The notes beneath the pieces were generated by a model. The model saw only the letters and a program-made list of their open reading frames with translations, had not been told where the DNA came from and did no database searches. This document shows positions 1 through 64,000 of a DNA stretch of 64,000 bases, one piece after another (position 1 is the stretch's first letter; each line of letters starts with the position of its first letter). Origin of the DNA: a virus. The stretch is from the IMG/VR virus record IMGVR_UViG_3300038424_000251, positions 62,001-126,000 of that record. One strand, 5' to 3'. Both the position numbers and the translations under genes were made by a program.

Positions 1-153
1 TTCAACACCATTACAACCGATAAGAAAAGACAGTTGACGTTAAGAGAACTATTTTATATAATGTATGGAAAAGATGCACAATTTATTGATGTTGAGAATG
101 TTATGGAGATTGCTAGAACCATCAATAAACTTTTTTTATTGAGAGAAGTATAA
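1..153 (+). CDS. C-terminal end of a truncated gene, unknown function
   Basis: An open frame enters from the left edge and stops with TAA at 151-153, giving 50 residues. The fragment is charged and looks helical, with a segment around residues 21-45 containing DVENVMEIARTINKLF. Nothing in it identifies a family. A good promoter follows immediately (161-189), so this gene is probably the last of its transcript. Confidence 0.6.
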   Translation, partial: FNTITTDKKRQLTLRELFYIMYGKDAQFIDVENVMEIARTINKLFLLREV

Positions 154-160
154 ATAGATG

Positions 161-189
161 TTGACAAAACAAAGAATTTATGATATAGT
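161..189 (+). promoter_or_regulatory. Sigma70-type promoter upstream of the gene at 241
   Basis: TTGACA (161-166), a 17-base spacer and TATAGT (184-189). The predicted start near 196 leaves a leader of about 45 bases ending in AAGAAGG (227-233), a good Shine-Dalgarno site 7 bases before the ATG at 241. Confidence 0.7.
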
Positions 190-240
190 GATTATAATAT
201 AAGTTCTATATTTAATAGAGCACAACAAGAAGGTATAGTT

Positions 241-642
241 ATGAGTATTAGAAAAACACAACGTAAAAATAAAACAAAGCAAGTTATTTCTTGGCCACCA
301 CACGATTCATATTTTACTATTGATAGTTTGGTAGAAATAAATCCTCATATGCTTACATCATCAGGTTCAGATATCACTCTGAGAGTTCGATTGAACAAAG
401 CAACAGATGAAGAAGGATTGGTAGCAGTAATAGGCCAAAAAAATTGTGGTAAAGGAAGACCGCAAAAAGTTTGGGCTATGCGACCTGTTAAACAATCTGC
501 TATTGACAAAGCAAAAGCTGATGGCATTTCTTTAGATATACCAAAAATTATGACCGTTATGGAAATTTCCACACAAACAGCTACTCCTGCCGTAACACCC
601 GTTACAAATATAGCGTCAACCGCCAAGACAGTAAATGCTTAA
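241..642 (+). CDS. Hypothetical protein, possible winged-helix fragment
   Basis: A 133-residue protein with a basic N-terminus. The middle (residues 35-82) reads like a short helix-turn-helix or winged-helix segment: SGSDITLRVRLNKA, then GQKNCGKGRPQKVWAM, where GRPQKVW resembles the wing of small DNA-binding domains. The C-terminus is low-complexity Thr/Ala/Val. It has its own promoter and a strong Shine-Dalgarno. A small transcription regulator is possible but not shown. Confidence 0.7.
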   Translation: MSIRKTQRKNKTKQVISWPPHDSYFTIDSLVEINPHMLTSSGSDITLRVRLNKATDEEGLVAVIGQKNCGKGRPQKVWAMRPVKQSAIDKAKADGISLDIPKIMTVMEISTQTATPAVTPVTNIASTAKTVNA

Positions 643-665
643 TCATATTAAAAAATATCATACAT

Positions 666-860
666 ATGAAAAGAAAAAAGATTGCGAAAAAGAAATCGCA
701 TTTGATTGACTTACATATGTATGGTATTTTTGATGTCAAGAGAAATACAATAATCAAAATTAGCCTTGACCCAACAGAAATACAAATGGAAATAGCCCTT
801 TCAGGTGGGTTAAATGAAAATCTTACAGAATGTGAATTTAACGTTAAACTAGCTATTTAA
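666..860 (+). CDS. Small hypothetical protein
   Basis: A 64-residue protein with a very basic N-terminus (KRKKIAKKK) followed by a predicted beta-rich region. It lies 23 bases after the previous stop, so the two are probably cotranscribed. Its last bases overlap the end of the convergent gene at 857-1369. No family is recognised. Confidence 0.55.
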   Translation: MKRKKIAKKKSHLIDLHMYGIFDVKRNTIIKISLDPTEIQMEIALSGGLNENLTECEFNVKLAI

Positions 861-1369
861 CTTTTTCCTTTGTAAGTCATAAAAAGTTTGAAGGAATTTT
901 TAACTGCAATGTCTTCTTTATAGTAAAAAATAGTTGATGTTTTACTAATTTTATTTATTACTGCTTGAATTCTTTGATTAGACCCATAGGCCAAAGGCAT
1001 ACCAAATTCATCGTCAAATATCACCGATAAAACAGGACTGATTTTGAAATGATGATAGAAGAATTTATTAGGGTCCAGATAATGATATCTTAATGGTGGT
1101 TTTTGATGTAAGCCTTCTCCTTTGATTTCTATATATTTATTTGGTCCTTTTTCAAAAAACATTTGAGAATTCAATTCATAGTAAAACACAAAAGAATTTG
1201 GAGGAAGTTTGGTAGATTTTATAATAGCTATTGAACCTATCACAATAGGCATATCCATTTTAGCATCAAACAAAGCATCATTAGTCTCACTAAGTTTAAA
1301 ACAATGATAATATTTTGGTTTCGGTTGTTTTTTTATAACTTCTTTATCATTGACTTTATTTGTTGGCAT
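857..1369 (-). CDS. Hypothetical protein
   Basis: A 170-residue protein, Lys/Tyr/Phe-rich, with no signal peptide or membrane segment and no recognisable motif. It sits alone on the minus strand between plus-strand genes and diverges from the DUF4338 gene at 1384 with only 14 bases between start codons. The -35 box of that neighbour's promoter therefore lies inside the first codons of this gene. Confidence 0.65.
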   Translation of the reverse strand: MPTNKVNDKEVIKKQPKPKYYHCFKLSETNDALFDAKMDMPIVIGSIAIIKSTKLPPNSFVFYYELNSQMFFEKGPNKYIEIKGEGLHQKPPLRYHYLDPNKFFYHHFKISPVLSVIFDDEFGMPLAYGSNQRIQAVINKISKTSTIFYYKEDIAVKNSFKLFMTYKGKS

Positions 1370-1377
1370 AATACAAT
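1350..1377 (+). promoter_or_regulatory. Promoter ending 6 bases before the ATG at 1384
   Basis: TTGACT (1350-1355), a 16-base spacer and TACAAT (1372-1377), then 6 bases to the ATG at 1384. Transcription would start at or within a base or two of the start codon, giving a leaderless message. The -35 box lies within the divergent gene. Confidence 0.6.
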
Positions 1378-1383
1378 ATAAGT

Positions 1384-2724
1384 ATGAGTGAAGAATCTTT
1401 TTTCAATTTTGAACCACGGTCTGATGATATCAAGAAGAAAATATCAGAAGAAAGAAAAAAGATGAATGAGCCATTGGGGAAATATGCAAACAATGACATC
1501 GTTAAATCTACAACGGGAGAAGATATTTTTAATTTTGAAAAAAATAAGCAGAAACTTATAGATGATTTGAATTGGTTAAAATCTCTCAAAGTTGAAGAAT
1601 TTACATTTCGTAAAAAATTTGAAGAAATTCAATTGGTAAATGATTTTATTAAAAAATATGATACTAGAGCAAAAGCTAGAATATGGGAACCGACAAATAT
1701 CAATGATGAAGAACTTACCATTAAGGAAATCAACATTCTTCAACCGAAAGTAATTGTTGTTGTTGATGAATTTCAAGAACGGCTTTGGACTACTTTGAGA
1801 ATTTATTGCAGCACAGCAGAATATAACCAAGCACCCGGACGATTCATAAAATTCCTAATGATAGATAATATATCAAATCAAGTGTTGGGTATAGCTTCTA
1901 TTGCTAGTGATGTTATTTCTATATCTGCCAGAGATAAATTTATTGGTTGGACATCAGAAGATAAATTACAACACAAAATGTTGAAATATTCTGCTATAGG
2001 AACTACTATTGTTCCTACACAGCCACTTGGAATAAATTTTTTAGGTGGAAAACTTATAGCAGCATTGGTGACTTCTGATGTAGTTAGAAATGAATGGGAA
2101 AATGAAGATTTAGATAAAACAAAATCTAAACCCTGTAAGTTAGTTGGAATGACAACTACCAGCTTATATGGTCGTCCCTCTATGTATGATGCCATGAAAT
2201 GGTGGAAAGGTGTTGGACTTTCAAAGGGTAAAATACCCATTAAACCCTATGAAGATGTTTATAAAGATTGGCATGATTGGTTAAAGCAATATAAAAAAGA
2301 AAAGTATGATGAAGCTATGAAACAGAAAGAAGGCGTATCTGGCCCAGTTACAGGCGCAAAAATGAGAGTATTGTCGATGATATTTGATGCTTGCGACATT
2401 AAGCAATCAGAATATTGCCATGGATATGAAAGAGGTGTTTATTATTCGTGTTTTTATGAAAATACAAAAGAATTTCTCTGTAGAAAAATTACAGAGAATA
2501 AATTAGTTATGAAACCACTATTTAAAGATGGGGTAAAAGCTATTTTGGAATGGTGGCGACCAAAAGCTATACAAAGATATAAAAAATTGAAAGCAGAAGG
2601 AAGATTGAATCCGAACAAACTGTTTTATAATGAAATGGATAGAAATATAGTTTATCCTTCCATGACGGATAAAGAGGCATATAATGAAGTAAAGAAAAAA
2701 TTCTTCATTGATGTAGGCCGATAA
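1384..2724 (+). CDS. DUF4338 (DruA-family) protein, long form
   Basis: A 446-residue protein. Residues about 155-270 carry the DUF4338 pattern: a strand pair ending in LGIASIASDVISISARDKFIGW, then LGINFLGGKLIAALVTSD (the conserved LLGGKL segment), then VGMTTTSLYGRPSMYDAMKW. The N-terminal 130 residues are charged and helical, and a C-terminal extension of about 150 residues has no known match. DUF4338 is the family of DruA from Druantia anti-phage systems, but it also occurs in phages and mobile elements; its biochemical activity is not something I can state. A shorter relative lies at 4137-4877. Confidence 0.72.
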   Translation: MSEESFFNFEPRSDDIKKKISEERKKMNEPLGKYANNDIVKSTTGEDIFNFEKNKQKLIDDLNWLKSLKVEEFTFRKKFEEIQLVNDFIKKYDTRAKARIWEPTNINDEELTIKEINILQPKVIVVVDEFQERLWTTLRIYCSTAEYNQAPGRFIKFLMIDNISNQVLGIASIASDVISISARDKFIGWTSEDKLQHKMLKYSAIGTTIVPTQPLGINFLGGKLIAALVTSDVVRNEWENEDLDKTKSKPCKLVGMTTTSLYGRPSMYDAMKWWKGVGLSKGKIPIKPYEDVYKDWHDWLKQYKKEKYDEAMKQKEGVSGPVTGAKMRVLSMIFDACDIKQSEYCHGYERGVYYSCFYENTKEFLCRKITENKLVMKPLFKDGVKAILEWWRPKAIQRYKKLKAEGRLNPNKLFYNEMDRNIVYPSMTDKEAYNEVKKKFFIDVGR

Positions 2725-2735
2725 TAATAAACCCT

Positions 2736-2909
2736 ATGGGAAGAACATACAGAAAAAATGACAGGTGGAAGAAGGACCGAAGGGACCAAAACTTCAAGAA
2801 AAGTAAAAAATTCAAAAAATTTAAAAATGGTAAATTTAAACCATCTAAATTAAATCTGCCAAAAGTAGAAAATGAACTAACCGATACAGATGATTCTATT
2901 GATTCTTAA
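2736..2909 (+). CDS. Small, extremely basic protein
   Basis: A 57-residue frame from the ATG at 2736 to the TAA at 2907-2909. The first 40 residues are mostly Lys/Arg/Phe (for example KKSKKFKKFKNGKFK) and the tail is acidic (TDTDDSIDS). It fills the gap after the DUF4338 gene and overlaps the next gene by 20 bases, as in a compact operon. It could bind nucleic acid, but composition is the only evidence. Confidence 0.5.
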   Translation: MGRTYRKNDRWKKDRRDQNFKKSKKFKKFKNGKFKPSKLNLPKVENELTDTDDSIDS

Positions 2910-3258
2910 AATTTTAATTTGGATATTACTTTGCGGAATAATATATTATCTACTGTTGCGTATCCAAAAACTAAAAATACGTTTGGATGCGTTCACATAT
3001 GCTACATTGATATCCAATGGAAAAGATTTGAAAAGTATTTGTGACAAATGTAAAAAATATGGATTAACTAGAGATGAAATAGAATCAGTTGTTAGTGTAT
3101 ATAACTTACATACCAATATAAATTCTTTACATAAGAGTCAAAAAGTGTTAGTGTCATCTATTAAAGAGTTATACAGAGTATTAAGAAGGTATGATAAAAA
3201 TTTCAGACGACAAATCAAAATCGACATTGGTAAAGAAACGAGGACGGAAGAAACTTGA
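2890..3258 (+). CDS. Small membrane-anchored hypothetical protein
   Basis: 122 residues. Residues 2-24 form one strongly hydrophobic helix (ILLILKILIWILLCGIIYYL), followed by a basic cytosolic segment and a helical domain, suggesting an N-terminally anchored inner-membrane protein. It overlaps the genes on both sides (20 and 68 bases), which suggests translational coupling. No family is recognised. Confidence 0.6.
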   Translation: MILLILKILIWILLCGIIYYLLLRIQKLKIRLDAFTYATLISNGKDLKSICDKCKKYGLTRDEIESVVSVYNLHTNINSLHKSQKVLVSSIKELYRVLRRYDKNFRRQIKIDIGKETRTEET

Positions 3259-3727
3259 AAACCCGACAATAAAAGGAATAGGGTTGTTTGACCATGTTAA
3301 ACATATTCGTTCTATTCAAAACTCCGATTACTTTAAAAGTTTGACTGAATTAGACGTGAAATCGTTTAATCATTTTATGATACTTAAAGCATTAAGTATG
3401 AATCCCGCTCTTTTAGAAGATATTTCTACTTTATTCAGATATTTTGATAAAATACCATCACCACAATTTTATCAACTTCTTATCGGTTTAATTCCTCCAG
3501 ATAAAAGATTTTATCCTTGGGTTAAAGCTAAAAAAGTTCCGTTCAATGTAAAATTGATTGAATTGATATCAATGTATTTTGAAATTTCTCAAAAAGAAGC
3601 TGCAGAATACGCAACGTTGTTATTCTCAACTGATAAAGGTAAAAAAGAATTGGAAAACCTTTGTAGAGCTTATGGATTGACGGATAAGGAAGTTGAAGAA
3701 ATTATGAAAGGATATGATGATGAATAA
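3191..3727 (+). CDS. Probable clamp-loader small subunit (T4 gp62-like)
   Basis: 178 residues. The segment FNHFMILKALSMNPALLED (about 59-77), followed by a stretch ending in LIPPDKRFYPWVKAKK (about 99-115), resembles T4 gp62, where a matching FM...ALS.FP block is followed by VPRGKRYGKWAK. gp62 forms the clamp loader with the ATPase gp44 and helps load the gp45 clamp. Both partners are encoded in this window (38972 and 38026). Length is close to gp62 (187 residues). The match is by eye from remembered family features, so it is moderately secure. In T4 the gene sits next to 44; here it is about 35 kb away. The start overlaps the upstream gene. Confidence 0.6.
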   Translation: MIKISDDKSKSTLVKKRGRKKLENPTIKGIGLFDHVKHIRSIQNSDYFKSLTELDVKSFNHFMILKALSMNPALLEDISTLFRYFDKIPSPQFYQLLIGLIPPDKRFYPWVKAKKVPFNVKLIELISMYFEISQKEAAEYATLLFSTDKGKKELENLCRAYGLTDKEVEEIMKGYDDE

Positions 3728-4133
3728 AAGTATTATAACTAAGAAAATAATAACAGATTCTAAACCAAGTTTTGTAATTAAAGATTCGGGTAATAGGCAA
3801 AAATATATTACTGGTGCTCAAAGAGATACGCAAGAAGGAAAAGGTAGATTTGACCTTCTTCCTGTTCATGCTATAACTAGGCTTGCCCAACATTTTGAAA
3901 ATGGTGCAAAAAAATATGATGCAGATAATTGGAGAAGAGGAATACCTCTTAATCGTTATTTAGATTCTGCTCTTAGACATTTGTTTGAATTTGCTGATGG
4001 CGAAAAGGATGAAGACCATGCTATTGCTGCTGCGTGGAATATTCTTTGTCTTGTAGAAACGGAATATATGATTAAAAAAGGTATTCTCCCAAAAGAATTG
4101 AATACTCTTAGAAAATTACCAAAAGAAAATTAA
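3714..4133 (+). CDS. dATP/dGTP diphosphohydrolase-like (MazG-like, DUF5664)
   Basis: 139 residues. From about residue 33 the protein carries the family signature: GAQRDTQEGKGRFDLLP, then GAKKYDADNWRRGIPL, then DSALRHLFEFADGEKDEDH and AAWNILCL. The acidic and His residues in the helices are those expected of an all-alpha NTP pyrophosphatase. Relatives hydrolyse dATP or dGTP to the monophosphate plus pyrophosphate and can bias the nucleotide pool during infection. The start overlaps the gp62-like gene by 14 bases. A purine-Z pathway is one known context, but no PurZ-like gene is visible here. Confidence 0.75.
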   Translation: MMMNKSIITKKIITDSKPSFVIKDSGNRQKYITGAQRDTQEGKGRFDLLPVHAITRLAQHFENGAKKYDADNWRRGIPLNRYLDSALRHLFEFADGEKDEDHAIAAAWNILCLVETEYMIKKGILPKELNTLRKLPKEN

Positions 4134-4136
4134 ATC

Positions 4137-4877
4137 ATGTCTGTTGAAGTTTCTTTTTTTGATATCAAAGTAAAACCTAATTCTCCTGTATATTTGGTGG
4201 AATGTGATTCACCAGAACAAAACAAGATTTTCAGAAATACCATTGATAATTTTCACAGTTATGTAAAATATACCGATTCTCCTACACGAAATCTTAGATG
4301 GTTAGTCTATGAAACAGAGTCAGGCAATCAAATAGGCGCAATTGGGCTATCTTCTGCTACTATTGCTGTATCAATCAGAGATAAATTTATAGGTTGGGAT
4401 AATAAAACCAAAATAAAAAACTTATGTAACTTAGCAAATAATTCACGATTTTGTTTAGCTCAACCTAGGATTTCCATAAAGAATGCTGCATCTTCAACTC
4501 TTAAACAATTGAGGATTGAGGGAGCTAAACGGTGGAAAGAAAAATATGGAGATGAACTTATTTTATTAGAAACTTTTGTTCAACCTGAAAGAGATGAAGA
4601 ATATCAAGGAAACAAAACTCGTCGTGGTTCATGTTATCGTGCTGATAATTGGATGGAGTTAGGTCTTACCAGTGGAAGTTCTTTCAAAAAATGTCCATTA
4701 TTACTATGGCAAAAGGAAACTGGAGAAAGAGGAAGAATTGCAAGAGAGAATCCTAAACTTGCTATGGAAACGTATGGAAATTATGGTGGTAAACAATATA
4801 TTGTAACTCAATCTAAGCAAAAACTAATGTTTATAAAACCCCTAGTTAAAAATTGGAAAAAAAGACTAACCCAATAG
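4137..4877 (+). CDS. DUF4338 (DruA-family) protein, short form
   Basis: 246 residues carrying the DUF4338 core: LRWLVYETESGNQIGAIGL, then VSIRDKFIGWDNKTK, NNSRFCLAQPR, a Leu-rich segment, LILLETFVQPERD and the family hallmark GSCYRADNWMELGLTSG at about 168-184. The C-terminus is a short basic tail. It lies 3 bases after the diphosphohydrolase stop and is probably cotranscribed. It resembles the compact DruA form more closely than the long paralogue at 1384. Confidence 0.75.
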   Translation: MSVEVSFFDIKVKPNSPVYLVECDSPEQNKIFRNTIDNFHSYVKYTDSPTRNLRWLVYETESGNQIGAIGLSSATIAVSIRDKFIGWDNKTKIKNLCNLANNSRFCLAQPRISIKNAASSTLKQLRIEGAKRWKEKYGDELILLETFVQPERDEEYQGNKTRRGSCYRADNWMELGLTSGSSFKKCPLLLWQKETGERGRIARENPKLAMETYGNYGGKQYIVTQSKQKLMFIKPLVKNWKKRLTQ

Positions 4878-4881
4878 AAGA

Positions 4882-5169
4882 TTATCGTGAAAGTGTAGAA
4901 ATTATCTGATTGTTGAGATAAAATTGTATTCTATTGTCATTAGTTTTGGATAATAATGTATAAGCAAAATTTTGTGACCTACATGCAAAAGCAGTATAAT
5001 GCCGTTTACATTGGTTGTATCTATCTTGTTTTGCTTGTGGTGGTTCACAGGCACACATACGGACTAATATATCCATACATGTAACTAGATTTTGAGATTC
5101 AGGACACATTCCTGCTAATCCATTTCTTATTAGGAAATTATATAAATCATTGGGACCGTTTATATTCAT
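4882..5169 (-). CDS. Hypothetical Cys-rich small protein
   Basis: 95 residues with seven cysteines, several close together (MCPESQNLVTCMDILVRMCA, then C-KRHYTAFAC). There is no signal peptide. The cysteine spacing could bind a metal, but no known finger pattern fits. It overlaps the upstream membrane-protein gene by 4 bases, so the two form a small minus-strand unit. Confidence 0.5.
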   Translation of the reverse strand: MNINGPNDLYNFLIRNGLAGMCPESQNLVTCMDILVRMCACEPPQAKQDRYNQCKRHYTAFACRSQNFAYTLLSKTNDNRIQFYLNNQIISTLSR

Positions 5170-5540
5170 GTTGAAAATTTAATTAATCCATTAATAATTC
5201 CGTATGTTATAAGTGATAAAATACATACTGTAGGGATTAATACCAAAATGTAGAAATCTAACAAGGTAATAGAGATTATTGAGCATAATATTATTGATAA
5301 CCATACTGATAAGCATAATGGACATGATAACATTTTAGTAATGAAATTATGATATTTTATGTCAAGAAAATGTGGATAATCAATCATTAATGAATTTTCT
5401 TCACGCTTCATTGAGTAAAACTCATTTACTTTTAACAATTTTGATAAACCTAGCAATGAACCCCATTCAATTATTGCATCGGATTTTAGCCATACTAACA
5501 TTATGAGTGTTATTAGATTTACTAAGTAAAATAATTCCAT
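5166..5540 (-). CDS. Small membrane protein, DUF1360-like
   Basis: 124 residues with an N-terminal hydrophobic helix (about 3-20) and two C-terminal hydrophobic segments (about 92-120). A CxxC-containing motif, MLSCPLCLSVWLS, lies just before them; DUF1360-type membrane proteins carry a similar TCPFCLSVW-like motif. The function of that family is unknown. It is cotranscribed with the following 95-residue gene. Confidence 0.55.
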   Translation of the reverse strand: MELFYLVNLITLIMLVWLKSDAIIEWGSLLGLSKLLKVNEFYSMKREENSLMIDYPHFLDIKYHNFITKMLSCPLCLSVWLSIILCSIISITLLDFYILVLIPTVCILSLITYGIINGLIKFST

Positions 5541-5604
5541 TGTATCAATAAATAGATTATGTGCAATTAAAAAAACTTGTAACGTGAAAAGTTTGTGTTA
5601 AAAT

Positions 5605-5610
5605 TATAAT
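5605..5610 (+). promoter_or_regulatory. -10-like TATAAT 7 bases before the ATG at 5618
   Basis: A perfect TATAAT with 7 bases to the start codon of the sugar dehydrase gene. No good -35 lies 16-18 bases upstream. It fits the leaderless arrangement seen elsewhere in the window but is weaker alone. Confidence 0.35.
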
Positions 5611-5617
5611 TTAAAAT

Positions 5618-6916
5618 ATGAATCAACGTTCTCCGAAAGACAAAATAAGGGATTTAATATCAGATTTAAAAAAAGATGCATCTATACCTCAATTTTGTTA
5701 TAATATAAATAGCAAAAATGATTCTGTGTATTATGGTGGCCCATTATATGATGACGAAGAATTGACAGAAGCTATATACACATTATTATTTGGAAAGTGG
5801 TTAGTATCAGGTGAAAATGTGAACAAATTTGAGAAAGAGTTTTCTGTTTATATAAATTTAAAATATTCTCTCATGGTAAATTCTGGAAGTTCTGCTAACT
5901 TACTTATTGTTTTAACTCTTAAAAAATATCTCGGATGGAAAGACAATGATGAAATAATAGTATCATCTGTTGGATTTCCTACTACTGTAAATCCAATTAT
6001 TCAATCTAATTTAAAACCTGTCTTTTGTGATATAGAATTAGATACATTGAATTTTGACATAAATGAGATAAAGAAAAAAATAAACAAAAAAACAAAGGCT
6101 ATCATAGTCTCCCCTGTATTGGGAAATCCACCCAATATGACAGAATTGAAATCTTTGTGTAAAAATCATGATATCATAATGATAATGGATGGGTGTGACT
6201 CTTTGGGAAGTAAGTGGGATGATAAACATTTGGCTGAGTATGGTATAATGTCCAGTTGTTCTTTTTATCCAGCACACCATATCACGACAGGAGAAGGAGG
6301 TATGATATCAACCAATAATGAAGAGTTGATTAATTTATCAAGAAGTTTAGCTTGGTGGGGAAGAGGATGTCATTGTGTTGGTCCTGCTAATTTATTAAAA
6401 AATGGAAGTTGTGGAAGTAGATTTTCAAATTGGATACCAGAATTAGACTTTATAACAGACCATAGATATTTTTATCCCAATATAGGATACAATCTAAAAC
6501 CATTAGATTTACAGGGTGCAATTGGATTAGCTCAATTGAAAAAACTAAATTATATACACTCCAAAAGAACAGAATATAAGAATAGAATTCAAAAAATTTT
6601 ATCAAGGGTAAAAAAATTATCATTTCCAAAGCAATATAATAATGCATATGTATCTTGGTTTGGAGTTCCAATAATTTGTGAATCGTCAGGTGTAAAAGAA
6701 AGATTTGTGAAGTATTTGGAATCTAATAGAATACAGACTAGAAATTATTTTGCAGGTAATTTACTTTTGCATCCTGCATATAAGCATTTAGATAACTGGA
6801 AATTGTATCCGAATGCTAATATGGTATTGGAAAAAATATTTTTCATAGGATGTTCTCCAACTATGACAGACAAAAATATAGATTACATTGAAGAAGTAAT
6901 ATCAAAATATGAATAA
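5618..6916 (+). CDS. CDP-4-keto-6-deoxyglucose 3-dehydrase-like (E1, RfbH/DdhC type)
   Basis: 432 residues, a member of the DegT/DnrJ/StrS fold. In place of the PLP-binding lysine it has FYPAHHITTGEGG with His220, the hallmark of E1-type 3-dehydrases that use pyridoxamine phosphate. The [2Fe-2S] ligands are also visible: Cys193 (DGCDSLG), Cys251 and Cys253 (GCHC), and Cys265. The spacing C-X57-C-X1-C matches Yersinia E1; the last interval is 11 rather than 7 residues. These enzymes remove the C3 hydroxyl in CDP-3,6-dideoxyhexose synthesis. The next gene could reduce the product. No E3 reductase is seen, so electrons would have to come from elsewhere. Confidence 0.85.
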   Translation: MNQRSPKDKIRDLISDLKKDASIPQFCYNINSKNDSVYYGGPLYDDEELTEAIYTLLFGKWLVSGENVNKFEKEFSVYINLKYSLMVNSGSSANLLIVLTLKKYLGWKDNDEIIVSSVGFPTTVNPIIQSNLKPVFCDIELDTLNFDINEIKKKINKKTKAIIVSPVLGNPPNMTELKSLCKNHDIIMIMDGCDSLGSKWDDKHLAEYGIMSSCSFYPAHHITTGEGGMISTNNEELINLSRSLAWWGRGCHCVGPANLLKNGSCGSRFSNWIPELDFITDHRYFYPNIGYNLKPLDLQGAIGLAQLKKLNYIHSKRTEYKNRIQKILSRVKKLSFPKQYNNAYVSWFGVPIICESSGVKERFVKYLESNRIQTRNYFAGNLLLHPAYKHLDNWKLYPNANMVLEKIFFIGCSPTMTDKNIDYIEEVISKYE

Positions 6917-7751
6917 AATAGATTTATTTGGTGGAACAGGTTTTATAGGTTCTCATTTTAAGAAGTTATATGGTGATGATGTGTATGTTCATCCAAGAAA
7001 TTCTGCCAAACCAGTTACAGACAACGTGTTATACATGATAAGTACCACCGACAATTATAATGTATATAGCGACTTGATGGTGGATATTGATACAAATTTG
7101 ACTCACTTATTAAGAGTTTTGGATTATTATAGAGATGATGAATCATTAAGAAAAAATTCTATTTTTAATTTTGTAAGTTCGTGGTTTGTGTATGGAAAAA
7201 TTTATGATTTACCTGCTAAAGAAACGTCTATTTGTAATCCCAAAGGATTTTATTCCATAACTAAAAAATGCGCAGAAGATTTATTAATATCTTTTTGTGA
7301 AACATATGATTTGAAGTACAGAATTTTTAGATTATGTAATGTCTATGGTATAGGTGATAAAGACGTATCGAAAAGAAAAAATGCTTTACAATACTTAATA
7401 AATGAAATAAAAAATAATAGACCTATACAATTATATTATGGTGGGAATTTTATCAGGGATTATATGGATGGAGATGATATTTGTAGAGCTATTAATTTGT
7501 GTATGAACGTTTCTAATGTCAATCAAATCATAAACATAGGAAGCGGAATACCACAAAATTTTGGAGAAATTATACATTCTGTAGTTAAAGAAACCGGTTC
7601 GACCAGTTTAATAACTGCTATAGACCCTTCTGATTTCCACAAGCATGTTCAAGTGAAAGATATGTATTTAGATATTACTAAACTTAAAAATTTGGGATTT
7701 ATACAACAGGTCAAAATATTTGATGGCATTAAAAAGATTTTAAATTCGTAA
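6909..7751 (+). CDS. NAD(P)-dependent sugar reductase/epimerase (extended SDR)
   Basis: 280 residues. The Rossmann signature GGTGFIGSHF is at residues 8-17, the catalytic YSITKK (YxxxK) at about 116-121, and the typical late motif FIRDYMDGDDICRAI at about 182-196. It overlaps the E1-type dehydrase by 8 bases. By analogy with RfbJ/RfbS it could reduce the 4-keto group to finish a CDP-3,6-dideoxyhexose such as abequose or paratose, but the exact sugar cannot be read from the sequence. It ends convergently with, and overlapping, the long minus-strand glycan operon. Confidence 0.75.
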   Translation: MNKIDLFGGTGFIGSHFKKLYGDDVYVHPRNSAKPVTDNVLYMISTTDNYNVYSDLMVDIDTNLTHLLRVLDYYRDDESLRKNSIFNFVSSWFVYGKIYDLPAKETSICNPKGFYSITKKCAEDLLISFCETYDLKYRIFRLCNVYGIGDKDVSKRKNALQYLINEIKNNRPIQLYYGGNFIRDYMDGDDICRAINLCMNVSNVNQIINIGSGIPQNFGEIIHSVVKETGSTSLITAIDPSDFHKHVQVKDMYLDITKLKNLGFIQQVKIFDGIKKILNS

Positions 7752-8496
7752 CAGGGTCATGTTTTGGATAACTACCCCATTTATATTTGAAATACTCAAA
7801 TCCTTCTACTTCTTTTTTTCTTGTATTTTCTGCTTGTTCAGATGACCTAGTTCCAATACTGACAAAATGGTAAAAATTACAGTTGTAATTTCTATTCAAA
7901 TTCATTTTACATAAATTACATTTTAAGAAAAAGTCCCAATCAACAACGTTTCCACTAGGATATGTTTCATCCCAACCACCAACTTTTAGATAATTGGTTT
8001 TGGACATTAAAAACGGCAATGTTGACCCGCAAGAATCAACTTTATTTTGTCGCATTGTAGATTCCAATCTATAAAAATTATTCAAGTCAAATGTTTTTGC
8101 ATTTGTTCCAAAATCATATTTTATGAACTGCTTGAACATACTGTCATAAGGCTCTATTTGATTTGGACTTACAACATCGGTTTCCTTGTTGAAATTCTCT
8201 AGCAAAATTTTATCCCATTCTTTAGGGAATACGTTATCATCGTTGACAACTAAAATATTTTCAAAAGATGCATTATATACTCCAAAATTGGTTGACTTTG
8301 ATTGTCCATAATTACTTTCAAATATAATTGGAATTATTTGACTCTCATACTTTTTCAATATAGAATTGTTTATATCCAACGTTCCATCTATAACTACAAT
8401 TATCTCATTCTTGTAAATTTGGCTGCTTAATGCAGACCTGATGCACAAATCAAGATAATCGGGTTCTTTGTATGTTGGAATTATTACAGAAATCAT
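7729..8496 (-). CDS. Family 2 glycosyltransferase
   Basis: 255 residues with a GT-A fold. The N-terminus is a classic GT2 start, ISVIIPTYKEPDYLDLCIRS, with IIVVIDGT next and the metal/nucleotide motif VVNDDNVFP at about 92-100. A later VDWDFFLKCNL segment matches the GT2 acceptor-side acidic motif. It is the last gene of the long minus-strand operon and overlaps the upstream gene by 4 bases. Donor and acceptor are unknown. Confidence 0.8.
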   Translation of the reverse strand: MISVIIPTYKEPDYLDLCIRSALSSQIYKNEIIVVIDGTLDINNSILKKYESQIIPIIFESNYGQSKSTNFGVYNASFENILVVNDDNVFPKEWDKILLENFNKETDVVSPNQIEPYDSMFKQFIKYDFGTNAKTFDLNNFYRLESTMRQNKVDSCGSTLPFLMSKTNYLKVGGWDETYPSGNVVDWDFFLKCNLCKMNLNRNYNCNFYHFVSIGTRSSEQAENTRKKEVEGFEYFKYKWGSYPKHDPVTNLKSF

Positions 8497-9200
8497 AAAA
8501 TCTCATTGTCCCAATTTATTAGTGGCGCTAACCAAGGCAAATCGCCATGTGTGGAATAACTTGGAATCGGTGTTATCAATGTTCTTCCTTTGTCTCTTAA
8601 TTTCAAGAACATTCTGAAATCTTCGGGATAAGAACCAACTGTCCATTTTCTAAGTATAGGTTCATCTTCTCGTAATGTCTTTAATTTAGCTGCAAATGTC
8701 ATTGTTGTGGAATTGGTAAGTTTCCAATGACAGGATTTGCTTAGAAATACTTTGGTTATTTCACCACCATTTTCAATAAAAGGATTTCCACCTTTATCAC
8801 CATTCAAATATTTGTCAGGATGGTCATATAAGGAAATATAATCTGTACCTATATCAAATCCTTCTTCCATTATTGACTTTGAATTTTTACGGTGGATATA
8901 ATCATTTTCAACAAAATAGATTATTTCATCATCATTTTTTTGTTTTAATGCTAAATCTAACACTCTGTTGAAAGTCTGTGCGCTACTGCCCAAATTTGAT
9001 GAAATAATTGTATCTGCTGAAACTATATCTTGGACCATTTTATAAGTCTCATCGCAAACTCTATCAACTAAAATAAAAAAATTGTTGAGTTTATTATTGA
9101 GGAAATTTCGCTTAAAATTTTCGAGACAATTTTTATTGTTTATAAGGGGATGTTTTATTTTCTTATAACCAGCATCACTTAATCTGTAAAATATTATCAT
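8493..9200 (-). CDS. Glycosyltransferase-like protein (GT-A type)
   Basis: 235 residues. The central FVENDYIHR looks like a degenerate DxD sugar-nucleotide motif, preceded by SSAQTFNRVLDLAL, which is typical of viral and bacterial GT-A enzymes that handle a nucleotide sugar. The C-terminus has conserved-looking STHGDLPWLAPLINW. Family assignment rests mainly on these motifs and on operon context, being flanked by a GT2 and an FkbM methyltransferase. Confidence 0.55.
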   Translation of the reverse strand: MIIFYRLSDAGYKKIKHPLINNKNCLENFKRNFLNNKLNNFFILVDRVCDETYKMVQDIVSADTIISSNLGSSAQTFNRVLDLALKQKNDDEIIYFVENDYIHRKNSKSIMEEGFDIGTDYISLYDHPDKYLNGDKGGNPFIENGGEITKVFLSKSCHWKLTNSTTMTFAAKLKTLREDEPILRKWTVGSYPEDFRMFLKLRDKGRTLITPIPSYSTHGDLPWLAPLINWDNEIL

Positions 9201-9816
9201 AACTTTTATTTTTAAATATCAAATCTTCCTGTAATAGTTCACCATTCAAATAATGAGAATAAGGACTATCAACTACTATAAAATTTATATATTTCAAATA
9301 ATTTACAACCTCATCTTTTAATGGAGCGCCTTCGTTACAACTTTTTAAGGAAACTTCCAACAATAGATATTTTGATTTTTTTATGGTGTTTATTCCACCT
9401 TTTATGATATCTAATTCAGAACCTTGAGTATCTATTTTTATCAAATCGTATGTATCAGTTACAAGATTATCTAATATATTCATTGGAAGATATATAATTT
9501 CACAATTTTTATCATTAAAAAATTCTGATATTTCTCTATAAATTGAATTTCCTGTTGAACCTCTTTCTGTTTTATTGATATAGAATTTAACACTTGATTT
9601 CTCTTTATCTCCTAATAATGCTATTATGTAATGAATGCCCATACTCTTTAAAGCGTTTTCAAAAAAAGGATTAGCTTCAATCATTGTAAAACTAGCAGCC
9701 GGCCATACAGTTTTACATAAATTTGTAAACCATCCATTACTAGCACCAATATCCAAAATAGTATTTGGTGTAAAATTGAATTTATTTTTTATACCGTGTA
9801 AAGCACTTAAATCCAT
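9175..9816 (-). CDS. FkbM-family SAM-dependent methyltransferase
   Basis: 213 residues from the ATG at 9816 (a TTG at 9837 is possible). The SAM-binding motif is ILDIGASNGWFTNL near the N-terminus, followed by FTMIEANPFFENALK. The FkbM hallmark YDLIKIDTQGSELDIIKGG is at about 125-145. FkbM enzymes O-methylate sugars or polyketides. In this operon a glycan hydroxyl is the likely acceptor, perhaps as a chain-terminating cap. Confidence 0.8.
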   Translation of the reverse strand: MDLSALHGIKNKFNFTPNTILDIGASNGWFTNLCKTVWPAASFTMIEANPFFENALKSMGIHYIIALLGDKEKSSVKFYINKTERGSTGNSIYREISEFFNDKNCEIIYLPMNILDNLVTDTYDLIKIDTQGSELDIIKGGINTIKKSKYLLLEVSLKSCNEGAPLKDEVVNYLKYINFIVVDSPYSHYLNGELLQEDLIFKNKSYDNILQIK

Positions 9817-9817
9817 A

Positions 9818-10765
9818 TTATACTTTTGTTTTATCAATCACATATTTTACTATATGTTCTGTTGTTAAATTATTTGTTAAATATGTATGTAGTTTATCAT
9901 TGATTTCGTGATATTTGTCATAATCAATTTCTATATCATTGAAAGTATTCAAGTCAAAATTTGTTATAGCATTTTTATCATTATATATGAATTTATTTTC
10001 TAATACAGTTTTATCAAATCCTTTGAATATATTAAAAACTTCTTCCAATGTTTTCTTAGGAAGCTTTTGTAAACTTTGTTTTGGACAATGTTTTATGTCT
10101 ATAAACAGTGGAATACATTTATTCATTATTATTTCATAATGACGAAGAGAATCCCAAGATGCTTTCTTCCAAGTATATCCAAACATAGATTGTTGGTAAT
10201 CTTCATAATAAGATTTTTCATCATTAAATACTAATGTTTCTATTATTCCCGGAATATTAGTTCCTATTAATTTATTTTTCTGTAATTCTCCTATATATAT
10301 TTTTTCTTTTGGTATTGAAAAATTTATAGGAATGACATCTTTTGTCTCATTTTCTATAAATGTTTTAAAATACAAACCTTTATTTAGTAGAGAATAATTC
10401 ACATCTGATGTATCACTACCATCTATAAAAACTATTTTATTTTTATCATAACAAGAAAATACTAAATCAATCAAATCCAAATTTCTATAAATTGCTCCAT
10501 AAATAACCAAGTCAAAATATTTATTTTTTATTTTATTTTCTATGTCTGTCCTATCTATGTTGTCGGATTTTTTCACAGTTCCACATAAAGTAAAACCTCT
10601 TCCATGAAAAGTATTAATTAGTGAAGATTTATTTATGTCATCATACATATACCATTGCGGATATAAGTCTATTATATCATCACCAAATAGAGATTTCAAT
10701 CCATGAAACAGAGAATCTGCCATGAAATCACTCATATGAAATTTAAAGATGTATAATATTTTCAT
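9818..10765 (-). CDS. Putative glycosyltransferase (GT-B-like)
   Basis: 315 residues. The N-terminus, ILYIFKFHMSDFMADSLFHG, resembles the start of a GT-B domain. A conserved-looking block, FGYTWKKASWDSLRHYEIIM followed by NKCIPLFIDI, at about 195-225 resembles the nucleotide-sugar side of exostosin- or CAP10-like transferases, where such a segment is followed by a choice-of-position loop. It sits between sugar genes. The enzyme class is inferred; the family is not certain. Confidence 0.5.
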   Translation of the reverse strand: MKILYIFKFHMSDFMADSLFHGLKSLFGDDIIDLYPQWYMYDDINKSSLINTFHGRGFTLCGTVKKSDNIDRTDIENKIKNKYFDLVIYGAIYRNLDLIDLVFSCYDKNKIVFIDGSDTSDVNYSLLNKGLYFKTFIENETKDVIPINFSIPKEKIYIGELQKNKLIGTNIPGIIETLVFNDEKSYYEDYQQSMFGYTWKKASWDSLRHYEIIMNKCIPLFIDIKHCPKQSLQKLPKKTLEEVFNIFKGFDKTVLENKFIYNDKNAITNFDLNTFNDIEIDYDKYHEINDKLHTYLTNNLTTEHIVKYVIDKTKV

Positions 10766-10791
10766 TATAATTTACATTATATAGCATATTT

Positions 10792-11514
10792 TTATTTCCT
10801 GTATAGTTTAAATTCTGTTATACTTTGCCATTCTGTTAAGTCACCGTAATATTTTTTGAACATATCTGTTGGCACATGTTTATAACTTGAGTCGTTAAAT
10901 GGGATAGTGTATGTATAGTTTCCCCACTTTTTTGTAACATATTCAGCATTGTATGTTCTGGTTTCTGATGGAATCGGTGAGTTAAGATAAGTGGATGAAT
11001 TTCCGTTAAAGTAATGGGGTATGTTTAAACTGATTACTTTTACATCATTTAATTTACAACGGTATTTATAATCATTATCCTCACATCCAGCAAATAAAAA
11101 ATTTTCATCAAATCTTCCTACGGTGTTCCATGTATCTTTGTGTATTCCATATAAAGAGAATTCAAAAGAATTATCATAGGTTCCACATAATACTTTAGGA
11201 GATGTTTGTATGGTTATTTCATTTAAAATTTCTTCTGAAAATCTAGCATCTTCTTCTCCTATTATTATCTTATCTAACTTCATTGTATTAAATGCTATAT
11301 CACAGATTAAATTCCAACCAGCAGAACAGCAAATTTTCTTTGTGGTAAGATAGATGACATTATTTTTAATGTAATCAGGTATTTTTTGTTGGCCATTATC
11401 TATGAAGTACATTTTTGTATTTGGATTATCTTCATGTTTATACCATTCACAAAAATAGTCCACGGCATTATATCCTAATATGAATAAATTATTTTTTATA
11501 TTAAATTCTCTCAT
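10792..11514 (-). CDS. GT2-like glycosyltransferase
   Basis: 240 residues, taking the ATG at 11514 (MREFNIKN) as start; a TTG lies 5 codons upstream. The sequence has IIIGEEDARFS as a probable nucleotide-sugar/metal motif and a C-terminal VGRFDENFLFAGCEDNDYKY block, which matches the GT2/GT7 acceptor motif (G.FDE.F...EDxD). The N-terminal domain is short compared with a standard GT2. It overlaps the upstream methyltransferase gene. Confidence 0.65.
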   Translation of the reverse strand: MREFNIKNNLFILGYNAVDYFCEWYKHEDNPNTKMYFIDNGQQKIPDYIKNNVIYLTTKKICCSAGWNLICDIAFNTMKLDKIIIGEEDARFSEEILNEITIQTSPKVLCGTYDNSFEFSLYGIHKDTWNTVGRFDENFLFAGCEDNDYKYRCKLNDVKVISLNIPHYFNGNSSTYLNSPIPSETRTYNAEYVTKKWGNYTYTIPFNDSSYKHVPTDMFKKYYGDLTEWQSITEFKLYRK

Positions 11515-12133
11515 AACATGCCCAAGCAACTTGCTTAAAATCTGTTTTTGTATATTCTTTCAGATTATTTTTGGTTATAATATCTTTTATATTCTCATAT
11601 CTTATTTCTATCCAACCCCAACCTGAATATGGACCATAATCATGAGCCATTATAACATCTTGTGACTTTAGGAAATCTGCAAAATGATTAAATTCTTTTG
11701 GTTTGTCGCCACCGTCACACAATAAGCATACTTTTTTATTTGATGCTAGTATATCTTTTATGTATTTAATCGATGCTTCGGAAAAACAATCGTCATAAAT
11801 GCCTTTTATATTATTTTTATCAAAATATTCACGCAATCTATCTGAATATTCTTTACTCATATCTGTCATTTTTGTGGTATCATATAAATGGATATCAAAT
11901 GTATGAATATTATACGAAAGATTATGCTTTCTCTTTATTTCATTTAATATTATCGTAAGACCGCCTTTATTGGTTCCAATTTCTATTACTTCATCAAATT
12001 TCTTATCTATCATCAATTTCTCAAAATAATCAATTACAATAAACATTTGAGAAGCAATCCATTCTTCTTTGGAGTTTTTGATTGTAAAACCAAATCCTCC
12101 TCCAGTTCCCCATTTACTAATAATTTCTTCCAT
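11501..12133 (-). CDS. SAM-dependent methyltransferase (CmcI/TylF-like)
   Basis: 210 residues. FDEVIEIGTNKGGLTIIL at about 45-62 is a class I motif I. IHTFDIHLYD is a motif II acidic site and KVCLLCDGGDK a motif IV region. HDYGPYSGWGWIEI near the C-terminus resembles metal-dependent CmcI/TylF-type O-methyltransferases. It sits between a GT9 and a GT2-like gene, so it probably modifies a sugar in the same glycan. Confidence 0.7.
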   Translation of the reverse strand: MEEIISKWGTGGGFGFTIKNSKEEWIASQMFIVIDYFEKLMIDKKFDEVIEIGTNKGGLTIILNEIKRKHNLSYNIHTFDIHLYDTTKMTDMSKEYSDRLREYFDKNNIKGIYDDCFSEASIKYIKDILASNKKVCLLCDGGDKPKEFNHFADFLKSQDVIMAHDYGPYSGWGWIEIRYENIKDIITKNNLKEYTKTDFKQVAWACYERI

Positions 12134-12143
12134 AAAATATATT

Positions 12144-13037
12144 TTATTTCATTATTTTTTTAATTTCATCAATAACTTCATCGTCTGTTAAATACGGGTC
12201 CAATACTATATGCCTTTTATCTTTAAAATAATAAATAGGTCCAAGTTTCGGTTCTTTTATTTTTTTTATCACTCCATTCCATCCGTATAGTTGAAGGACA
12301 AAATCGCCCGTTGTAATAGTTCTGCATCCAACGCCACAAGCCATATTACACAGACCGCCTTCTGCTCCAAGGAAAACATCACAATGCTTCATCAAAGAGC
12401 ACTCAAATAAAAGAGATTTCTGATTGCCATCTGTAATGGAAATAGTAGATACTTGTGGTGTTTTTGGGGGAAACCCTATTTCAACAAAATTGAATGTGTC
12501 AGATAAACAAGATAAAATATAGTTTGTATTTCTGTGTTTTCCACCATAACCGAAATCAGGAACATCAATTCCTAATTCATATTCTTTTTTTGTGAATAGA
12601 AAACTTCTTTCAGACCAATTGGCAGCATGTGCTACCACTTTTTTACCATTCTTTCTTAGTTCATCTATAATGTTTTTTGCTACTTCATCATAGGATGAGT
12701 CTGTATAGACAGTAAATTCTGTATCTGGATTTTTTACACTAGCCCATTTTTGGCACTCTAATGGTGGTGGTTCTAAGAAAGAAAACGGTTTCATGTTTAT
12801 TACTTCATCATAATTTTCTAATATGTCTTCGGGAACAGTTGGATATGGCGTTGGAAAAGGAAGTAATCTTACTTTGTCTATGTATGGATTATTAGATAAG
12901 AGTCTGTAAATTTGAGGGAAGGCTATCACATACTCTATTTCATCAAATTTCTTTTCTTCTTTTAATTTTTTAGCAATTGAACTCTGGAAAAAGATATCTC
13001 CAAAATATCCAAAAGTTATTATCAAACATTTATGCAT
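12144..13037 (-). CDS. GT9-like glycosyltransferase (heptosyltransferase fold)
   Basis: 297 residues. The N-terminal LIITFGYFGDIFFQSSIAKK corresponds to the first strand and loop of ADP-heptose:LPS transferases. C-terminal FLGAEGGLCNMACGVGCRTI matches the GT9 donor-site motif (G.EGG..H.A...G). GT9 enzymes add heptose or related sugars to lipid-linked glycans at the inner membrane. The acceptor here is unknown. Its start overlaps the end of the DUF6165 gene. Confidence 0.75.
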   Translation of the reverse strand: MHKCLIITFGYFGDIFFQSSIAKKLKEEKKFDEIEYVIAFPQIYRLLSNNPYIDKVRLLPFPTPYPTVPEDILENYDEVINMKPFSFLEPPPLECQKWASVKNPDTEFTVYTDSSYDEVAKNIIDELRKNGKKVVAHAANWSERSFLFTKKEYELGIDVPDFGYGGKHRNTNYILSCLSDTFNFVEIGFPPKTPQVSTISITDGNQKSLLFECSLMKHCDVFLGAEGGLCNMACGVGCRTITTGDFVLQLYGWNGVIKKIKEPKLGPIYYFKDKRHIVLDPYLTDDEVIDEIKKIMK

Positions 13038-13395
13038 ATGACTTTTCTTCTATTAGATTAGAATTGGTTTTTTCGTTGATTACTCTTTTTATCCATGATC
13101 TTGCATCATTATTGATATAAATTGTTCTAGCTATTTCAATAAATTCTTTATCAAATAATTGTTGGTCTTCCTTATATCGTATTTTATCTTCGGCATCCCA
13201 TAATATTTTGTTTACTGTTTTTAACGAAACTAAGAAAGAATTAATAGTAGGGTCTTCTAAATTAAAAATGGATTTTAATTGTTCTAGTTCTTTCAATACA
13301 TTTTTTCGTTTTTCTTCGTCGGTTATATTCTCTAATTTAATCATTAAAATAGATATTTTGTCAAGTATTTCTCCATTTGATACTTCAATCTTCAT
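13030..13395 (-). CDS. DUF6165-family protein
   Basis: 121 residues, all-helical. The N-terminus, EVSNGEILDKISILMIKLEN, followed by ITDEEKRKNVLKEL, matches the DUF6165 signature (SxGE..DK.tILeIK...). This family of unknown function usually lies inside sugar-transfer operons, as here between a GT7-like and a GT9-like gene, so it is probably an accessory or scaffold for glycosylation rather than an enzyme. Confidence 0.7.
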   Translation of the reverse strand: MKIEVSNGEILDKISILMIKLENITDEEKRKNVLKELEQLKSIFNLEDPTINSFLVSLKTVNKILWDAEDKIRYKEDQQLFDKEFIEIARTIYINNDARSWIKRVINEKTNSNLIEEKSYA

Positions 13396-13399
13396 AAAA

Positions 13400-14119
13400 T
13401 TAAAATTTTATATTTATATTGTTTATTTTTAACCACTTAACGTTTTCCAAATCTGATTCAAATTTAGAAACATTACAAGAAGAATCATTAATGCCTTTCT
13501 TCCGTGAATATTCTCTATTTGCAAGAATAGCTCTATTTCGTAATTCATCGGGGTCATTTTGTGGTGGTTCGCTATTTGGATGATATAGAGAGTAAAACAA
13601 ACCTTCCTTGTTTCTATGCCATGCGTAACCATTTTCTATCAGTCTGTCTCTTGTATCCATATCGGAACATCCCCAACCAATAAAACATGGATTTAATCCA
13701 TTCATCTTATAGAATACTTTTCTACTAAATATGAATACCCCACCATAATGTTGACTAGCATCGTATTTAAAATGTTTATATCCACCGGGTATTTTAGATT
13801 CATCTAGTTCTTCACCATTTTCATTTAAAAAAATTACCTGCCTCACGGGTGACATGGGCGTATCTTCGTTTGGTAAATCATAACTTACATTATCAGAAGG
13901 AACATAATCTACATCGTGGAATATTAATGTATCACCAGTGGCAAAAGAGGCACCTGTATTATATAACGCATGCTTCTTGAATATTTCTTTGTCATCTTGT
14001 TCACATATGATTATTTCATAATTTTTATCTTTAAACTTAGTCTGAAATACAGGTAGAATAGTTTGTAAATGTGATTCCCTGTCCCTATATGAAATTATTA
14101 TTGAATATTTGTTATTCAT
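13400..14119 (-). CDS. GT7-like (beta-1,4-galactosyltransferase type) glycosyltransferase
   Basis: 239 residues. YSIIISYRDRESHLQTILP at the start and IFHDVDYVP (DVD at 69-71) match the metal-binding core. YGGVFIFSRKVFYKMNGLNP followed by FIGWGCSDMDTRDRL matches the GGV..F....F...NGf.n...GWG.EDdD block that defines GT7 enzymes in animals and some bacteria. It would use a UDP-hexose. The catalytic acidic pair appears as SDMD rather than EDDD. Confidence 0.75.
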   Translation of the reverse strand: MNNKYSIIISYRDRESHLQTILPVFQTKFKDKNYEIIICEQDDKEIFKKHALYNTGASFATGDTLIFHDVDYVPSDNVSYDLPNEDTPMSPVRQVIFLNENGEELDESKIPGGYKHFKYDASQHYGGVFIFSRKVFYKMNGLNPCFIGWGCSDMDTRDRLIENGYAWHRNKEGLFYSLYHPNSEPPQNDPDELRNRAILANREYSRKKGINDSSCNVSKFESDLENVKWLKINNINIKF

Positions 14120-14969
14120 ACTTCTTGTTTATCATTTTATTCAATTCTTCCACTCTATCATATTGGTGAATAATACAATATGGTTCATTATTATTTCGAC
14201 AATAAATTATACCATCTTTGATTTCAGATATGTTGGACAACTGATTGATTTTTGTTCCTATTTGTAACGCCCAAGAGTCTTTAAAATTAACGACTTGGCA
14301 ATTATCTTTCAAAATACCTCTTGTTAAAATATTAAAAGATGGCTGATCACAATGACCAACCCCAACCGACATCAAATACATTATTAAGCAAAAATCAGGC
14401 ATTAATTTGGCATCACAAGCAAAAGTTCCTACATTACATGCTTCTTCATATTTGAGAAAATATTCATAAAGATATATCCCAAAATTTTTAATTAGGTTAT
14501 CTTTATTCCACGGTTCTGATTCATAAGTTATTCCTTCGGATGGAACCAATATAGGTTTATTACAATTTTTAGTTAACCAATCGCTGGGATTAATTTGAAA
14601 TATTATATCTCTACTATCGGTGTTTATGACATATCTATACAAAATTTGGCACTCTTTCAAATATTGCCATATATGGAACAAACGAACGTTGTGTATCAAC
14701 AAATGTGAATTTTGAGGCGTCACCAAACCACTATGCCATATGAAGTTTGTACCAATTTCATTACCTCTCATATCAGATGTAGGTATTAAGATATTTTTTA
14801 CATTCAATTCCTGTAGTTTCTGAATATATTCGTGATTATTGTTTTCAAAATTGTATGCAAGAATAAGAATATCTCCTGAATAGCTTGTATCTATTAAAGA
14901 GCGAATCCAATTTCGAATTTCACTCCATTGATAATTTTGGCTTATTGTAGTTATTACCAAATCCTTCAT
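14112..14969 (-). CDS. Putative GT-A glycosyltransferase
   Basis: 285 residues. The start, LVITTISQNYQWSEIRNWI, resembles GT-A enzymes that move a sugar-nucleotide loop. RYVINTDSRDIIFQINP at about 113-129 is a probable DxD region, and CDQPSFNILTRG at about 210-221 matches the D-Q acceptor motif (DQ..FN) common in such proteins. It overlaps both neighbours by a few bases. Donor and acceptor are unknown. Confidence 0.6.
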   Translation of the reverse strand: MKDLVITTISQNYQWSEIRNWIRSLIDTSYSGDILILAYNFENNNHEYIQKLQELNVKNILIPTSDMRGNEIGTNFIWHSGLVTPQNSHLLIHNVRLFHIWQYLKECQILYRYVINTDSRDIIFQINPSDWLTKNCNKPILVPSEGITYESEPWNKDNLIKNFGIYLYEYFLKYEEACNVGTFACDAKLMPDFCLIMYLMSVGVGHCDQPSFNILTRGILKDNCQVVNFKDSWALQIGTKINQLSNISEIKDGIIYCRNNNEPYCIIHQYDRVEELNKMINKKYE

Positions 14970-16705
14970 AAACCTAACGATTTTATTATATTGTTTGTAA
15001 TATTTGGATATGATAGATTTTTAATATACCACTCTCTAGCATTTTTAGCAATATAATCTAAAAATTCATTATCCTTGATAACTTTCTTATATTTTTCACA
15101 AATATCTGATGCAAGTTTTTCTGGATTTTTATATCTAAATTTTTCATCAAGTTCTGCATCGACAGAAATATAATGGTAATCAGGTATCAATGGGTCAAAG
15201 TTTTTTGTTATATATTTTGGCCGTATTGTAGGGATACCAATTCCATATAGTTCAATATCTCTGAGGCAATGGTCCCCGCATGTATAACCACCACCAACTC
15301 CCGAACAAAGTATTAATTTGAAACCCAAACATTCATTAATATAACTGTCAAATGGCGTAGGAAAATTTCCAAAATGAAATTCGTGTTTTAATATTTGTGA
15401 TATGATTTTTATATATTCTCTACATTTATATTCTACTTGAGAAGGATTTTCATATATTGACCCTCGCCAACACAAATTATTATTCAAATCGGTTGATTTT
15501 CTATATTGTTGTATTGCTTCATAATTTGTTATTCCAAATTGCCAGAAAGTTTCAGGATACGGACCCGGATTTATATTTTTTCTTAGATTACTATCTTTTA
15601 TTGTTTCATCCCATAATGTTTCATTATATTGTCCTATTGAAGCTCCTATAAAATTTTTTGATTTAGAAAGTTTAACAGATAATGTTGGAGCATCCCCAAA
15701 ATCATAGGTTTTGAAATGCTTTGTATCATTAAATTCAATAATAGATATTGACCCTTGATTTATTAAAACTTCACAGTCATTTTTATAAGTAAACTTATCG
15801 ATTCCGTCCAAATTTTGCCAGTTTACTTTATACCCCTTTTCTTCCAGATGTTCTATAAACTTTCTAGTAGAATATTGGTCAAATCTTTCATCTATTATGC
15901 TTCTATGAAAGGTATATAAGTTTATAATATTAGTTTTTTGATTGTATCTCCTTAATACCTTTTTCCATGTATCTGTTGCTTTTTTTGTTGGGTTATAAAC
16001 AGCCCAAGGCCTACTAAAACCGCAATGTTTACAAAATACAGAGAATGATTCAATCATTTTTTCAAGAGTTACATCCTTCAATTCAGTAGCAACTGGAGGG
16101 AAATTAAATACACGAGATGCAGCTGCAGCATTTGTACACACAAAAAATCCCTCAGAGTTTAAAGCTTGTCCACAATCAACAGGACTATTACATCCGAGGG
16201 TATATGGTTCATCCATATCTTCTGGGCTATAAAGATGTGGTAAATGTTTAATACTCTTTGCTATATATGGTGTCTTATTCACTGTAAAAATTTCGAAGTT
16301 AAATTCTTTAACAATTTCTATTCCTTTTTTTACTTCATCGCCATATCCGCCTGTACACAAAATTAATTTTACATTAGGATTTGATTCTGCTTTATAGTCT
16401 GACAGTATTTTGCATATTTCTCTTAATCGAGGATGTAAAGCAGATTCTCCACCGTGAAGAACCAACCATTCCCATTTCCAATTTAATTTTTTGGAATCAT
16501 CCACTAATTTTTGTATTTGTTCCACGGTCATTTCTTTGTTGGTTGGAGCTTGCCACGTTAAACTTATACAATTTGGACATTTTAGTGTACACCTATAGGT
16601 AAGATGAATTTCTAAACGATTTAGTGTTGGAACACAATTTAATCTAGCAGTTGGTCCCATATAGAAATTGTTTGGTTTCGTTGGGTCATTTGGAATAGCT
16701 GGCAT
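14966..16705 (-). CDS. Radical-SAM domain fused to a glycosyltransferase-like domain
   Basis: 579 residues in two parts. Residues 30-250 are a radical-SAM domain: CTLKCPNC (Cys39, Cys43, Cys46; CxxxCxxC) binds the [4Fe-4S]-SAM centre, HGGESALHP is the GGE motif, and later Cys residues (CGQALNSEGFFVC, CKHCG) look like an auxiliary SPASM-type cluster. Residues about 350-579 resemble a CAP10/GT90- or exostosin-like transferase: CWRGSIYENPSQVEYKCREY, then GVGGGYTCGDHCLRDIELYG and a typical C-terminal helix. Such a fusion could couple a radical modification to sugar transfer. It is unusual, and the substrate is unknown. Confidence 0.7.
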   Translation of the reverse strand: MPAIPNDPTKPNNFYMGPTARLNCVPTLNRLEIHLTYRCTLKCPNCISLTWQAPTNKEMTVEQIQKLVDDSKKLNWKWEWLVLHGGESALHPRLREICKILSDYKAESNPNVKLILCTGGYGDEVKKGIEIVKEFNFEIFTVNKTPYIAKSIKHLPHLYSPEDMDEPYTLGCNSPVDCGQALNSEGFFVCTNAAAASRVFNFPPVATELKDVTLEKMIESFSVFCKHCGFSRPWAVYNPTKKATDTWKKVLRRYNQKTNIINLYTFHRSIIDERFDQYSTRKFIEHLEEKGYKVNWQNLDGIDKFTYKNDCEVLINQGSISIIEFNDTKHFKTYDFGDAPTLSVKLSKSKNFIGASIGQYNETLWDETIKDSNLRKNINPGPYPETFWQFGITNYEAIQQYRKSTDLNNNLCWRGSIYENPSQVEYKCREYIKIISQILKHEFHFGNFPTPFDSYINECLGFKLILCSGVGGGYTCGDHCLRDIELYGIGIPTIRPKYITKNFDPLIPDYHYISVDAELDEKFRYKNPEKLASDICEKYKKVIKDNEFLDYIAKNAREWYIKNLSYPNITNNIIKSLGL

Positions 16706-16725
16706 ATATTTTTTATGTTAAATTT

Positions 16726-17715
16726 TTATGTTAAAAAGATTTCTTTGTATTTATTAATGACATTTTTTTCATTAAATCTATTTGAATACATATCCCAATT
16801 ATTGTTTTCAATAAAGGATTTATTTATACTATATAGTGTATCCATTAGTTCTTGCTCATCTTTATATAAAATTGCTTTCTCTCCTAATATTTCTATATGA
16901 TTTTTATCATATGTTGGGTCGCCCTCTCCTGTCCAAGTAATGACAGGTTTATTAGCAGCAGAAAATTCTCCACATGCAAGTCCAAATGTTTCTCCACCAA
17001 TTCTTCCATGTAACATAACATCACATGAATGAATAAAATTAAATATTTTTTCCTCTGTTCCTTCCCACGGTAAATAAATTATTCTTTCGTGTTCATAAAA
17101 TTTATTTGTAGCTAAAAATATAAAATATATGTCCTTACGAAAATTAAGTATTTGTTTAACACAATTTTGAACAAATGGTACATTAAAACTATCATATCCT
17201 CCATGACGACCAACAATAAGAGAATCGTCTGATATATTAAGTTCCTTTCTCAAATTTTTTGTTGGATTATAATTTTTAACAATATGAGGAACATATAGTG
17301 TTTGCCCAAATTTTCTAGCAAGATATTCTGACACACCAGCATATACAGTACCATGTGGTTCATGCATAAGAAAAACACAATGAACTCCTGATTTGCAATT
17401 GAAAGGAACTATATTGTCATATTGCCCGGATTTTATTAGATGAATAAAATCTATGTTATTTTCTTCTATAATTTTTTCTATTAGATAATTGGTTTCTATT
17501 TGACCTTGTTGAGATTGATTGTGTATTGGTGGTCTGTCATAAACAATAACTTCAAATTGAGATTTGAGTTTGTCTAGCCCCTCATTTTTGTTTTGAAGTG
17601 ATGTGACAAAAATAATATCATGTTTTAGAAGGTTTCTTAATCCTATACCATAATCGTATGAAAGTCTTGTAGAACCTCTACCATCAAATTGATTACAATG
17701 TATTACTATTTTCAT
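16726..17715 (-). CDS. GT4-type glycosyltransferase
   Basis: 329 residues with a GT-B fold. The N-terminus (IVIHCNQFDGRGSTRLSYDY) resembles GT4 acceptor domains. The donor motif is GGETFGLACGEFSAANKPVI, with the E-x7-E pair of retaining GT4 enzymes. VGRHGGYDSFNVPF marks the start of the C-terminal domain. It lies 3 bases before the B12-type radical-SAM gene's end and 20 bases from the radical-SAM fusion. Confidence 0.75.
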   Translation of the reverse strand: MKIVIHCNQFDGRGSTRLSYDYGIGLRNLLKHDIIFVTSLQNKNEGLDKLKSQFEVIVYDRPPIHNQSQQGQIETNYLIEKIIEENNIDFIHLIKSGQYDNIVPFNCKSGVHCVFLMHEPHGTVYAGVSEYLARKFGQTLYVPHIVKNYNPTKNLRKELNISDDSLIVGRHGGYDSFNVPFVQNCVKQILNFRKDIYFIFLATNKFYEHERIIYLPWEGTEEKIFNFIHSCDVMLHGRIGGETFGLACGEFSAANKPVITWTGEGDPTYDKNHIEILGEKAILYKDEQELMDTLYSINKSFIENNNWDMYSNRFNEKNVINKYKEIFLT

Positions 17716-17718
17716 ACT

Positions 17719-19149
17719 TTACCTCAAAACTGAACCTATTACATTATTAAATTTAACTCTAGTGTTGGTTATATTAACATTATTTGTAATATCTAATTTA
17801 AATTTTACTTCCTGCTCAACAATATCCCTACATTTTACTATTTCTTCTGAATTTATAAAATCTGTAAATACATAAGACTTATAATTTCTCGGTATTCCTT
17901 TATAAAATTGTGAAGTTTTTGAATAATCTATATTTATAGAATACAATTTATCTTTTGTTTTCATTGCTTCATATTCCCATACATCATCATATTTGTGCGT
18001 TGATAAATCATAATAATGACTTCCGGGATATGGAGTTATTATAGACAAGTCCATATCTTCTACTTTATTGGTTATTAACCAATCTTTAATATCTAATATT
18101 GATTTTTTTGTTTCACCGGGATGACCACAAGACATCAATGCTTTTATTTTGATATTGTATTTTTTGCATAGACGCACAACATTCTCATTATCTTCTTTAT
18201 TTGATTTTTTGTTTATATTTACCAAAATTCTATCATTGGCAGATTCAAATCCACATAATAACCATCTGAATCCACAAATTTCCATTAAAGAAGCTTGTTC
18301 CTCATTAAAAAGTTCAGATTTTATAAATCCTCTAAAAGTAAATTTTATATTTAATGTATTTTGAAATTCTATAAGTTTTTTTAACAGTAATGGTAGATTC
18401 TTATTGACATTTAATTCATCATCATAAAACATAAATGATTTATAACCATACGTCTTGTATAAGAATTCTACCTCTTTAACTACAGAATCTACTGACCTAT
18501 TTCTGATTTTTCTTAGGTTATTGCTAAATCTTCCACAACAAAAAGCACAATTAAACGGACATCCTAGTTGAGATATTATGCTAGTACAAGGTTCTTCATC
18601 TATAAAAAAATGATATGATTTTAAATCAACCAAATTCCTATTTGAAAATGGTAATTTATCTAATTGAACATTAGTTAAAAACAATCGTTTATCTGTATTA
18701 GCGTCTATAATTTTGTTATCAAACAACTTATTATTTAAATAATTAAGTATTGATAATTCTCCATCTCCAATAAAAATCGTATCAAAATTATTTAACATAT
18801 GATTCTTATTAGTTTCTATTCGTTGATTTTGATTCTGTGGTGAAAAACACGATGTAGCATGTGGACCACCCAATATTTTTTTAACTTCTTGAGGAATATG
18901 TTTAATTAGTTCTATAACGTGTGGATATTGTGGAGTGCTGGATGTAAATCCGATTATATCAAACTTTTTATGATTTAATACAATAGAAAATGTTTCTTCA
19001 TAATTTTCTATTCCTGACAAATCTAAAACATTAATAGGATATTCTGTATAAGTTTTTGTAACATTAGCTACACTAAGTATTCCAAGATGTGGCAGTGACT
19101 TTTCATCAATTAAGAATGGTGACGGTGGTATTACAAATAAGATGTTCAT
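17719..19149 (-). CDS. B12-binding-type radical-SAM enzyme
   Basis: 476 residues. The N-terminal about 130 residues form a B12-binding-like Rossmann domain (FDIIGFTSSTPQYPHV, then ILGGPHATS); the canonical DxHxxG is not obvious, so cobalamin binding is unproved. CPFNCAFC (Cys197, Cys201, Cys204) is the radical-SAM cluster, and FMFYDDELNVNKN and GFESANDRIL follow as in class B radical-SAM enzymes. Relatives methylate or rearrange unactivated carbons in sugars, lipids and antibiotics. In this operon a sugar or lipid carrier is a plausible substrate. Confidence 0.75.
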   Translation of the reverse strand: MNILFVIPPSPFLIDEKSLPHLGILSVANVTKTYTEYPINVLDLSGIENYEETFSIVLNHKKFDIIGFTSSTPQYPHVIELIKHIPQEVKKILGGPHATSCFSPQNQNQRIETNKNHMLNNFDTIFIGDGELSILNYLNNKLFDNKIIDANTDKRLFLTNVQLDKLPFSNRNLVDLKSYHFFIDEEPCTSIISQLGCPFNCAFCCGRFSNNLRKIRNRSVDSVVKEVEFLYKTYGYKSFMFYDDELNVNKNLPLLLKKLIEFQNTLNIKFTFRGFIKSELFNEEQASLMEICGFRWLLCGFESANDRILVNINKKSNKEDNENVVRLCKKYNIKIKALMSCGHPGETKKSILDIKDWLITNKVEDMDLSIITPYPGSHYYDLSTHKYDDVWEYEAMKTKDKLYSINIDYSKTSQFYKGIPRNYKSYVFTDFINSEEIVKCRDIVEQEVKFKLDITNNVNITNTRVKFNNVIGSVLR

Positions 19150-19160
19150 TATTGGATATC

Positions 19161-19832
19161 CTATATTACATTATGACCTTTATTATCTTCAACACTAAAC
19201 AGTTGATTATATCTTAGATTGGTTTGTATTTGTTTTTCTATTGTTTTGTCATGATAAAGAGCTAAATCTTCATCTGCTGGTAGAAAAGCATATTGGTCAT
19301 GGCCAACAATTTTCTCGTGTAATTTTCTATCCCATTTGATTTTTTCTGGAATTCTTTTGTAAATACGACTTTGAAAATCAGGCCAATTAACTATATATCT
19401 GTTTTCACAAAATGGAGAAAATGTTAATCTCCATCCCCATTGTTTAGCATGTTCAGTTGTAACGCCTCTAAAATCATTAATTCTTGGAACGTATATCAAT
19501 TCCACATTTAAATTAGTAGAAATGATGTCCCTCACGTTGAAAATTAATGTTTCAGATGGTAGTTCATCTCCGTCAATTTGGAAAACCCAATCACCAGAAC
19601 ATTTTTCATTTCCATAATTTTTATGTGACCCATAATCATTATTTAGTAAATGCTGAAATACGGTTATTTTTCCCTTAGCTTTGTTTATAATTTTTTTGGT
19701 TTCTTCATTATCTGAAAAATCATCCAATACAACAATTTCATCATCATCAAACTTATTATTTATTAATCGTTCCAAAAGTTTGATTAAAGTATCGGTTTCA
19801 TTATGAATAGTAACTAGGTAAGATATTTTCAT
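19161..19832 (-). CDS. Family 2 glycosyltransferase
   Basis: 223 residues. ISYLVTIHNETDTLIKLLER is a GT2 start, DDEIVVLDDFSDNEET the first acidic motif, WVFQIDGDELP the DxD-like motif, and WDRKLHEKIVGHD a late motif similar to WaaE-like enzymes. It overlaps the upstream GT4 by 4 bases. The likely product is a lipopolysaccharide-core- or glycan-type linkage. Confidence 0.8.
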   Translation of the reverse strand: MKISYLVTIHNETDTLIKLLERLINNKFDDDEIVVLDDFSDNEETKKIINKAKGKITVFQHLLNNDYGSHKNYGNEKCSGDWVFQIDGDELPSETLIFNVRDIISTNLNVELIYVPRINDFRGVTTEHAKQWGWRLTFSPFCENRYIVNWPDFQSRIYKRIPEKIKWDRKLHEKIVGHDQYAFLPADEDLALYHDKTIEKQIQTNLRYNQLFSVEDNKGHNVI

Positions 19833-21217
19833 AGTACCGAGCTAGTTACTGAATTGGTTGCTTCAGAACTTGAACTTGTTATTGGTGAAGGTGGATTTAT
19901 AGGTTTTAATTTCGGTAATTCTATCTTTTTCAATTTTGGTAAAATTAGCTTTTGTTCTGTAGCAAATTTAGGAACGTATTTTTCCAGAAGTTCGTAAAAT
20001 CTTTTATCCATAGCTTGAATAGAAAATTCTTCAACATTTTTTTTGCGAAGTTGTTCAGCTTTTTCAAGGAATGCTTTATAAAAATTAAAACAATTTCTCA
20101 TAGATTCCATTGCTTTAGGATAATCAACTGTAAACCATGATGATTCTTTAATCAGCCATTCATTTGCGCAATCTTCTGGAATTTTTTTTATTTCACCATG
20201 TAATAATTTACAAAATTTTGAGTCAAGAAAATCCAAATGACCGCTCCAATTAGAAGCTAATACAGGTTTACCACTTAAAGTAGAAAGCAATAATGGAAGA
20301 CCAAATCCTTCACCATGAGTGAAAGAAATATGTGCTTTAATCTTTGGATGATTATAGAGAGCATTCATTTCTGATTCCGTTAATTCGCCATATAGAATAT
20401 AAACGTTGGGAAGGTCTTTGGTATTTTTTTCCTGTTCAACTATGGACCTAACGGATTTTAATCGGTTAATCATATCGTGTTTATCCATGTTACATATTGC
20501 TGCTCCATTAGTCTTAATAACCAGAGCTGGTTTTCTTTTAGGTCCCATATTGGAAAATGTTATTAAGAAGGTTTTAATCAAATTACCAATATCTTTTCTG
20601 TCATTAAACAAACCACCACTTGTCCATTGACCAACAAAAAGAAAACAAAAATCTTCTTTAATAACAGACAATTCTTCTTCAATTCTTGGTTCAAATGATT
20701 TGTCATTTCCGTAAATTGATGTATCTGCTCCCCAAAATAACACTTCTATTGGTTTTATAGATTTTAATATTATAGGTGATTGGTTTGGTGCGGCTGGTTT
20801 TTGATATAATGGTTCTTCAAATACACTTTTAGCATGATTTGAAGTAACAATATTAAAATTCATTCTATTCAATCCTTCAATCCAATCTGTTCTGGCTAAG
20901 GTCGTCTCAATACCAGCAGTTATACCAATATTATATTTTGCTGGTGGTTGAAATTCATTAGGAATAGAACACTGAATAAATAATTCTGGTTGTTTAGACA
21001 ATGGTTGTCTAACAATTCTTTTGTATAATTCTTGCTCTGCAGAATCAGTTACATCTGAAAATAAATATTTTCTACTGCAATTACCCCAACGAGTAGGAAC
21101 TATCATCAAGTCATATTTGTCATATCTGAGCAAGCTTTTAGCTAAGGCTAATCCCAGATCACCATAGCCTGACCTAGTCCAAACCGGGGATTGAAAAATA
21201 CATATTGGTTTGTTCAT
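19829..21217 (-). CDS. GT4-type glycosyltransferase with Ser/Pro-rich tail
   Basis: 462 residues. The GT-B fold shows ICIFQSPVWTRSGYGDLGLA at the N-terminus and HGEGFGLPLLLSTLSGKPVL (E-x7-type donor motif) at about 303-322. The last 40 residues are Pro/Lys then Ser/Thr-rich (LKPINPPSPITSSSSEATNS), an unstructured extension not usual in this family. It follows dUTPase by 10 bases and is the first glycosyltransferase of the operon. Confidence 0.75.
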   Translation of the reverse strand: MNKPICIFQSPVWTRSGYGDLGLALAKSLLRYDKYDLMIVPTRWGNCSRKYLFSDVTDSAEQELYKRIVRQPLSKQPELFIQCSIPNEFQPPAKYNIGITAGIETTLARTDWIEGLNRMNFNIVTSNHAKSVFEEPLYQKPAAPNQSPIILKSIKPIEVLFWGADTSIYGNDKSFEPRIEEELSVIKEDFCFLFVGQWTSGGLFNDRKDIGNLIKTFLITFSNMGPKRKPALVIKTNGAAICNMDKHDMINRLKSVRSIVEQEKNTKDLPNVYILYGELTESEMNALYNHPKIKAHISFTHGEGFGLPLLLSTLSGKPVLASNWSGHLDFLDSKFCKLLHGEIKKIPEDCANEWLIKESSWFTVDYPKAMESMRNCFNFYKAFLEKAEQLRKKNVEEFSIQAMDKRFYELLEKYVPKFATEQKLILPKLKKIELPKLKPINPPSPITSSSSEATNSVTSSVL

Positions 21218-21227
21218 ATTATGATAC

Positions 21228-21926
21228 TCATTTCTCTCTTTCTTTTATCATGGTTTCATATTTTTTTGGAGCGGGGATTTCTGATGCTCCTGTTTTCTTC
21301 CATCTATCCATTAAATTATTAGCTTCTTTAGGAGATTCAATTTTTTTTTCTGTAATATGAATAGTATTGGTACCACTGCTGCCAAATCCACCAGAACCAC
21401 GTTCGGTAGTTGTCAAGTCAGCAACTACAACCCAATCAATGGGGTTTGTTACTTCTGACACAAGTTGACCGATTTTGTCGCCTTTTTTGTAGATTTTTTC
21501 CATATTGATTTTACCTCTTAAAGTTTTTCTTCCCCAACCAAATTCTTTTGTATTTACAGTTTCATTAATTGGAACAACACAAGAAAACATGTCATCCGGT
21601 TGCCAGATATATTTAAAACAAAGAAGTAATTCGCCTCTATAATCATTATCAATTAACCCAATACTGTTTGCTAGAATCAAATTATATTTTCTCAAGCTTG
21701 AACGTGGAAAAATAAGCGTATGATAATTTTGATTGTATGTGTCTGTTTGTGGAGAAATGAATAACCCTGTTTTATATTCAATATAATCTATTGATTTCCA
21801 ATCATCTCCGTCTTGTTTTCCAATAATTTTGGGGTCTTCCAATGCTATAACGTCATAGCCAGAAGATTGTGAAGTAGCTGCTTGAGGTATAACTAAACCA
21901 TCTGAATTTTTAACGTGTATTTTCAT
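21228..21926 (-). CDS. dut: dUTP diphosphatase
   Basis: 232 residues, trimeric dUTPase fold. Motif 1 is SGYDVIAL, motif 2 FPRSSLR, motif 3 NSIGLIDNDYRGEL (about 96-109), motif 4 KKGDKIGQLV and motif 5 TERGSGGFGSSG. It hydrolyses dUTP to dUMP, limiting uracil in phage DNA. It is longer than typical (about 150) because of an insert between motifs 3 and 4 and a C-terminal extension after motif 5. It heads the glycan operon from a promoter 7 bases upstream of its ATG. Confidence 0.9.
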   Translation of the reverse strand: MKIHVKNSDGLVIPQAATSQSSGYDVIALEDPKIIGKQDGDDWKSIDYIEYKTGLFISPQTDTYNQNYHTLIFPRSSLRKYNLILANSIGLIDNDYRGELLLCFKYIWQPDDMFSCVVPINETVNTKEFGWGRKTLRGKINMEKIYKKGDKIGQLVSEVTNPIDWVVVADLTTTERGSGGFGSSGTNTIHITEKKIESPKEANNLMDRWKKTGASEIPAPKKYETMIKEREK

Positions 21927-21933
21927 GTAACCA

Positions 21934-21961
21934 ATTATATCGTAAAAATTGGATTATTCAA
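21934..21961 (-). promoter_or_regulatory. Promoter ending 7 bases before the dUTPase ATG
   Basis: On the minus strand, TTGAAT (21961-21956), a 16-base spacer and TATAAT (21939-21934), then 7 bases to the ATG at 21926. A leaderless start is predicted. It would drive dUTPase and the 14-kb glycan operon. Confidence 0.65.
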
Positions 21962-21965
21962 GTTT

Positions 21966-22172
21966 CTATAATTTTATTTCTAAAAGGTCTATGGTTGTAG
22001 ATGATTTATCATATATGATAATAGGTAATTTTTTGTTACTAATTCCTATTTCTTTTGACATTTCATCACCTATTTTATTGGCATATTTTTTATAATCTTC
22101 CTGTTTTCCGAAACGATTACTATCAAGACCTATCAATAAAACCGTCTTAGTTTTGGGTTTTATTTTTTTCAT
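21966..22172 (-). CDS. Small hypothetical protein
   Basis: 68 residues, Lys-rich start (KKIKPKTK) followed by VLLIGLDSNRFGKQEDY, which looks like the first strand and loop of a small alpha/beta fold. The start overlaps the end of the GT4 gene by 4 bases. No family is recognised. Confidence 0.5.
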   Translation of the reverse strand: MKKIKPKTKTVLLIGLDSNRFGKQEDYKKYANKIGDEMSKEIGISNKKLPIIIYDKSSTTIDLLEIKL

Positions 22173-23653
22173 ATATTTGCACTTTCTATTTGTTGTTTAA
22201 TTTTTTCTTGGTCAAATTTGGGAATTTCAAATCCCATTCCACCCGGCATCAAATTACCTACATAATCATTTTCGGTAAAAATACTAAAAGGTTTTACGGA
22301 CTTGAAATTATTCAAAGTATAATCCATACATTTGATAAATTCATTACACATGTTTTCAGAATTGATACCACCTTCATTCATTGCCCATCTTCTTCCTTCT
22401 TCACCACATTTTGTTCTTTTTTCATCTCCCATCAAATACCAGTACATTAATCCTTCAGCCGCATCTTCCCAACGTGTCATATCATCAAAAATATATGGTG
22501 TTGGAATAGAACCCTGAATGCATTGAACGAGTGGATATACAGGATACGCCCATATACCATGTTTCTTATATTTACCTATATTATTAGAACCAAAATGTAA
22601 ATCAAATTCTATGGGTGAACCATCATCCTTGGTTTGCCCTATTTGGTCTTGAAGTCCACCAGTTACAGCTGTAATAATAGGTGTGCCAGCCATAAGTGAT
22701 TCTGCAGTTGAAAGACCAAATCCTTCATTTGATGACAGATTAATAGTGACATCAGCAATGTTATATAATAAGTTTAAATCTTCTGGTGGATATTTTGCTG
22801 TTGAAAACATAACATCATAGTTTGGACAGAAGGCTTCTTTAACGGCCAGCAAATCTGTTCCAGCTTCTTGACGAACTTCTGTATGTAATATCAATATACA
22901 TTTTTCTGATTCTTCTTTTGGAAGATTGTCACAAAATGCTTTATAGGCTAACATGATATTACTTGTTCTCTTTCTTTGAACATTTCGTGAATTGTAAAAG
23001 ATTATGAAGTTATAATCCTTATTATGAAACATATCTTTGCGTCGTTTTTGTAAATTGGTATCATCTTTTGGAAGAGGATGGAATATTTTACTATTAATTC
23101 CATGAGGAACATAATGTAATACAGTCTTATTATCTGTATCTTTAGAATCGATGGTGGAAACTTTATCTGGTCCTAACACCCATTTGTTTATGTTATACGT
23201 TTGTTTGCTGATTGACATTAATAAATCACATGATTCGTAGTATGGTCTGTTGTACATTGGAAATGGGATATCATCCCAAATATTCAAGTAAGTTAAGGGC
23301 ATTTTAGAACGAATTTGCCTTTCTATAGCATATAACCATCCCCAGAATCTTGGATCTGTAAAATGAAGAAGTGCATCAGGTTTTTCTCTCTCAACAATAC
23401 TAAATAAAATTTCTTCATTTCCATAACCATCAACAGGATATAAAGTTACTTTTGCATCTTTAATGCCTGAAATTTGTGCGGTAGCTGCATCCATGTTGAC
23501 TATTTTACCTTTTTCAGGATGTTGAATTGCACCGGCAATCTGAACCCAATCATAATGTTTGACGGTCCCTAAAACGACTTCTCTTGTCATAGTAGCCACA
23601 CCTGAATGCATCCTCAAGTCATCGGACAAACATATTATTTTTGGTTTAGCCAT
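22169..23653 (-). CDS. GT4-type glycosyltransferase
   Basis: 494 residues from the ATG at 23653 (MAKPKIICLSDDL); a TTG 6 codons upstream would overlap the neighbouring gene. GT-B fold: LRMHSGVATMTREVVLG in the N-terminal domain and NEGFGLSTAESLMAGTPIIT, the E-x7-E donor motif, in the C-terminal domain. The C-terminal 100 residues are longer than usual. It may share a transcript with the ribbon-helix-helix regulator upstream. Confidence 0.75.
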   Translation of the reverse strand: MAKPKIICLSDDLRMHSGVATMTREVVLGTVKHYDWVQIAGAIQHPEKGKIVNMDAATAQISGIKDAKVTLYPVDGYGNEEILFSIVEREKPDALLHFTDPRFWGWLYAIERQIRSKMPLTYLNIWDDIPFPMYNRPYYESCDLLMSISKQTYNINKWVLGPDKVSTIDSKDTDNKTVLHYVPHGINSKIFHPLPKDDTNLQKRRKDMFHNKDYNFIIFYNSRNVQRKRTSNIMLAYKAFCDNLPKEESEKCILILHTEVRQEAGTDLLAVKEAFCPNYDVMFSTAKYPPEDLNLLYNIADVTINLSSNEGFGLSTAESLMAGTPIITAVTGGLQDQIGQTKDDGSPIEFDLHFGSNNIGKYKKHGIWAYPVYPLVQCIQGSIPTPYIFDDMTRWEDAAEGLMYWYLMGDEKRTKCGEEGRRWAMNEGGINSENMCNEFIKCMDYTLNNFKSVKPFSIFTENDYVGNLMPGGMGFEIPKFDQEKIKQQIESANI

Positions 23654-23660
23654 AATGATT

Positions 23661-23876
23661 TTAAGAACCAAATGAACCAGTAGAACTTAGAACAGGAACA
23701 ATATAATTGTTTATAAGTGTTCTGAATGATGAAGAAGAGGAAGTATCGCCTACATAAAGGTGTACACATTTCTCAACGAATGTTTGAAGGGTAAGATTAT
23801 TTTGAATACCTAATATCTTAAAAGAATCATAAAGGCTCTTTTCAATCTTTACCGTAGTAGCTGTTTTTGTTTTCAT
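23661..23876 (-). CDS. Ribbon-helix-helix-like small regulator
   Basis: 71 residues from the ATG at 23876. TATTVKIEKSLYDSFKIL reads as the beta strand plus first helix of an Arc/CopG-type fold, and NLTLQTFVEKCVHLYV as the second helix. Ser-rich residues follow. It precedes a GT4 gene. A perfect inverted repeat just upstream (23885-23900) would suit self-repression. Assignment is by fold pattern only. Confidence 0.55.
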   Translation of the reverse strand: MKTKTATTVKIEKSLYDSFKILGIQNNLTLQTFVEKCVHLYVGDTSSSSSFRTLINNYIVPVLSSTGSFGS

Positions 23877-23884
23877 ATGTATGT

Positions 23885-23907
23885 AAACGTTTTTACGTTT
23901 GACTATA
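23885..23907 (-). promoter_or_regulatory. Possible operator and -10 of the RHH gene
   Basis: A perfect inverted repeat AAACGT-TTTT-ACGTTT (23885-23900) lies 8 bases upstream of the ATG at 23876. A minus-strand TATAGT (23907-23902) lies next to it, so the repeat covers the predicted transcription start. No convincing -35 is seen. Confidence 0.4.
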
Positions 23908-23935
23908 CATATTAGTAATTTTTGGATATGATAAT

Positions 23936-24466
23936 TTATATTTTGGGAATGTGTTTCCACATTCGGCCTTTAGCAATCTTACATACTAATCCTCTGGAAA
24001 TATTGAATTTTTGACCTATTTGGGAATAAGAAAAATTGTTCTTTTTTATAAGTTTATTGATTTGAATAACTTTTTTATCATTTAATTTTTTAACAGATGA
24101 TTTCTGTTTTTTAGAAGTAGATTTTTCTATATTTTCTTTATGTGTTATGTATTCAAGATTTTTATAGAAATTATTTCTTGAATTTTCATCTTTGTGATTT
24201 ATATCAAATGAATTTTTACATAAAGGACAATATGAATTGCCTGAAAGAAATGCATCGGCAACAAGTTTGTGGACATTATAAGTTTTACTTTGACCATCTT
24301 TACATAAAGTGATAAGAGCGTAATTACCTTTTGAAGATTGTTTTAACATTTTAGGTTTTTTGTTGGCCACGAGTCTGTGAATATAAGAAATTCTTTTTAT
24401 GTTTCCTATAGAGGAAACTTGATACAGACCCTCATATCCCTTTACATCTTTCCAAATCTCATTCAT
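23936..24466 (-). CDS. NUMOD4-HNH homing endonuclease
   Basis: 176 residues. The N-terminus IWKDVKGYEGLYQVSSIGN is the NUMOD4 motif. YNVHKLVADAFL, then CPLCKNSFDINHKDENSRNN and NLEYITHKENI form the HNH core, with His of NHKDEN and Asn residues in place. The C-terminus SYSQIGQKFNISRGLVCKIA is a DNA-binding helix-turn-helix of the IENR type. Free-standing enzymes of this type cut alleles lacking them and spread between phages. It is not inside an interrupted gene as far as can be seen. Confidence 0.85.
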   Translation of the reverse strand: MNEIWKDVKGYEGLYQVSSIGNIKRISYIHRLVANKKPKMLKQSSKGNYALITLCKDGQSKTYNVHKLVADAFLSGNSYCPLCKNSFDINHKDENSRNNFYKNLEYITHKENIEKSTSKKQKSSVKKLNDKKVIQINKLIKKNNFSYSQIGQKFNISRGLVCKIAKGRMWKHIPKI

Positions 24467-24475
24467 AATACTAAC

Positions 24476-24503
24476 ATTACAGCATTATTTATTCGATTGT
24501 CAA
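24476..24503 (-). promoter_or_regulatory. Promoter ending 9 bases before the homing-endonuclease ATG
   Basis: Minus strand: TTGACA (24503-24498), a 16-base spacer and TGTAAT (24481-24476), then 9 bases to the ATG at 24466. Another leaderless arrangement. Confidence 0.5.
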
Positions 24504-24531
24504 TTTTATATTCGTCAAATTGAAAAATTGC

Positions 24532-25077
24532 TTATTTTATTCTTTTCGGATAAAGCTTTGGTGGCAACTTATTTCTGAGAGCTTTTATATTACCACGAAG
24601 AATATAAGCGTATTTATGAAATCCTGTTTTGGATTTACCAAGATATATTGCGTTGGTGGCTTGATAAACTGTTCCAATATGACCAGCTTTTTCATTGGCA
24701 TTTGTTATCACCACTTTTACGTTGGGTTCGTCTTGTTTTAGGAGTTTTAGTGTTTGTGCGATAACATAAGATTCCAGATTAGGAATACCAACGTCAGCAA
24801 GATATAATCTTTTCAAATCCAACACTTCTCCCGACATAGCTTCTGGGCTTAGAAATTTTGAAGCAGAATACATTGGAAGTCCATATATAGCCATCCCAAT
24901 TGCCATCTTTTGTTGGCCATGAGGATATTTGTATCTCACGACATATATTCTTTTGACGCGAGCTGGTATAGTATGAAGATAATGTTTCTTAGCTAGTTGT
25001 ATTATTGCTTCCCTTGTAGCAGGAACAACCTCTACTTCATCTTGTAATCCTTCAATAATAAGCTTTTTAAGATTCAT
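24532..25077 (-). CDS. Mom-like GNAT acyltransferase (DNA-modification type)
   Basis: 181 residues. Pattern of the Mom superfamily: LAKKHYLHTIPARVKR (with the HY pair), KMAIGMAIYGLPM, VLDLKRLYLADVGIPNLES (the R-L-x-L then P-N/S-x-E-S motif) and TNANEKAGHIGTVYQATNAI, where Mu Mom has a similar D/N-A...G..Y.A segment. Mom installs methylcarbamoyl groups on adenine and shields DNA from restriction. Whether this enzyme modifies DNA is inference. The N-terminus, NLKKLIIEGLQDE, resembles that of nearby virion-like proteins. A second relative lies at 35865-36662. Confidence 0.65.
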   Translation of the reverse strand: MNLKKLIIEGLQDEVEVVPATREAIIQLAKKHYLHTIPARVKRIYVVRYKYPHGQQKMAIGMAIYGLPMYSASKFLSPEAMSGEVLDLKRLYLADVGIPNLESYVIAQTLKLLKQDEPNVKVVITNANEKAGHIGTVYQATNAIYLGKSKTGFHKYAYILRGNIKALRNKLPPKLYPKRIK

Positions 25078-26425
25078 ACCCTTTCATCTGTTGTTCAGAA
25101 GTTTGAATAAGTTTTTTGATAATATCTTCTGCTTTACCACCACCCAATAAAACCTCTTTTATATGTGGTATGGATAATCTGTAAAAAAGTTTTTTAACAA
25201 TAGGGAGATATTCTATTTTATCTGCTGGTATCAATTGTCGGAGTCTATTATCCAAACCCGGACCTGCTAGAAATTGTTTTAATTCATCACTCAATGGTTC
25301 CACATCCAATTCTTTTTGAGAAGCAATATCCATAGAAAGATACTCACCTATACCTTTAACTAATTCATGAATCAATAATACAAAATTTCTTCCTCTAACT
25401 TTAATAGTATATTTGTCACCTGTAGGAATTATTTCTTCACTTCCAACCGCAGCAGTATCTACAAACATTCTAGTAAATCGTATTTTGGGTAATCTATAAT
25501 TGAGAACCAGAGATACAGCCGATACAAGTCCATATTTTTGTGGTAAGGTTCGGTCTATTTTTTGTAATTCCTCATTTACTTCATTAAAAAGGAAAAATTT
25601 GTTAAGAGCATCTCCTTGAGTGATATAATTTGCCAAAGTTCTTCTTAATTTACTTTCAATGTCTCCCGATAATGCTGAATAAATTTGAGCATTAAGATTT
25701 TCAGCAACAGTCAGTTCATTACCCATCATTTGGTTCATTTCATCTTCAGCAATAGCATTTGTCAAATCAGCAGAAGCTAGTTTAACGTCTATAATGATTT
25801 CTCCCGACTGAACAAGTTGTTTTATGAATTTATACTCTCGAAGATTTAGAACCAAATTGACGGCAAGTTTTTCAAGTTGTGATTTTCTATTTCTTTCTAT
25901 ATCTTCAATTTGGATTGCTGTTGTCATAAGTAATTCCAACATAGATGGTAGAGTTGGAAACAATCTTTGAAGATTTGCTACAGGTTGTTCGACATAATGA
26001 GCAAGTCTATCTACTGCTTTACGATAACCTTCACTTGTAATAATTTCAAGGTATTTATCTGCATTACTTCCAAGATTTGGAAATATTGCTTCAACATAAT
26101 CAGTTTCATTTTCTATTGCTGCTCTTTTTTCAGGATGAATGAAATCTGGGTAGTCTCCAATATTTATGGTTTCTTTTATACCTTTTCTTGCGTTTATGAA
26201 TAATTGAACATCGTGTGATAAAGCTTTTGGTTTAGGACGAATGCCCGGTCTTGTTGGTTGAAGTGGATGGGGTGTTTTTGGAGTAGGCGGCTGAATAGGA
26301 GTAGGTTGTCTAACTGGAGATGGAGCAGGTTTAGTTGGTGGTGGTGGTGCAGTTGTTTGTTCGTTGGGTGATAAAGTCTCTTCAACTACTAACTTGATTA
26401 TATTCCTCAACTGACTTCTTTTCAT
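25067..26425 (-). CDS. Large Pro-rich, probable virion-associated protein
   Basis: 452 residues from the ATG at 26425. The N-terminus KRSQLRNIIKLVVEETLS is an amphipathic helix shared in style with other proteins in the window. Residues 23-65 are a Pro/Thr/Lys linker. The remaining 380 residues are helical with no known family. The gene diverges from 26442 with 16 bases between starts and overlaps the Mom-like gene by 11 bases. An internal head protein is possible. Confidence 0.55.
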   Translation of the reverse strand: MKRSQLRNIIKLVVEETLSPNEQTTAPPPPTKPAPSPVRQPTPIQPPTPKTPHPLQPTRPGIRPKPKALSHDVQLFINARKGIKETINIGDYPDFIHPEKRAAIENETDYVEAIFPNLGSNADKYLEIITSEGYRKAVDRLAHYVEQPVANLQRLFPTLPSMLELLMTTAIQIEDIERNRKSQLEKLAVNLVLNLREYKFIKQLVQSGEIIIDVKLASADLTNAIAEDEMNQMMGNELTVAENLNAQIYSALSGDIESKLRRTLANYITQGDALNKFFLFNEVNEELQKIDRTLPQKYGLVSAVSLVLNYRLPKIRFTRMFVDTAAVGSEEIIPTGDKYTIKVRGRNFVLLIHELVKGIGEYLSMDIASQKELDVEPLSDELKQFLAGPGLDNRLRQLIPADKIEYLPIVKKLFYRLSIPHIKEVLLGGGKAEDIIKKLIQTSEQQMKGYES

Positions 26426-26441
26426 AATATGTACATATAAC

Positions 26442-27959
26442 ATGAAATTGTTTGAGTTAAAGTCATTGATAGAAAGCATCGTTTCTGAGGAAATAAATAA
26501 AGAACAGTTAAACTCTGTAGCTAAAACTTTACATATTCCTGTTGGTAAATTGAACGCATGGGTAAAAGGTGTTGACCCTACTTCAAGGCAATCTTTTTCT
26601 GTATGGATACTTCGGATGCTAAAAAATCAACAAATAAGATTTGAAGACAGTCTTAGAGTAGGAAGTGCTATAAACCGATTTATTCAACTTAGAAATGCTA
26701 ATAGGATAGAAGACATAATGAGATTTCCAACAATTCATGAATTGGAAACAAGAATGGACCAACTAGAAGGTCAGGGTTCAAAAAGACAGGGATTTGCTGG
26801 GGTAAATCCATTAACTCTTCCGGGAGTTGAAATATTGGAAAAGAGACCTGATATAACATTCTATAAGGTAACTAATCCAAGTTCATTGGCAAAAATGGGA
26901 GAGGGAACAAAATGGTGTACTAGATTTTCTTTTAATAAAAGTATAAGTACTGCAAAAGGATATATAGATAGATACGGATATTTGGTAATTGGATATAAAG
27001 ATGGAAAACCTTATGTTCAATACAACCCCGATTACAGTCAAGTAATGGATGTTAATGATGTAAGTTTTCATCATGTTAGTAGAGAAATAGCAAAACAATT
27101 AAATCTTCCACCACCAGAAATTATTAAAAGACCTCTGCCTAAAATAGACCCAAGTAAATATCCACCACTTCGTACTACAAAAAAAAGAGAATTTAAACCT
27201 GAAACTCCTGCTCAAACTAAATTAAGAAGTTGGTTAAAATTTACGACTCAACGAAAACCAGAATGGGAAAAATTTATTAAATCTAAATCTGACCGCAAGA
27301 GTACAAAAGGAAAAGATATAGATTATGAACAAAGGGTTGCTAGAGCAATTACAAGAAGTACTCATCCATTTCATATTGACCGAGTAATGTATTATTTTGT
27401 AGATTATGCTAAAAAGGAAATTCCCGGAGAACGTTCTCCTGTAATAGAAAAAGCAATATTGGAAAAAGACTTTAAACCAACTATGGTGGCAGGAAAAGGA
27501 GGACGTGGTTCTGGTTCAAGAACTCGAATACCCGGTATTGATGGCATAATATTTTATGTTAAAAATAATATTAAATCAAATTGGCCTGAATTTGAACAAA
27601 AAATACAAAATGATGCAGCCAATTCTGTAAAATATTATACGAATACTGGATTAAATCCAGATAATATACCTGATGGAATAGTAAAAGATATGGTATTATT
27701 TGTAAAATTTATCAAGGATAAACACATTACACCATCAAAAGAAAAATTTGAAGCATCTATAGTAGATTTCATTTCAAGAGCAAGAAATCAGTTTAAATAT
27801 GGTCAATTTTCTCCTATTTTATATAATGTTATTATTCCATACATGGAATTGGTTAAAAAACCATTAATAAGAATTGTTGGTTCTAAATTATACAACATTC
27901 TTACACGTAGTAATGCAACATTTAGGGGTGTTGTAAAAAGAACGGAAAATGGATTTTAG
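26442..27959 (+). CDS. Probable virion-associated protein with a GTKWCT domain
   Basis: 505 residues. N-terminal LFELKSLIESIVSEEI is the same kind of amphipathic helix as in the divergent neighbour. A domain at about residues 128-205 contains LAKMGEGTKWCTRF, then YGYLVIGYKDGKPYVQYNPD, then QVMDVNDVSF; similar G.GT.WCT domains with a GK...Q...N/D...D pattern occur in several large-phage proteins of unknown role. The C-terminal 300 residues are basic and helical. It ends with TAG. Confidence 0.5.
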   Translation: MKLFELKSLIESIVSEEINKEQLNSVAKTLHIPVGKLNAWVKGVDPTSRQSFSVWILRMLKNQQIRFEDSLRVGSAINRFIQLRNANRIEDIMRFPTIHELETRMDQLEGQGSKRQGFAGVNPLTLPGVEILEKRPDITFYKVTNPSSLAKMGEGTKWCTRFSFNKSISTAKGYIDRYGYLVIGYKDGKPYVQYNPDYSQVMDVNDVSFHHVSREIAKQLNLPPPEIIKRPLPKIDPSKYPPLRTTKKREFKPETPAQTKLRSWLKFTTQRKPEWEKFIKSKSDRKSTKGKDIDYEQRVARAITRSTHPFHIDRVMYYFVDYAKKEIPGERSPVIEKAILEKDFKPTMVAGKGGRGSGSRTRIPGIDGIIFYVKNNIKSNWPEFEQKIQNDAANSVKYYTNTGLNPDNIPDGIVKDMVLFVKFIKDKHITPSKEKFEASIVDFISRARNQFKYGQFSPILYNVIIPYMELVKKPLIRIVGSKLYNILTRSNATFRGVVKRTENGF

Positions 27960-27961
27960 AG

Positions 27962-28873
27962 TTAATCACGTTCTTCTTTTGGAATATCTGAAATTGCGTT
28001 ACAATTTATACCCTTATGGGGACAATAACGGCAATTCTTTTTTCCTTTTCCGGGATTTTTTAAGTAAATTTTGGAATCCTCTATAAAATTACCCTCGGGT
28101 GTAAAACATTCCGCAACAAATTCAGCAAATCTATTCAATGCTTTAGCTACAGATTGTTGATTATTTTTTGGAATGAATGTTTGAATACGACTTTGAGGAA
28201 ATGCATAATTTTCCCAAAGTTTTCTTCTGAGGATGAAAAATTCAACGTCAATCATATTAATATCAACATTATATTTCCTACTGAAAAATGCTTTGTATAA
28301 AAGAATTTGAGAAATTTTAGCTTCATCATCTCTTTGATAATGATTCCATCCACTTGTGGAAGTTTTAATATCAATAATTTTGTATCTACCTGTTGCTTTT
28401 TCTTTTAGAACAACATCAATGTAACAAATAAATTCCACATTGTTTTTAATTGGCATTATAATTTCATCTTCAATGGCAATAAATTCATATTTACCTGACG
28501 GGAAATGTTTAATACGGTTAGTAATATTAGTAAATGCAATAATGATATTATCACCGTCTTCATAATATTCTTTCTTGATTGCCGGTTCGACCACAACTTT
28601 TGTTTTTTCTAATTCTCTATCAAAAGCAATTTTGAATATTTCATAAAGGTTATGTGCATCAGCATCTTTTGCAGATTTTTTATATAAAGTTTTAATGTAT
28701 AATTGAGTAGCTTCGTGCATCGCTGTGCCGAAACAAGTATTTACATTATCTTCAAATTCACGCAATCCTTTTACGTGGTCGAGATACCATCTGTGTCGGC
28801 AATTAAACCAGTTAGAAAATTGAGAGAAACTGACGCGCTTTTTTCCATTGGTTGGTGTAGAATTTCTTTCCAT
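27962..28873 (-). CDS. PD-(D/E)XK nuclease, Cas4/RecB type
   Basis: 303 residues from the ATG at 28873. VSFSQFSNWFNCRHRWYL, FGTAMHEATQLYI (catalytic His), FICYIDVVLKEK (Asp) and YKIIDIKTSTSGW (D-x-K) form the RecB nuclease core. Four cysteines (NCRHRWY near the N-terminus and CRYCPHKGINC at the C-terminus, CX2CX5C) have the Cas4/AddB arrangement that binds an iron-sulphur cluster. Likely a 5'-3' DNA exonuclease in recombination or replication. It is divergent to the replication operon. Confidence 0.8.
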   Translation of the reverse strand: MERNSTPTNGKKRVSFSQFSNWFNCRHRWYLDHVKGLREFEDNVNTCFGTAMHEATQLYIKTLYKKSAKDADAHNLYEIFKIAFDRELEKTKVVVEPAIKKEYYEDGDNIIIAFTNITNRIKHFPSGKYEFIAIEDEIIMPIKNNVEFICYIDVVLKEKATGRYKIIDIKTSTSGWNHYQRDDEAKISQILLYKAFFSRKYNVDINMIDVEFFILRRKLWENYAFPQSRIQTFIPKNNQQSVAKALNRFAEFVAECFTPEGNFIEDSKIYLKNPGKGKKNCRYCPHKGINCNAISDIPKEERD

Positions 28874-28959
28874 TGATGTTACTTTATCAATATTAGAGAT
28901 ACTTGTCAAATATTTATACTATATGAAAACCATGTTATTTTATATGGTATTATAATACA

Positions 28960-28987
28960 TTGACTTTTCCTTAAAACGTGATATAAT
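28960..28987 (+). promoter_or_regulatory. Promoter of the replication operon, 9 bases before the ATG
   Basis: TTGACT (28960-28965), a 16-base spacer and TATAAT (28982-28987), then 9 bases to the ATG at 28997. The predicted message has a leader of about 3 bases. It would drive two small genes and the DNA polymerase. Confidence 0.7.
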
Positions 28988-28996
28988 TTATCTATA

Positions 28997-29299
28997 ATGA
29001 GAATTAGTCAACTCCAATCACTGACACAAGAAGAACTTCAACTTCTTTTTTACATAATAAACGTAATAGAACCATTGACTTCTCCTAAAATAGAAATAGG
29101 TTCTAAAGAAATTTTATGGTTTAAACATGATACGTTAGTTTGGAAACTTTCTAAACAAGAATCAAAATTAACTCCCGAAGGAAAAACTATATTTCAGGGG
29201 TTAATGACTAAACTAAACAAAATAGCAACACAAGAAGCGAAAGAATATTATGAATGTGCCTCAAATTCAACATCTACACAGCCAGAATTTCAATTCTGA
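28997..29299 (+). CDS. Hypothetical protein, first gene of the polymerase operon
   Basis: 100 residues, helical start (ISQLQSLTQEELQLLFYI), no recognised domain. It overlaps the next gene by 50 bases in another frame. Its position directly before the DNA polymerase suggests a replication role. Confidence 0.6.
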   Translation: MRISQLQSLTQEELQLLFYIINVIEPLTSPKIEIGSKEILWFKHDTLVWKLSKQESKLTPEGKTIFQGLMTKLNKIATQEAKEYYECASNSTSTQPEFQF

Positions 29300-29588
29300 A
29301 TTCGTAGAATTTGTTTGGCAGTTTCCTGCCAGAGAAGATTTACAAGAACAAGTAATCTTACAAGTTTATAAAAATGGTACCCTATATATCGAAGGCGGTA
29401 TTATCAATGCTGATGGAAATTATACATCAGAACATGCGGAGAGTGATTATGCCGTTTCTGAAATTACTGTAGATTGGCTTAAAAGTACTCAATTTAATTC
29501 ACTCATCAACTATATCAAGAAATTTTTCTCTCTTGAAAAAGAACTTGCCGAATTGGTTGAAGAAACTGTAAAATATTTAAAAGAATAA
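29250..29588 (+). CDS. Hypothetical protein preceding DNA polymerase
   Basis: 112 residues, acidic, mixed alpha/beta, with no motif. The stop overlaps the polymerase ATG by one base (TAATG), so translation is coupled. A small polymerase-associated factor is possible on position alone. Confidence 0.6.
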   Translation: MNVPQIQHLHSQNFNSEFVEFVWQFPAREDLQEQVILQVYKNGTLYIEGGIINADGNYTSEHAESDYAVSEITVDWLKSTQFNSLINYIKKFFSLEKELAELVEETVKYLKE

Positions 29589-32185
29589 TGTATCAAAATA
29601 TATACATCAACAGGAAAGATTGGATTGTTCATCTTTGGGATGATATTAAAGGTTATTCATCATTCCCGTATCCAAAATACGCTTATAAAAGACAAGTAGG
29701 TGGACCTGAAAAGTCAATATATGGTGATGAATTAGTAAAAGTATTTGATTATAAAGACAATGACACAGAGTTATTTGAGTCAGATGTTCCAGCAGAAACA
29801 AGAGTTCTTATGGATACTTACTCCGATTCAGATGAACCATCAATAGGTCATAGGGTGGGTGTAATTGATATTGAAGTATCAACAGAGGGTGGATTTCCAA
29901 ATATAGAAACTGCTGATAAAAAGATTACTGCTATTTCATTGTTTGATTATTTAACTAAAACTTGTTGTATATTTGTTCTTGATAAAGACCATAAAATTGA
30001 CAATAAAGAAGAGGAAGTTGACCCGTGGTTGCCAAAAGATTGGAAAATTACAACAGAAGAAATACAAAAAATAAAAATTGTTGTACGGTCATATGACGAT
30101 GAAGACAATCTTTTAATAGATTTCGTGGATAAATGGCAAGAATGTGCATTTACCATTGTTACAGGTTGGAATGTAGATTATTTTGACCTCCCTTATTTGT
30201 ATCTCCGATTAAAAAATTGTCTTGGTATAAAAGCAGCTAAATGTTTATCGCCCACTGGTGCAGCATATGTAAATGGTTTTACCAAAAAACTAACGCTTGG
30301 TGGTATATCGGTTCTTGATTATATCCTACTATATAAGAAGTTTTCTGGAAAGATGGAACCAACTTATGCTTTAGGTCCTATTGGTTTAAAAACTGTTGGT
30401 ATCGGTAAAATTCAATATCACGGTAATTTAGACGATTTATACAAATCAGATATAAACAAATTTTTAGAATATAACATGACCGATGTTAAAATTATTGTTG
30501 CATTGGATAAAAAACTTAAATTTATTGATTTAGCTAGAAATATTTGTCATGTAGGCCACGTTCCATATGATAATTTTCATATGTCATCACGATATCTTGA
30601 TGGAGCTACATTGATTTATTTGAAACGAAATGGCGGTCTTATTTCTCCAAATAAACCAGCAGAGGGAAAAGAAGAATATACTGAAAGGTTGGAAGAAGGA
30701 GAAGAAGGATTTTCTGGTGCATTTGTCAAGGAGCCCGTGCCGGGAAGATATAATTGGGTTTTTGACCTTGATTTAACTTCAATGTATCCCAATATTATTA
30801 TTTCCCTGAATATATCTCCAGAAACGAAAGTAGGTAAAATAGAAAATTATTCACTCGAAAAGCGTATAAAAGGAGAGACTACAATGTATGAAATTGGTCA
30901 AACAAATTATACACCTGATGAGTTTGAAGAGTTGGTTGAAAAATCAAATTATTCTATTAGTTCTAACGGTATATTATATCGTACAGATAAAGCCGGTGTA
31001 ATTCCTACTCTTTTGTCGTTATGGTTTCAACAGCGCAAGAATATGAGGAAAAAAGCTGCTGAATTCAAAAAAGCTGGTGATATGGAACAATATAATTTCT
31101 ACAACCAACGTCAAGCGGTTTGGAAAATTTTACTCAATTCATTTTACGGAGTATTAGGGTTGCCTTTATTCCGATTTTATGATGTGGATAATGCTGAAGC
31201 AGTAACTACTACAGGTGTAGATATTATTCAAACTACTGCCAAGGCAATTAACATCTATTACAAACAAGCATTGGAAACTGATGAAGATGGTGATTGGGTT
31301 ATTTATAGTGATACCGATTCGTGTTTTGTTGATTCAATTCCCATTATTAAAAAGAGATTTCCAGATATAGATTTGAATAATGAAGATGAAATGACTAAAG
31401 CCATTATGAGCGTGACTACGGAAGTTCAGAGTTATGTGAATCAATTTTATCATGTGATGGCTAAAAAATTCTTCAATTTAAATAAACACACATTTGATGC
31501 TAAGCAGGAAGTAATTAGTAAATCATCGTTTTGGCTTGCTAAGAAACGATATGCGCAATGGATTATTCATGAAGAAGGTGCCTTATTAAAACAACCAAGA
31601 TTGGAAGTAAAAGGTATCGACGTTGTCCGAACATCATTTCCAGCTTCATTTCGGACATTTATGGATTCTTTCTTGAGAAAATTATTGACTGCAGCTCCAA
31701 AAAAGGAACTTGATGATATGATTCTCAAATTCAGAGAAGATATAAAAACACTTGATGTTCTTGATATTGCAAAAAATACTTCTGTAAAATTTGTAAGTCA
31801 GGACGGTGTTCATAACTATAATCCAGATAATAGAAGGCCTCTTCAATTTGTCAAAGGAACGCCGGCACAAGTAAAAGCATGCTTAGCTTACAATGATTTG
31901 TTAATTAAAATGAAGTTAGAAAAACAATTTGAACCAATTCATCATGGTCAGAAAATCAAATGGGTATATTTACAAGATAATCAATATAACTTAGATGCTT
32001 TAGCTTTAAAAGGTGATGGAAATGACCCCGATGAAATATTGGAAATAGTTAATCGGTTAGTTGATAGGAAGAAAATGTTCGAACAGGAATTAAAGAGTAA
32101 ACTAATAGATTTTTACAATGTATTTAAGTGGACATTTCCAAATTCGTCAATGGAAACTGCAAGCCAATTTTTTGATTTTTCTTAA
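29588..32185 (+). CDS. Family B DNA polymerase (T4 gp43-like)
   Basis: 865 residues with all exonuclease and polymerase motifs. Exo I is DIE (94-96), Exo II NVDYFD (D196), Exo III YNMTDV (D299). Motif A is DLTSMYP (D395), motif B KILLNSFYG (K513 to G521) and motif C YSDTDS (D575, D577). Proofreading and synthesis sites therefore look intact. The window supplies its clamp and both loader subunits. Length is similar to gp43 (898). It is the main replicase of the phage. Confidence 0.95.
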   Translation: MYQNIYINRKDWIVHLWDDIKGYSSFPYPKYAYKRQVGGPEKSIYGDELVKVFDYKDNDTELFESDVPAETRVLMDTYSDSDEPSIGHRVGVIDIEVSTEGGFPNIETADKKITAISLFDYLTKTCCIFVLDKDHKIDNKEEEVDPWLPKDWKITTEEIQKIKIVVRSYDDEDNLLIDFVDKWQECAFTIVTGWNVDYFDLPYLYLRLKNCLGIKAAKCLSPTGAAYVNGFTKKLTLGGISVLDYILLYKKFSGKMEPTYALGPIGLKTVGIGKIQYHGNLDDLYKSDINKFLEYNMTDVKIIVALDKKLKFIDLARNICHVGHVPYDNFHMSSRYLDGATLIYLKRNGGLISPNKPAEGKEEYTERLEEGEEGFSGAFVKEPVPGRYNWVFDLDLTSMYPNIIISLNISPETKVGKIENYSLEKRIKGETTMYEIGQTNYTPDEFEELVEKSNYSISSNGILYRTDKAGVIPTLLSLWFQQRKNMRKKAAEFKKAGDMEQYNFYNQRQAVWKILLNSFYGVLGLPLFRFYDVDNAEAVTTTGVDIIQTTAKAINIYYKQALETDEDGDWVIYSDTDSCFVDSIPIIKKRFPDIDLNNEDEMTKAIMSVTTEVQSYVNQFYHVMAKKFFNLNKHTFDAKQEVISKSSFWLAKKRYAQWIIHEEGALLKQPRLEVKGIDVVRTSFPASFRTFMDSFLRKLLTAAPKKELDDMILKFREDIKTLDVLDIAKNTSVKFVSQDGVHNYNPDNRRPLQFVKGTPAQVKACLAYNDLLIKMKLEKQFEPIHHGQKIKWVYLQDNQYNLDALALKGDGNDPDEILEIVNRLVDRKKMFEQELKSKLIDFYNVFKWTFPNSSMETASQFFDFS

Positions 32186-32224
32186 CATTCTATATTATGA
32201 TGGAATGAATAATCTATTATAATA

Positions 32225-32253
32225 TTGACGTAACTTTGAAAAGAAGTTACAAT
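32225..32253 (+). promoter_or_regulatory. Promoter upstream of the 32290 gene
   Basis: TTGACG (32225-32230), a 17-base spacer and TACAAT (32248-32253). It ends 6 bases before an ATG (32260) that opens an 8-codon leader frame. Confidence 0.65.
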
Positions 32254-32259
32254 AATACG

Positions 32260-32286
32260 ATGTTGAAAATAAAACAAAGTATATAA
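32260..32286 (+). CDS. Possible 8-residue leader peptide
   Basis: ATG at 32260 to TAA at 32284-32286, reading MLKIKQSI, 6 bases after a good -10 box. It stops 3 bases before the ATG at 32290, which lacks a clear Shine-Dalgarno. Ribosomes finishing it could restart on the downstream gene. Confidence 0.3.
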   Translation: MLKIKQSI

Positions 32287-32289
32287 ATT

Positions 32290-33012
32290 ATGAATTATCC
32301 AACTGAAAAAGAACTCAAAGACTTACTAGAATCAGACCTAGAACTTAATGCTATTGCTCAATCAGGCCCTTCTCTTGAAAAGGGACATCATGTTGCTCCA
32401 GAGGTTGAAAGAATTGTCCGTGAAAAATTGTATAATGCTTATGGGGGCAAATATGAAGAATTTATTGACATATATAAAATAGGTCCCAATAAAGGCCAAC
32501 CAAAACCTAAGAAGCAAGGAAAGGGAGTTAGAAAGGAACCAGATTACAAACTAAAAGATTTTCCTGACCAACCGGGTAATGTAAAAGCAGCATGTGTGTC
32601 TGAAAAAGATGGTGGACCTAATCTTTCATCTCTCTCTAAATACGCTACCCAATATATCGATGGTCAAATAAAAGCTTATTGGTTTCTTATTGTCAATTTA
32701 ATAGATGGTAAAGTTTCTGTCAACTTTCATGAATTGTTTAGTGAACTTCTTCCAGTTTGCCGATTTGATTTTGGTCATGGACAATTAATGCTTGATAAAA
32801 GTAGATATTACAAATGGTTAAAAGAACCAAATCATACAAAACTTTCGCCAACAGAATCTATTGATTATTTATTGGAACTTATATCCAAACCAAAAAGAGA
32901 AAAATTTTACGAAAAAAGAGAAAAGAAATATTCCAAACTTGAAGAGAATTTACTTAAGAAAAAATTGGCGTTGAAACCTTCTTATGAGAACACGGAAGCA
33001 CCAAAGGAATAA
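32290..33012 (+). CDS. Unknown protein paired with a DNA methyltransferase
   Basis: 240 residues, acidic N-terminus and Lys-rich C-terminus. A central region (GKGVRKEPDYKLKD, then a stretch to YATQYIDGQIKAYWFLIV) could be a nuclease core, but no clear D-(D/E)xK triad can be assigned. It overlaps the following N6-adenine methyltransferase gene by 29 bases. That arrangement suggests a restriction endonuclease or specificity partner; this is inference from context only. Confidence 0.55.
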   Translation: MNYPTEKELKDLLESDLELNAIAQSGPSLEKGHHVAPEVERIVREKLYNAYGGKYEEFIDIYKIGPNKGQPKPKKQGKGVRKEPDYKLKDFPDQPGNVKAACVSEKDGGPNLSSLSKYATQYIDGQIKAYWFLIVNLIDGKVSVNFHELFSELLPVCRFDFGHGQLMLDKSRYYKWLKEPNHTKLSPTESIDYLLELISKPKREKFYEKREKKYSKLEENLLKKKLALKPSYENTEAPKE

Positions 33013-34594
33013 TAAACGTCAAATGGGTCAATTTATGACCCCCAGATTATTGGCACAGAAAGTAATAGGAAATGACATTAAGAAAGAAGAGAATATTTTA
33101 GAGCCATCTTTCGGTGATGGCTCTTTTATTATAGAGATAGCAAAAAAATTGATGCCCATATATGACTATAATCTGGATAATGTATTTGACCACATATACG
33201 GCATAGAATTAGACCCAATTCTTTATAACAAGTGTTTACTGAATATAAAAAAAGAATTTGGTAAAATACCTGAAAAACACCATCTTATTAATGAGGATTT
33301 TTTACTGCATAATTTTGATGGAATATTTTTCAAACATATTTTGGGAAATCCACCGTTTGGGGGAACTATACCAATTAAATATCAAAATAAATTAGAAGAA
33401 TTATATGGTAAAAGATATGGAAAAACTATAAAAAGAGAAAGTTATTCATATTTTTTAGTAAAAAGTGTAGGAATGTTGGAAGTAGAAGGAAAATTATCAT
33501 TTATATGTAGTGATACTTTTCTTACAATAAAAACCATGTGCGGATTACGGAATTTTTTAATGCAAGAAGGACTTGTGTCAATCAAAGAATTGCCTGAATT
33601 TTCAGAGGAAACCAATTATGGCATGGTAATTATTGATTTCATAAAATCAAATAAAAAAGAATCTAACTATATTGAAGTCTTTGGACAAAAAATCTTCAAA
33701 AAGGATATGGAAAAAATAGGGAATTTGTCTTGGGGAAATGTTAATGAATACATGAAATATTTTATAGGCCCTCATTTATCAACTTATATTATTTGTAGTA
33801 GTGGGATGACTATAGGAAAAAATGAATATTTTGTCAGAGAAATAGTTGATGATAAAATAATAGAGCCATACAACTTTACATTTTATAATAAACCGATTAC
33901 ATTAAAAGATGAATTGAATAGAGCACATTTTAATAAGTTATCAGAATCACAAAAAGTAAAAATCACACACAAAGAACAAATGGGAGAAACAAAAAAAGAT
34001 GTCAAAATTGAACCTTTAACAGTACCTGAATCAATAATGATTCCAAATGATTACTATAAATATTATAATAAAATGGTCCCCGGTGATGTATATGTAGAAC
34101 CAAAATATGTAATTTATTGGAGAAATGATGGTGAAGCGGTTAAAATGTTTAAAAAAAATGGAAATTGGTATCTTCATGGTATAGGGGGATTGCCCTTCTT
34201 TGGAAGAGAAGGAATTACATGGAATCTAATAGGTTCTAAAATCAACCCAAGATATTTGCCAAAAGGTTATATTTTGGATAGTGGGTGCCCATGTGGATTT
34301 CTGAAAAATGGTGTTGAAAAAGACGAATTATTCTTTATTATGGGGTGGCTTTTAACTTCCATGGCAAATGATATTCTCAAAAATGTTATAAATCATACCA
34401 GAAATATTCAGGGAAAAGATGTTGAAAAACTTCCATATCCTATATGGGTTTCAGATTCTACAAAACATAAAATAATAGATTATGTTAAGTCGATTATTGA
34501 TTTAAAGAAAAATGGAACTCCGTTGGAAAATAGTTATGTTGAAGTTCTAACAGAGTTATTTGATTTTCAGATTGAAAAAAGTGGTGTTGACTAA
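32984..34594 (+). CDS. N6-adenine DNA methyltransferase (gamma class)
   Basis: 536 residues. GQFMTPRLLAQKVIG is motif X, ILEPSFGDGSFIIEI motif I (SAM binding), YGIELDPILYNKCL motif II and HILGNPPFGGTIP motif IV (NPPF, catalytic). The C-terminal half is a target-recognition region like those in TaqI/Eco57I-type enzymes. The start may instead be the ATG at 33023. It would methylate adenine in a specific DNA site, protecting phage DNA or forming part of a restriction-modification pair with the gene before it. Confidence 0.85.
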   Translation: MRTRKHQRNNKRQMGQFMTPRLLAQKVIGNDIKKEENILEPSFGDGSFIIEIAKKLMPIYDYNLDNVFDHIYGIELDPILYNKCLLNIKKEFGKIPEKHHLINEDFLLHNFDGIFFKHILGNPPFGGTIPIKYQNKLEELYGKRYGKTIKRESYSYFLVKSVGMLEVEGKLSFICSDTFLTIKTMCGLRNFLMQEGLVSIKELPEFSEETNYGMVIIDFIKSNKKESNYIEVFGQKIFKKDMEKIGNLSWGNVNEYMKYFIGPHLSTYIICSSGMTIGKNEYFVREIVDDKIIEPYNFTFYNKPITLKDELNRAHFNKLSESQKVKITHKEQMGETKKDVKIEPLTVPESIMIPNDYYKYYNKMVPGDVYVEPKYVIYWRNDGEAVKMFKKNGNWYLHGIGGLPFFGREGITWNLIGSKINPRYLPKGYILDSGCPCGFLKNGVEKDELFFIMGWLLTSMANDILKNVINHTRNIQGKDVEKLPYPIWVSDSTKHKIIDYVKSIIDLKKNGTPLENSYVEVLTELFDFQIEKSGVD

Positions 34595-34615
34595 ATACAT
34601 TATTTGTGATATAAT
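34587..34615 (+). promoter_or_regulatory. Near-consensus promoter 8 bases before the ATG at 34624
   Basis: TTGACT (34587-34592), a 17-base spacer and TATAAT (34610-34615). This is the best match to consensus in the window. The gap to the ATG at 34624 is 8 bases, so the message should be nearly leaderless. Confidence 0.75.
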
Positions 34616-34623
34616 GTACTATT

Positions 34624-34812
34624 ATGAATATGACACCTTTAATCAATCGACAAGCGATTAAACGAATGGCTCTTAAATTGAGTAAATCAATCAGAGCAGG
34701 TAGATTTACTAGAGTTGGTAGTGAATTTTTTATTCGCGTGAATTCACGGTTGGATGCAATTATTCGTGAAGAAGTTCACAAACATCCAAGCATTGGAAAG
34801 ACATTGAAATGA
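34624..34812 (+). CDS. Small basic helical protein
   Basis: 62 residues: RQAIKRMALKLSKSIRAGRF, then RVGSEFFIRVNSRLDAIIRE and HPSIGKTL. The helix-strand-helix rhythm and positive charge could suit a small DNA-binding or histone-like protein, but no family is certain. It follows the strongest promoter here, so it may be abundant early in infection. The next gene overlaps by 4 bases. Confidence 0.6.
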   Translation: MNMTPLINRQAIKRMALKLSKSIRAGRFTRVGSEFFIRVNSRLDAIIREEVHKHPSIGKTLK

Positions 34813-35150
34813 AAAAACATGGGAAAACATATAAGCCTGTAGGTAGGTTAAAAATTCCTACAACGATTCCTATCTTGATTTCAGGAGTAGGTATGATTAA
34901 TACAAATAAAAATATGAAAATAACAATTGAATGTGAAATGAAAGATAAGTGGGTTCCTCATTTTTTGGGAATGCTTTATCATATGGAAAAATTGGGTAAA
35001 CTGGGAAGTTCAAGAAGAATATCAATATATGCAGATGGTGATGGCGATTTTAGACCAAGATTTAAGTGTATTCAATCAAGTGAACCACTTCCTTTGCCTG
35101 CTAAACCTGTTGAGGAAATTGATGGCAATACGATATTTGATGCTGGTTAA
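34809..35150 (+). CDS. Conserved-looking hypothetical phage protein
   Basis: 113 residues. A compact beta/alpha domain (about 38-85) contains MKITIECEMKDKWVPHFLG, then LGSSRRISIYADGDGDFRP. The Asp-rich turn may bind metal. The tail is Pro-rich. Function unknown. Confidence 0.6.
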   Translation: MKKHGKTYKPVGRLKIPTTIPILISGVGMINTNKNMKITIECEMKDKWVPHFLGMLYHMEKLGKLGSSRRISIYADGDGDFRPRFKCIQSSEPLPLPAKPVEEIDGNTIFDAG

Positions 35151-35152
35151 TT

Positions 35153-35638
35153 ATGTCAGATAAAATTTTCAATTTTGATGACCAATTAAAAATCGGTAAC
35201 AATGGAGAAACCGATTTTATGAGGATTTATGAAAAGCTTGAACCTAAAAAAAGTTTAGATAATTTTCGTATTGACTTTCTTCTTAATAATGGTAAGACTA
35301 TAGAATTAAAGACTGATAATTATGACATGAATAAAACCCCAAATTTTTTCATGGAACAATATACAGTTTCAGGAAATAAAAGTGATTTGGGTGGTCCTTG
35401 GCGTTCAAAAGAACATAACGTTGATTATTTTGTTTATTATTTTATTAAAAATAAAGTATTCTTTTGGTTTGACCCTGTTTCATTGTGTGAATGTTTGGAT
35501 AAGTTCATAAGAGAAAATGAACTCAAACAAATTTCAATACCAAATGTAGATAAGAATGGTGGATGTTATAAAGCGTTGGGATTTAAGATTCCAAGAGATA
35601 GTTTAAAATCTGTTCTTCTTAAAGAACATAAAATATGA
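35153..35638 (+). CDS. Putative PD-(D/E)XK-type nuclease
   Basis: 161 residues. The core IGNNGETDFMRIYEKL (Glu), FRIDFLLNNGK (Asp) and TIELKTDNYD (E-x-K) reproduces the E...D...ExK active-site pattern of small endonucleases and resolvase-like enzymes. The C-terminal half is unassigned. It could process branched or foreign DNA. The assignment depends on motif spacing alone. Confidence 0.55.
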   Translation: MSDKIFNFDDQLKIGNNGETDFMRIYEKLEPKKSLDNFRIDFLLNNGKTIELKTDNYDMNKTPNFFMEQYTVSGNKSDLGGPWRSKEHNVDYFVYYFIKNKVFFWFDPVSLCECLDKFIRENELKQISIPNVDKNGGCYKALGFKIPRDSLKSVLLKEHKI

Positions 35639-35868
35639 AAATAAAAAGTAAAAAATTAAGTAAAATTGAAAAAGAAATTGGTAAATGTATGGAAAAGTAT
35701 ATAGGAGAGCCTATAGATGATATCACTTTGTCAAAAATTGAAAAATCAGTCCAAAAATTAATAAATAATTGTTTTCCAAATCAATATAAAGTTATAATGG
35801 ACAGGTCAAATAATTCTCCAAAAAATATAGACAATCAAATTTTAAATATTGACCTAATTTTAAAATGA
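35635..35868 (+). CDS. Small hypothetical protein
   Basis: 77 residues, Lys-rich helical N-terminus (KIKSKKLSKIEKEIGKCMEK) and a second amphipathic helix. It overlaps both neighbours by 4 bases (nuclease-like and Mom-like genes). No family recognised. Confidence 0.55.
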   Translation: MKIKSKKLSKIEKEIGKCMEKYIGEPIDDITLSKIEKSVQKLINNCFPNQYKVIMDRSNNSPKNIDNQILNIDLILK

Positions 35869-36662
35869 AGTTTGATTACACAATCAAAGAAGTAAATAAA
35901 TTTACCGCAGCTAAATTAGTTCAACAACATCACTATTCCAAGGTAATGCCTAAACTTACCAAGCATTATCTTGGTGTATTTATTGGTGATAAGATGGTTG
36001 GTGTACTAACTCTTGGATGGGGAACGCAACCCCGCCAAACTATCAATAAACTTTTTCCCGGTCTTACAACCAAGGACTATTATGAAATTGGTAAGATGTG
36101 TATGCTTCCTGAAATGCCCAAAAATTCTGAATCACAAATGTTATCTGCAATTATCAAATGGATAAAAATACATTTGCCAGAAAAGCTATTTCTATATACA
36201 TGGGCTGATGGTATTGTTGGTAAAGTTGGTTATGTGTATCAATCAGCAAATTTCTATTATGGTGGTTTCATTTGGACGGATATTTATATTAGCCCTGATG
36301 GGGAGAAAATTCATCCAAGAACCTCACATAATCTTTGTATAGAGAATGCTAAGTTTTGTAATAAAGAAAAGATATTCTGGTTGACCCGAGATTTTATGAA
36401 ATTGAAAGGAATCACTAGAATAAGAGGAAAACAATTCAGATATATTATGCCTTTATCTAAAATGGCTAGAAAAATGCTTGACAAATCTACTGTTAGATGG
36501 ACAATAGATTATCCTAAAGAAGAAGATTTAGAATGGAAAAAACAAATTGATGGTGGTTATGAACTAATTAAAGAATTGCCAAAAATTGATTTGGGAATGG
36601 TCAATATAAATAAAAAGAATGTCAATTCTTATAAAAGGGAAGAAAATCAATTTTTTGGATAA
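35865..36662 (+). CDS. Mom-like GNAT acyltransferase (DNA-modification type)
   Basis: 265 residues. LVQQHHYSKVMPKLTKHYLG, MVGVLTLGWGTQPRQTI, YYEIGKMCMLPEMPKNSESQ (the E-I/L-x-K/R then P-x-N-S-E-S motif typical of Mom) and LFLYTWADGIVGKVGYVYQS match the Mom superfamily closely, better than the paralogue at 24532. Mom converts adenine to a carbamoylmethyl form that resists many restriction enzymes. A C-terminal 90-residue basic extension is of unknown role. It sits downstream of a nuclease-like gene in the replication operon. Confidence 0.75.
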   Translation: MKFDYTIKEVNKFTAAKLVQQHHYSKVMPKLTKHYLGVFIGDKMVGVLTLGWGTQPRQTINKLFPGLTTKDYYEIGKMCMLPEMPKNSESQMLSAIIKWIKIHLPEKLFLYTWADGIVGKVGYVYQSANFYYGGFIWTDIYISPDGEKIHPRTSHNLCIENAKFCNKEKIFWLTRDFMKLKGITRIRGKQFRYIMPLSKMARKMLDKSTVRWTIDYPKEEDLEWKKQIDGGYELIKELPKIDLGMVNINKKNVNSYKREENQFFG

Positions 36663-36673
36663 TAAAAGGAAAT

Positions 36674-36991
36674 ATGCATTATAAAGATGGAACAGAAGCA
36701 ATGGTTGGAGATATAGCTCGTGGTAAAGGATTTAATATTCCTTATGAAATTGTAGCTCCAGTGACAAAATTAAAACCTGAAGGTGGTAAATGCAATCTTG
36801 AACTTAAAGTTGTTAAAGCTACACTGATACCGGGATACAATGATGGTGATGGTGGAATCGGATGGATTCCCGAACAATGGACTTTTGATATGATTGACGA
36901 ATATGGTGACGTTTCTGAATTTGAATTGATTTACCGAAAAGGTTGGAAGAGAGTTCAATCCCGTAATCTTGTTTGGGAAAAAAGCTGTTAA
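36674..36991 (+). CDS. Hypothetical protein
   Basis: 105 residues, beta-rich, with HYKDGTEAMVGDIARGKG at the start, a pattern seen in small phage proteins with an SH3-like barrel. AAGGAAAT precedes the ATG. Function unknown. Confidence 0.6.
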   Translation: MHYKDGTEAMVGDIARGKGFNIPYEIVAPVTKLKPEGGKCNLELKVVKATLIPGYNDGDGGIGWIPEQWTFDMIDEYGDVSEFELIYRKGWKRVQSRNLVWEKSC

Positions 36992-37002
36992 TTATAGTTT
37001 TA

Positions 37003-37548
37003 ATGAGTGAAAAATTTACAATAGGTTATAAATCCATTTTTGATACACCTGCTGATGCTTATGTCAATACCATTAACTGTGTGGGTATAATGGGCGCTGG
37101 TATTGCTTTGGAGTTTAAGAAACGTTATCCTTTGATGTTTGAACATTATAAAGAACTATGCTCTAAACATGCAATTCGTCCCGGTGATTGTTACACTTAT
37201 TTTGACCACGAACATCAGATTTATCTTCTTGGATTAGCAGTAAAAAATGATTGGCATTATTGGAGTACTCTTGAATGGATTGAATCATCAATTAAATCGT
37301 TAAAACTTGCTATATTGGAGAATGACATTAAATCAGTAAATATGCCTTTACTCGGAGGAAAGAATGGAAGAAGAGGCCCATATGGAAAAGTGGAGGGATT
37401 TACACCGCCGCCAGACAGAATTGAATTGAAAAAATTGATTGAAGAAGAACTTAAACCATTCGCTGAAAAATTTCAGATAATTATCAATTTGTGTTTACCT
37501 GATGAACAACCAAAAAAACAAGAAGTTACATTGGATTCATTTATATGA
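37003..37548 (+). CDS. Macro-domain protein (DarG-like, ADP-ribose hydrolase candidate)
   Basis: 181 residues from the ATG at 37003. VNTINCVGIMGAGIALEFKK (about 21-40) is the ADP-ribose-binding loop of macro domains, and VNMPLLGGKNGRRGPYG the second glycine-rich loop. DarG-type macro domains remove ADP-ribose from DNA or protein and neutralise DarT toxins. A phage copy could undo host ADP-ribosylation defence. Catalytic residues cannot be confirmed without alignment. It overlaps YopX by 4 bases. Confidence 0.75.
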   Translation: MSEKFTIGYKSIFDTPADAYVNTINCVGIMGAGIALEFKKRYPLMFEHYKELCSKHAIRPGDCYTYFDHEHQIYLLGLAVKNDWHYWSTLEWIESSIKSLKLAILENDIKSVNMPLLGGKNGRRGPYGKVEGFTPPPDRIELKKLIEEELKPFAEKFQIIINLCLPDEQPKKQEVTLDSFI

Positions 37549-37967
37549 ACAGAGAAATAAAATTTAGAGTTTGGGATGATGTTGAAAAGAAAATGCTTTA
37601 TCCAAAGGATATTTTTAATGAACAGAGTATTTTTTATGAAGATGATGAAAATGGTAATCTTTTGATAAATAGAGTTATTGATAGTTATGGTGTAAGGCGA
37701 AGTCTGGCCATCCAACAATATACCGGTCTTAAAGATAAACATAGCAAAGAAATTTATGAAGGAGATATCATAGAAACTATATACCAATCCAAAGGTTCAA
37801 TAATTTACTTAAACGAATTTGGTGGATTTAGAATTATAGTCAATGAAATATGTCTTCCTATTGTGACGGTTAGATTTATTGATGAAAAACCAAATGGATT
37901 ATTATTAGTTGTTGATAAAATAATAGGTAACATTTTTGAAACACCAGAATTACTAAATAAAATATAA
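37545..37967 (+). CDS. YopX-family protein
   Basis: 140 residues. NREIKFRVWDDVEKKMLYP is the YopX start; IQQYTGLKDKHSKEIYEGDI is its signature, followed by the beta-rich C-terminal half. YopX proteins are common in phages and prophages with no known function. Confidence 0.8.
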   Translation: MNREIKFRVWDDVEKKMLYPKDIFNEQSIFYEDDENGNLLINRVIDSYGVRRSLAIQQYTGLKDKHSKEIYEGDIIETIYQSKGSIIYLNEFGGFRIIVNEICLPIVTVRFIDEKPNGLLLVVDKIIGNIFETPELLNKI

Positions 37968-37971
37968 AAAA

Positions 37972-38000
37972 TAGACAAAGAATAAAACGTATGGTAATAT
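37972..38000 (+). promoter_or_regulatory. Promoter upstream of the sliding clamp gene
   Basis: TAGACA (37972-37977), a 17-base spacer and TAATAT (37995-38000). The leader of about 20 bases contains GGAGA (38012-38016), a Shine-Dalgarno 9 bases before the ATG at 38026. Confidence 0.5.
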
Positions 38001-38025
38001 ATTACCAAAATTGGAGAATATAAAT

Positions 38026-38778
38026 ATGGAAAAGAAACACATTGAAACATTTATTAAAAAATATAATTTGGGCGGTACCATCGAGGGCGTTCTTTGGTCT
38101 AATAATAACAACGATTTGTCAGTAACCGCGATGACTTCTGATAGGAAGTTGTTCACTTCTGTTCAGTTGGAAAAAGCGGCTACATTCTTTAGCGGTATAG
38201 AAATAGGTATATCAGACACCAACAAACTTAAAAAAATGTTGTCGCCTCTCGCAGATAATATTGCCTTATCGTTGGATATTGATGAAAACGATGTGACAAG
38301 AGTTCGTCAACTAATTGCCGAAGATGGAAAAATCGGAATCAACTATGTAACAGCTGGCGTTGATGTTATTGACCCTGTTCCAACTATGAAGAATGTTCCA
38401 CCATTTACGGTAGAAATTGTTTTTACACCTGAATTTATTGATGCTTTTAATAAATCATTTGGTGCTATTGATGATAAGGATGCCTTATTTACCCTTATTA
38501 TGAGTAAAAAGAAACAGAAATTGGAAATGGTATTAGGTTATAAACAAAAAAATTTGTCAGATAGAATTGCTATGGAAGTCACTGCTACTGCTGGTAAAGA
38601 TATAGTGAAAAATCCAATAAGTTTTAGTGCCAAGCATCTTAAAGAAATTTTATCTGCTAATGGTGAAGTGAATAATCCAGTTCTAAACGTGTCAGAAGCT
38701 GGATTGGCTAGTATAGCTTTTAATGATAGTGGATTTAAGAGTCAATATTATTTAGTTAAAATTGATGTAGAAGATTAA
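38026..38778 (+). CDS. Sliding clamp (gp45/PCNA-like)
   Basis: 250 residues from the ATG at 38026, which has a proper Shine-Dalgarno. Alternating beta strands and single helices over two similar halves are typical of gp45/PCNA folds. The C-terminal FNDSGFKSQYYLVKIDVED resembles the last strand and tail of such clamps. It lies with the loader gene 38972. It encircles DNA and tethers the polymerase. Sequence identity to T4 gp45 is too low for me to quote. Confidence 0.7.
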   Translation: MEKKHIETFIKKYNLGGTIEGVLWSNNNNDLSVTAMTSDRKLFTSVQLEKAATFFSGIEIGISDTNKLKKMLSPLADNIALSLDIDENDVTRVRQLIAEDGKIGINYVTAGVDVIDPVPTMKNVPPFTVEIVFTPEFIDAFNKSFGAIDDKDALFTLIMSKKKQKLEMVLGYKQKNLSDRIAMEVTATAGKDIVKNPISFSAKHLKEILSANGEVNNPVLNVSEAGLASIAFNDSGFKSQYYLVKIDVED

Positions 38779-38792
38779 AAAATGGAATAAAT

Positions 38793-38969
38793 ATGAAAAT
38801 AAATAAAAATACACAAAAATACTATGGTTTGTTTTACAAGAGTCACGGTGAGTGGATTGGCCCGTGGTTTCAAGAAATTCTTACAAAGAAACAAATAAGA
38901 GAAGAACTACCCGGACTCAGACGTGTTCTGAAATCCAAAGTCATTGCTAAAAAAGTTAAGTTCGTGTAA
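38793..38969 (+). CDS. Small hypothetical protein between clamp and loader
   Basis: 58 residues, ATG at 38793 to TAA at 38967-38969. It is basic and aromatic, with YYGLFYKSHGEWIGPWFQEI. It sits between the clamp and loader genes with no extra space. It may be a small replication accessory; no family recognised. Confidence 0.55.
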   Translation: MKINKNTQKYYGLFYKSHGEWIGPWFQEILTKKQIREELPGLRRVLKSKVIAKKVKFV

Positions 38970-38971
38970 TT

Positions 38972-39955
38972 ATGGATTTCTTGGTTGAATATAGTAAACC
39001 CCTCAAAAAAGACCATTCATTGTGGGTGGAAAAATATAGACCATCCACAATGGATGAATATATTGGGAATGAAAGTGTTAAAGAGAAAATCAATCAATAT
39101 ATTCAGAAGAATGACATTCCGCATATTCTTTTATTTGGCCCTGCTGGAACAGGTAAAACTTCACTGGCTAAGCTTCTAACAAAAAATATTAATTGTGATT
39201 ATCTTTATATTAATGCTTCAGACCAAAATGGAGTTGAAGATGTAAGAATCCAAATGAAGAATTATGCTTCTTCAGCAGGGTTTAAGCCTCTTAAAGTTAT
39301 TATTCTTGATGAAGCTGATAGATTAACTGCTGATGCTCAAGGTGTTCTTAGAAATATGCTGGAGGCTTATTCAGCTCATACAAGATTTATTCTCACATGT
39401 AATTTTGTGGAAAAAATGATTGCTCCAATTTCTTCTAGGGTTCAATCATTTGAAATTAAACCAATATCAAAAAAAGATGTAGCTTTAAGGTTGGTGGAAA
39501 TTTTACAAAGTGAAAATATATCGTTTACACAAGAAGATATTATTTTTATAATAAATACTTATTATCCTGATATTAGAAAAATAATTAACTTTGCTCAACA
39601 ATCAACAGTAGAAACAAAAGATGAAAATGGAAATGTTTCTCTCAAAATTAAGATTTCTAAAGAAAATGCTGTAGAGATGGATATGTTGAATAAATTAGTA
39701 GATTTATTGAAAAACCCCAATAAAGCTGGGGTATTTAATGAAATTCGTCAAATGACTACGGAATTTGATGCAGGTTCGTTAGAAACAGTATATAGATATT
39801 TATTTGATAAAGTAGAAGAATATGCTAAAGGAAAAGAAGCATTGATTATATATGAGTTAGCTGATTCTATATATCAAGCAGAGTTAGTTATACCAAAAGC
39901 TAGAGATATAACATTTTTAGCATGTATATATAAAATACTTAAACATTTAAAATAA
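38972..39955 (+). CDS. Clamp-loader large subunit (gp44/RFC-like AAA+)
   Basis: 327 residues. Walker A FGPAGTGKTS (55-64), Walker B ILDEADRL (111-118) and an SSR arginine finger (ISSRVQSF) show an AAA+ loader ATPase of the RFC/gp44 kind. The start (LWVEKYRPSTMDEYIGN) is the classic RFC-box beginning. It loads the gp45-like clamp with the gp62-like subunit encoded at 3191. Confidence 0.9.
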   Translation: MDFLVEYSKPLKKDHSLWVEKYRPSTMDEYIGNESVKEKINQYIQKNDIPHILLFGPAGTGKTSLAKLLTKNINCDYLYINASDQNGVEDVRIQMKNYASSAGFKPLKVIILDEADRLTADAQGVLRNMLEAYSAHTRFILTCNFVEKMIAPISSRVQSFEIKPISKKDVALRLVEILQSENISFTQEDIIFIINTYYPDIRKIINFAQQSTVETKDENGNVSLKIKISKENAVEMDMLNKLVDLLKNPNKAGVFNEIRQMTTEFDAGSLETVYRYLFDKVEEYAKGKEALIIYELADSIYQAELVIPKARDITFLACIYKILKHLK

Positions 39956-39963
39956 AGGAAAAT

Positions 39964-40212
39964 ATGGAATTACCACGCACATTACCAAAAGGTAGAGAAC
40001 AAAAAAGAATTCTTGGTGAATTTTATGACCTCTATAAAGATAGAAAATGGTTATCTAGAGCTGAATTAATTGAAATGCATCCTGTACATTTGAAACCGAC
40101 ACTCCAAATTTATTGTGAATATGAACCCGCATTAGAAAGAAGAGAATTAGTTCAATTTTCTGCTCTCTATAATTTAGCATTGGAAATTTTTATTCGTTCA
40201 AATCAAGCATAA
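39964..40212 (+). CDS. Small protein, tandem paralogue A
   Basis: 82 residues: ILGEFYDLYKDRKWLSRAEL, then HPVHLKPTLQIYCEYEPALE and ALYNLALEIFIRS. It is closely similar to the next gene, with identical order of motifs. SD AAGGA precedes the ATG. Function unknown. Confidence 0.65.
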   Translation: MELPRTLPKGREQKRILGEFYDLYKDRKWLSRAELIEMHPVHLKPTLQIYCEYEPALERRELVQFSALYNLALEIFIRSNQA

Positions 40213-40239
40213 CATTGTCAATTTAAAATAAGAAAAATT

Positions 40240-40521
40240 ATGGATAATCAACCAGAACAAACAACCCAAATAGAATTACCACACTATTACAAACAGTTAC
40301 CAGATAGATTTAGATTAGCCTTAGGCGAATTTTACGATAATTCCAAAACTAAACAGTGGTTTCGCAGGGCAGAAATTATTGAAAATCATCCTACACATAT
40401 GAAACCTACTCTTGAAATTTACTGTGATTATAATCCGGTATTGGAAATGAAGGACATACTTCAATTTATTGACAAGTATGGTTTAGCGTTGGAAATTATT
40501 GCTCGTTCACACCAAGGGTAA
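40240..40521 (+). CDS. Small protein, tandem paralogue B
   Basis: 93 residues: ALGEFYDNSKTKQWFRRAEI, then HPTHMKPTLEIYCDYNPVLE and YGLALEIIARSHQ. It is a duplicate of the preceding gene with a 10-residue N-terminal extension. Function unknown; both copies retain the HP.H.KPTL.IYC core. Confidence 0.65.
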   Translation: MDNQPEQTTQIELPHYYKQLPDRFRLALGEFYDNSKTKQWFRRAEIIENHPTHMKPTLEIYCDYNPVLEMKDILQFIDKYGLALEIIARSHQG

Positions 40522-40552
40522 AAATAAGTTTTAGTAAATATTTAGCATAATT

Positions 40553-41092
40553 GTGAAAAATCTATTATACAGAACAAAAACGTACTTAGTAGGTCCAATG
40601 CAATATAAGAACGGGGAAGATTGGAGAAATAAAATTACGGTTATATTGAAAAAAATGGGGGTTGTAGTTTTCAATCCTTATCACAAACCATTCTTAAAAG
40701 ACATAAAAGAAGACGATAATACAAGAAAACATATTAGTGAATTGATGGAAGAAGAAAAATACGATGAAGTTCAAGAGAGAATGAGAGAAGTTCGTGCGTA
40801 TGATTTAAACTTGGTTGATAGGTCAGATTTTATTATAGCATATATTGACCCAAAAACTCCCACTTTTGGTGCAGTAGAAGAATTGGTCACTGCTGTAAGA
40901 ATGAAGCGGCCAACTTTCATTGCTGTTGAAGGGGGTAAAAAACTTTGCCCTTATTGGTTACTTGGGATGTTTCCACACAAATACATCTATGATAGCGTAG
41001 ATAATATATCAAAGATGTTGATTAAAATTGATAATGGTAAAAAAGAAATTGACTCTGATAGATGGCGTTTATTAAAAAAAGAATATAGATAA
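40553..41092 (+). CDS. Nucleoside 2-deoxyribosyltransferase-like protein
   Basis: 179 residues, GTG start. TYLVGPMQYKNGEDWRNKI, LLVDRSDFIIAYID-type strand and PTFGAVEELVTA match the NDT superfamily, with Asp and Glu in the usual positions. Members exchange bases between deoxynucleosides or hydrolyse nucleotides. In phages they serve nucleotide salvage or modified-base supply. Confidence 0.75.
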   Translation: MKNLLYRTKTYLVGPMQYKNGEDWRNKITVILKKMGVVVFNPYHKPFLKDIKEDDNTRKHISELMEEEKYDEVQERMREVRAYDLNLVDRSDFIIAYIDPKTPTFGAVEELVTAVRMKRPTFIAVEGGKKLCPYWLLGMFPHKYIYDSVDNISKMLIKIDNGKKEIDSDRWRLLKKEYR

Positions 41093-41094
41093 TT

Positions 41095-41187
41095 ATGATA
41101 ATAAAAATTTTATTAGCGTGTGGAATATTGCTTTTTCTTACTTGGTTGTTAAATAGAAAACCAAATTCTCCATCAGAAGGAATATGA
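41095..41187 (+). CDS. Tiny membrane peptide
   Basis: 30 residues, ATG 41095 to TGA 41185-41187. Residues 2-20 (IIKILLACGILLFLTWLL) are one hydrophobic helix, with a Cys that might sit in a lipobox-like position but is not in a clear one. The next gene's SD (GAGGA) overlaps its stop. A small host-membrane factor is possible. Confidence 0.45.
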   Translation: MIIKILLACGILLFLTWLLNRKPNSPSEGI

Positions 41188-41190
41188 GGA

Positions 41191-41499
41191 ATGAAAACCG
41201 GAGTCCAGATAATAGAAGAAGAACGCCAACGACAAATTTTAGTTGAGGGTTGGACTCCAGAACATGATGATACACATACATTAGCAAGCATGACAATGGC
41301 TGCTATTTCTTATGCTGTTATTGCTGCCTCCAAATCTGGTCGTTCAATTACTGGAGATTGGAATGGACTTTCTGAAATAATGTGGCCAGTAGAATGGGAT
41401 AAAAAATGGTGGAAACCAACTGATAACCCAATCCGAAATCTTGCTAAAGCTGGCGCTCTCATTGCTGCAGAAATTGATAGACTTCAAAGATTACATTAA
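41191..41499 (+). CDS. Conserved phage protein of unknown function
   Basis: 102 residues. IIEEERQRQILVEGWTPEHD, then an Ala-rich helix, a Trp-rich centre (WPVEWDKKWW) and AGALIAAEIDRLQRL match a widespread phage family found near nucleotide-metabolism genes. Role unknown. GAGGA precedes the ATG. Confidence 0.65.
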   Translation: MKTGVQIIEEERQRQILVEGWTPEHDDTHTLASMTMAAISYAVIAASKSGRSITGDWNGLSEIMWPVEWDKKWWKPTDNPIRNLAKAGALIAAEIDRLQRLH

Positions 41500-41516
41500 G
41501 TAATTCTTACCTTAAA

Positions 41517-41546
41517 TAGACAAAGTTTTAGACAATGCCATACTAT
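41517..41546 (+). promoter_or_regulatory. Weak promoter before the 41555 gene
   Basis: TAGACA (41517-41522), an 18-base spacer and TACTAT (41541-41546), then 8 bases to the ATG. The spacer is one base long and the -35 imperfect. Confidence 0.4.
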
Positions 41547-41554
41547 TTATATGC

Positions 41555-42304
41555 ATGGCAAAAAAAGTCATTAAAAGAGTTATTAAGGAAAATACCTTTG
41601 AAGCAGGACCATCAGGGGGAACGGGCGCAACAAACTACCAAACTCCCTACGGTACTCCAAGCGGTGGAAATACCACACAAGGTCCATCTCATTTTTCTTC
41701 TTCCGATAAAGCAGACCATTTTTATCCTAATACTCCTTCTGGTTCTGCTATGCCTTCTTCATCTGATGAAACAGGTAATAGAAGCAAAATAAAAACAGGA
41801 TATCCAGATGGTAAAATAGTTGATATGGACAAAAGTGAAACTGATGATGGTGAAGGAATAGCTGGGAAAAATATGGGAACTCAGATTATGAGTCCTGCTG
41901 GAGCAGCTGGCAATAAACAAGCAGACAGACCTTTAAATCCAGACCAACGTTTTGACCCACAGGTTGACAAACTATTTCAAGGAAAAAGACATACTCCATC
42001 TCCCGATGAAATAATGTCAGCACTTCAATACGAATTAAGTCAGATGGTTAAGAAAGATAAATCTATAGCTAAACAAACAGTATTGAAAAATCTTAAAACC
42101 GACCCACATTACTACAGTAGGCTACTTATGTTAAATATTGATGATAAAAAAATGAAAGTTGATGAAACCACTTTTTCTAAAACTAAAGCAGTTCTTGATG
42201 AAATGATTGCTGCTAAAAAGAAAAATAGAGCAGTAGAAAATTCTCCTGAAATAACCGAAATCTTTAAGGATTTATACGATAAAAGAAATGCCTTAAGAAA
42301 ATAA
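41555..42304 (+). CDS. Gly/Ser-rich probable structural protein
   Basis: 249 residues. Short basic N-terminus (KKVIKRVIKENTFEAG), then about 90 residues of Gly/Ser/Thr/Pro low complexity, then a helical C-terminal domain with HTPSPDEIMSALQYELSQMV and LLMLNIDDKKM. A virion or scaffold protein fits its neighbours. No catalytic motif. Confidence 0.5.
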   Translation: MAKKVIKRVIKENTFEAGPSGGTGATNYQTPYGTPSGGNTTQGPSHFSSSDKADHFYPNTPSGSAMPSSSDETGNRSKIKTGYPDGKIVDMDKSETDDGEGIAGKNMGTQIMSPAGAAGNKQADRPLNPDQRFDPQVDKLFQGKRHTPSPDEIMSALQYELSQMVKKDKSIAKQTVLKNLKTDPHYYSRLLMLNIDDKKMKVDETTFSKTKAVLDEMIAAKKKNRAVENSPEITEIFKDLYDKRNALRK

Positions 42305-42330
42305 ACCAACCTTAATATTTTGTTGGTTTT
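42304..42330 (+). terminator. Weak hairpin terminator
   Basis: AACCAAC (42304-42310) pairs with GTTGGTT (42322-42328) across an 11-base loop, followed by TT. The stem is only 7 base pairs and AT-rich, so it may be partial. Confidence 0.4.
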
Positions 42331-42359
42331 AACAAAACAAATGAATATTTATATACATT

Positions 42360-44207
42360 ATGGAATATCGAGATTTCTTCAAAAATAAAAAGGCAACTGT
42401 GAAAGACATTGAACAACTTCTACCAGAAGGTGTTGACCCAAAAGAATTTCAAAAAGGCATCATTGCTGAATTTAAGCATACCGAAGATGAATTTACCGCT
42501 GCAAAAATTGCAAGTAAAAATCTACAAGAGGATGCAAATTACTATTCTAAAATTCAAGAATCAATCGAAGATGAAGAAGAATGCGTAGGAGAAGGTTGTG
42601 AAGAAGAAGAAGAATGCGCAGAATGTATAGATGATAATGGTGGACTTCCTCTTATGGGTGGTGCTCTAAATATTCCCCATCATGGCCAACCTATTCGCCT
42701 TGGTAAAATTATTCAAGTGGGTAAAGAATTTGGTGGTCCAGCTAGTGGTGAATTATCAGGTATGACTAAAACAGGAGTAACTAAAGACAGGGGTGGTGTT
42801 CCAGCCATTGAACCCGGTGATAAAGAACCTATAACAGCTGCAGGTAAAGGAACTAATAAGAGTTCTATTGCTTCTAAATCTGTTGGTGGTACTGTAGTAC
42901 CGGGAGAAGGTCAGAAACAAGGCGGTCTAAATACTAAAGGAACTATTGCTAGCACACCTAGATTAGATGAAAATAAAAAACAAGTTCGTGAAATTGTCAA
43001 GGAAGTTTTAAAAGAAGTTAGATTTGATGAAAATTCAGGTAAATGGGTAAAAATTGATGAAGGCAAACACAAACCCGGATGTAAATGTGCATTTTGTATG
43101 AATAAAGGAAAATTTGGTAAGAAATCTAAAACGGATAATGAAAAAGAAGATGTTGATGAAAGTACAGTTGATATGAAAATGGGACCATCTTACAAAGTTG
43201 TTCAACCTACATTAGCAAAAACTTCTGAACCAGACTTCTTTGCAAGAACTAATCAGTATGACCCAGAAATAAGTGAAATGTATGATGAAGAAGAAGAATG
43301 CAAGATGAATAATCGTTATGTTGAATTGGCAAATGCACAACGTAATCTTAATGAAAATGAATTATCCGAATTAAAGTCTCTTCGTGAAAAAATTGATAGA
43401 CTGGAAGAAAAGAAAAGAAAAAAAAGATTTCTCAAACAAGCAATCAAAAAATCCCATAAGGGATATTGCACGCCTATGACCAAGCCAACTTGTACCCCAC
43501 ATAGAAAAGCGCTAGCAAAACGATTGAAACCGGGCGGGGACCTTTATCAAAAAGCTCATGGTAAAGAAGAACAGCAAGAAACTTTTAAAAAAACAATGGA
43601 ACCACATTTTGGTTCTGATTGGGCAGAAGAAGAAGAAGAAGAAGGATATGAAGAAGATGAAGGACTTTCTCTTGAAGAAATAGTCAATATGAAGATGGGT
43701 CCAGCCTATAAAGTGGTTCAACCTACATTAGCAAAAACATCTGAACCGGATTTCTTTGCTAGAACAAATGAATACGACCCAGAAGTAAGTGAAGCTATAG
43801 GGGAAGAAGGTGGTGTTGAAAAAGGTCATAAAGGACAAGCTGGATTTAATTTATGGCTATGTCGTGACCCTAAATGTCGCCAAGAAGTAACAGCAAAAGA
43901 AAAACCAGAAGATATTAAATGGAATGATGGTCATGTATGCCGTTTTGAAAAAATAGAAGAAGAATCGGTAGAAGAAGTTGGTGGACAAGCTGTTCAACAT
44001 AGTTCTTATAGAACCGTTGGTCATGGTAATCTTCCACAAAGCGGAAAACAAAGATGGGCTGATGATTTAGATGAAGCAAAAAAAAGAAGTAAAGTAGTTA
44101 AGACCATCCAAAAAGGTATGAAATCAAAAACAGCTACATTTGCTCAAAAATTAAAACACCAACCACCTAAAAAAACAACCAGTGGTGTTCATAAAAGAAA
44201 GCCGTAA
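42360..44207 (+). CDS. Large acidic protein with a 36-residue repeat, probable scaffold or head protein
   Basis: 615 residues. Glu-rich tracts (for example EEEEEEGYEEDEG) alternate with short Cys motifs (CKCAFC about 238-244; CRDPKC later) that could bind zinc. A 36-residue unit starting DMKMGPSYKVVQPTL (271-306) recurs as NMKMGPAYKVVQPTL (443-478) with 32 of 36 identities. A helical segment KKQVREIVKEVLKEVRFDE resembles N-termini of other proteins here. A prohead core or decoration role is suggested by composition only. Confidence 0.55.
   Translation: MEYRDFFKNKKATVKDIEQLLPEGVDPKEFQKGIIAEFKHTEDEFTAAKIASKNLQEDANYYSKIQESIEDEEECVGEGCEEEEECAECIDDNGGLPLMGGALNIPHHGQPIRLGKIIQVGKEFGGPASGELSGMTKTGVTKDRGGVPAIEPGDKEPITAAGKGTNKSSIASKSVGGTVVPGEGQKQGGLNTKGTIASTPRLDENKKQVREIVKEVLKEVRFDENSGKWVKIDEGKHKPGCKCAFCMNKGKFGKKSKTDNEKEDVDESTVDMKMGPSYKVVQPTLAKTSEPDFFARTNQYDPEISEMYDEEEECKMNNRYVELANAQRNLNENELSELKSLREKIDRLEEKKRKKRFLKQAIKKSHKGYCTPMTKPTCTPHRKALAKRLKPGGDLYQKAHGKEEQQETFKKTMEPHFGSDWAEEEEEEGYEEDEGLSLEEIVNMKMGPAYKVVQPTLAKTSEPDFFARTNEYDPEVSEAIGEEGGVEKGHKGQAGFNLWLCRDPKCRQEVTAKEKPEDIKWNDGHVCRFEKIEEESVEEVGGQAVQHSSYRTVGHGNLPQSGKQRWADDLDEAKKRSKVVKTIQKGMKSKTATFAQKLKHQPPKKTTSGVHKRKP
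43170..43277 (+). repeat. First copy of the 36-codon repeat
   Basis: Encodes DMKMGPSYKVVQPTLAKTSE onward to SE, residues 271-306 of the 42360 protein. The second copy is 43686-43793. The four differences are D/N, S/A, Q/E and I/V. Confidence 0.85.
43686..43793 (+). repeat. Second copy of the 36-codon repeat
   Basis: Encodes NMKMGPAYKVVQPTLAKTSE onward to SE, residues 443-478 of the 42360 protein. Differences from copy one are conservative. Confidence 0.85.
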
Positions 44208-44215
44208 TTTTCAAT

Positions 44216-45844
44216 GTGGGTCTTAAAAAATCACAAAAAAATGTAAGTGCTTATCGCTCTCATATGGAGATGCGAGAAGGTCTTAGTTTTAGTGATTATT
44301 TTGATGATTCTGTTCCTTACGAAGTAAAACCTCTTCCTCCGGTTACTCCAACTATGGAAGAAGATGATAATAAGTTTGTTGGACATTCTGATTTTCCTAC
44401 TCAAGCCAAAGATTTATTTAAAGGTCTTTGGGAAACCGAAAATTTATTAAACAGTAAATATGACTCTTTTTGGTTAGATAAAATAGGGAAATTTTATTCT
44501 GCTGGTAGTTCACATTTCCACTGGGCCCAAATGTATTTAAGACAAAATAATGTTGTGCATGGCGAATATACAGTGTCAGAAAAAATGTTTGAGTTGGGAT
44601 TTATTAAAGTTTCATTGTTTAGATTATACAAAAAGCTTAATTTTGAATATGATAGAAAAATAGGTCCTCCAAATTATCGTCAAATGGCAAAATTAAAAAA
44701 TGCAGCAATAGAGTTAGGATATACTTTACATGATACTATAACAAATAAATCAATAGAACTTACAGAGTCACTTTTACTTAAAAATATCTTAAATTGTCCA
44801 AAAACCAATAAATTGATTTTGAAAGAAGCAGCAAGAATTCTATCTCCAAATACACACTACTTTTTGGATCCCCAAGGAGAATTTCACAACGTTGACATAG
44901 AAGGCAGTCATATGAACTGGACTAAAAAATATATGGCTTCTAAAGGACTTACGTATCATAGTGAAGGAAATCCATACGCAGCAGCATTCAAATTAGGATT
45001 AATTAGAATAGTAACTGATGAAAATATGATGGTTATTGACCATTCAAAAGAAGTATTGCCCACCGAACTTCAATTAAAGATATTAAAAGATACGGCTAAA
45101 AAATCTGGGTTAATTCTGTTTGATAATACTCTTAATAAGACTATAAACCTTACAGAATCATCAAATTTACTTGATAATAGAAGGATTAAAGACCTATTTA
45201 TAGAAGGTATGATGCCCGATGACATAGATACATTTAAATCGCACTTGGTACAGTTATTTGCTCATTTACAAAAAGAGTTAAAATTCAAAATTGTTCCAAA
45301 AGTAAAACTGTTGTCAAATGACAAGAATGCTGCAAAAGTTTTAGGCAAAACAGCTTATTATGACCCTGATACTAGAACAATTAATTTATATGTAACCGAT
45401 AGACATCAAAAGGATATTCTTCGTTCTTTTTCCCATGAAACAGTTCATCATTGGCAACATGAGAATGAAAAATTTCAAACGAGTAGAACCGGAGGTAAGG
45501 CTGGTGAAGACCCCCAATATGCTCAACACAATCCTTGGTTGCGACAGATGGAAAAACAAGCATACTTACTTGGTAATATAATCTTTCGTGATTGGGAAGA
45601 CCAGAAAAAAGCTAAAGACCGAAAAAGTGGTAAAAAAATGGTTGAACTGCATGGGAAGAATAATGTATCCAAAGATTCTCATACTCCTATAATGAAAAAA
45701 TATTATCGTCCATCTCACCCCTATAGAAAGCATACAGAAGGTCCGTATCCTAATCCTGAAGGAGATGATGGCGAATGTATTAGTGAAAAAACATATTTAC
45801 TTGGTAAGGAATATCCACGGAAAAAAATGGATTATAGTGGATAA
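44216..45844 (+). CDS. Zinc-metallopeptidase-like protein with duplicated domain
   Basis: 542 residues, GTG start. A zincin motif SFSHETVHHWQHE gives HETVH at 407-411, followed by a Glu-containing helix (EKQAYLLGNIIF) as expected for the third ligand. Two similar segments, IELGYTLHDTITNKSIELTE and KKSGLILFDNTLNKTINLTE, show an N-terminal duplication. It could mature the head or cleave an injected protein. Similar SHE..HH motifs occur in other large phages. Substrate unknown. Confidence 0.65.
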   Translation: MGLKKSQKNVSAYRSHMEMREGLSFSDYFDDSVPYEVKPLPPVTPTMEEDDNKFVGHSDFPTQAKDLFKGLWETENLLNSKYDSFWLDKIGKFYSAGSSHFHWAQMYLRQNNVVHGEYTVSEKMFELGFIKVSLFRLYKKLNFEYDRKIGPPNYRQMAKLKNAAIELGYTLHDTITNKSIELTESLLLKNILNCPKTNKLILKEAARILSPNTHYFLDPQGEFHNVDIEGSHMNWTKKYMASKGLTYHSEGNPYAAAFKLGLIRIVTDENMMVIDHSKEVLPTELQLKILKDTAKKSGLILFDNTLNKTINLTESSNLLDNRRIKDLFIEGMMPDDIDTFKSHLVQLFAHLQKELKFKIVPKVKLLSNDKNAAKVLGKTAYYDPDTRTINLYVTDRHQKDILRSFSHETVHHWQHENEKFQTSRTGGKAGEDPQYAQHNPWLRQMEKQAYLLGNIIFRDWEDQKKAKDRKSGKKMVELHGKNNVSKDSHTPIMKKYYRPSHPYRKHTEGPYPNPEGDDGECISEKTYLLGKEYPRKKMDYSG

Positions 45845-45857
45845 AAAAATTGATAAT

Positions 45858-46322
45858 ATGCTTCTTAATGAAATAGTAAAAGGAGTGATATTGGAAAGAA
45901 AAGCAAGTTCCTTCCTTAAATTTTATCACGAATTGGAAAAAGGATATGACCCTGATGATGCTATTTTGTTTGACTGTTTGATGACTTTAAAAGAATACTA
46001 TGAAGATTATATTGATTGGTATGATAAATATCCAGACAAAAGAAAAACAGATATGGAAGTATATCCACATTTTAAAAAACGACTGGAAGAAATAAATGTG
46101 GCTTTGGAATCAGATGATATAAAGAAAAAAATAATAGCTATTGATAATGGAATTAACCAATGGCATTTAGATTTTCCCGTAGTTTGGCATTTATGGATGG
46201 ATGCTGGTGGTGAGAATGAAGAAGGAAACGAATGGGAACAAGTTAGGGATTTATTAATAAATCTGGATAAATTGCCAAGTGAAAGTCCATATGAAAGAAT
46301 TTATGAACCAACGGCTGTTTAG
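45858..46322 (+). CDS. Hypothetical, probable virion-associated protein
   Basis: 154 residues from the ATG at 45858, which follows the previous stop; an upstream in-frame start (45765) would overlap the previous gene. N-terminus LLNEIVKGVILERKASSF resembles other amphipathic N-termini here. The rest is helical, Trp/Tyr/Asp-rich. No family recognised. Confidence 0.55.
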   Translation: MLLNEIVKGVILERKASSFLKFYHELEKGYDPDDAILFDCLMTLKEYYEDYIDWYDKYPDKRKTDMEVYPHFKKRLEEINVALESDDIKKKIIAIDNGINQWHLDFPVVWHLWMDAGGENEEGNEWEQVRDLLINLDKLPSESPYERIYEPTAV

Positions 46323-46333
46323 GAAATTATTTT

Positions 46334-46756
46334 ATGACCGACTTCAATCAAAGTGAAAATCAGTTGAGTTTGGGATTTGAAGAATATCCAGATTTAAAGA
46401 CTAGCATTATTCCCGACTTTAATCAAGTAATCACCAAGAAAATAGAGACAATCAAAAGTAAGTTTGACCCTTACCAAATAATGATTCAGAAAAAGAAAAT
46501 AAATGATGGTGAAACTGAATATACCACCCCGAAGCAAACTTGGCTTGAAAAAGATATAAAAGTATTAGAAGACTTTTGCGAGCAACATGGGATTATTGGA
46601 TTCAATTGTGGTAGAATGTCACCTATTGCTGCTTTAGCATTTCTTAAGCAAGAACTTGGTATTGTTGATACTCCGTTGAAAGAAAAAATAAACGGTAATA
46701 ATCCAAATTATCCATATACAAATGCAATAAAGAAAAAGATGATTTTGAATAGTTAA
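46334..46756 (+). CDS. Hypothetical protein
   Basis: 140 residues. Preceded by AGGAAATT 8-10 bases before the ATG. A possible helical C-terminal domain contains LEDFCEQHGIIGFNCGRMSP. It ends the plus-strand block, overlapping the convergent patatin gene by 4 bases. Function unknown. Confidence 0.6.
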   Translation: MTDFNQSENQLSLGFEEYPDLKTSIIPDFNQVITKKIETIKSKFDPYQIMIQKKKINDGETEYTTPKQTWLEKDIKVLEDFCEQHGIIGFNCGRMSPIAALAFLKQELGIVDTPLKEKINGNNPNYPYTNAIKKKMILNS

Positions 46757-47649
46757 TCGGATAACACAAATTTTTCCATATCACTGTAGTAATTTTTAAC
46801 CCACTCTTCTCCAACTTTTATTTGCTTATCAGAAAATTTTGCTAAAGAAAAATTTTCTTTTACAGTTGGATTTATACTCAAATAATTTTTTCCAAAAATT
46901 TGTTTCAATTGATAATCGGTTTCTTGTGAACCACTTTCAAACATTACCGAAACAGTTCTAATAATATTCATCAATGCTCCACAATGTATAAAACGAAGAG
47001 GATTCCACCGTTGAGGATATTGGCCGCAATGAAGTGTTAAAATCCTCATATTTTTTACTTTATATTTTAACTTAATAGCATCAGCGTATGTACACATACC
47101 CGGATTATTTGAGTTGGTGTCTCCGCCATCCCAAAATACATTATTACCATCCCTGAATGCTGGAAAATAAAATTGAGCAGAAGATGAAGCTCTAACTGCT
47201 TTCCATAATAAAGTATTATCTCCCTCATACGATTTAAAGAAGAATGGTTCATCGGTTGTCAGATTAAACGCTGGAATTAATATTTCAGTTTTACAATCTT
47301 TGAGAGTTTTATTATCAAATTTTTCTTTCAATAGTTTTTCTATCACTTTATCTGAATACATTGGATAGAAGAATCCAAAAGGATTCCACCATTTTTGATT
47401 ATACCATTTTCTTTTAAAGATTATGGGAGCATCTTCTATAAAAAAATTCATACATTCTTGAGCTGTTTTATCACTTGCTAATAATGCAGCTACTATAGCT
47501 CCAATAGATGTGCCTCCTATCAAATCGAAAATTTCATGGCATTTTTTCCCTGTTTTCTTTTCTAATTTGGCTAATAAACAGCAATACATGTATCCTTTGC
47601 ATCCGCCGCCTTCCAAATTCAAAATCCTTAATATTTTTTTATCTTTCAT
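46753..47649 (-). CDS. Patatin-like phospholipase
   Basis: 298 residues. The oxyanion loop LEGGGCKGY (GGGCKG at 14-19), the nucleophile elbow GGTSIGA with Ser48 and the Asp motif WDGGDTNSNN (Asp174) form the patatin Ser-Asp dyad. Patatins hydrolyse acyl ester bonds in membrane lipids. No signal peptide is present, so action would be inside the cell. Phage copies might aid lysis or envelope disruption; similar enzymes act as effectors in CBASS defence, a different context. Confidence 0.85.
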   Translation of the reverse strand: MKDKKILRILNLEGGGCKGYMYCCLLAKLEKKTGKKCHEIFDLIGGTSIGAIVAALLASDKTAQECMNFFIEDAPIIFKRKWYNQKWWNPFGFFYPMYSDKVIEKLLKEKFDNKTLKDCKTEILIPAFNLTTDEPFFFKSYEGDNTLLWKAVRASSSAQFYFPAFRDGNNVFWDGGDTNSNNPGMCTYADAIKLKYKVKNMRILTLHCGQYPQRWNPLRFIHCGALMNIIRTVSVMFESGSQETDYQLKQIFGKNYLSINPTVKENFSLAKFSDKQIKVGEEWVKNYYSDMEKFVLSD

Positions 47650-47680
47650 TTTAGAAATTTTTGTAATTAAATAACCAAAA

Positions 47681-47708
47681 AACGGATAGAATAATTATTC
47701 TATCCGTT
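47681..47708 (-). terminator. Rho-independent terminator for the minus-strand lipoprotein gene
   Basis: AACGGATAGAAT (47681-47692) pairs perfectly with ATTCTATCCGTT (47697-47708) across a 4-base AATT loop, a 12-bp stem. On the minus strand it is followed by a T run (TTTTTT), a strong intrinsic terminator. Confidence 0.8.
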
Positions 47709-47733
47709 ATTGATTGTTCATTTATTGTTATTA

Positions 47734-48243
47734 TTAGTGTTTTATAATAGATGGTCTTCCTACATATGGTTTTGCAATTCTTAACATAGAAACCGTATTT
47801 GTATTATTACTTGTTCCCAAAGCTTCATCAAAACCAGTTGTAATAGCATCTAAAAATGTTACCGCAACAGCATTACTATTGACCTGACTGATTACATATT
47901 GACTGTAAAATCCATCATAAACTACAATCGTTGAATCTATAGCCAATTGTATCCATTGATTTTTTAAGTTAGGACTAATCGCATTTAAGTCTGATTCAAA
48001 TGTTGAGGGACTTAAATCTTTACCTGTAGCAAAAGTTTTGATAGCCGAATCAGCTAAAGAAAACCACACAACATTATTTGTATTTTGTTGAATAGCATAT
48101 TCAGCCCCCATATAGGCTGCTTGTTGAATTACTACGGCTGCAGCATTGATTTGAGATTGATTGTCCGTGGTTACGCAACCAGTGAAGGTAAATAATCCTA
48201 GAACCATTGCTACTAAACTTATATAAGTTGACATTTTTTTCAT
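47734..48243 (-). CDS. Predicted lipoprotein
   Basis: 169 residues. The N-terminus KKMSTYISLVAMVLGLFTFT ends in a lipobox LFTFTGC, with Cys23 expected to be lipidated. The mature part is helical, Asn/Ala-rich, with no named domain. SD AAGGAAA precedes the ATG. It may act at the outer membrane in superinfection exclusion or lysis, neither shown. Confidence 0.7.
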   Translation of the reverse strand: MKKMSTYISLVAMVLGLFTFTGCVTTDNQSQINAAAVVIQQAAYMGAEYAIQQNTNNVVWFSLADSAIKTFATGKDLSPSTFESDLNAISPNLKNQWIQLAIDSTIVVYDGFYSQYVISQVNSNAVAVTFLDAITTGFDEALGTSNNTNTVSMLRIAKPYVGRPSIIKH

Positions 48244-48285
48244 TTATTTTCCTTTTATTTGTTTGTTTGTTTTTCCTCACCGTTG

Positions 48286-49074
48286 TTATATATCTTTCAC
48301 AACAGTCCAAAAATCAGATGCTAAGTTTTGATTTGTAATATAACTATAAGGCATCATAAAATATCCATTATCATTTAATCCCCAACCAGTTCCCCACGAA
48401 TTTCTAATAAGAAATGTTTGTTGAGTATCATCATATCCGACAGCCATTACAGCATGACCACCAATTGCTTGTTCATTAGGTTGAGGCATCTTTAATATTC
48501 CCGTTGATGCCATTTCCGAAGATTCAAAATAGTCATAAACGTTGAATCCGAACACAAAACATTGACCATTGGCCAAACACGTTTTCATATCAGTTATGGT
48601 ATTTAGAGAATAATAACTGTGAATAACATTTGGTAAAGCATCGGTATAACATTGACTTGAAGGCATCTGAGTAAAATTGGCTTCTATATAAGGCCATTCA
48701 CTTTCAATACAAACGCCTTGGTCGGCTAAAGCTTTTGCTCCATCTCTTAATTCAGCACCAGAATCTTGACTAACAGTTCCTTCAATTACCCTTTCATTGT
48801 AATAAATAAATAGGCGACTTAAATCATTGTATGACCCACTACCATTTTGGTTGTTTTTATTCTCATTATATTGAAGTAATCCTGCCCAAGCATTAGATGT
48901 ACAAGACCCTAATTGTCCTTGGTCTTCAACTGGAGAACACCATTGTATATTACTGACAACAGGCGGTAAATCACGAAACAAAAGTTTTTTTAAACTAACC
49001 ATTCTTCCGAAATGATAATCCCTAACATCATCTTTGGATTTCTTCCAACCATATTTTCTTTGTGTTGTTTTCAT
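48286..49074 (-). CDS. Papain-like (C1A) cysteine protease
   Basis: 262 residues. QGQLGSCTSNAWAGL contains the oxyanion Gln (52) and nucleophile Cys58. GGHAVMAVGYDD gives His207 and IRNSWGTGWG gives Asn225, completing the triad. No signal peptide is visible and there is no long propeptide. It would cleave host or phage protein, or process exported partners. It is rare in phages. Confidence 0.85.
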   Translation of the reverse strand: MKTTQRKYGWKKSKDDVRDYHFGRMVSLKKLLFRDLPPVVSNIQWCSPVEDQGQLGSCTSNAWAGLLQYNENKNNQNGSGSYNDLSRLFIYYNERVIEGTVSQDSGAELRDGAKALADQGVCIESEWPYIEANFTQMPSSQCYTDALPNVIHSYYSLNTITDMKTCLANGQCFVFGFNVYDYFESSEMASTGILKMPQPNEQAIGGHAVMAVGYDDTQQTFLIRNSWGTGWGLNDNGYFMMPYSYITNQNLASDFWTVVKDI

Positions 49075-49110
49075 TTTTATTTTTAACTGATAGTTGTTAT
49101 CATAACTTTA

Positions 49111-49776
49111 TTAGTCTAAATCTAATCTTGTAGCATATGTTTTATATCTGTTTTGACTGCCAAACATGCCAAGGAATCCAGAACCATTACCATATTTGAG
49201 TCCAATATGCGCACCACCTAAGATATCAATTCCAGCTCGGTCAGATGTATTGCATATAGCATATCCAACCCCAGCTTCAAATCTTGACCCTATCACCCAA
49301 TTTTTTTCTTGTCCAGTAAAAGAAAAATTGGCTACTTCACTTCTAGTAAAATTCCATGCTGCACCATCTCCTACAAACGTTCTTACAATTCCTATAAATG
49401 GAATATGATTAGTTATTCCAAATTGCAAGTTTGCATTTGCATCAGCCCAATCTGAACCAATATGATATCCGCCAAAACCAACTGCGGTATGAGTACTGGT
49501 TGGAATGGATAGTAATACTGCTTCAATAGGCTCTTTTGTTTGTGTATTAATACCTCCACCGAATTGAAGATGAGCTTCTCCATTAGTTGTAAATGGTTGA
49601 ATAGTTAAAAATGATTCAACCAAATCAGTACCAAATTTTGACAAATCTGACCCTAACATTTTACTTTTCATCACAACTTTTACTGGTGGAGTATTTGTTT
49701 GCTGTTGAGCATAACCTGAAAATCCTAACGTCAACAATATTGTCGTTACTATAACTAATTTTAGAATCATATACAT
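49111..49776 (-). CDS. Exported beta-rich protein with signal peptide
   Basis: 221 residues. MILKLVIVTTILLTLGFSGYA is a signal peptide, cleaved near A-Q-Q. The mature part is Gly/aromatic-rich (FGGGINTQTKEP, AVGFGGYHIGSDW) with alternating strands, consistent with an outer-membrane or periplasmic barrel. First gene of a minus-strand unit with papain, lipoprotein and patatin genes. Confidence 0.7.
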   Translation of the reverse strand: MYMILKLVIVTTILLTLGFSGYAQQQTNTPPVKVVMKSKMLGSDLSKFGTDLVESFLTIQPFTTNGEAHLQFGGGINTQTKEPIEAVLLSIPTSTHTAVGFGGYHIGSDWADANANLQFGITNHIPFIGIVRTFVGDGAAWNFTRSEVANFSFTGQEKNWVIGSRFEAGVGYAICNTSDRAGIDILGGAHIGLKYGNGSGFLGMFGSQNRYKTYATRLDLD

Positions 49777-49896
49777 GAAATAAATATCAGCACCATAAAA
49801 GAAAACAATTTATTTGTTGATTATATAATATAAATGATGCTTTTCCAATATAAAAACTTGTAATATACACAATCTTAATACATAATGCCAATATTG

Positions 49897-49912
49897 ACAC
49901 TACATATAGTGT
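49897..49912. promoter_or_regulatory. Inverted repeat before the 49916 gene
   Basis: ACACTA-CATA-TAGTGT, a perfect 6-bp inverted repeat with a 4-base centre, 3 bases upstream of the ATG at 49916 and overlapping a TTGACA (49894-49899). It may be an operator in the divergent region. Confidence 0.3.
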
Positions 49913-49915
49913 GAT

Positions 49916-50212
49916 ATGAATAGATTCTATATACAGGATTCAACGATAGGTAAGTTTGTCACCTTCCCAACGGTGCCTGAACTTGTTAAATATTTGAGTG
50001 ATATGATTCCTCGAGCATTTCATATACCAAGGGAGCAATATGTTCAAAATCTTATAGATTTAGGATATGGTTATGATGACCCTGATGGTGCTATGCTTAC
50101 TCGTGCAATATCTGAAGAATTTAATATTGGAGTTATTAGTAAAGACAACATCTACGTAAAAACTGACGTTCACACAGCCGCTGCCTTCCAAAAAGAAGAA
50201 TACGGTGATTAA
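49916..50212 (+). CDS. Hypothetical protein upstream of a helicase
   Basis: 98 residues. TIGKFVTFPTVPELVKYLSD, then RAFHIPREQYVQNLIDLGYG and AISEEFNIGVISK suggest a small alpha/beta protein found next to helicase genes in T4-like phages. No catalytic motif. It is divergent from the exported-protein gene. Confidence 0.6.
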   Translation: MNRFYIQDSTIGKFVTFPTVPELVKYLSDMIPRAFHIPREQYVQNLIDLGYGYDDPDGAMLTRAISEEFNIGVISKDNIYVKTDVHTAAAFQKEEYGD

Positions 50213-50236
50213 CAAGTGTAGGTCATTTGTTAAAGA

Positions 50237-51892
50237 ATGATAAACTTGGATATTCAGTGGAGCGATCCTTATCAATGGGAAAATAAAGACGGTGAACTTG
50301 TGTGGCGCCGTGTTTGGAAAATTCCTGTAGAATACCGTCCACCGTTTTTTGCTTTTTGGAACAAAGCTAAATATAAATTGTGGGGTGAAGGTTTCTCTGT
50401 TGCCAAAGTTGATGACGATTGGTGTCTTTATGAAACCAAAGTTTGTATAGAAAATTTTAGTGAGCTTGATGGCCAGAAGCCACCCTCCCCCCCTTTAGAG
50501 GCTGAAGATTTCTGGCTACCCCCCTACAAGGTTGAAAATGAGAAAGGTCTTAGGTCTTGGCAGATAGAATCTGTGAGTAAGCTAGTTACTGCTATTAATA
50601 AAACCGGTTGTGCAATAGATGGTTCTGATACAGGTGTTGGTAAGACTTATGTAGCTTGTGCTGTTGCCAGAGAACTTAAAATGAAAATGCTTGTAGTATG
50701 TCCAAAAGCTGTAATGGAACCTTGGAAACGAGTAATAGTTAATCATTTTAAGATGAAGGATTTATTGATTGGTATTATTAATTATGAACAAATACGAATA
50801 GGTAAAATAGATTCTCCATTTGCTTCATATATTGAAAGCAAAAAAACTCATAAACGAAAATTTATATGGAAAATTCCAAAAGATACGTTGATTATTTGGG
50901 ATGAATCACAAAAACTTAAAAATTGGAAAACTAAAAATTCGAAGACGTGCATTGAAGCACTCAAGCAAAACTATAAGATGTTATTCTGTTCAGCTACTAA
51001 TGCAACCAATCCCCTCGAACTTAGAACAGTGGGCACTTGTTTAAAATTATTTAAGGGCGCAACAGCCTATTATCAGTGGTGTTATGAACATGGAGTTTAT
51101 AAAGGTCGTTTTGGTTTAGAGTTTACTTCTGATATGAAACTTAGGCAAAAAGTTTTAAAAAAATTACATACAGATATTTTCATTAATAGGGGAGTTCGGT
51201 TGACCCGTGATACAATTCCTAATTTTCCTGAATCTGAAATTATTGCTGAATGTTATAACATGGATGACGAAGATGTTAAGAAAATTAACAAGTGTCATGA
51301 GGAAATGCAGAAAGAATTAAAAGAATTAGCCAAGTTGACCAAGGCTGATAAGGCTAGTGAATTGACTGCAATCCTGCGCGCGCGTCAAGGTATAGAATTA
51401 GTGAAAGTTCCTCTATTTATGGACATGATTGAAGAGGGGTTAGAAGATGGAATGTCTGTAGTGGTCTTTGTCAATTTTACTGAAACTCTTCGAGCTATAG
51501 CGAAAAGATTAAATACTCTATGTATTTTTGATGGTAAAACCAAGGATGAAGTTCGTCAACAAAGTGTAGATGATTTTCAATCTGGCAAAGAAAAGGTGAT
51601 TTTGGTGAATATAGCTAGTGGGGGTGCGGGCTTGTCTCTTCATGATATAAATGGTATGAATCCACGTTTAACCTTGATATCACCAAGTTATTCTGCTGTA
51701 TTGATGAGGCAAGCTACTGGTAGAGTGTGGAGAGAAAATGCAAAAAGTAAAAGTGTTCAAAAAATAGTATTTGTAGCTGGAACAGTTGAAGAGCAAGTTT
51801 GTGACAATGTTAGAGAAAAACTTAAAAATCTTGACCTTCTAAATGATGGAGATTTAAAATATGAAAAAAGATATGAAAGCGTCAGCGCTTAA
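50237..51892 (+). CDS. SNF2-type superfamily 2 helicase
   Basis: 551 residues. Walker A DTGVGKT (131-137), motif II IIWDESQKLKN (DESQ), motif III LFCSATNATNP and motif VI RQATGRVWREN show a SNF2/DEAD-type ATPase, with IASGGAGLSLHDINGMNP as motif V. The closest functional analogue may be T4 UvsW, which remodels forks. It translocates on DNA to remodel branched or protein-bound structures. Overlaps the next gene by 32 bases. Confidence 0.85.
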   Translation: MINLDIQWSDPYQWENKDGELVWRRVWKIPVEYRPPFFAFWNKAKYKLWGEGFSVAKVDDDWCLYETKVCIENFSELDGQKPPSPPLEAEDFWLPPYKVENEKGLRSWQIESVSKLVTAINKTGCAIDGSDTGVGKTYVACAVARELKMKMLVVCPKAVMEPWKRVIVNHFKMKDLLIGIINYEQIRIGKIDSPFASYIESKKTHKRKFIWKIPKDTLIIWDESQKLKNWKTKNSKTCIEALKQNYKMLFCSATNATNPLELRTVGTCLKLFKGATAYYQWCYEHGVYKGRFGLEFTSDMKLRQKVLKKLHTDIFINRGVRLTRDTIPNFPESEIIAECYNMDDEDVKKINKCHEEMQKELKELAKLTKADKASELTAILRARQGIELVKVPLFMDMIEEGLEDGMSVVVFVNFTETLRAIAKRLNTLCIFDGKTKDEVRQQSVDDFQSGKEKVILVNIASGGAGLSLHDINGMNPRLTLISPSYSAVLMRQATGRVWRENAKSKSVQKIVFVAGTVEEQVCDNVREKLKNLDLLNDGDLKYEKRYESVSA

Positions 51893-52250
51893 AAAAATAG
51901 TAGTAAAATGTGCAGATTTCTGGGTGGATGAATTTGAAATCGATTCAGAAATCTTTGATGACGTTTACGTTGAAGCTGCTACTCGTGCTATTGAAAAAAG
52001 GAAAGATTTGCCGGGATTCAGAGTGACTGTTGTTATTGAATGTTGGGAAAAAAAAGATTTTAAAAAACCCGAAAAACATTTTTGTTATAATACCTATCGT
52101 GTTTTAATCAATGCTGGATTACATGGAAAAGCTGAAATGCTTCGTCTTAACTTTATGAGATTACATAATATTGACCTTCAAAAAGAAAGTTTGAGAGGAG
52201 AAAATGGAAACACAACAAACCAATCAAGTACCGGTGACAATGGAAAATAA
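51861..52250 (+). CDS. Hypothetical protein
   Basis: 129 residues, mixed, with FRVTVVIECWEKKDFKK and a helical C-terminus. It overlaps the helicase and the following gene (32 and 47 bases). Function unknown; likely cotranscribed with the helicase. Confidence 0.55.
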   Translation: MKKDMKASALKKIVVKCADFWVDEFEIDSEIFDDVYVEAATRAIEKRKDLPGFRVTVVIECWEKKDFKKPEKHFCYNTYRVLINAGLHGKAEMLRLNFMRLHNIDLQKESLRGENGNTTNQSSTGDNGK

Positions 52251-52929
52251 AGTTCTGGATATTGTAGTGAAGGAATTACAAGAAGTTAAAAAAAAGGTTG
52301 CTAACATTGAAAATAAAACTGTTTTAGAAGAATTACAACTTCCAGAAGAAGATTTAAAAGCTCTTGGTGTTATTAAAGATAATCCTAGAAGACTTAGAAG
52401 AGGTAGAGGCGCTAGACCACTTCTTGAATCAGAAATAAAAGAAGCTCAAGAACATTGTGATAATGCTATGGCTTGTGCTAGATATCTTAATGTAGGATAT
52501 AATTGTTATAAAAAGTGGGCAAAAACTTATAACTTGTTTAAAACAAATCCTTGGGGTAAAAATGCTAAAAAAAGATATTGGGCTCCCAATAAAGGCAAAT
52601 ATCCACTTAATCAAATACTTGAGGGCAAATTTCCAAATTATCCCATTTATAGGCTTAAAGACCTTCTTATAAGAAGTGGAATAAAAAAAGCAGAATGTGA
52701 AAACTGTGGATTTGATGAACACCGATTAACCGATAATAAAATGCCACTTCTGATAAGTTTTAAAGATGGTAATGAAAAAAATCATCTGTTAGAAAATATA
52801 GAAATATTGTGCTATAATTGTATGTTTCTTACTGGACGGGGATACATACGAAAAGGTAAAGTAGAATTTAATTTTTTAGATCCCGATAGAATTCAAGGTT
52901 CTTCCCGAAAAATCGAAGCTCGATTCTAA
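52204..52929 (+). CDS. Degenerate HNH/zinc-finger protein
   Basis: 241 residues. CENCGFDEHRLTDNKMPLLI, then FKDGNEKNHLLENIEILC and YNCMF at the C-terminus retain the CxxC...CxxC zinc site and the NHLLENIEILC framework of HNH nucleases, but the expected catalytic His residues of the D/H-H strand are replaced (LLISFKDGN). A basic coil precedes it. It is probably a DNA-binding protein rather than a nuclease. Confidence 0.6.
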   Translation: METQQTNQVPVTMENKVLDIVVKELQEVKKKVANIENKTVLEELQLPEEDLKALGVIKDNPRRLRRGRGARPLLESEIKEAQEHCDNAMACARYLNVGYNCYKKWAKTYNLFKTNPWGKNAKKRYWAPNKGKYPLNQILEGKFPNYPIYRLKDLLIRSGIKKAECENCGFDEHRLTDNKMPLLISFKDGNEKNHLLENIEILCYNCMFLTGRGYIRKGKVEFNFLDPDRIQGSSRKIEARF

Positions 52930-52952
52930 ATGCGTTCTATTTATAGTATAGA

Positions 52953-53393
52953 ATGCAAACAGCAAATCACATATTAGCAAAAGAAGGTATCTTAACCACA
53001 TTCTCCATAGCTAAGAAAGTTACCGCGAAGGATGTAAAAAAACTTCGTGAAAAACTGAAAACTGCTAATTTGGATTCTGATAAATTAAAAGAACTATTGA
53101 GAAACACTGTCATCAAGGAAACACAAGCTGACATTGAAGCTCATAAGATTCCGGGATTAATAATCTCTGGTTTTGAAGAAAACGAAGAGAAAAAAAGGAT
53201 AATGGAATTGACCTACTTTGCTTCTGTTATAGCTAAAAAACTATCAGAAAAGAATATAGGAAAATATCATTCCTGTTATATCATTAATGCAATTGTAAAT
53301 GTGTTAGGATTAACGGAGGAAGATTTTGATGAGTTTCACAGGAAGTTTTCAAAATTCAGAGACGGCATCAATGGCAACGATGAATTGGATTAA
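52953..53393 (+). CDS. Hypothetical protein
   Basis: 146 residues, helical, Lys/Glu-rich. KKVTAKDVKKLREKLKTANL and IVNVLGLTEEDFDEF are the clearest segments. The ATG lies 5 bases after a TATAGT box. Function unknown. Confidence 0.6.
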   Translation: MQTANHILAKEGILTTFSIAKKVTAKDVKKLREKLKTANLDSDKLKELLRNTVIKETQADIEAHKIPGLIISGFEENEEKKRIMELTYFASVIAKKLSEKNIGKYHSCYIINAIVNVLGLTEEDFDEFHRKFSKFRDGINGNDELD

Positions 53394-53511
53394 CTCTGAT
53401 TGGATGAAAGAGTGGTTGCGATTAACGTTTCAGGACAAAATCAATAGGAAACGTGATGGTTACTGGTATTACGATAGCGCCGATAAAACATACAAATATG
53501 TTAGAATATGA
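53329..53511 (+). CDS. Small hypothetical protein
   Basis: 60 residues from the ATG at 53329, chosen because GGAGGA (53315-53320) lies 8 bases upstream. Rich in Trp/Tyr (MNWINSDWMKEWLRLTF). It overlaps the end of the upstream gene and the start of the GT-B gene. Confidence 0.5.
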   Translation: MSFTGSFQNSETASMATMNWINSDWMKEWLRLTFQDKINRKRDGYWYYDSADKTYKYVRI

Positions 53512-54631
53512 TAAAAAAGAACGAATCAAAACTATTTTTCTTTCTCTGTTCCAATTACTTAACTATATTTATCCAAACCCAAATATGTCTAGAAAAAATA
53601 ACAAAAATTTAGATGATGTAAGTCTGGCTATCTTTTTTAAAGATTTTGCTCACTGGATAAGGTCTAGCTGTGTAGGATTAAATGTAGCTGGATTTACCAC
53701 TGCTAAATATCTTAATAAATGCGGTATAAATGCTTCTGCATTTCCCGTTCGTCATAATGTGGATATAGTTTATACTATAGACCATTACAATGAAACACAT
53801 AAAAAACGATTGACTCATGTAGTTATTTCAGCTCCTTGGTTAAGTGTTTATGATATGAAACACTTAATAAAAAACTTTTCTGATATTCAATTTGTCATAT
53901 TATCCCATTCTAACGTTGGGTTTTTACAAGCAGACCCACATGGAGTGGAACTTTTTAGAAAATATGCTGAATTATCTAAAATACATAAAAATTTGAAAGT
54001 GGGTGGTAACTCTCCACAGTTTGTTAATTGGTTTAGAACATCATATAATGAAGAATGTGTTTGTCTTCCAAATTTATATCCTGTCTCACATATTAGTAGC
54101 AAAGTTTGGAATGGATCCTATCCAATAAAAATAGGAATATTTGGAGCTATACGGCCAGAAAAAAATTTTATGACTGCCGCTGCGGCTGCGCTGGCCATGC
54201 ATTCAATATTAAGTATTCCAGTTGAAATACACATGTCAACTGGTGGAGAAGAATGTAAATCCACTACATTGTCATCTATCATAGAGATGACAGAACATAT
54301 TAAAGGCATAACTTTAATAAAAGAAAATTGGGAAACATGGGACAAATTTATTGAACTTGTAAAACAAATGGATTTACTGATACAAGTGTCATACACAGAA
54401 TCATTCAATATGATAACCGCTGATGGAATTTCTGTTGGAGTCCCATCTGTTGTATCACCGGTCATTCGTTGGGCACCCAATTCTTGGAAAGCTGATGCAG
54501 ATGATGCTCTAGATGTTTCTAAAGTGGGTATCAAATTACTTACCACTAATCAACATCATATTGGTAGTGATACTTTGCATAAAAGTAATGAACGCAATTT
54601 AAAATATTGGTTGAACTTCTTAAGAAATTAA
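53498..54631 (+). CDS. GT4-like glycosyltransferase
   Basis: 377 residues from the ATG at 53498. A GT-B fold is suggested by IKIGIFGAIRPEKNFMTAA (start of donor domain) and SYTESFNMITADGISVGVPS, an E-x7-D variant of the GT4 motif. The N-terminal domain has AHWIRSSCVGLNVAGFTTAK. It precedes a GDP-mannose dehydratase gene, so it may transfer a GDP-linked deoxysugar. Confidence 0.7.
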   Translation: MLEYDKKERIKTIFLSLFQLLNYIYPNPNMSRKNNKNLDDVSLAIFFKDFAHWIRSSCVGLNVAGFTTAKYLNKCGINASAFPVRHNVDIVYTIDHYNETHKKRLTHVVISAPWLSVYDMKHLIKNFSDIQFVILSHSNVGFLQADPHGVELFRKYAELSKIHKNLKVGGNSPQFVNWFRTSYNEECVCLPNLYPVSHISSKVWNGSYPIKIGIFGAIRPEKNFMTAAAAALAMHSILSIPVEIHMSTGGEECKSTTLSSIIEMTEHIKGITLIKENWETWDKFIELVKQMDLLIQVSYTESFNMITADGISVGVPSVVSPVIRWAPNSWKADADDALDVSKVGIKLLTTNQHHIGSDTLHKSNERNLKYWLNFLRN

Positions 54632-54691
54632 AAAAAGACAAATAAAATTTTACTAAGCATGTTATAAAATTAATAATACAATTAAAAAATC

Positions 54692-54720
54692 TTTACATAT
54701 AATTTGATTCATGGTAATAT
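54692..54720 (+). promoter_or_regulatory. Promoter ending 9 bases before the gmd-like ATG
   Basis: TTTACA (54692-54697), a 17-base spacer and TAATAT (54715-54720), then 9 bases to the ATG at 54730. A nearly leaderless message is predicted. Confidence 0.55.
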
Positions 54721-54729
54721 TTTTTATAA

Positions 54730-55878
54730 ATGAAAATAAATAAAATTCAAGATATTAAACATTCCGAAGGAACAGTAATATTTGTTACAGGTGTTACAGG
54801 TCAAGATGGTTCTTATATGGTTGATTATCTTCTTAGGGAAACAAGTGCTTTAATTGTTGGTGGTGCTCGTCGTTTAAGTGTAGAAAATCATGACAATATT
54901 AAACATCTTGAGAACGAACCAAGATTTCAATTGGTTAATTTTGATTTAACCGATTCACATTCTATATACAAAATTATAGAATATGTTAAACCAGACTATT
55001 TTATAAATTTTGCTGCTCAAAGTTTTGTGGCTTCTTCATGGGATTTTGCTCGTCAAACATGGGAATGTAATTCTACAGCAGTATTAGATTGTTTGGAGGC
55101 TATCAGGCAACTTCGACCTTCTTGTAGATTCTATAATGCTGGTTCATCCGAAGAATTTGGTAATGTAGTATATGAACCACAAGACGAAAATCATCCATTA
55201 AGACCAAGAAGCCCTTATGGCGCATCAAAAGCGGCTGCCAGAACGTTAGTGAAGGTTTATAGAGAGTCTTATGGACTTTATGCTGTCCAAGGATGGTTAT
55301 TTAATCATGAAGGACCAAGGCGTGGTGAGGAATTTGTTACAAGAAAGATTACAAAGGGTGTTGCCAATATATTTGATGCAATAATCAATAATAAGCCAAT
55401 AATTCCAATAGAATTAGGAAATCTTGATACTAAACGGGACTGGTCTGATGCAGAAGATATGATGGATGCAGTTTGGAAAATGTTAAATCAAGATAAATAT
55501 AATATGGCTTTTTTCTGTAGGTCTGATTGTTCTATGTTTCCATCACAAATAGGAAAGCACATTAAAGATTATGTTGTTGGTAGTGGAGAAAATCATACTA
55601 TTCGTGAATTTATTGAAAAGGGATTTGACTTGGTGGGAATAAAAGGATATTGGAATTATATTCCTGACAAACCAGAAAGTGAACATTTTTCACAGATAGA
55701 CTACCCTGATAGAATACTTGTTAAGATAAATCCAAAATTCTACCGTCCTGCTGAAGTAGATATATTGAGAGCTAATTCTGATAAAATTAAAAAAGAATTA
55801 GGATGGCAACCGAAAATTACATTTGACGGTATGATTGAAAAAATGATAACCAATGACCTTAAAAAATTTGATACGTGA
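54730..55878 (+). CDS. gmd: GDP-mannose 4,6-dehydratase
   Basis: 382 residues. GVTGQDGSYMVDYLL (G21, G24, G27) is the nucleotide-binding start of GMD. SSEEFG (139-144) holds the catalytic Ser/Glu, and SPYGASK the Tyr163/Lys167 pair. FNHEGPRRGEEFVTRKI and VGSGENHTIREF are GMD signatures. It converts GDP-mannose to GDP-4-keto-6-deoxymannose, precursor of fucose, rhamnose or perosamine. No GDP-fucose synthase is visible nearby. Confidence 0.9.
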   Translation: MKINKIQDIKHSEGTVIFVTGVTGQDGSYMVDYLLRETSALIVGGARRLSVENHDNIKHLENEPRFQLVNFDLTDSHSIYKIIEYVKPDYFINFAAQSFVASSWDFARQTWECNSTAVLDCLEAIRQLRPSCRFYNAGSSEEFGNVVYEPQDENHPLRPRSPYGASKAAARTLVKVYRESYGLYAVQGWLFNHEGPRRGEEFVTRKITKGVANIFDAIINNKPIIPIELGNLDTKRDWSDAEDMMDAVWKMLNQDKYNMAFFCRSDCSMFPSQIGKHIKDYVVGSGENHTIREFIEKGFDLVGIKGYWNYIPDKPESEHFSQIDYPDRILVKINPKFYRPAEVDILRANSDKIKKELGWQPKITFDGMIEKMITNDLKKFDT

Positions 55879-56867
55879 AATATAAAAAATTACTTTCTAC
55901 AATAGTTTGTTTTCTATGTTGCCTTTTCTTTGGAGAAATTTCTTTACAAGCAACACAAAATGTGACTCTTGCGTGGAATCCAAGTACTGACTCAACTGTT
56001 GCGGGATATAAAATTTATTACGGGTCAGCTAGTGGTAATTACACTAATGTAGTTGATGTTGGTAATGTAACAAATGCTACTATTAGTGGATTAGTTGAAG
56101 GTGTCACTTATTATTTTGCAGCTACCTGCTATAATAGTTCTGGTATTCAAAGTCCATTTTCAAATGAAGTCTCTTATACCGTACCAAATTTGTGTCCTAC
56201 AATAAATTCTGTAAGTAATATTTTTATTAATGAGAATGCTGGTCAACAAGTAGTTAATCTGTCCGGTATTACTGGAGGATTTGGTACATATTCAACTATT
56301 ACTATCACTGCATCTTCAGGTAATACCAATTTAATACCTAATATTACAGTAATTTATACAAGTCCAAATACAAATGGGACTTTGGTTTTTACACCGCTAA
56401 CATATGCTTATGGTGTAATTACTAATACAGTGACCGTTAAGACTGATAAAACTAATACTAATTATAATACTACTGCAACAAGTTTTATAATTACAATAAG
56501 TGCTGTTAACCAATGGCCAACATTGACTCTTCCAATTACTAATTTAACTATCAATGAGAACAACGGGTCAACAAATGTAAGCTTTTCCAATGTTACTTCT
56601 GGTGCTCCGAATGAAAGTCAAATACTTACTGTTACTAATTCATCCAGTAATACTAATTTAATTCCAAATCCAATTGTTAATTATACTAACCCATTCACAA
56701 TAGGATCCTTGACTCTTACACCAAAAACTAATATCAGTGGTTTATCTACTATTTTTGTGACTGTAAATGATGGTGGTATTACTAATAATGCTACAACAAA
56801 TAAATTTACAACAACAGTTTTACCATTGCCACCACCAAACTTTCATATTATTAGCGCAACTCAATAA
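55875..56867 (+). CDS. Exported fibronectin type III protein
   Basis: 330 residues, GTG start overlapping the gmd stop. Signal peptide (LLSTIVCFLCCLFFGEISLQA). Residues about 26-105 are one FN3 domain: VTLAWNPSTDSTVAGYKIYY, then TYYFAATCYNSSGIQSPFSN. Two weaker cadherin-like repeats follow (VNLSGITGGFGTYSTITITA and NLTINENNGSTNVSFSNVTS). This kind of FN3 domain is familiar from Verrucomicrobia. It could be a surface or virion adhesin; the signal peptide suggests export in the host. Confidence 0.75.
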   Translation: MKYKKLLSTIVCFLCCLFFGEISLQATQNVTLAWNPSTDSTVAGYKIYYGSASGNYTNVVDVGNVTNATISGLVEGVTYYFAATCYNSSGIQSPFSNEVSYTVPNLCPTINSVSNIFINENAGQQVVNLSGITGGFGTYSTITITASSGNTNLIPNITVIYTSPNTNGTLVFTPLTYAYGVITNTVTVKTDKTNTNYNTTATSFIITISAVNQWPTLTLPITNLTINENNGSTNVSFSNVTSGAPNESQILTVTNSSSNTNLIPNPIVNYTNPFTIGSLTLTPKTNISGLSTIFVTVNDGGITNNATTNKFTTTVLPLPPPNFHIISATQ

Positions 56868-56872
56868 TTTTA

Positions 56873-56901
56873 TTGACATCATTGTTAGATTATAGTATCC
56901 T
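56873..56901 (+). promoter_or_regulatory. Promoter ending 6 bases before the VWA-gene ATG
   Basis: TTGACA (56873-56878), a 17-base spacer and TATCCT (56896-56901), then 6 bases to the ATG at 56908. A perfect -35 with a weak -10. Confidence 0.55.
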
Positions 56902-56907
56902 TATAAT

Positions 56908-57618
56908 ATGAAAAGTGGACTTACATATATTATATTTGTCATTGACCGTTCAGGTTCAATGCACATAATTTGCAACGACATGATTGGTGGATTTAATTCA
57001 TTCATCAAGACACAACAGGAAGCTAAACTCGGTGATTGCCGTGTTTTTGCTTATAAATTTGATACCGAATATGAAACAATGTTCGAAAATATTGACTTGA
57101 ATCAAGTTCCTCTTTTGGATAGAAATAATTATATTCCAAGAGGCAATACTGCTCTCTATGATTCCCTTGGCAAAACCATTAACGATATTGGAGTTCGTTT
57201 AACTGCTATGCCCGAAGAGGAAAGACCTGAAAAAGTTTTAATAGTCACTATCACTGACGGTGAAGATAATGACCATTTGGAAAAACCCGAAGATGCTATT
57301 AAATACGATTCCGATAGTGTAAAGGAAATGGTTGAACATCAAAGAAATAAATACAATTGGGATTTTGCTTATATTGGTGCTAATCAGGATTCTTGGGCGG
57401 TAGGGTCAAGCATGGGATACATGAAAGGTACTACGCTTAACTATGTAGCAGATTCGGAAGGGACTGCTGTAGCTTTTGATACTTTAGATAGAAGTGTTAC
57501 AAGCTATCGTGCTGCTGCTAAGGGTACAAGATTTAGTTTTTCACCCAAAGATGCAGACACACAGCTTAAAACGTCTGTAAAAACTTCCAAGAAGACTACT
57601 GCAAACAAAACAATTTAA
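56908..57618 (+). CDS. VWA-domain protein
   Basis: 236 residues. FVIDRSGSMHI carries the MIDAS motif (D13, S15, S17), RGNTALYDSLG the Thr ligand and VTITDGEDND the final Asp. Such domains bind Mg2+ and mediate protein-protein contacts. The last 20 residues are Lys/Thr-rich. No signal peptide. It may assemble part of the virion or regulate host protein; unknown. Confidence 0.8.
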   Translation: MKSGLTYIIFVIDRSGSMHIICNDMIGGFNSFIKTQQEAKLGDCRVFAYKFDTEYETMFENIDLNQVPLLDRNNYIPRGNTALYDSLGKTINDIGVRLTAMPEEERPEKVLIVTITDGEDNDHLEKPEDAIKYDSDSVKEMVEHQRNKYNWDFAYIGANQDSWAVGSSMGYMKGTTLNYVADSEGTAVAFDTLDRSVTSYRAAAKGTRFSFSPKDADTQLKTSVKTSKKTTANKTI

Positions 57619-57640
57619 GATTGTTTATACACAAAAAATC

Positions 57641-57667
57641 AAAACCCCCGTTTTCACGGGGGTTTTT
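57641..57667. terminator. Bidirectional terminator between convergent genes
   Basis: AAAACCCCCG-TTTTCA-CGGGGGTTTT (57641-57666) has a 6-bp GC stem extended by A/T pairs. It is followed by T run on the plus strand and by A/T on the minus, serving both the VWA gene and the HNH gene. Confidence 0.85.
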
Positions 57668-57677
57668 GTTTATTATT

Positions 57678-58340
57678 TTAATCTTCAACCAAATGCGGAA
57701 GATGTGGCTTCCAATCTGGGTGTTTCACTTCTCTAATTAAATTAGATAAAGGAATAGGTCGTGGAGCTTTCGGTTCACGAATTAATTTCAAACCAATTTC
57801 ATTATTAAGCTTATTACCTTTCTTGGAATTAATTTCCTTAGCTGTTAAGGCAAGATTTTCCCAAGTGTGTTGACCACCCCTAGATTGAGGAATAACGTGG
57901 TCAATGGTAGCTTCATCACGTCTTAATTTTTTACCAGTGTATTGGTCAATACCACCATCACGAATCCAAATAGCATCCTTGGATGGTTTGCCTTTGAAAG
58001 TTTTCTTTGGCATCCTAGCAAAGTTTTTAGCAATAATGACTGTGGGAGCTCTTATAGTTTTTTCACCATTTCTACCATAATGAATAGCATCATCAAAAGG
58101 ACGAACAGGCAATGTAATCCATTCTTCCCAAGTCACAGGACGAGGCCATGATTGACCAGACGGCCAATCATTTTCATCAAGAATGTATTCGCCCCTTTCA
58201 TTCTTTTCATATTCAATGTCAAGCGCCAAAGCGCATTTACCCGCAGCCAAGTCAACCAAAGCTTTACCAACGGTGGATTGACCCACAGCTTGCCAAGCTT
58301 TATTTAACTTTAAGACCTGCGTTCTGTTAATGATGCTCAT
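57678..58340 (-). CDS. HNH endonuclease
   Basis: 220 residues. QYTGKKLRRDEATIDHVIPQ, then SRGGQHTWENLALTAKEINS and KKGNKLNNEIGLKL match the HNH family with IDHVIP (His), N of ENLAL and the Asn/His side chain of the third strand. It is not obviously inside an intron. It may cut competing DNA or act in packaging. Transcribed from a separate upstream promoter (58400). Confidence 0.85.
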   Translation of the reverse strand: MSIINRTQVLKLNKAWQAVGQSTVGKALVDLAAGKCALALDIEYEKNERGEYILDENDWPSGQSWPRPVTWEEWITLPVRPFDDAIHYGRNGEKTIRAPTVIIAKNFARMPKKTFKGKPSKDAIWIRDGGIDQYTGKKLRRDEATIDHVIPQSRGGQHTWENLALTAKEINSKKGNKLNNEIGLKLIREPKAPRPIPLSNLIREVKHPDWKPHLPHLVED

Positions 58341-58399
58341 ATTATCTTTGTTGTTCTATTTCATATGGTTATATATTTTAGTTTTAATGTTACATTATA

Positions 58400-58427
58400 A
58401 TTATACTACTTCTAAAAGAAATGTCAA
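58400..58427 (-). promoter_or_regulatory. Promoter for the HNH gene
   Basis: Minus strand: TTGACA (58427-58422), a 16-base spacer and TATAAT (58405-58400). The transcript would have a leader of about 50 bases before the ATG at 58340. Confidence 0.7.
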
Positions 58428-58461
58428 TACCAAAAATATAAAAACCCGCACGGCATTAATA

Positions 58462-59082
58462 TTAATTCAATATTCTTAAATTTAATGGGGGGAAGAGTAA
58501 AGAATTTGTTAATCCGGGAATAGAAATTACCGTCAAATTTAAACGTGTCCCCCTCCAAGGAGGGTCAATAATGAAGTAAGAGCTATTAGTGGTAAGAGTT
58601 GACATTCGTAAATTAAGAAAGTTATGGCCAGCATTAATTGCGGATTGCACTGCAGAAGTCAAATCTAAAGTGTGAATACCATAATCATCCCCAAAACTTT
58701 GATAAAATATTCCTTCATTCCAATCATTTGTCTGAATCGTTGATTCATCATAAAAAGTAAATATATCTATAATTGATTTTTCACCATTTTGCTGATTTTG
58801 AATAAAAAATGTTAATGTCGCGTTTGAAACAGATGTAGCTGAAATACTACTCAGGTCAAAATCAATAATTGTCCTATCTTCCATCGGATAAGACGATGAG
58901 TTAATAACACCACCATACCCCCAACCACAAGCAAAAGGTGCTATTCCATATATAGTCCTAAGATTATCTTCTTGTATAGGAGTAAGAATCACTGTTTGTC
59001 CTCCTATTATTAAACAATACAAAAAAGATATAACAAATAAAATTAAATATTTATATCTTTTCGTGTATATCGTCTGCTTCAT
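58462..59082 (-). CDS. Exported CBM96/DNRLRE-like protein
   Basis: 206 residues from the ATG at 59082. Signal peptide YLILFVISFLYCLIIGGQ. The mature part has NATLTFFIQNQQNGEKSIID, then WNEGIFYQSFGDDYG and LDLTSAVQSAINAGHNFLNL, as in CBM96/DNRLRE domains that bind cell-surface polysaccharides. An alternative start at 59115 would overlap the upstream gene. It may bind host glycans; verrucomicrobial-like style. Confidence 0.65.
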   Translation of the reverse strand: MKQTIYTKRYKYLILFVISFLYCLIIGGQTVILTPIQEDNLRTIYGIAPFACGWGYGGVINSSSYPMEDRTIIDFDLSSISATSVSNATLTFFIQNQQNGEKSIIDIFTFYDESTIQTNDWNEGIFYQSFGDDYGIHTLDLTSAVQSAINAGHNFLNLRMSTLTTNSSYFIIDPPWRGTRLNLTVISIPGLTNSLLFPPLNLRILN

Positions 59083-59878
59083 GTATTGTAAGTTGTTTAT
59101 TTTCATAAATAGCATAATATTTGGAGCCGGGATGAAAATCCAAACATAAATTGTAAGAATTTTTATCCGTTAATATTGGATTAGACACTTCTTCTAAAGA
59201 AAGAGTCTTGAAGCTACTTTCATTTTCATCAACAATATGCCAAGTAAGTTTAAAATCAGGAGTATGACCTACTATTTGATGAATACCACGAATAGGATGA
59301 AATTCATTATTCCAATCGCACCATGTGATACCACCATAATAAGGACAACTAGACCTAGAAAATCCCGGCATAGCAAACCAATGCATACTGTTTGCATAAA
59401 ATAATTTTTTCGCTTCAGCAGATTCACCGATTAATCTCCGATTGATAGCACGAAGAGAATATTCACTTATTACATTTGGCTTAAATTTTGATGATTCTAT
59501 CCAACTTGGATGAACACCTGCATGACTTAATAACCATCGGTTATCAAGAATATAGAAAAATTTTAACTTTTCCCAGTCCTGTTTAGTAACAAAATCATTA
59601 ATAGTTACAGATTTGAATTGTTCGTAACCAGAACAACGCATGTTCTTATTATCTTTGAACCAATAATGAAGGTCGTGATTTCCGCAAACATGAACACGGT
59701 CTTTTTGGTTCACAGAATGATGAAACCAATCGGCCACATCTGCAATGATATGCGGATTATCCCCGAAATCGTCAAAATAATCGCCAAGAAAAATCGTCTT
59801 ATCGGGCTTTACTGATTTGATGATTTTCTCTACTTTTTCCCAACGATTGTGGACATCTGGTAATATTAGATACTTCAT
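59051..59878 (-). CDS. Calcineurin-like metallophosphoesterase
   Basis: 275 residues. ILPDVHNRW (Asp, His), IFLGDYFDDFGD, VCGNHDLHYW (Asn, His) and VGHTPD (His) make up the dimetal centre of calcineurin-like phosphatases. It could remove phosphate from nucleotides, RNA ends or proteins. Its C-terminus overlaps the exported CBM96 gene. Promoter 59885-59912 reads into it. Confidence 0.85.
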   Translation of the reverse strand: MKYLILPDVHNRWEKVEKIIKSVKPDKTIFLGDYFDDFGDNPHIIADVADWFHHSVNQKDRVHVCGNHDLHYWFKDNKNMRCSGYEQFKSVTINDFVTKQDWEKLKFFYILDNRWLLSHAGVHPSWIESSKFKPNVISEYSLRAINRRLIGESAEAKKLFYANSMHWFAMPGFSRSSCPYYGGITWCDWNNEFHPIRGIHQIVGHTPDFKLTWHIVDENESSFKTLSLEEVSNPILTDKNSYNLCLDFHPGSKYYAIYENKQLTIHEADDIHEKI

Positions 59879-59884
59879 TCTATA

Positions 59885-59912
59885 ATGATAACACAGTAAT
59901 TATAAAAGTCAA
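59885..59912 (-). promoter_or_regulatory. Promoter ending 6 bases before the phosphoesterase ATG
   Basis: Minus strand: TTGACT (59912-59907), a 16-base spacer and TATCAT (59890-59885), then 6 bases to the ATG at 59878. Another leaderless arrangement. Confidence 0.55.
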
Positions 59913-60121
59913 GCGTCAACAAATTCAGCTATTAGTTTGTCCATTTCTTCGTATGTTTTTTCGTCTAAAATAAAATTATTTTCCTTTTTACAATAAAAAC
60001 ATCTTTGTATCTGATTAATATAAATAATTATTTTTCCATCTTCTATGGATTGTGAGATAAGAACATTTTCTGCGCCACAGTGTTCACAATATCTTTTAAC
60101 AGTTTTAATAATTTTAGTCAT
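59909..60121 (-). CDS. Zinc-ribbon protein
   Basis: 70 residues with two CxxC pairs, RYCEHCGAENV and RCFYCKKEN, spaced as in a zinc ribbon. A short acidic helix follows. It overlaps the neighbouring gene start by one base (TAATG arrangement on the minus strand). Likely nucleic-acid or protein binding; function unknown. Confidence 0.65.
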   Translation of the reverse strand: MTKIIKTVKRYCEHCGAENVLISQSIEDGKIIIYINQIQRCFYCKKENNFILDEKTYEEMDKLIAEFVDA

Positions 60122-60612
60122 TATGAGAGAGTAATGATTCTACTAGGTTCTTTTTTAACCCATCCTGCTCTTTCCATATCTTCTTCGGGCATTATTGAAA
60201 TGTCATCATCAGATTGCATAAACAAAATACAAACATGTTTTTCTTTTAATTTTTCTATTCTTGGTTCAAAAACCTGTTTAGTAATAATGCGCTGCATCAT
60301 CTGAATACGAAATGGGTCATCAATTTTTAATTTAACCAATACCACAGCATTTTGTGGAATATTGTCAAAATTCAATGTATTACCCCATTTGACTATATCC
60401 CCTAATAGGGGAGGGGGGTTTGGTGGGGATGGTACTGCTGGTAAATCGGATAGTGGATGCCAACATATTCCACCCACTTCTTTAACATAAATCCATTCTC
60501 CACTATCGTTGGAAACTTTTTCATTAAGTTCATCAATGAGTTTTAACGTTTTATCTGTAGGTTCATTTTCTGGTATTACTGCTGCTTCTATATCAATTAC
60601 TTCATTTTCCAT
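60121..60612 (-). CDS. Hypothetical protein
   Basis: 163 residues with a Pro-rich stretch (PAVPSPPNPPPLLGD) at about 78-95. The rest is mixed alpha/beta with a Trp at WGN. No family recognised. It is downstream of the large methyltransferase-like gene and upstream of the zinc ribbon. Confidence 0.55.
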   Translation of the reverse strand: MENEVIDIEAAVIPENEPTDKTLKLIDELNEKVSNDSGEWIYVKEVGGICWHPLSDLPAVPSPPNPPPLLGDIVKWGNTLNFDNIPQNAVVLVKLKIDDPFRIQMMQRIITKQVFEPRIEKLKEKHVCILFMQSDDDISIMPEEDMERAGWVKKEPSRIITLS

Positions 60613-60630
60613 ATTTTTTACTTTTTGTTA

Positions 60631-62883
60631 CTACATAAAATCTGTTAAGTCTAATCGTTGTTTCCCATCCCACATATAACCAACTTTTTTCCAACCTGAA
60701 TGGTTGGGGTCTAAAGCATCTGCGCAAATTATATTATGATTTAAGATATCCCATATTTCTTTATCAGATTTTCCTAGTGATAACCGGTGTTTACATTCCT
60801 CAATATTTGTTTCATTTATATCAACTCCATATATTGTTTGAAGAGCATCTAAATGAGTTATTCCATTTAACATTTTTCTTTGAAGAACTTCAAGAAGAAA
60901 ATTTCCATTACCACATGAGATATCGCTATCTATTTTAGAATCTATTACATTCGACGTATCCATTATTTTTCTAACAAACGATATGGGTGTAAATACTTCC
61001 CCATTTTTCTTTATATTTTCTATAGTGTGATATTTGTGACCATTTTCATTACTTTCTTGATTATTACATAATCTTTTATCCATCGTGGAAAAATAATTGT
61101 CTATAAATTTTTCTTCTTCATTGGTTAATTGAAAATCTTTTGATATTCGTGGAAGATTTTTCCAAGTGTACATTGAAATCTGATAATTAGAATAAAGACA
61201 TATTTTTAACAAAAATTGAATGATTTTAGAATTTAAAATATCAATCAGTGTTTTGGCTTCATTTTCGTCTTTAACTACTATATAAGGAAAATGACTTGTA
61301 GTTCCTATATTTTCTGCGTAAAATGGTTCAATGGATAAACTATCGGAAACTATTACTTTTTTCTTATCAAAATCTTTAGATTTTTTCTGTAAAAATATTC
61401 TTTTCTTATTAGTAAATATGTGTTCAAATTTATATTTATTATCCTTTACATTTATGTGGTCTTTATAACCAAGGTTATCTCTTTTAAATTCTAATTTATC
61501 ATATTTTTCTAATCTGCTTAATAACGATTTAACACACTCATTATAAACATTAGGAAGAAATTTTATATTATTAGATATTAAACAATTGGCTATAGTCCCA
61601 TCTTCTGATTTTATAATCGTTGGTGTTTTTAATTTAGTCTTTTGACAAATATACCAGTCAATTTTTGTACCTACAGAAGACCCATTAGGATATTTAAATT
61701 TTTTTCTATATTCTGAATTTAACTCTAGATAAATAAAATTATAATTTTTTAAATATAACTCTAAAATTTTATTTGGTTTTTCCCTCCAATTCATAGGATG
61801 AATCATGTATAAAACTCCATTATCTTCTAAATATTTATCTGCTTGAATAATAAATTCTTTCCACAATTCATTTCCTTTACCACCCGTATTGTCTTCTTTA
61901 AATTTTTGATAGGGTGGATTGCTGTAAATTCTTGTAGCTTTCAATTTTTTTCTCCATTTTGAAAAATCTTTAATAACTATCATTTTCCCATTACATATTT
62001 CATTATTAAATTTTTCAGCTAATTTCCGTTTTCTATAATTTTTGGAAATAAAACCTATAGTATTATTAGTAAAATCATATCCATATAAATAAAACCACTC
62101 TAAAAGCTCAAAAGTATCACTTATAATAAGTGTTTCATTTTGCGGTAATCCTCTATATTTTAAATCGGTTTCTATTATTTGTTTGCATAAGTCTGATGGT
62201 GTATGAACATTTTGAATAGATGTTTCTTTTCCATTATTGACTCCATTTACCATTTCATAACTACTAATATACAACTCTCTTTTAGAATGTAAAGAAAATT
62301 TATTAGTGTTTTTATCGTACTTTAAACTTTTTATATAGTCATCATCATTGTCACACTCAAAATATGGAGAATTACAATTTTCATTGTTCATCAAAAACAA
62401 ATTTTTGTTTATAGCTTCTTCTATAGTTTCTAACATTAAGTTACTATGAATATTTAAAATAATGATGTAATCTCTTATCTTTTTGTCTTTTAATAAATCA
62501 TTCATCAATAATTTGTCTTTATAAGCAGACGAAGATGAAATACTCCAATTATACGGACCGTTTAAATAATTTAATACTACAATTGATGGTAATAAAAAGC
62601 AATAAAACTTTGTTCCTCCGAAAAGCATTGTAGGTAATTTTTTATATTTATCTTGATACTCCTTTTTTAAATAATGAATTTGTTGAGCAATAATTTTGTG
62701 ATAATTTCTTTCAAGATATTTATATTCACACATTATCTCATTGTTTTTATATTCAAAATTATTATCTTTTTTGCCTTTAGCGTGAATACAAATTTTTAAT
62801 TTTTTTTCAAAAGCAATTGCATAGGCAAATTTAACTTCATCTTCATTAGAGGCAATTTTAAGTTTTTTATAAAAATTTAGCAT
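60631..62883 (-). CDS. N6-methyltransferase-like protein with two partial domains
   Basis: 750 residues. The N-terminal half has a motif X-like HTPSDLCKQIIE (about 227), a degenerate Rossmann strand LIISDTFELLEW and motif IV SNPPYQKF (NPPY at 322-325). The C-terminal part holds GEVFTPISFVRKIMD (motif X, about 629) and SDISCGNGNFLLEVL (motif I, 654-662) with YGVDINETNIEEC (motif II), but no second NPPY. So a SAM motif and a catalytic motif are in separate, inverted order. Either a circular permutation or a tandem of degenerate copies. Similar to Eco57I-like enzymes. Confidence 0.7.
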   Translation of the reverse strand: MLNFYKKLKIASNEDEVKFAYAIAFEKKLKICIHAKGKKDNNFEYKNNEIMCEYKYLERNYHKIIAQQIHYLKKEYQDKYKKLPTMLFGGTKFYCFLLPSIVVLNYLNGPYNWSISSSSAYKDKLLMNDLLKDKKIRDYIIILNIHSNLMLETIEEAINKNLFLMNNENCNSPYFECDNDDDYIKSLKYDKNTNKFSLHSKRELYISSYEMVNGVNNGKETSIQNVHTPSDLCKQIIETDLKYRGLPQNETLIISDTFELLEWFYLYGYDFTNNTIGFISKNYRKRKLAEKFNNEICNGKMIVIKDFSKWRKKLKATRIYSNPPYQKFKEDNTGGKGNELWKEFIIQADKYLEDNGVLYMIHPMNWREKPNKILELYLKNYNFIYLELNSEYRKKFKYPNGSSVGTKIDWYICQKTKLKTPTIIKSEDGTIANCLISNNIKFLPNVYNECVKSLLSRLEKYDKLEFKRDNLGYKDHINVKDNKYKFEHIFTNKKRIFLQKKSKDFDKKKVIVSDSLSIEPFYAENIGTTSHFPYIVVKDENEAKTLIDILNSKIIQFLLKICLYSNYQISMYTWKNLPRISKDFQLTNEEEKFIDNYFSTMDKRLCNNQESNENGHKYHTIENIKKNGEVFTPISFVRKIMDTSNVIDSKIDSDISCGNGNFLLEVLQRKMLNGITHLDALQTIYGVDINETNIEECKHRLSLGKSDKEIWDILNHNIICADALDPNHSGWKKVGYMWDGKQRLDLTDFM

Positions 62884-62910
62884 TGCTTTTGATTTTTGTT
62901 TGACTTACTT

Positions 62911-63381
62911 TTACTTAATTATCACTTTGTCAACTTCATCTTTTGTTGGACGTTCGTATTTATTTAAAAATTTATCAATAATTTCTGGCCCAACATGGCG
63001 TTCACGTTTAGCATCTCTTCTCAAAAGTTCATCTCTTGGAACTTCAAATGTAACAGCTATAATGAATGCTCCGTGACTTTTTCCTAAGTTAATCCAATCT
63101 CTTCTAGCTTTTCTACTGACACTAGTAGCATCAATCATTACACTTTTATCTGCACTCAATGCTGATGAAACTCTTTGTCTGGCTATTCCGAAGGCTGCAG
63201 CTGAAACAGTCTGGTCATCTTCTCCTGAGCCAATCTCACTCCTTATTTTGTCGGTAGAAACATAAACAATACCATTATCTAAAGCAAATTTTTTCCCCCA
63301 AGTTGATTTACCACTTGCAGGTGGTCCAACAAGAATAATCAAAGCTTTTTCTTCATCATCAATGTCAATTAATTTATTCAC
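62911..63381 (-). CDS. P-loop kinase (polynucleotide-kinase-like)
   Basis: 156 residues, GTG start. ILVGPPASGKSTWGKK (Walker A at 19-27), VYVSTDKIRSEIG, VMIDATSVSRKARRDWI and LLRRDAKRERHVG match the 5'-kinase of T4-Pnk-like enzymes, which phosphorylate 5'-OH ends of nucleic acid. It overlaps the cREC gene by 8 bases. No phosphatase domain is fused. Confidence 0.75.
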   Translation of the reverse strand: MNKLIDIDDEEKALIILVGPPASGKSTWGKKFALDNGIVYVSTDKIRSEIGSGEDDQTVSAAAFGIARQRVSSALSADKSVMIDATSVSRKARRDWINLGKSHGAFIIAVTFEVPRDELLRRDAKRERHVGPEIIDKFLNKYERPTKDEVDKVIIK

Positions 63382-63736
63382 AAATTTCTTCTTTATCTCT
63401 GTAAGTGGATAAAATCATATTTATATTAGCTCTACCTACGGGGTTAAACGAATGAACTCTCCATTCTGGTAATGGCTTACCTAATTTCATACAATGTTCA
63501 ATCAACCATTTAGCACAATCATATCCCGTTTTTTCTTTATAGTTTTCATAATCGACAGGCTGATTATAATGTTCTTCATCTAAATCATGGTCAAATGATA
63601 TTAAGTCAGGCAAACCTTTTTCAATAATTGTTTCTATAAATTGTTCATAATTGCGAACTACATACCATTCACCTAATTCAGCGTTAAGAAATGAAACAGG
63701 TTCGCGGTTGTCATCAAGGAATAAATTATAGCTCAT
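63374..63736 (-). CDS. Cyclic-phosphate processing receiver-domain protein (cREC-like)
   Basis: 120 residues. NLFLDDNREPVSF (acidic pair at 8-9), LPDLISFDHDLDE and WRVHSFNPVGRANINM match the cREC family, receiver-like domains predicted to process cyclic phosphates at nucleic-acid ends. Translationally coupled to a polynucleotide-kinase-like gene, suggesting an RNA-end healing unit. The activity has not been shown here. Confidence 0.7.
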   Translation of the reverse strand: MSYNLFLDDNREPVSFLNAELGEWYVVRNYEQFIETIIEKGLPDLISFDHDLDEEHYNQPVDYENYKEKTGYDCAKWLIEHCMKLGKPLPEWRVHSFNPVGRANINMILSTYRDKEEICE

Positions 63737-63971
63737 TGCCTTCTATTATATCTATAAAGCCAGCATTTGTCAATTCTTTTAATGCTTCTTCATGCGTTCC
63801 ACCATATTCATAAAGCACCGTCAAAGGAACGTTAAGAAATGATCGTGGTATTAAATTATCAAAATCATAATCATCTTGACCCATGAATTCATACCAATAA
63901 ATGAGTTTTCCATTATAAAACTTTTTTCTAGAATGGAAAATTACCGTAATATCTGATGCTTTCTTGTCCAT
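63726..63971 (-). CDS. Hypothetical protein upstream of the cREC/kinase pair
   Basis: 81 residues, aromatic/acidic (WYEFMGQDDYDFDNLIP). GAGAAGGA lies about 8 bases before the ATG. It overlaps the cREC gene by 11 bases, so it is probably part of the same unit. No family recognised. Confidence 0.55.
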   Translation of the reverse strand: MDKKASDITVIFHSRKKFYNGKLIYWYEFMGQDDYDFDNLIPRSFLNVPLTVLYEYGGTHEEALKELTNAGFIDIIEGNEL

Positions 63972-64000
63972 ATTATCCTTCTCATAATTAGGTGCGTCAT

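Follow-up and report, generated by a model that had tools for sequence, protein, structure and literature searches.

The locus analysed here raises the question of what glycan a phage would build with so many clustered sugar genes, and on which acceptor. The window (the whole stretch of DNA analysed, 64 kb) holds every match to PF00535, PF00534 and PF01370 in the entire 365-kb record. A sequence-only reading had placed a glycan operon of about ten glycosyltransferases at 7729–21926. The unbroken minus-strand run that it described from the dUTPase gene to 7729, with gaps or overlaps of at most about 30 bases, was confirmed (16 consecutive ORFs, intergenic distances of −29 to +26 bases). The limits were too narrow: a GT4 gene at 22169–23671 also belongs to the unit, and the segment exchanged between related phages extends from about 19160 to about 5166. 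The whole unit begins at an exonuclease gene (27962) and the additional glycosyltransferase gene (22169) and finishes near 5166, with an RfbH-like/SDR gene pair inside it. It consists of a core, in the order PD-(D/E)XK–GTa–GTb–GT2, and of cargo downstream of GT2.

The conserved upstream flank is a PD-(D/E)XK exonuclease (27962–28909, minus strand; phrog_69, E = 1.3e-23); in all 117 loci with a detected copy it shares the GTa strand and lies on the upstream side of GTa. A small protein precedes GTa (23661–23960, minus strand; possibly ribbon–helix–helix, RHH_4 E = 0.18 only), and homologues of 60–70 residues directly precede GTa in many loci. GTa is a GT4-type glycosyltransferase (22169–23671, minus strand; phrog_2170 9.4e-23, PF00534 1.8e-12) matched by about 600 viral stretches; its AF2 model (pLDDT 79.5) matched MshA (1.8e-16) and B736L (3.6e-14) in the PDB. 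The dUTPase (21228–21926, minus strand; PF00692 2.1e-12) stands between GTa and GTb here and otherwise in close relatives only (L003, L004, L008 and L059–L061). GTb (19829–21217, minus strand) was assigned as a GT4-type glycosyltransferase by alignment, motif scan and AF2 fold, in line with the GT4 family that the earlier reading named for the operon. In its model (pLDDT 84.3) the C-terminal tail, with an LPKLKK motif, is of low confidence. The top PDB match of GTb is 3oy2, chlorovirus B736L (6.3e-16), a likeness of fold only at 13% identity; a PDB search by sequence gave nothing useful. B736L is itself without an assigned biochemical function (PMC5408694). Among viral models the top matches of GTb are giant-virus glycosyltransferases (5.6e-23). 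Matches to GTb were also seen in metagenome bins of several phyla, Flavobacteriales included, where binning noise is possible. The last gene before the cargo encodes the third conserved glycosyltransferase, a GT2 enzyme (19161–19832, minus strand; PF00535 1.9e-15); each of the 98 loci with a detected copy has it on the GTb strand, downstream of GTb. The core order was invariant: GTa precedes GTb in all 126 loci carrying both, among them those of Flavobacterium phage immuto and Microcystis phage Mel-JY01. The core has replication rather than structural genes as its neighbours, and tail fibres were not seen.

The cargo continues on the minus strand with a B12-binding radical-SAM enzyme of HpnJ/BchE-like type (17719–19149; PF04055 2.7e-21; HpnJ 1.6e-29, below cut-off); the L003 cargo includes a 28% relative. 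It is followed by a GT4-like glycosyltransferase (16726–17715, minus strand), whose matches to PF00534 (4.2e-4 to 1.5e-3) lie below cut-off; the top PDB matches of its profile were weak (TreT 0.061, B736L 0.11), and 29–32% relatives occur in the cargo of L017 and L032. The next gene (14966–16705, minus strand) encodes a radical-SAM domain (PF04055 7.8e-8, residues 35–140) fused to a 340-residue domain with no Pfam or PDB match. This fusion had no relatives among the viral contigs or phages searched, and its matches in Bacteroidota genomes were confined to the radical-SAM part. A GT90-like domain considered for the C-terminal part was dropped as it had no Pfam support.

Further along the minus strand are a protein without a family match (14112–14969), a GT7-type (galactosyltransferase) enzyme (13400–14119; PF02709 1.8e-12, PF13733 8.4e-12), a DUF6165 protein (13030–13395; PF19662 1.9e-12), a possible GT9-like enzyme (12144–13037), a probable class-I methyltransferase (11501–12133; weak matches to Methyltransf_23, E = 0.17, and Methyltransf_24, E = 0.2), a galactosyltransferase-like protein (10792–11529; phrog_29879 1e-13), a second protein without a family match (9818–10765), an FkbM methyltransferase (9175–9837; PF05050 6.8e-13), a protein that recurs in other cassettes (8493–9200; 37% relative in the cargo of L014, 28% in that of Mel-JY01) and a GT2 enzyme (7729–8496; PF00535 6.8e-21), 47% identical to its counterpart in Mel-JY01. 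The GT9-like assignment rests on hhalign against E. coli WaaF/C/Q/U (E = 3.5e-4, match probability 37%), the match covering the N-terminal 81 columns only. No Pfam match was obtained even at E = 10 for the proteins at 8493, 9818 and 14112 or for the C-terminal 340 residues of 14966, and PDB sequence searches with 12144, 9818, 8493, 10792 and the C-terminal part of 14966 returned nothing useful. Profile matches thus bear out the predicted GT2, GT7, DUF6165 and two radical-SAM families. The predicted total of about ten glycosyltransferases reduces to six supported and one weak (GT9-like), with up to four more only possible; of the two predicted methyltransferases FkbM stands and the one at 11501 is weak.

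Two genes on the opposite strand complete the cargo: an RfbH/E1-type 3-dehydrase of 3,6-dideoxyhexose synthesis (5618–6916, plus strand; NF011936 3.4e-112; PDB entries 3bcx/3bb8 5.8e-77) and an NAD-dependent epimerase/reductase of the SDR type (6909–7751, plus strand; PF01370 2.9e-23). The hallmark used for the RfbH/E1 family was a PLP fold in which His replaces Lys, plus a Cys cluster; alignment with 3bcx/3bb8 showed the catalytic His (AHH) and the cluster CxC...C to be conserved. The NF011936 score (375 bits) is below the NCBIfam equivalog cut-off (423 bits), and the protein is placed in the same family, its substrate being uncertain. The earlier reading had named this dehydrase/reductase pair together with the operon; one relative shows it to be within the exchangeable segment. 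With nucleotidyltransferase PF00483 missing, the host or GDP-mannose 4,6-dehydratase (gmd) has to supply the RfbH substrate. The gmd/glycosyltransferase pair that had also been named forms a second sugar pair (53453–55878, plus strand): gmd at 54730 is firm (PF16363 4.2e-99), and the GT4 match at 53453 is weak (PF13692 0.017).

The 679 proteins downstream of GT2 in the collected loci fell into 319 clusters, of which 197 were singletons. Phages with 65–96% identity in GTb had 26–31% of their cargo in common, against 74–80% of their upstream genes. Locus L005 kept both flanks (54–80% identical) with a different, 7.4-kb cargo between them. The right flank comprises a gene at 4882–5169 (minus strand), whose 54% homologue in L005/L006 comes immediately behind the cargo, and one at 4137–4877 (plus strand), with a 68% homologue at the same place. 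Cargo is therefore swapped among these phages, probably via recombination in the conserved flanks. The cargo Pfam matches are of sugar-biosynthesis types (19 epimerases, ten GT2, six DegT and many methyltransferases among 150). GC3 is alike in cargo and core, so composition cannot date the cargo. High turnover would also suit host-captured passenger DNA that fills the head without a selected function, a possibility raised for the cyanophage LPS clusters (PMC3037559). We regard this as highly improbable for most of the cargo, since the ORFs of the window cassette are all intact and tightly packed, the same gene classes recur in unrelated cargoes and cargo GC matches that of the phage.

Among the same 679 cargo proteins, 671 had no predicted membrane segment and none had two or more, whereas the scan gave nine segments for E. 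coli Wzx and six for Wzy as controls. With no polytopic protein there is no flippase, polymerase or ligase among them, and PF01943 had no match in the record. The locus shares exchangeable sugar genes between conserved flanks with Wzx/Wzy O-antigen or capsule loci and lacks their polytopic flippase and polymerase. It is also without the membrane-bound GtrA, GtrB and Gtr of serotype-conversion cassettes, the similarity to GtrB being confined to the GT2 domain. That the phage encodes the synthesis of an elaborate deoxy-sugar glycan, as proposed earlier, is well supported by the glycosyltransferases, the RfbH/E1 and SDR enzymes, gmd and FkbM; the word 'polymer' in that proposal is unsupported, as neither a polymerase nor a chain-length protein is present.

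Bacteria assemble the LPS core with soluble or peripheral glycosyltransferases. A real rival explanation, though in our judgement an unlikely one, is that the phage enzymes alter the surface of the host: they would extend or cap sugars on lipid A-core or on lipid carriers at the inner membrane face, the host would flip and ligate these, and the altered surface would block competing phages. Two GT2 enzymes of the window resemble the GtrB PHROG and hypervariability suits surface chemistry as well; pelagimyophage glycosyltransferase genes have been read in this way (PMC7029224) and large T4-like cyanophages carry LPS gene clusters (PMC3037559). Besides the missing flippase, polymerase, ligase and GtrA/Gtr-type membrane proteins, the core itself argues against it: the first three glycosyltransferases are common to Flavobacterium and Microcystis phages, whose hosts are expected to differ in surface glycans, and an acceptor carried by the phage fits this better.

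Decoration of phage DNA, as with glucose in T4, would let the cargo set the sugar and confer restriction resistance. The core adjoins exonuclease, DNA polymerase and clamp-loader genes in many loci, a second DNA-modification gene, mom, lies in the window, and hypermodification by phage glycosyltransferases is known (cited in PMC12619734). We consider this quite unlikely, and less likely than host-surface remodelling. The record gave no match to the thymidylate synthase/hydroxymethylase family, cytosine methylase, TET (a search for which no control gave a signal) or TGT. PF00303 was absent from this record, possibly a fragment, and from Mel-JY01, deposited as complete; of eight related records it was absent from five and present in immuto, L005 and L017, where the proteins carry the Asn of true thymidylate synthase. 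The PF00303 hydroxymethylase of T4-type DNA glycosylation was found neither in this record nor in the eight others. Phages sharing the core also differ in DNA modification, immuto having a 7-deazaguanine pathway and this phage mom, and to our knowledge no DNA glycan needs so many enzymes per locus.

The earlier reading had not chosen between virion coat, DNA decoration and host-surface remodelling. The three-glycosyltransferase core with hypervariable cargo, the lack of membrane export or ligation proteins and the lack of a known 5-hydroxymethyl-base route together favour a cytoplasmic acceptor, probably of the virion, over DNA or an exported polymer. We infer a virus-owned cytoplasmic assembly line, in which conserved enzymes initiate the glycan and exchangeable ones finish it, and put the chance that it is correct, with a virion protein as the most likely acceptor, at about even. 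Soluble GTa, GTb and GT2 would start a short glycan in the host cytoplasm on something that the phage carries with it. The cargo would supply sugar-nucleotide enzymes, more glycosyltransferases, methyltransferases and radical-SAM enzymes to extend and cap it, in this phage probably with a 3,6-dideoxyhexose and a methyl group, and cargo swaps would give each phage its own glycotype. The order of the reactions, which sugars result and what the phage gains are likewise inferred. More tentatively, and at somewhat below even probability, a widespread T4-related lineage may have a glycotype locus of its own, in which the fixed core glycosylates a structural protein in the cytoplasm and cargo operons are exchanged as units, generating virion serotypes; such a locus would correspond, among phages, to the capsid glycosylation of giant viruses. 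We know of no virion glycan in any of these phages. On the other side, the core stands beside replication genes and words of the T4 late promoter type show no enrichment (21 against 15.9 expected, a count reached by 12 of 100 shuffles); sigma-70-like sites were no more frequent than in shuffles. Soluble enzymes could equally modify a host lipid-linked or core glycan exported by host proteins.

Virus-encoded glycosyltransferases and nucleotide-sugar enzymes, in a locus without membrane or secretory machinery, are shared with giant-virus glycosylation, as is, at the gene level only, a conserved core with variable decoration enzymes. Chlorovirus glycosyltransferase genes are not known to lie in one operon. 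In chloroviruses the capsid protein receives its glycans in the cytoplasm from the virus's own enzymes, as a conserved core to which each virus adds its specific decoration (PMC5408694, PMC7826918); PBCV-1 and NY-2A resemble the present phage in having glycosyltransferases, gmd and a methyltransferase, and the GTb fold is closest to NY-2A B736L. They differ in being large eukaryotic DNA viruses with glycans proven on Vp54, and sequence identity is low (13%). Megavirinae carry 6–33 clustered nucleotide-sugar and glycosyltransferase genes between conserved flanks, with content varying by clade; late expression and fibril glycans are shown there, while the phage locus is known from its genes, and the available part of that report describes no invariant three-glycosyltransferase core (PMC10117803). 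The T4-like cyanophages P-SSM2, S-SSM7 and S-SM2 likewise have large sugar clusters that enlarge their genomes, but near hli or phoH and tRNAs (PMC3037559), and P-SSM2 was not among the tblastn matches to GTa/GTb. The pelagimyophage host-recognition cluster is a similar hypervariable island, in a T4-like phage, with several glycosyltransferases and radical-SAM cassettes, situated, unlike this one, in a structural region with tail fibres (PMC7029224). Moraphages are also large, compared with the T4 group and predicted to infect Bacteroidota, with four core-genome glycosyltransferase families; the available part of their description reports neither a fixed GTa–GTb–GT2 order nor swapped cargo (PMC12619734). 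The same source cites glycans on the capsid and tail tube of mycobacteriophages (Freeman 2023). The earlier suggestion of a new system is only partly right, since T4-like phages are known to encode LPS and glycosyltransferase clusters, and chloroviruses and Megavirinae to glycosylate their virions autonomously. Mycobacteriophage virion glycosylation uses few glycosyltransferase genes, in actinobacterial phages, and we know of no large exchangeable cargo there.

As immuto and Mel-JY01 are cultured and carry the locus, virion, DNA and host surface are directly testable. Most self-made sugar coats known at present belong to giant viruses and to some mycobacteriophages; if the proposed assembly line is correct, hundreds of uncultured phages would have such coats in exchangeable form, which would bear on phage recognition and on competition between phages.

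The run of minus-strand genes described in the sequence-only reading was confirmed from the dUTPase gene to position 7729, as 16 consecutive ORFs spaced by -29 to +26 bases. Profile searches against Pfam confirmed GT2, GT7, FkbM, DUF6165 and two radical-SAM proteins, and ORF 10792 was assigned as a galactosyltransferase by its PHROGs match. The GT4-type glycosyltransferase GTb (19829-21217, minus strand) fell under the Pfam cut-off; its AlphaFold2 model (pLDDT 84) matches GT4-type GT-B enzymes. ORF 12144, proposed to be GT9-like, is weakly so, and three ORFs and one domain of the operon had no match in Pfam. Because of these Pfam, PHROGs, AlphaFold2 and no-match results, the proposed count of about ten glycosyltransferases in 7729-21926 becomes six that are supported, one weak and up to four possible, with a second GT4-type enzyme, GTa (22169-23671, minus strand), just outside this range. 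The glycan feature is real and larger than first stated. In the protein encoded at 14966-16705, a 340-residue domain that matches nothing in Pfam or the PDB is joined to a radical-SAM domain; searches of viral collections gave no relatives of this protein.

The window corresponds to bases 62001-126000 of a linear record of 365,299 bases, which may be a fragment. The family B DNA polymerase is T4-like, the nearest among GenBank phages being that of Microcystis phage Mel-JY01 (43.7%). A patatin-like phospholipase and a papain-family protease are encoded near each other at 46753-49074.

GTb has relatives in 35 viral loci, in Flavobacterium phage immuto, in Mel-JY01 and in 14 loci out of genome bins. 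The GTa profile matched at least 600 viral stretches, with 599 confirmed among the matches listed. GTa and GTb occurred together in 126 of 131 loci, most of which had been picked through GTa or GTb themselves; they were in this order on one strand in all 126 and adjacent in 105. A GT2 enzyme (19161-19832 in the window, minus strand) followed GTb in 98/98 loci in which it was detected, and the PD-(D/E)XK exonuclease (27962-28909) preceded GTa in 117/117; these tallies are numbers of loci and not independent events, since short contigs and related ones are frequent. At the C-terminal end of GTb, a tail modelled with low confidence (window 19832-19942, residues 426-462) contains (K)LPKLKK once or twice, a motif kept in more than 20 relatives; beyond GTb, a near-form was seen only at the GTa N-terminus in two loci (L023 and L028). 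It looks like a docking motif. In the related loci L010-L041, one or two small proteins, one of them Cys4 zinc-ribbon-like, lie between GTb and GT2; they are absent in the window phage.

The genes 3' of GT2, here termed cargo, vary between the phages compared. The 679 cargo proteins fell into 319 clusters, of which 197 were singletons. For loci with GTb identities of 65-85%, the mean proportion of shared genes was 26% of the cargo versus 74% upstream; at 85-96% identity the values were 31% and 80%. In locus L005 the core enzymes are 69-80% identical to those of the window, yet a different 7.4 kb cargo lies within the same flanks, namely GT2 at one end and, at the opposite end, homologues of 4882 (54%) and 4137 (68%). 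In the window, the exchangeable segment is accordingly placed at about 5166-19160; its right flank is a single case, since L005 and L006 appear to be separate assemblies of the same virus type. Recurrent cargo classes were epimerases/dehydratases, GT2, DegT aminotransferases, methyltransferases, transketolase-type enzymes and hexapeptide proteins, and the predicted cargo is consistently sugar-related. This is very probably a hypervariable glycan locus built on a conserved core, an interpretation with good support.

On the far side of the cassette, the small clamp-loader subunit is encoded at 3191-3727; many relatives instead encode it upstream, close to the large subunit, and the order of genes has therefore changed in the window phage. 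A DruA-like protein is encoded at 1384-2724 (PF14236, 5.6e-26), and the flanking gene 4137-4877 matches part of the same PHROG.

For the first enzyme of the pair at 5618-7751, the top PDB matches were CDP-4-keto-6-deoxyglucose-3-dehydrases (5.8e-77), with a ColD-type dehydrase behind (2.6e-52). It retains the His and Cys cluster of RfbH/E1-type 3-dehydrases, does not reach the RfbH equivalog cut-off, and is assigned to this type on sequence grounds. Together with the SDR (6909) and gmd (54730), it would likely yield a 3,6-dideoxyhexose; no nucleotidyltransferase PF00483 was found. Directly 3' of gmd, the product of 55875-56867 has FN3-like sequence and what seems to be a signal peptide, and matches no PHROG.

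Membrane segments were predicted with a simple hydropathy scan, which gave nine for Wzx, six for Wzy and none for soluble enzymes of E. coli K-12. None of the 679 cargo proteins had two or more segments, and 671 had none at all. A search of the whole record for the flippase family (PF01943) gave no match; of the 14 control genomes, 13 were positive. Both a Wzx/Wzy pathway and a Gtr cassette are therefore excluded for this locus; the glycan is either built on a cytoplasmic acceptor or exported by the host.

With regard to DNA as acceptor, PF00303 (thymidylate synthase/hydroxymethylase), PF00145 (cytosine methylase) and PF01702 (TGT) had no match in the window record, which is linear and may be incomplete; PF12851 (TET) gave none either, but its control genomes were equally empty. 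PF00303 was absent from five of eight related records, among them Mel-JY01, deposited as complete. Thymidylate synthase and dCMP hydroxymethylase are distinguished by an Asn and an Asp, respectively, and the PF00303 proteins of the other three records are thymidylate synthases with that Asn. DNA modification differs among the core-bearing phages, with mom in the window phage (35865-36662, Mom-type protein, PF25680, 3.5e-54) and 7-deazaguanine genes in immuto.

Large sugar gene clusters are already known in T4-like phages (PMC3037559; PMC7029224), and glycosyltransferases are among the core genes of moraphages (PMC12619734). Chlorovirus glycans, synthesized in the cytoplasm, carry virus-specific decoration on a core that is conserved (PMC5408694; PMC7826918), and Megavirinae clusters lie between conserved genes and differ by clade (PMC10117803). 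A limited literature search turned up no earlier account of a phage locus that pairs an invariant core with exchangeable cargo. The closest solved structure to GTb is a chlorovirus glycosyltransferase and its top viral models are giant-virus glycosyltransferases; for GTa the closest solved match is MshA, the chlorovirus enzyme ranking seventh. As between virion and host surface, the invariance of the first glycosyltransferases argues for an acceptor supplied by the phage, and we put the chances that it is a virion protein at about even.
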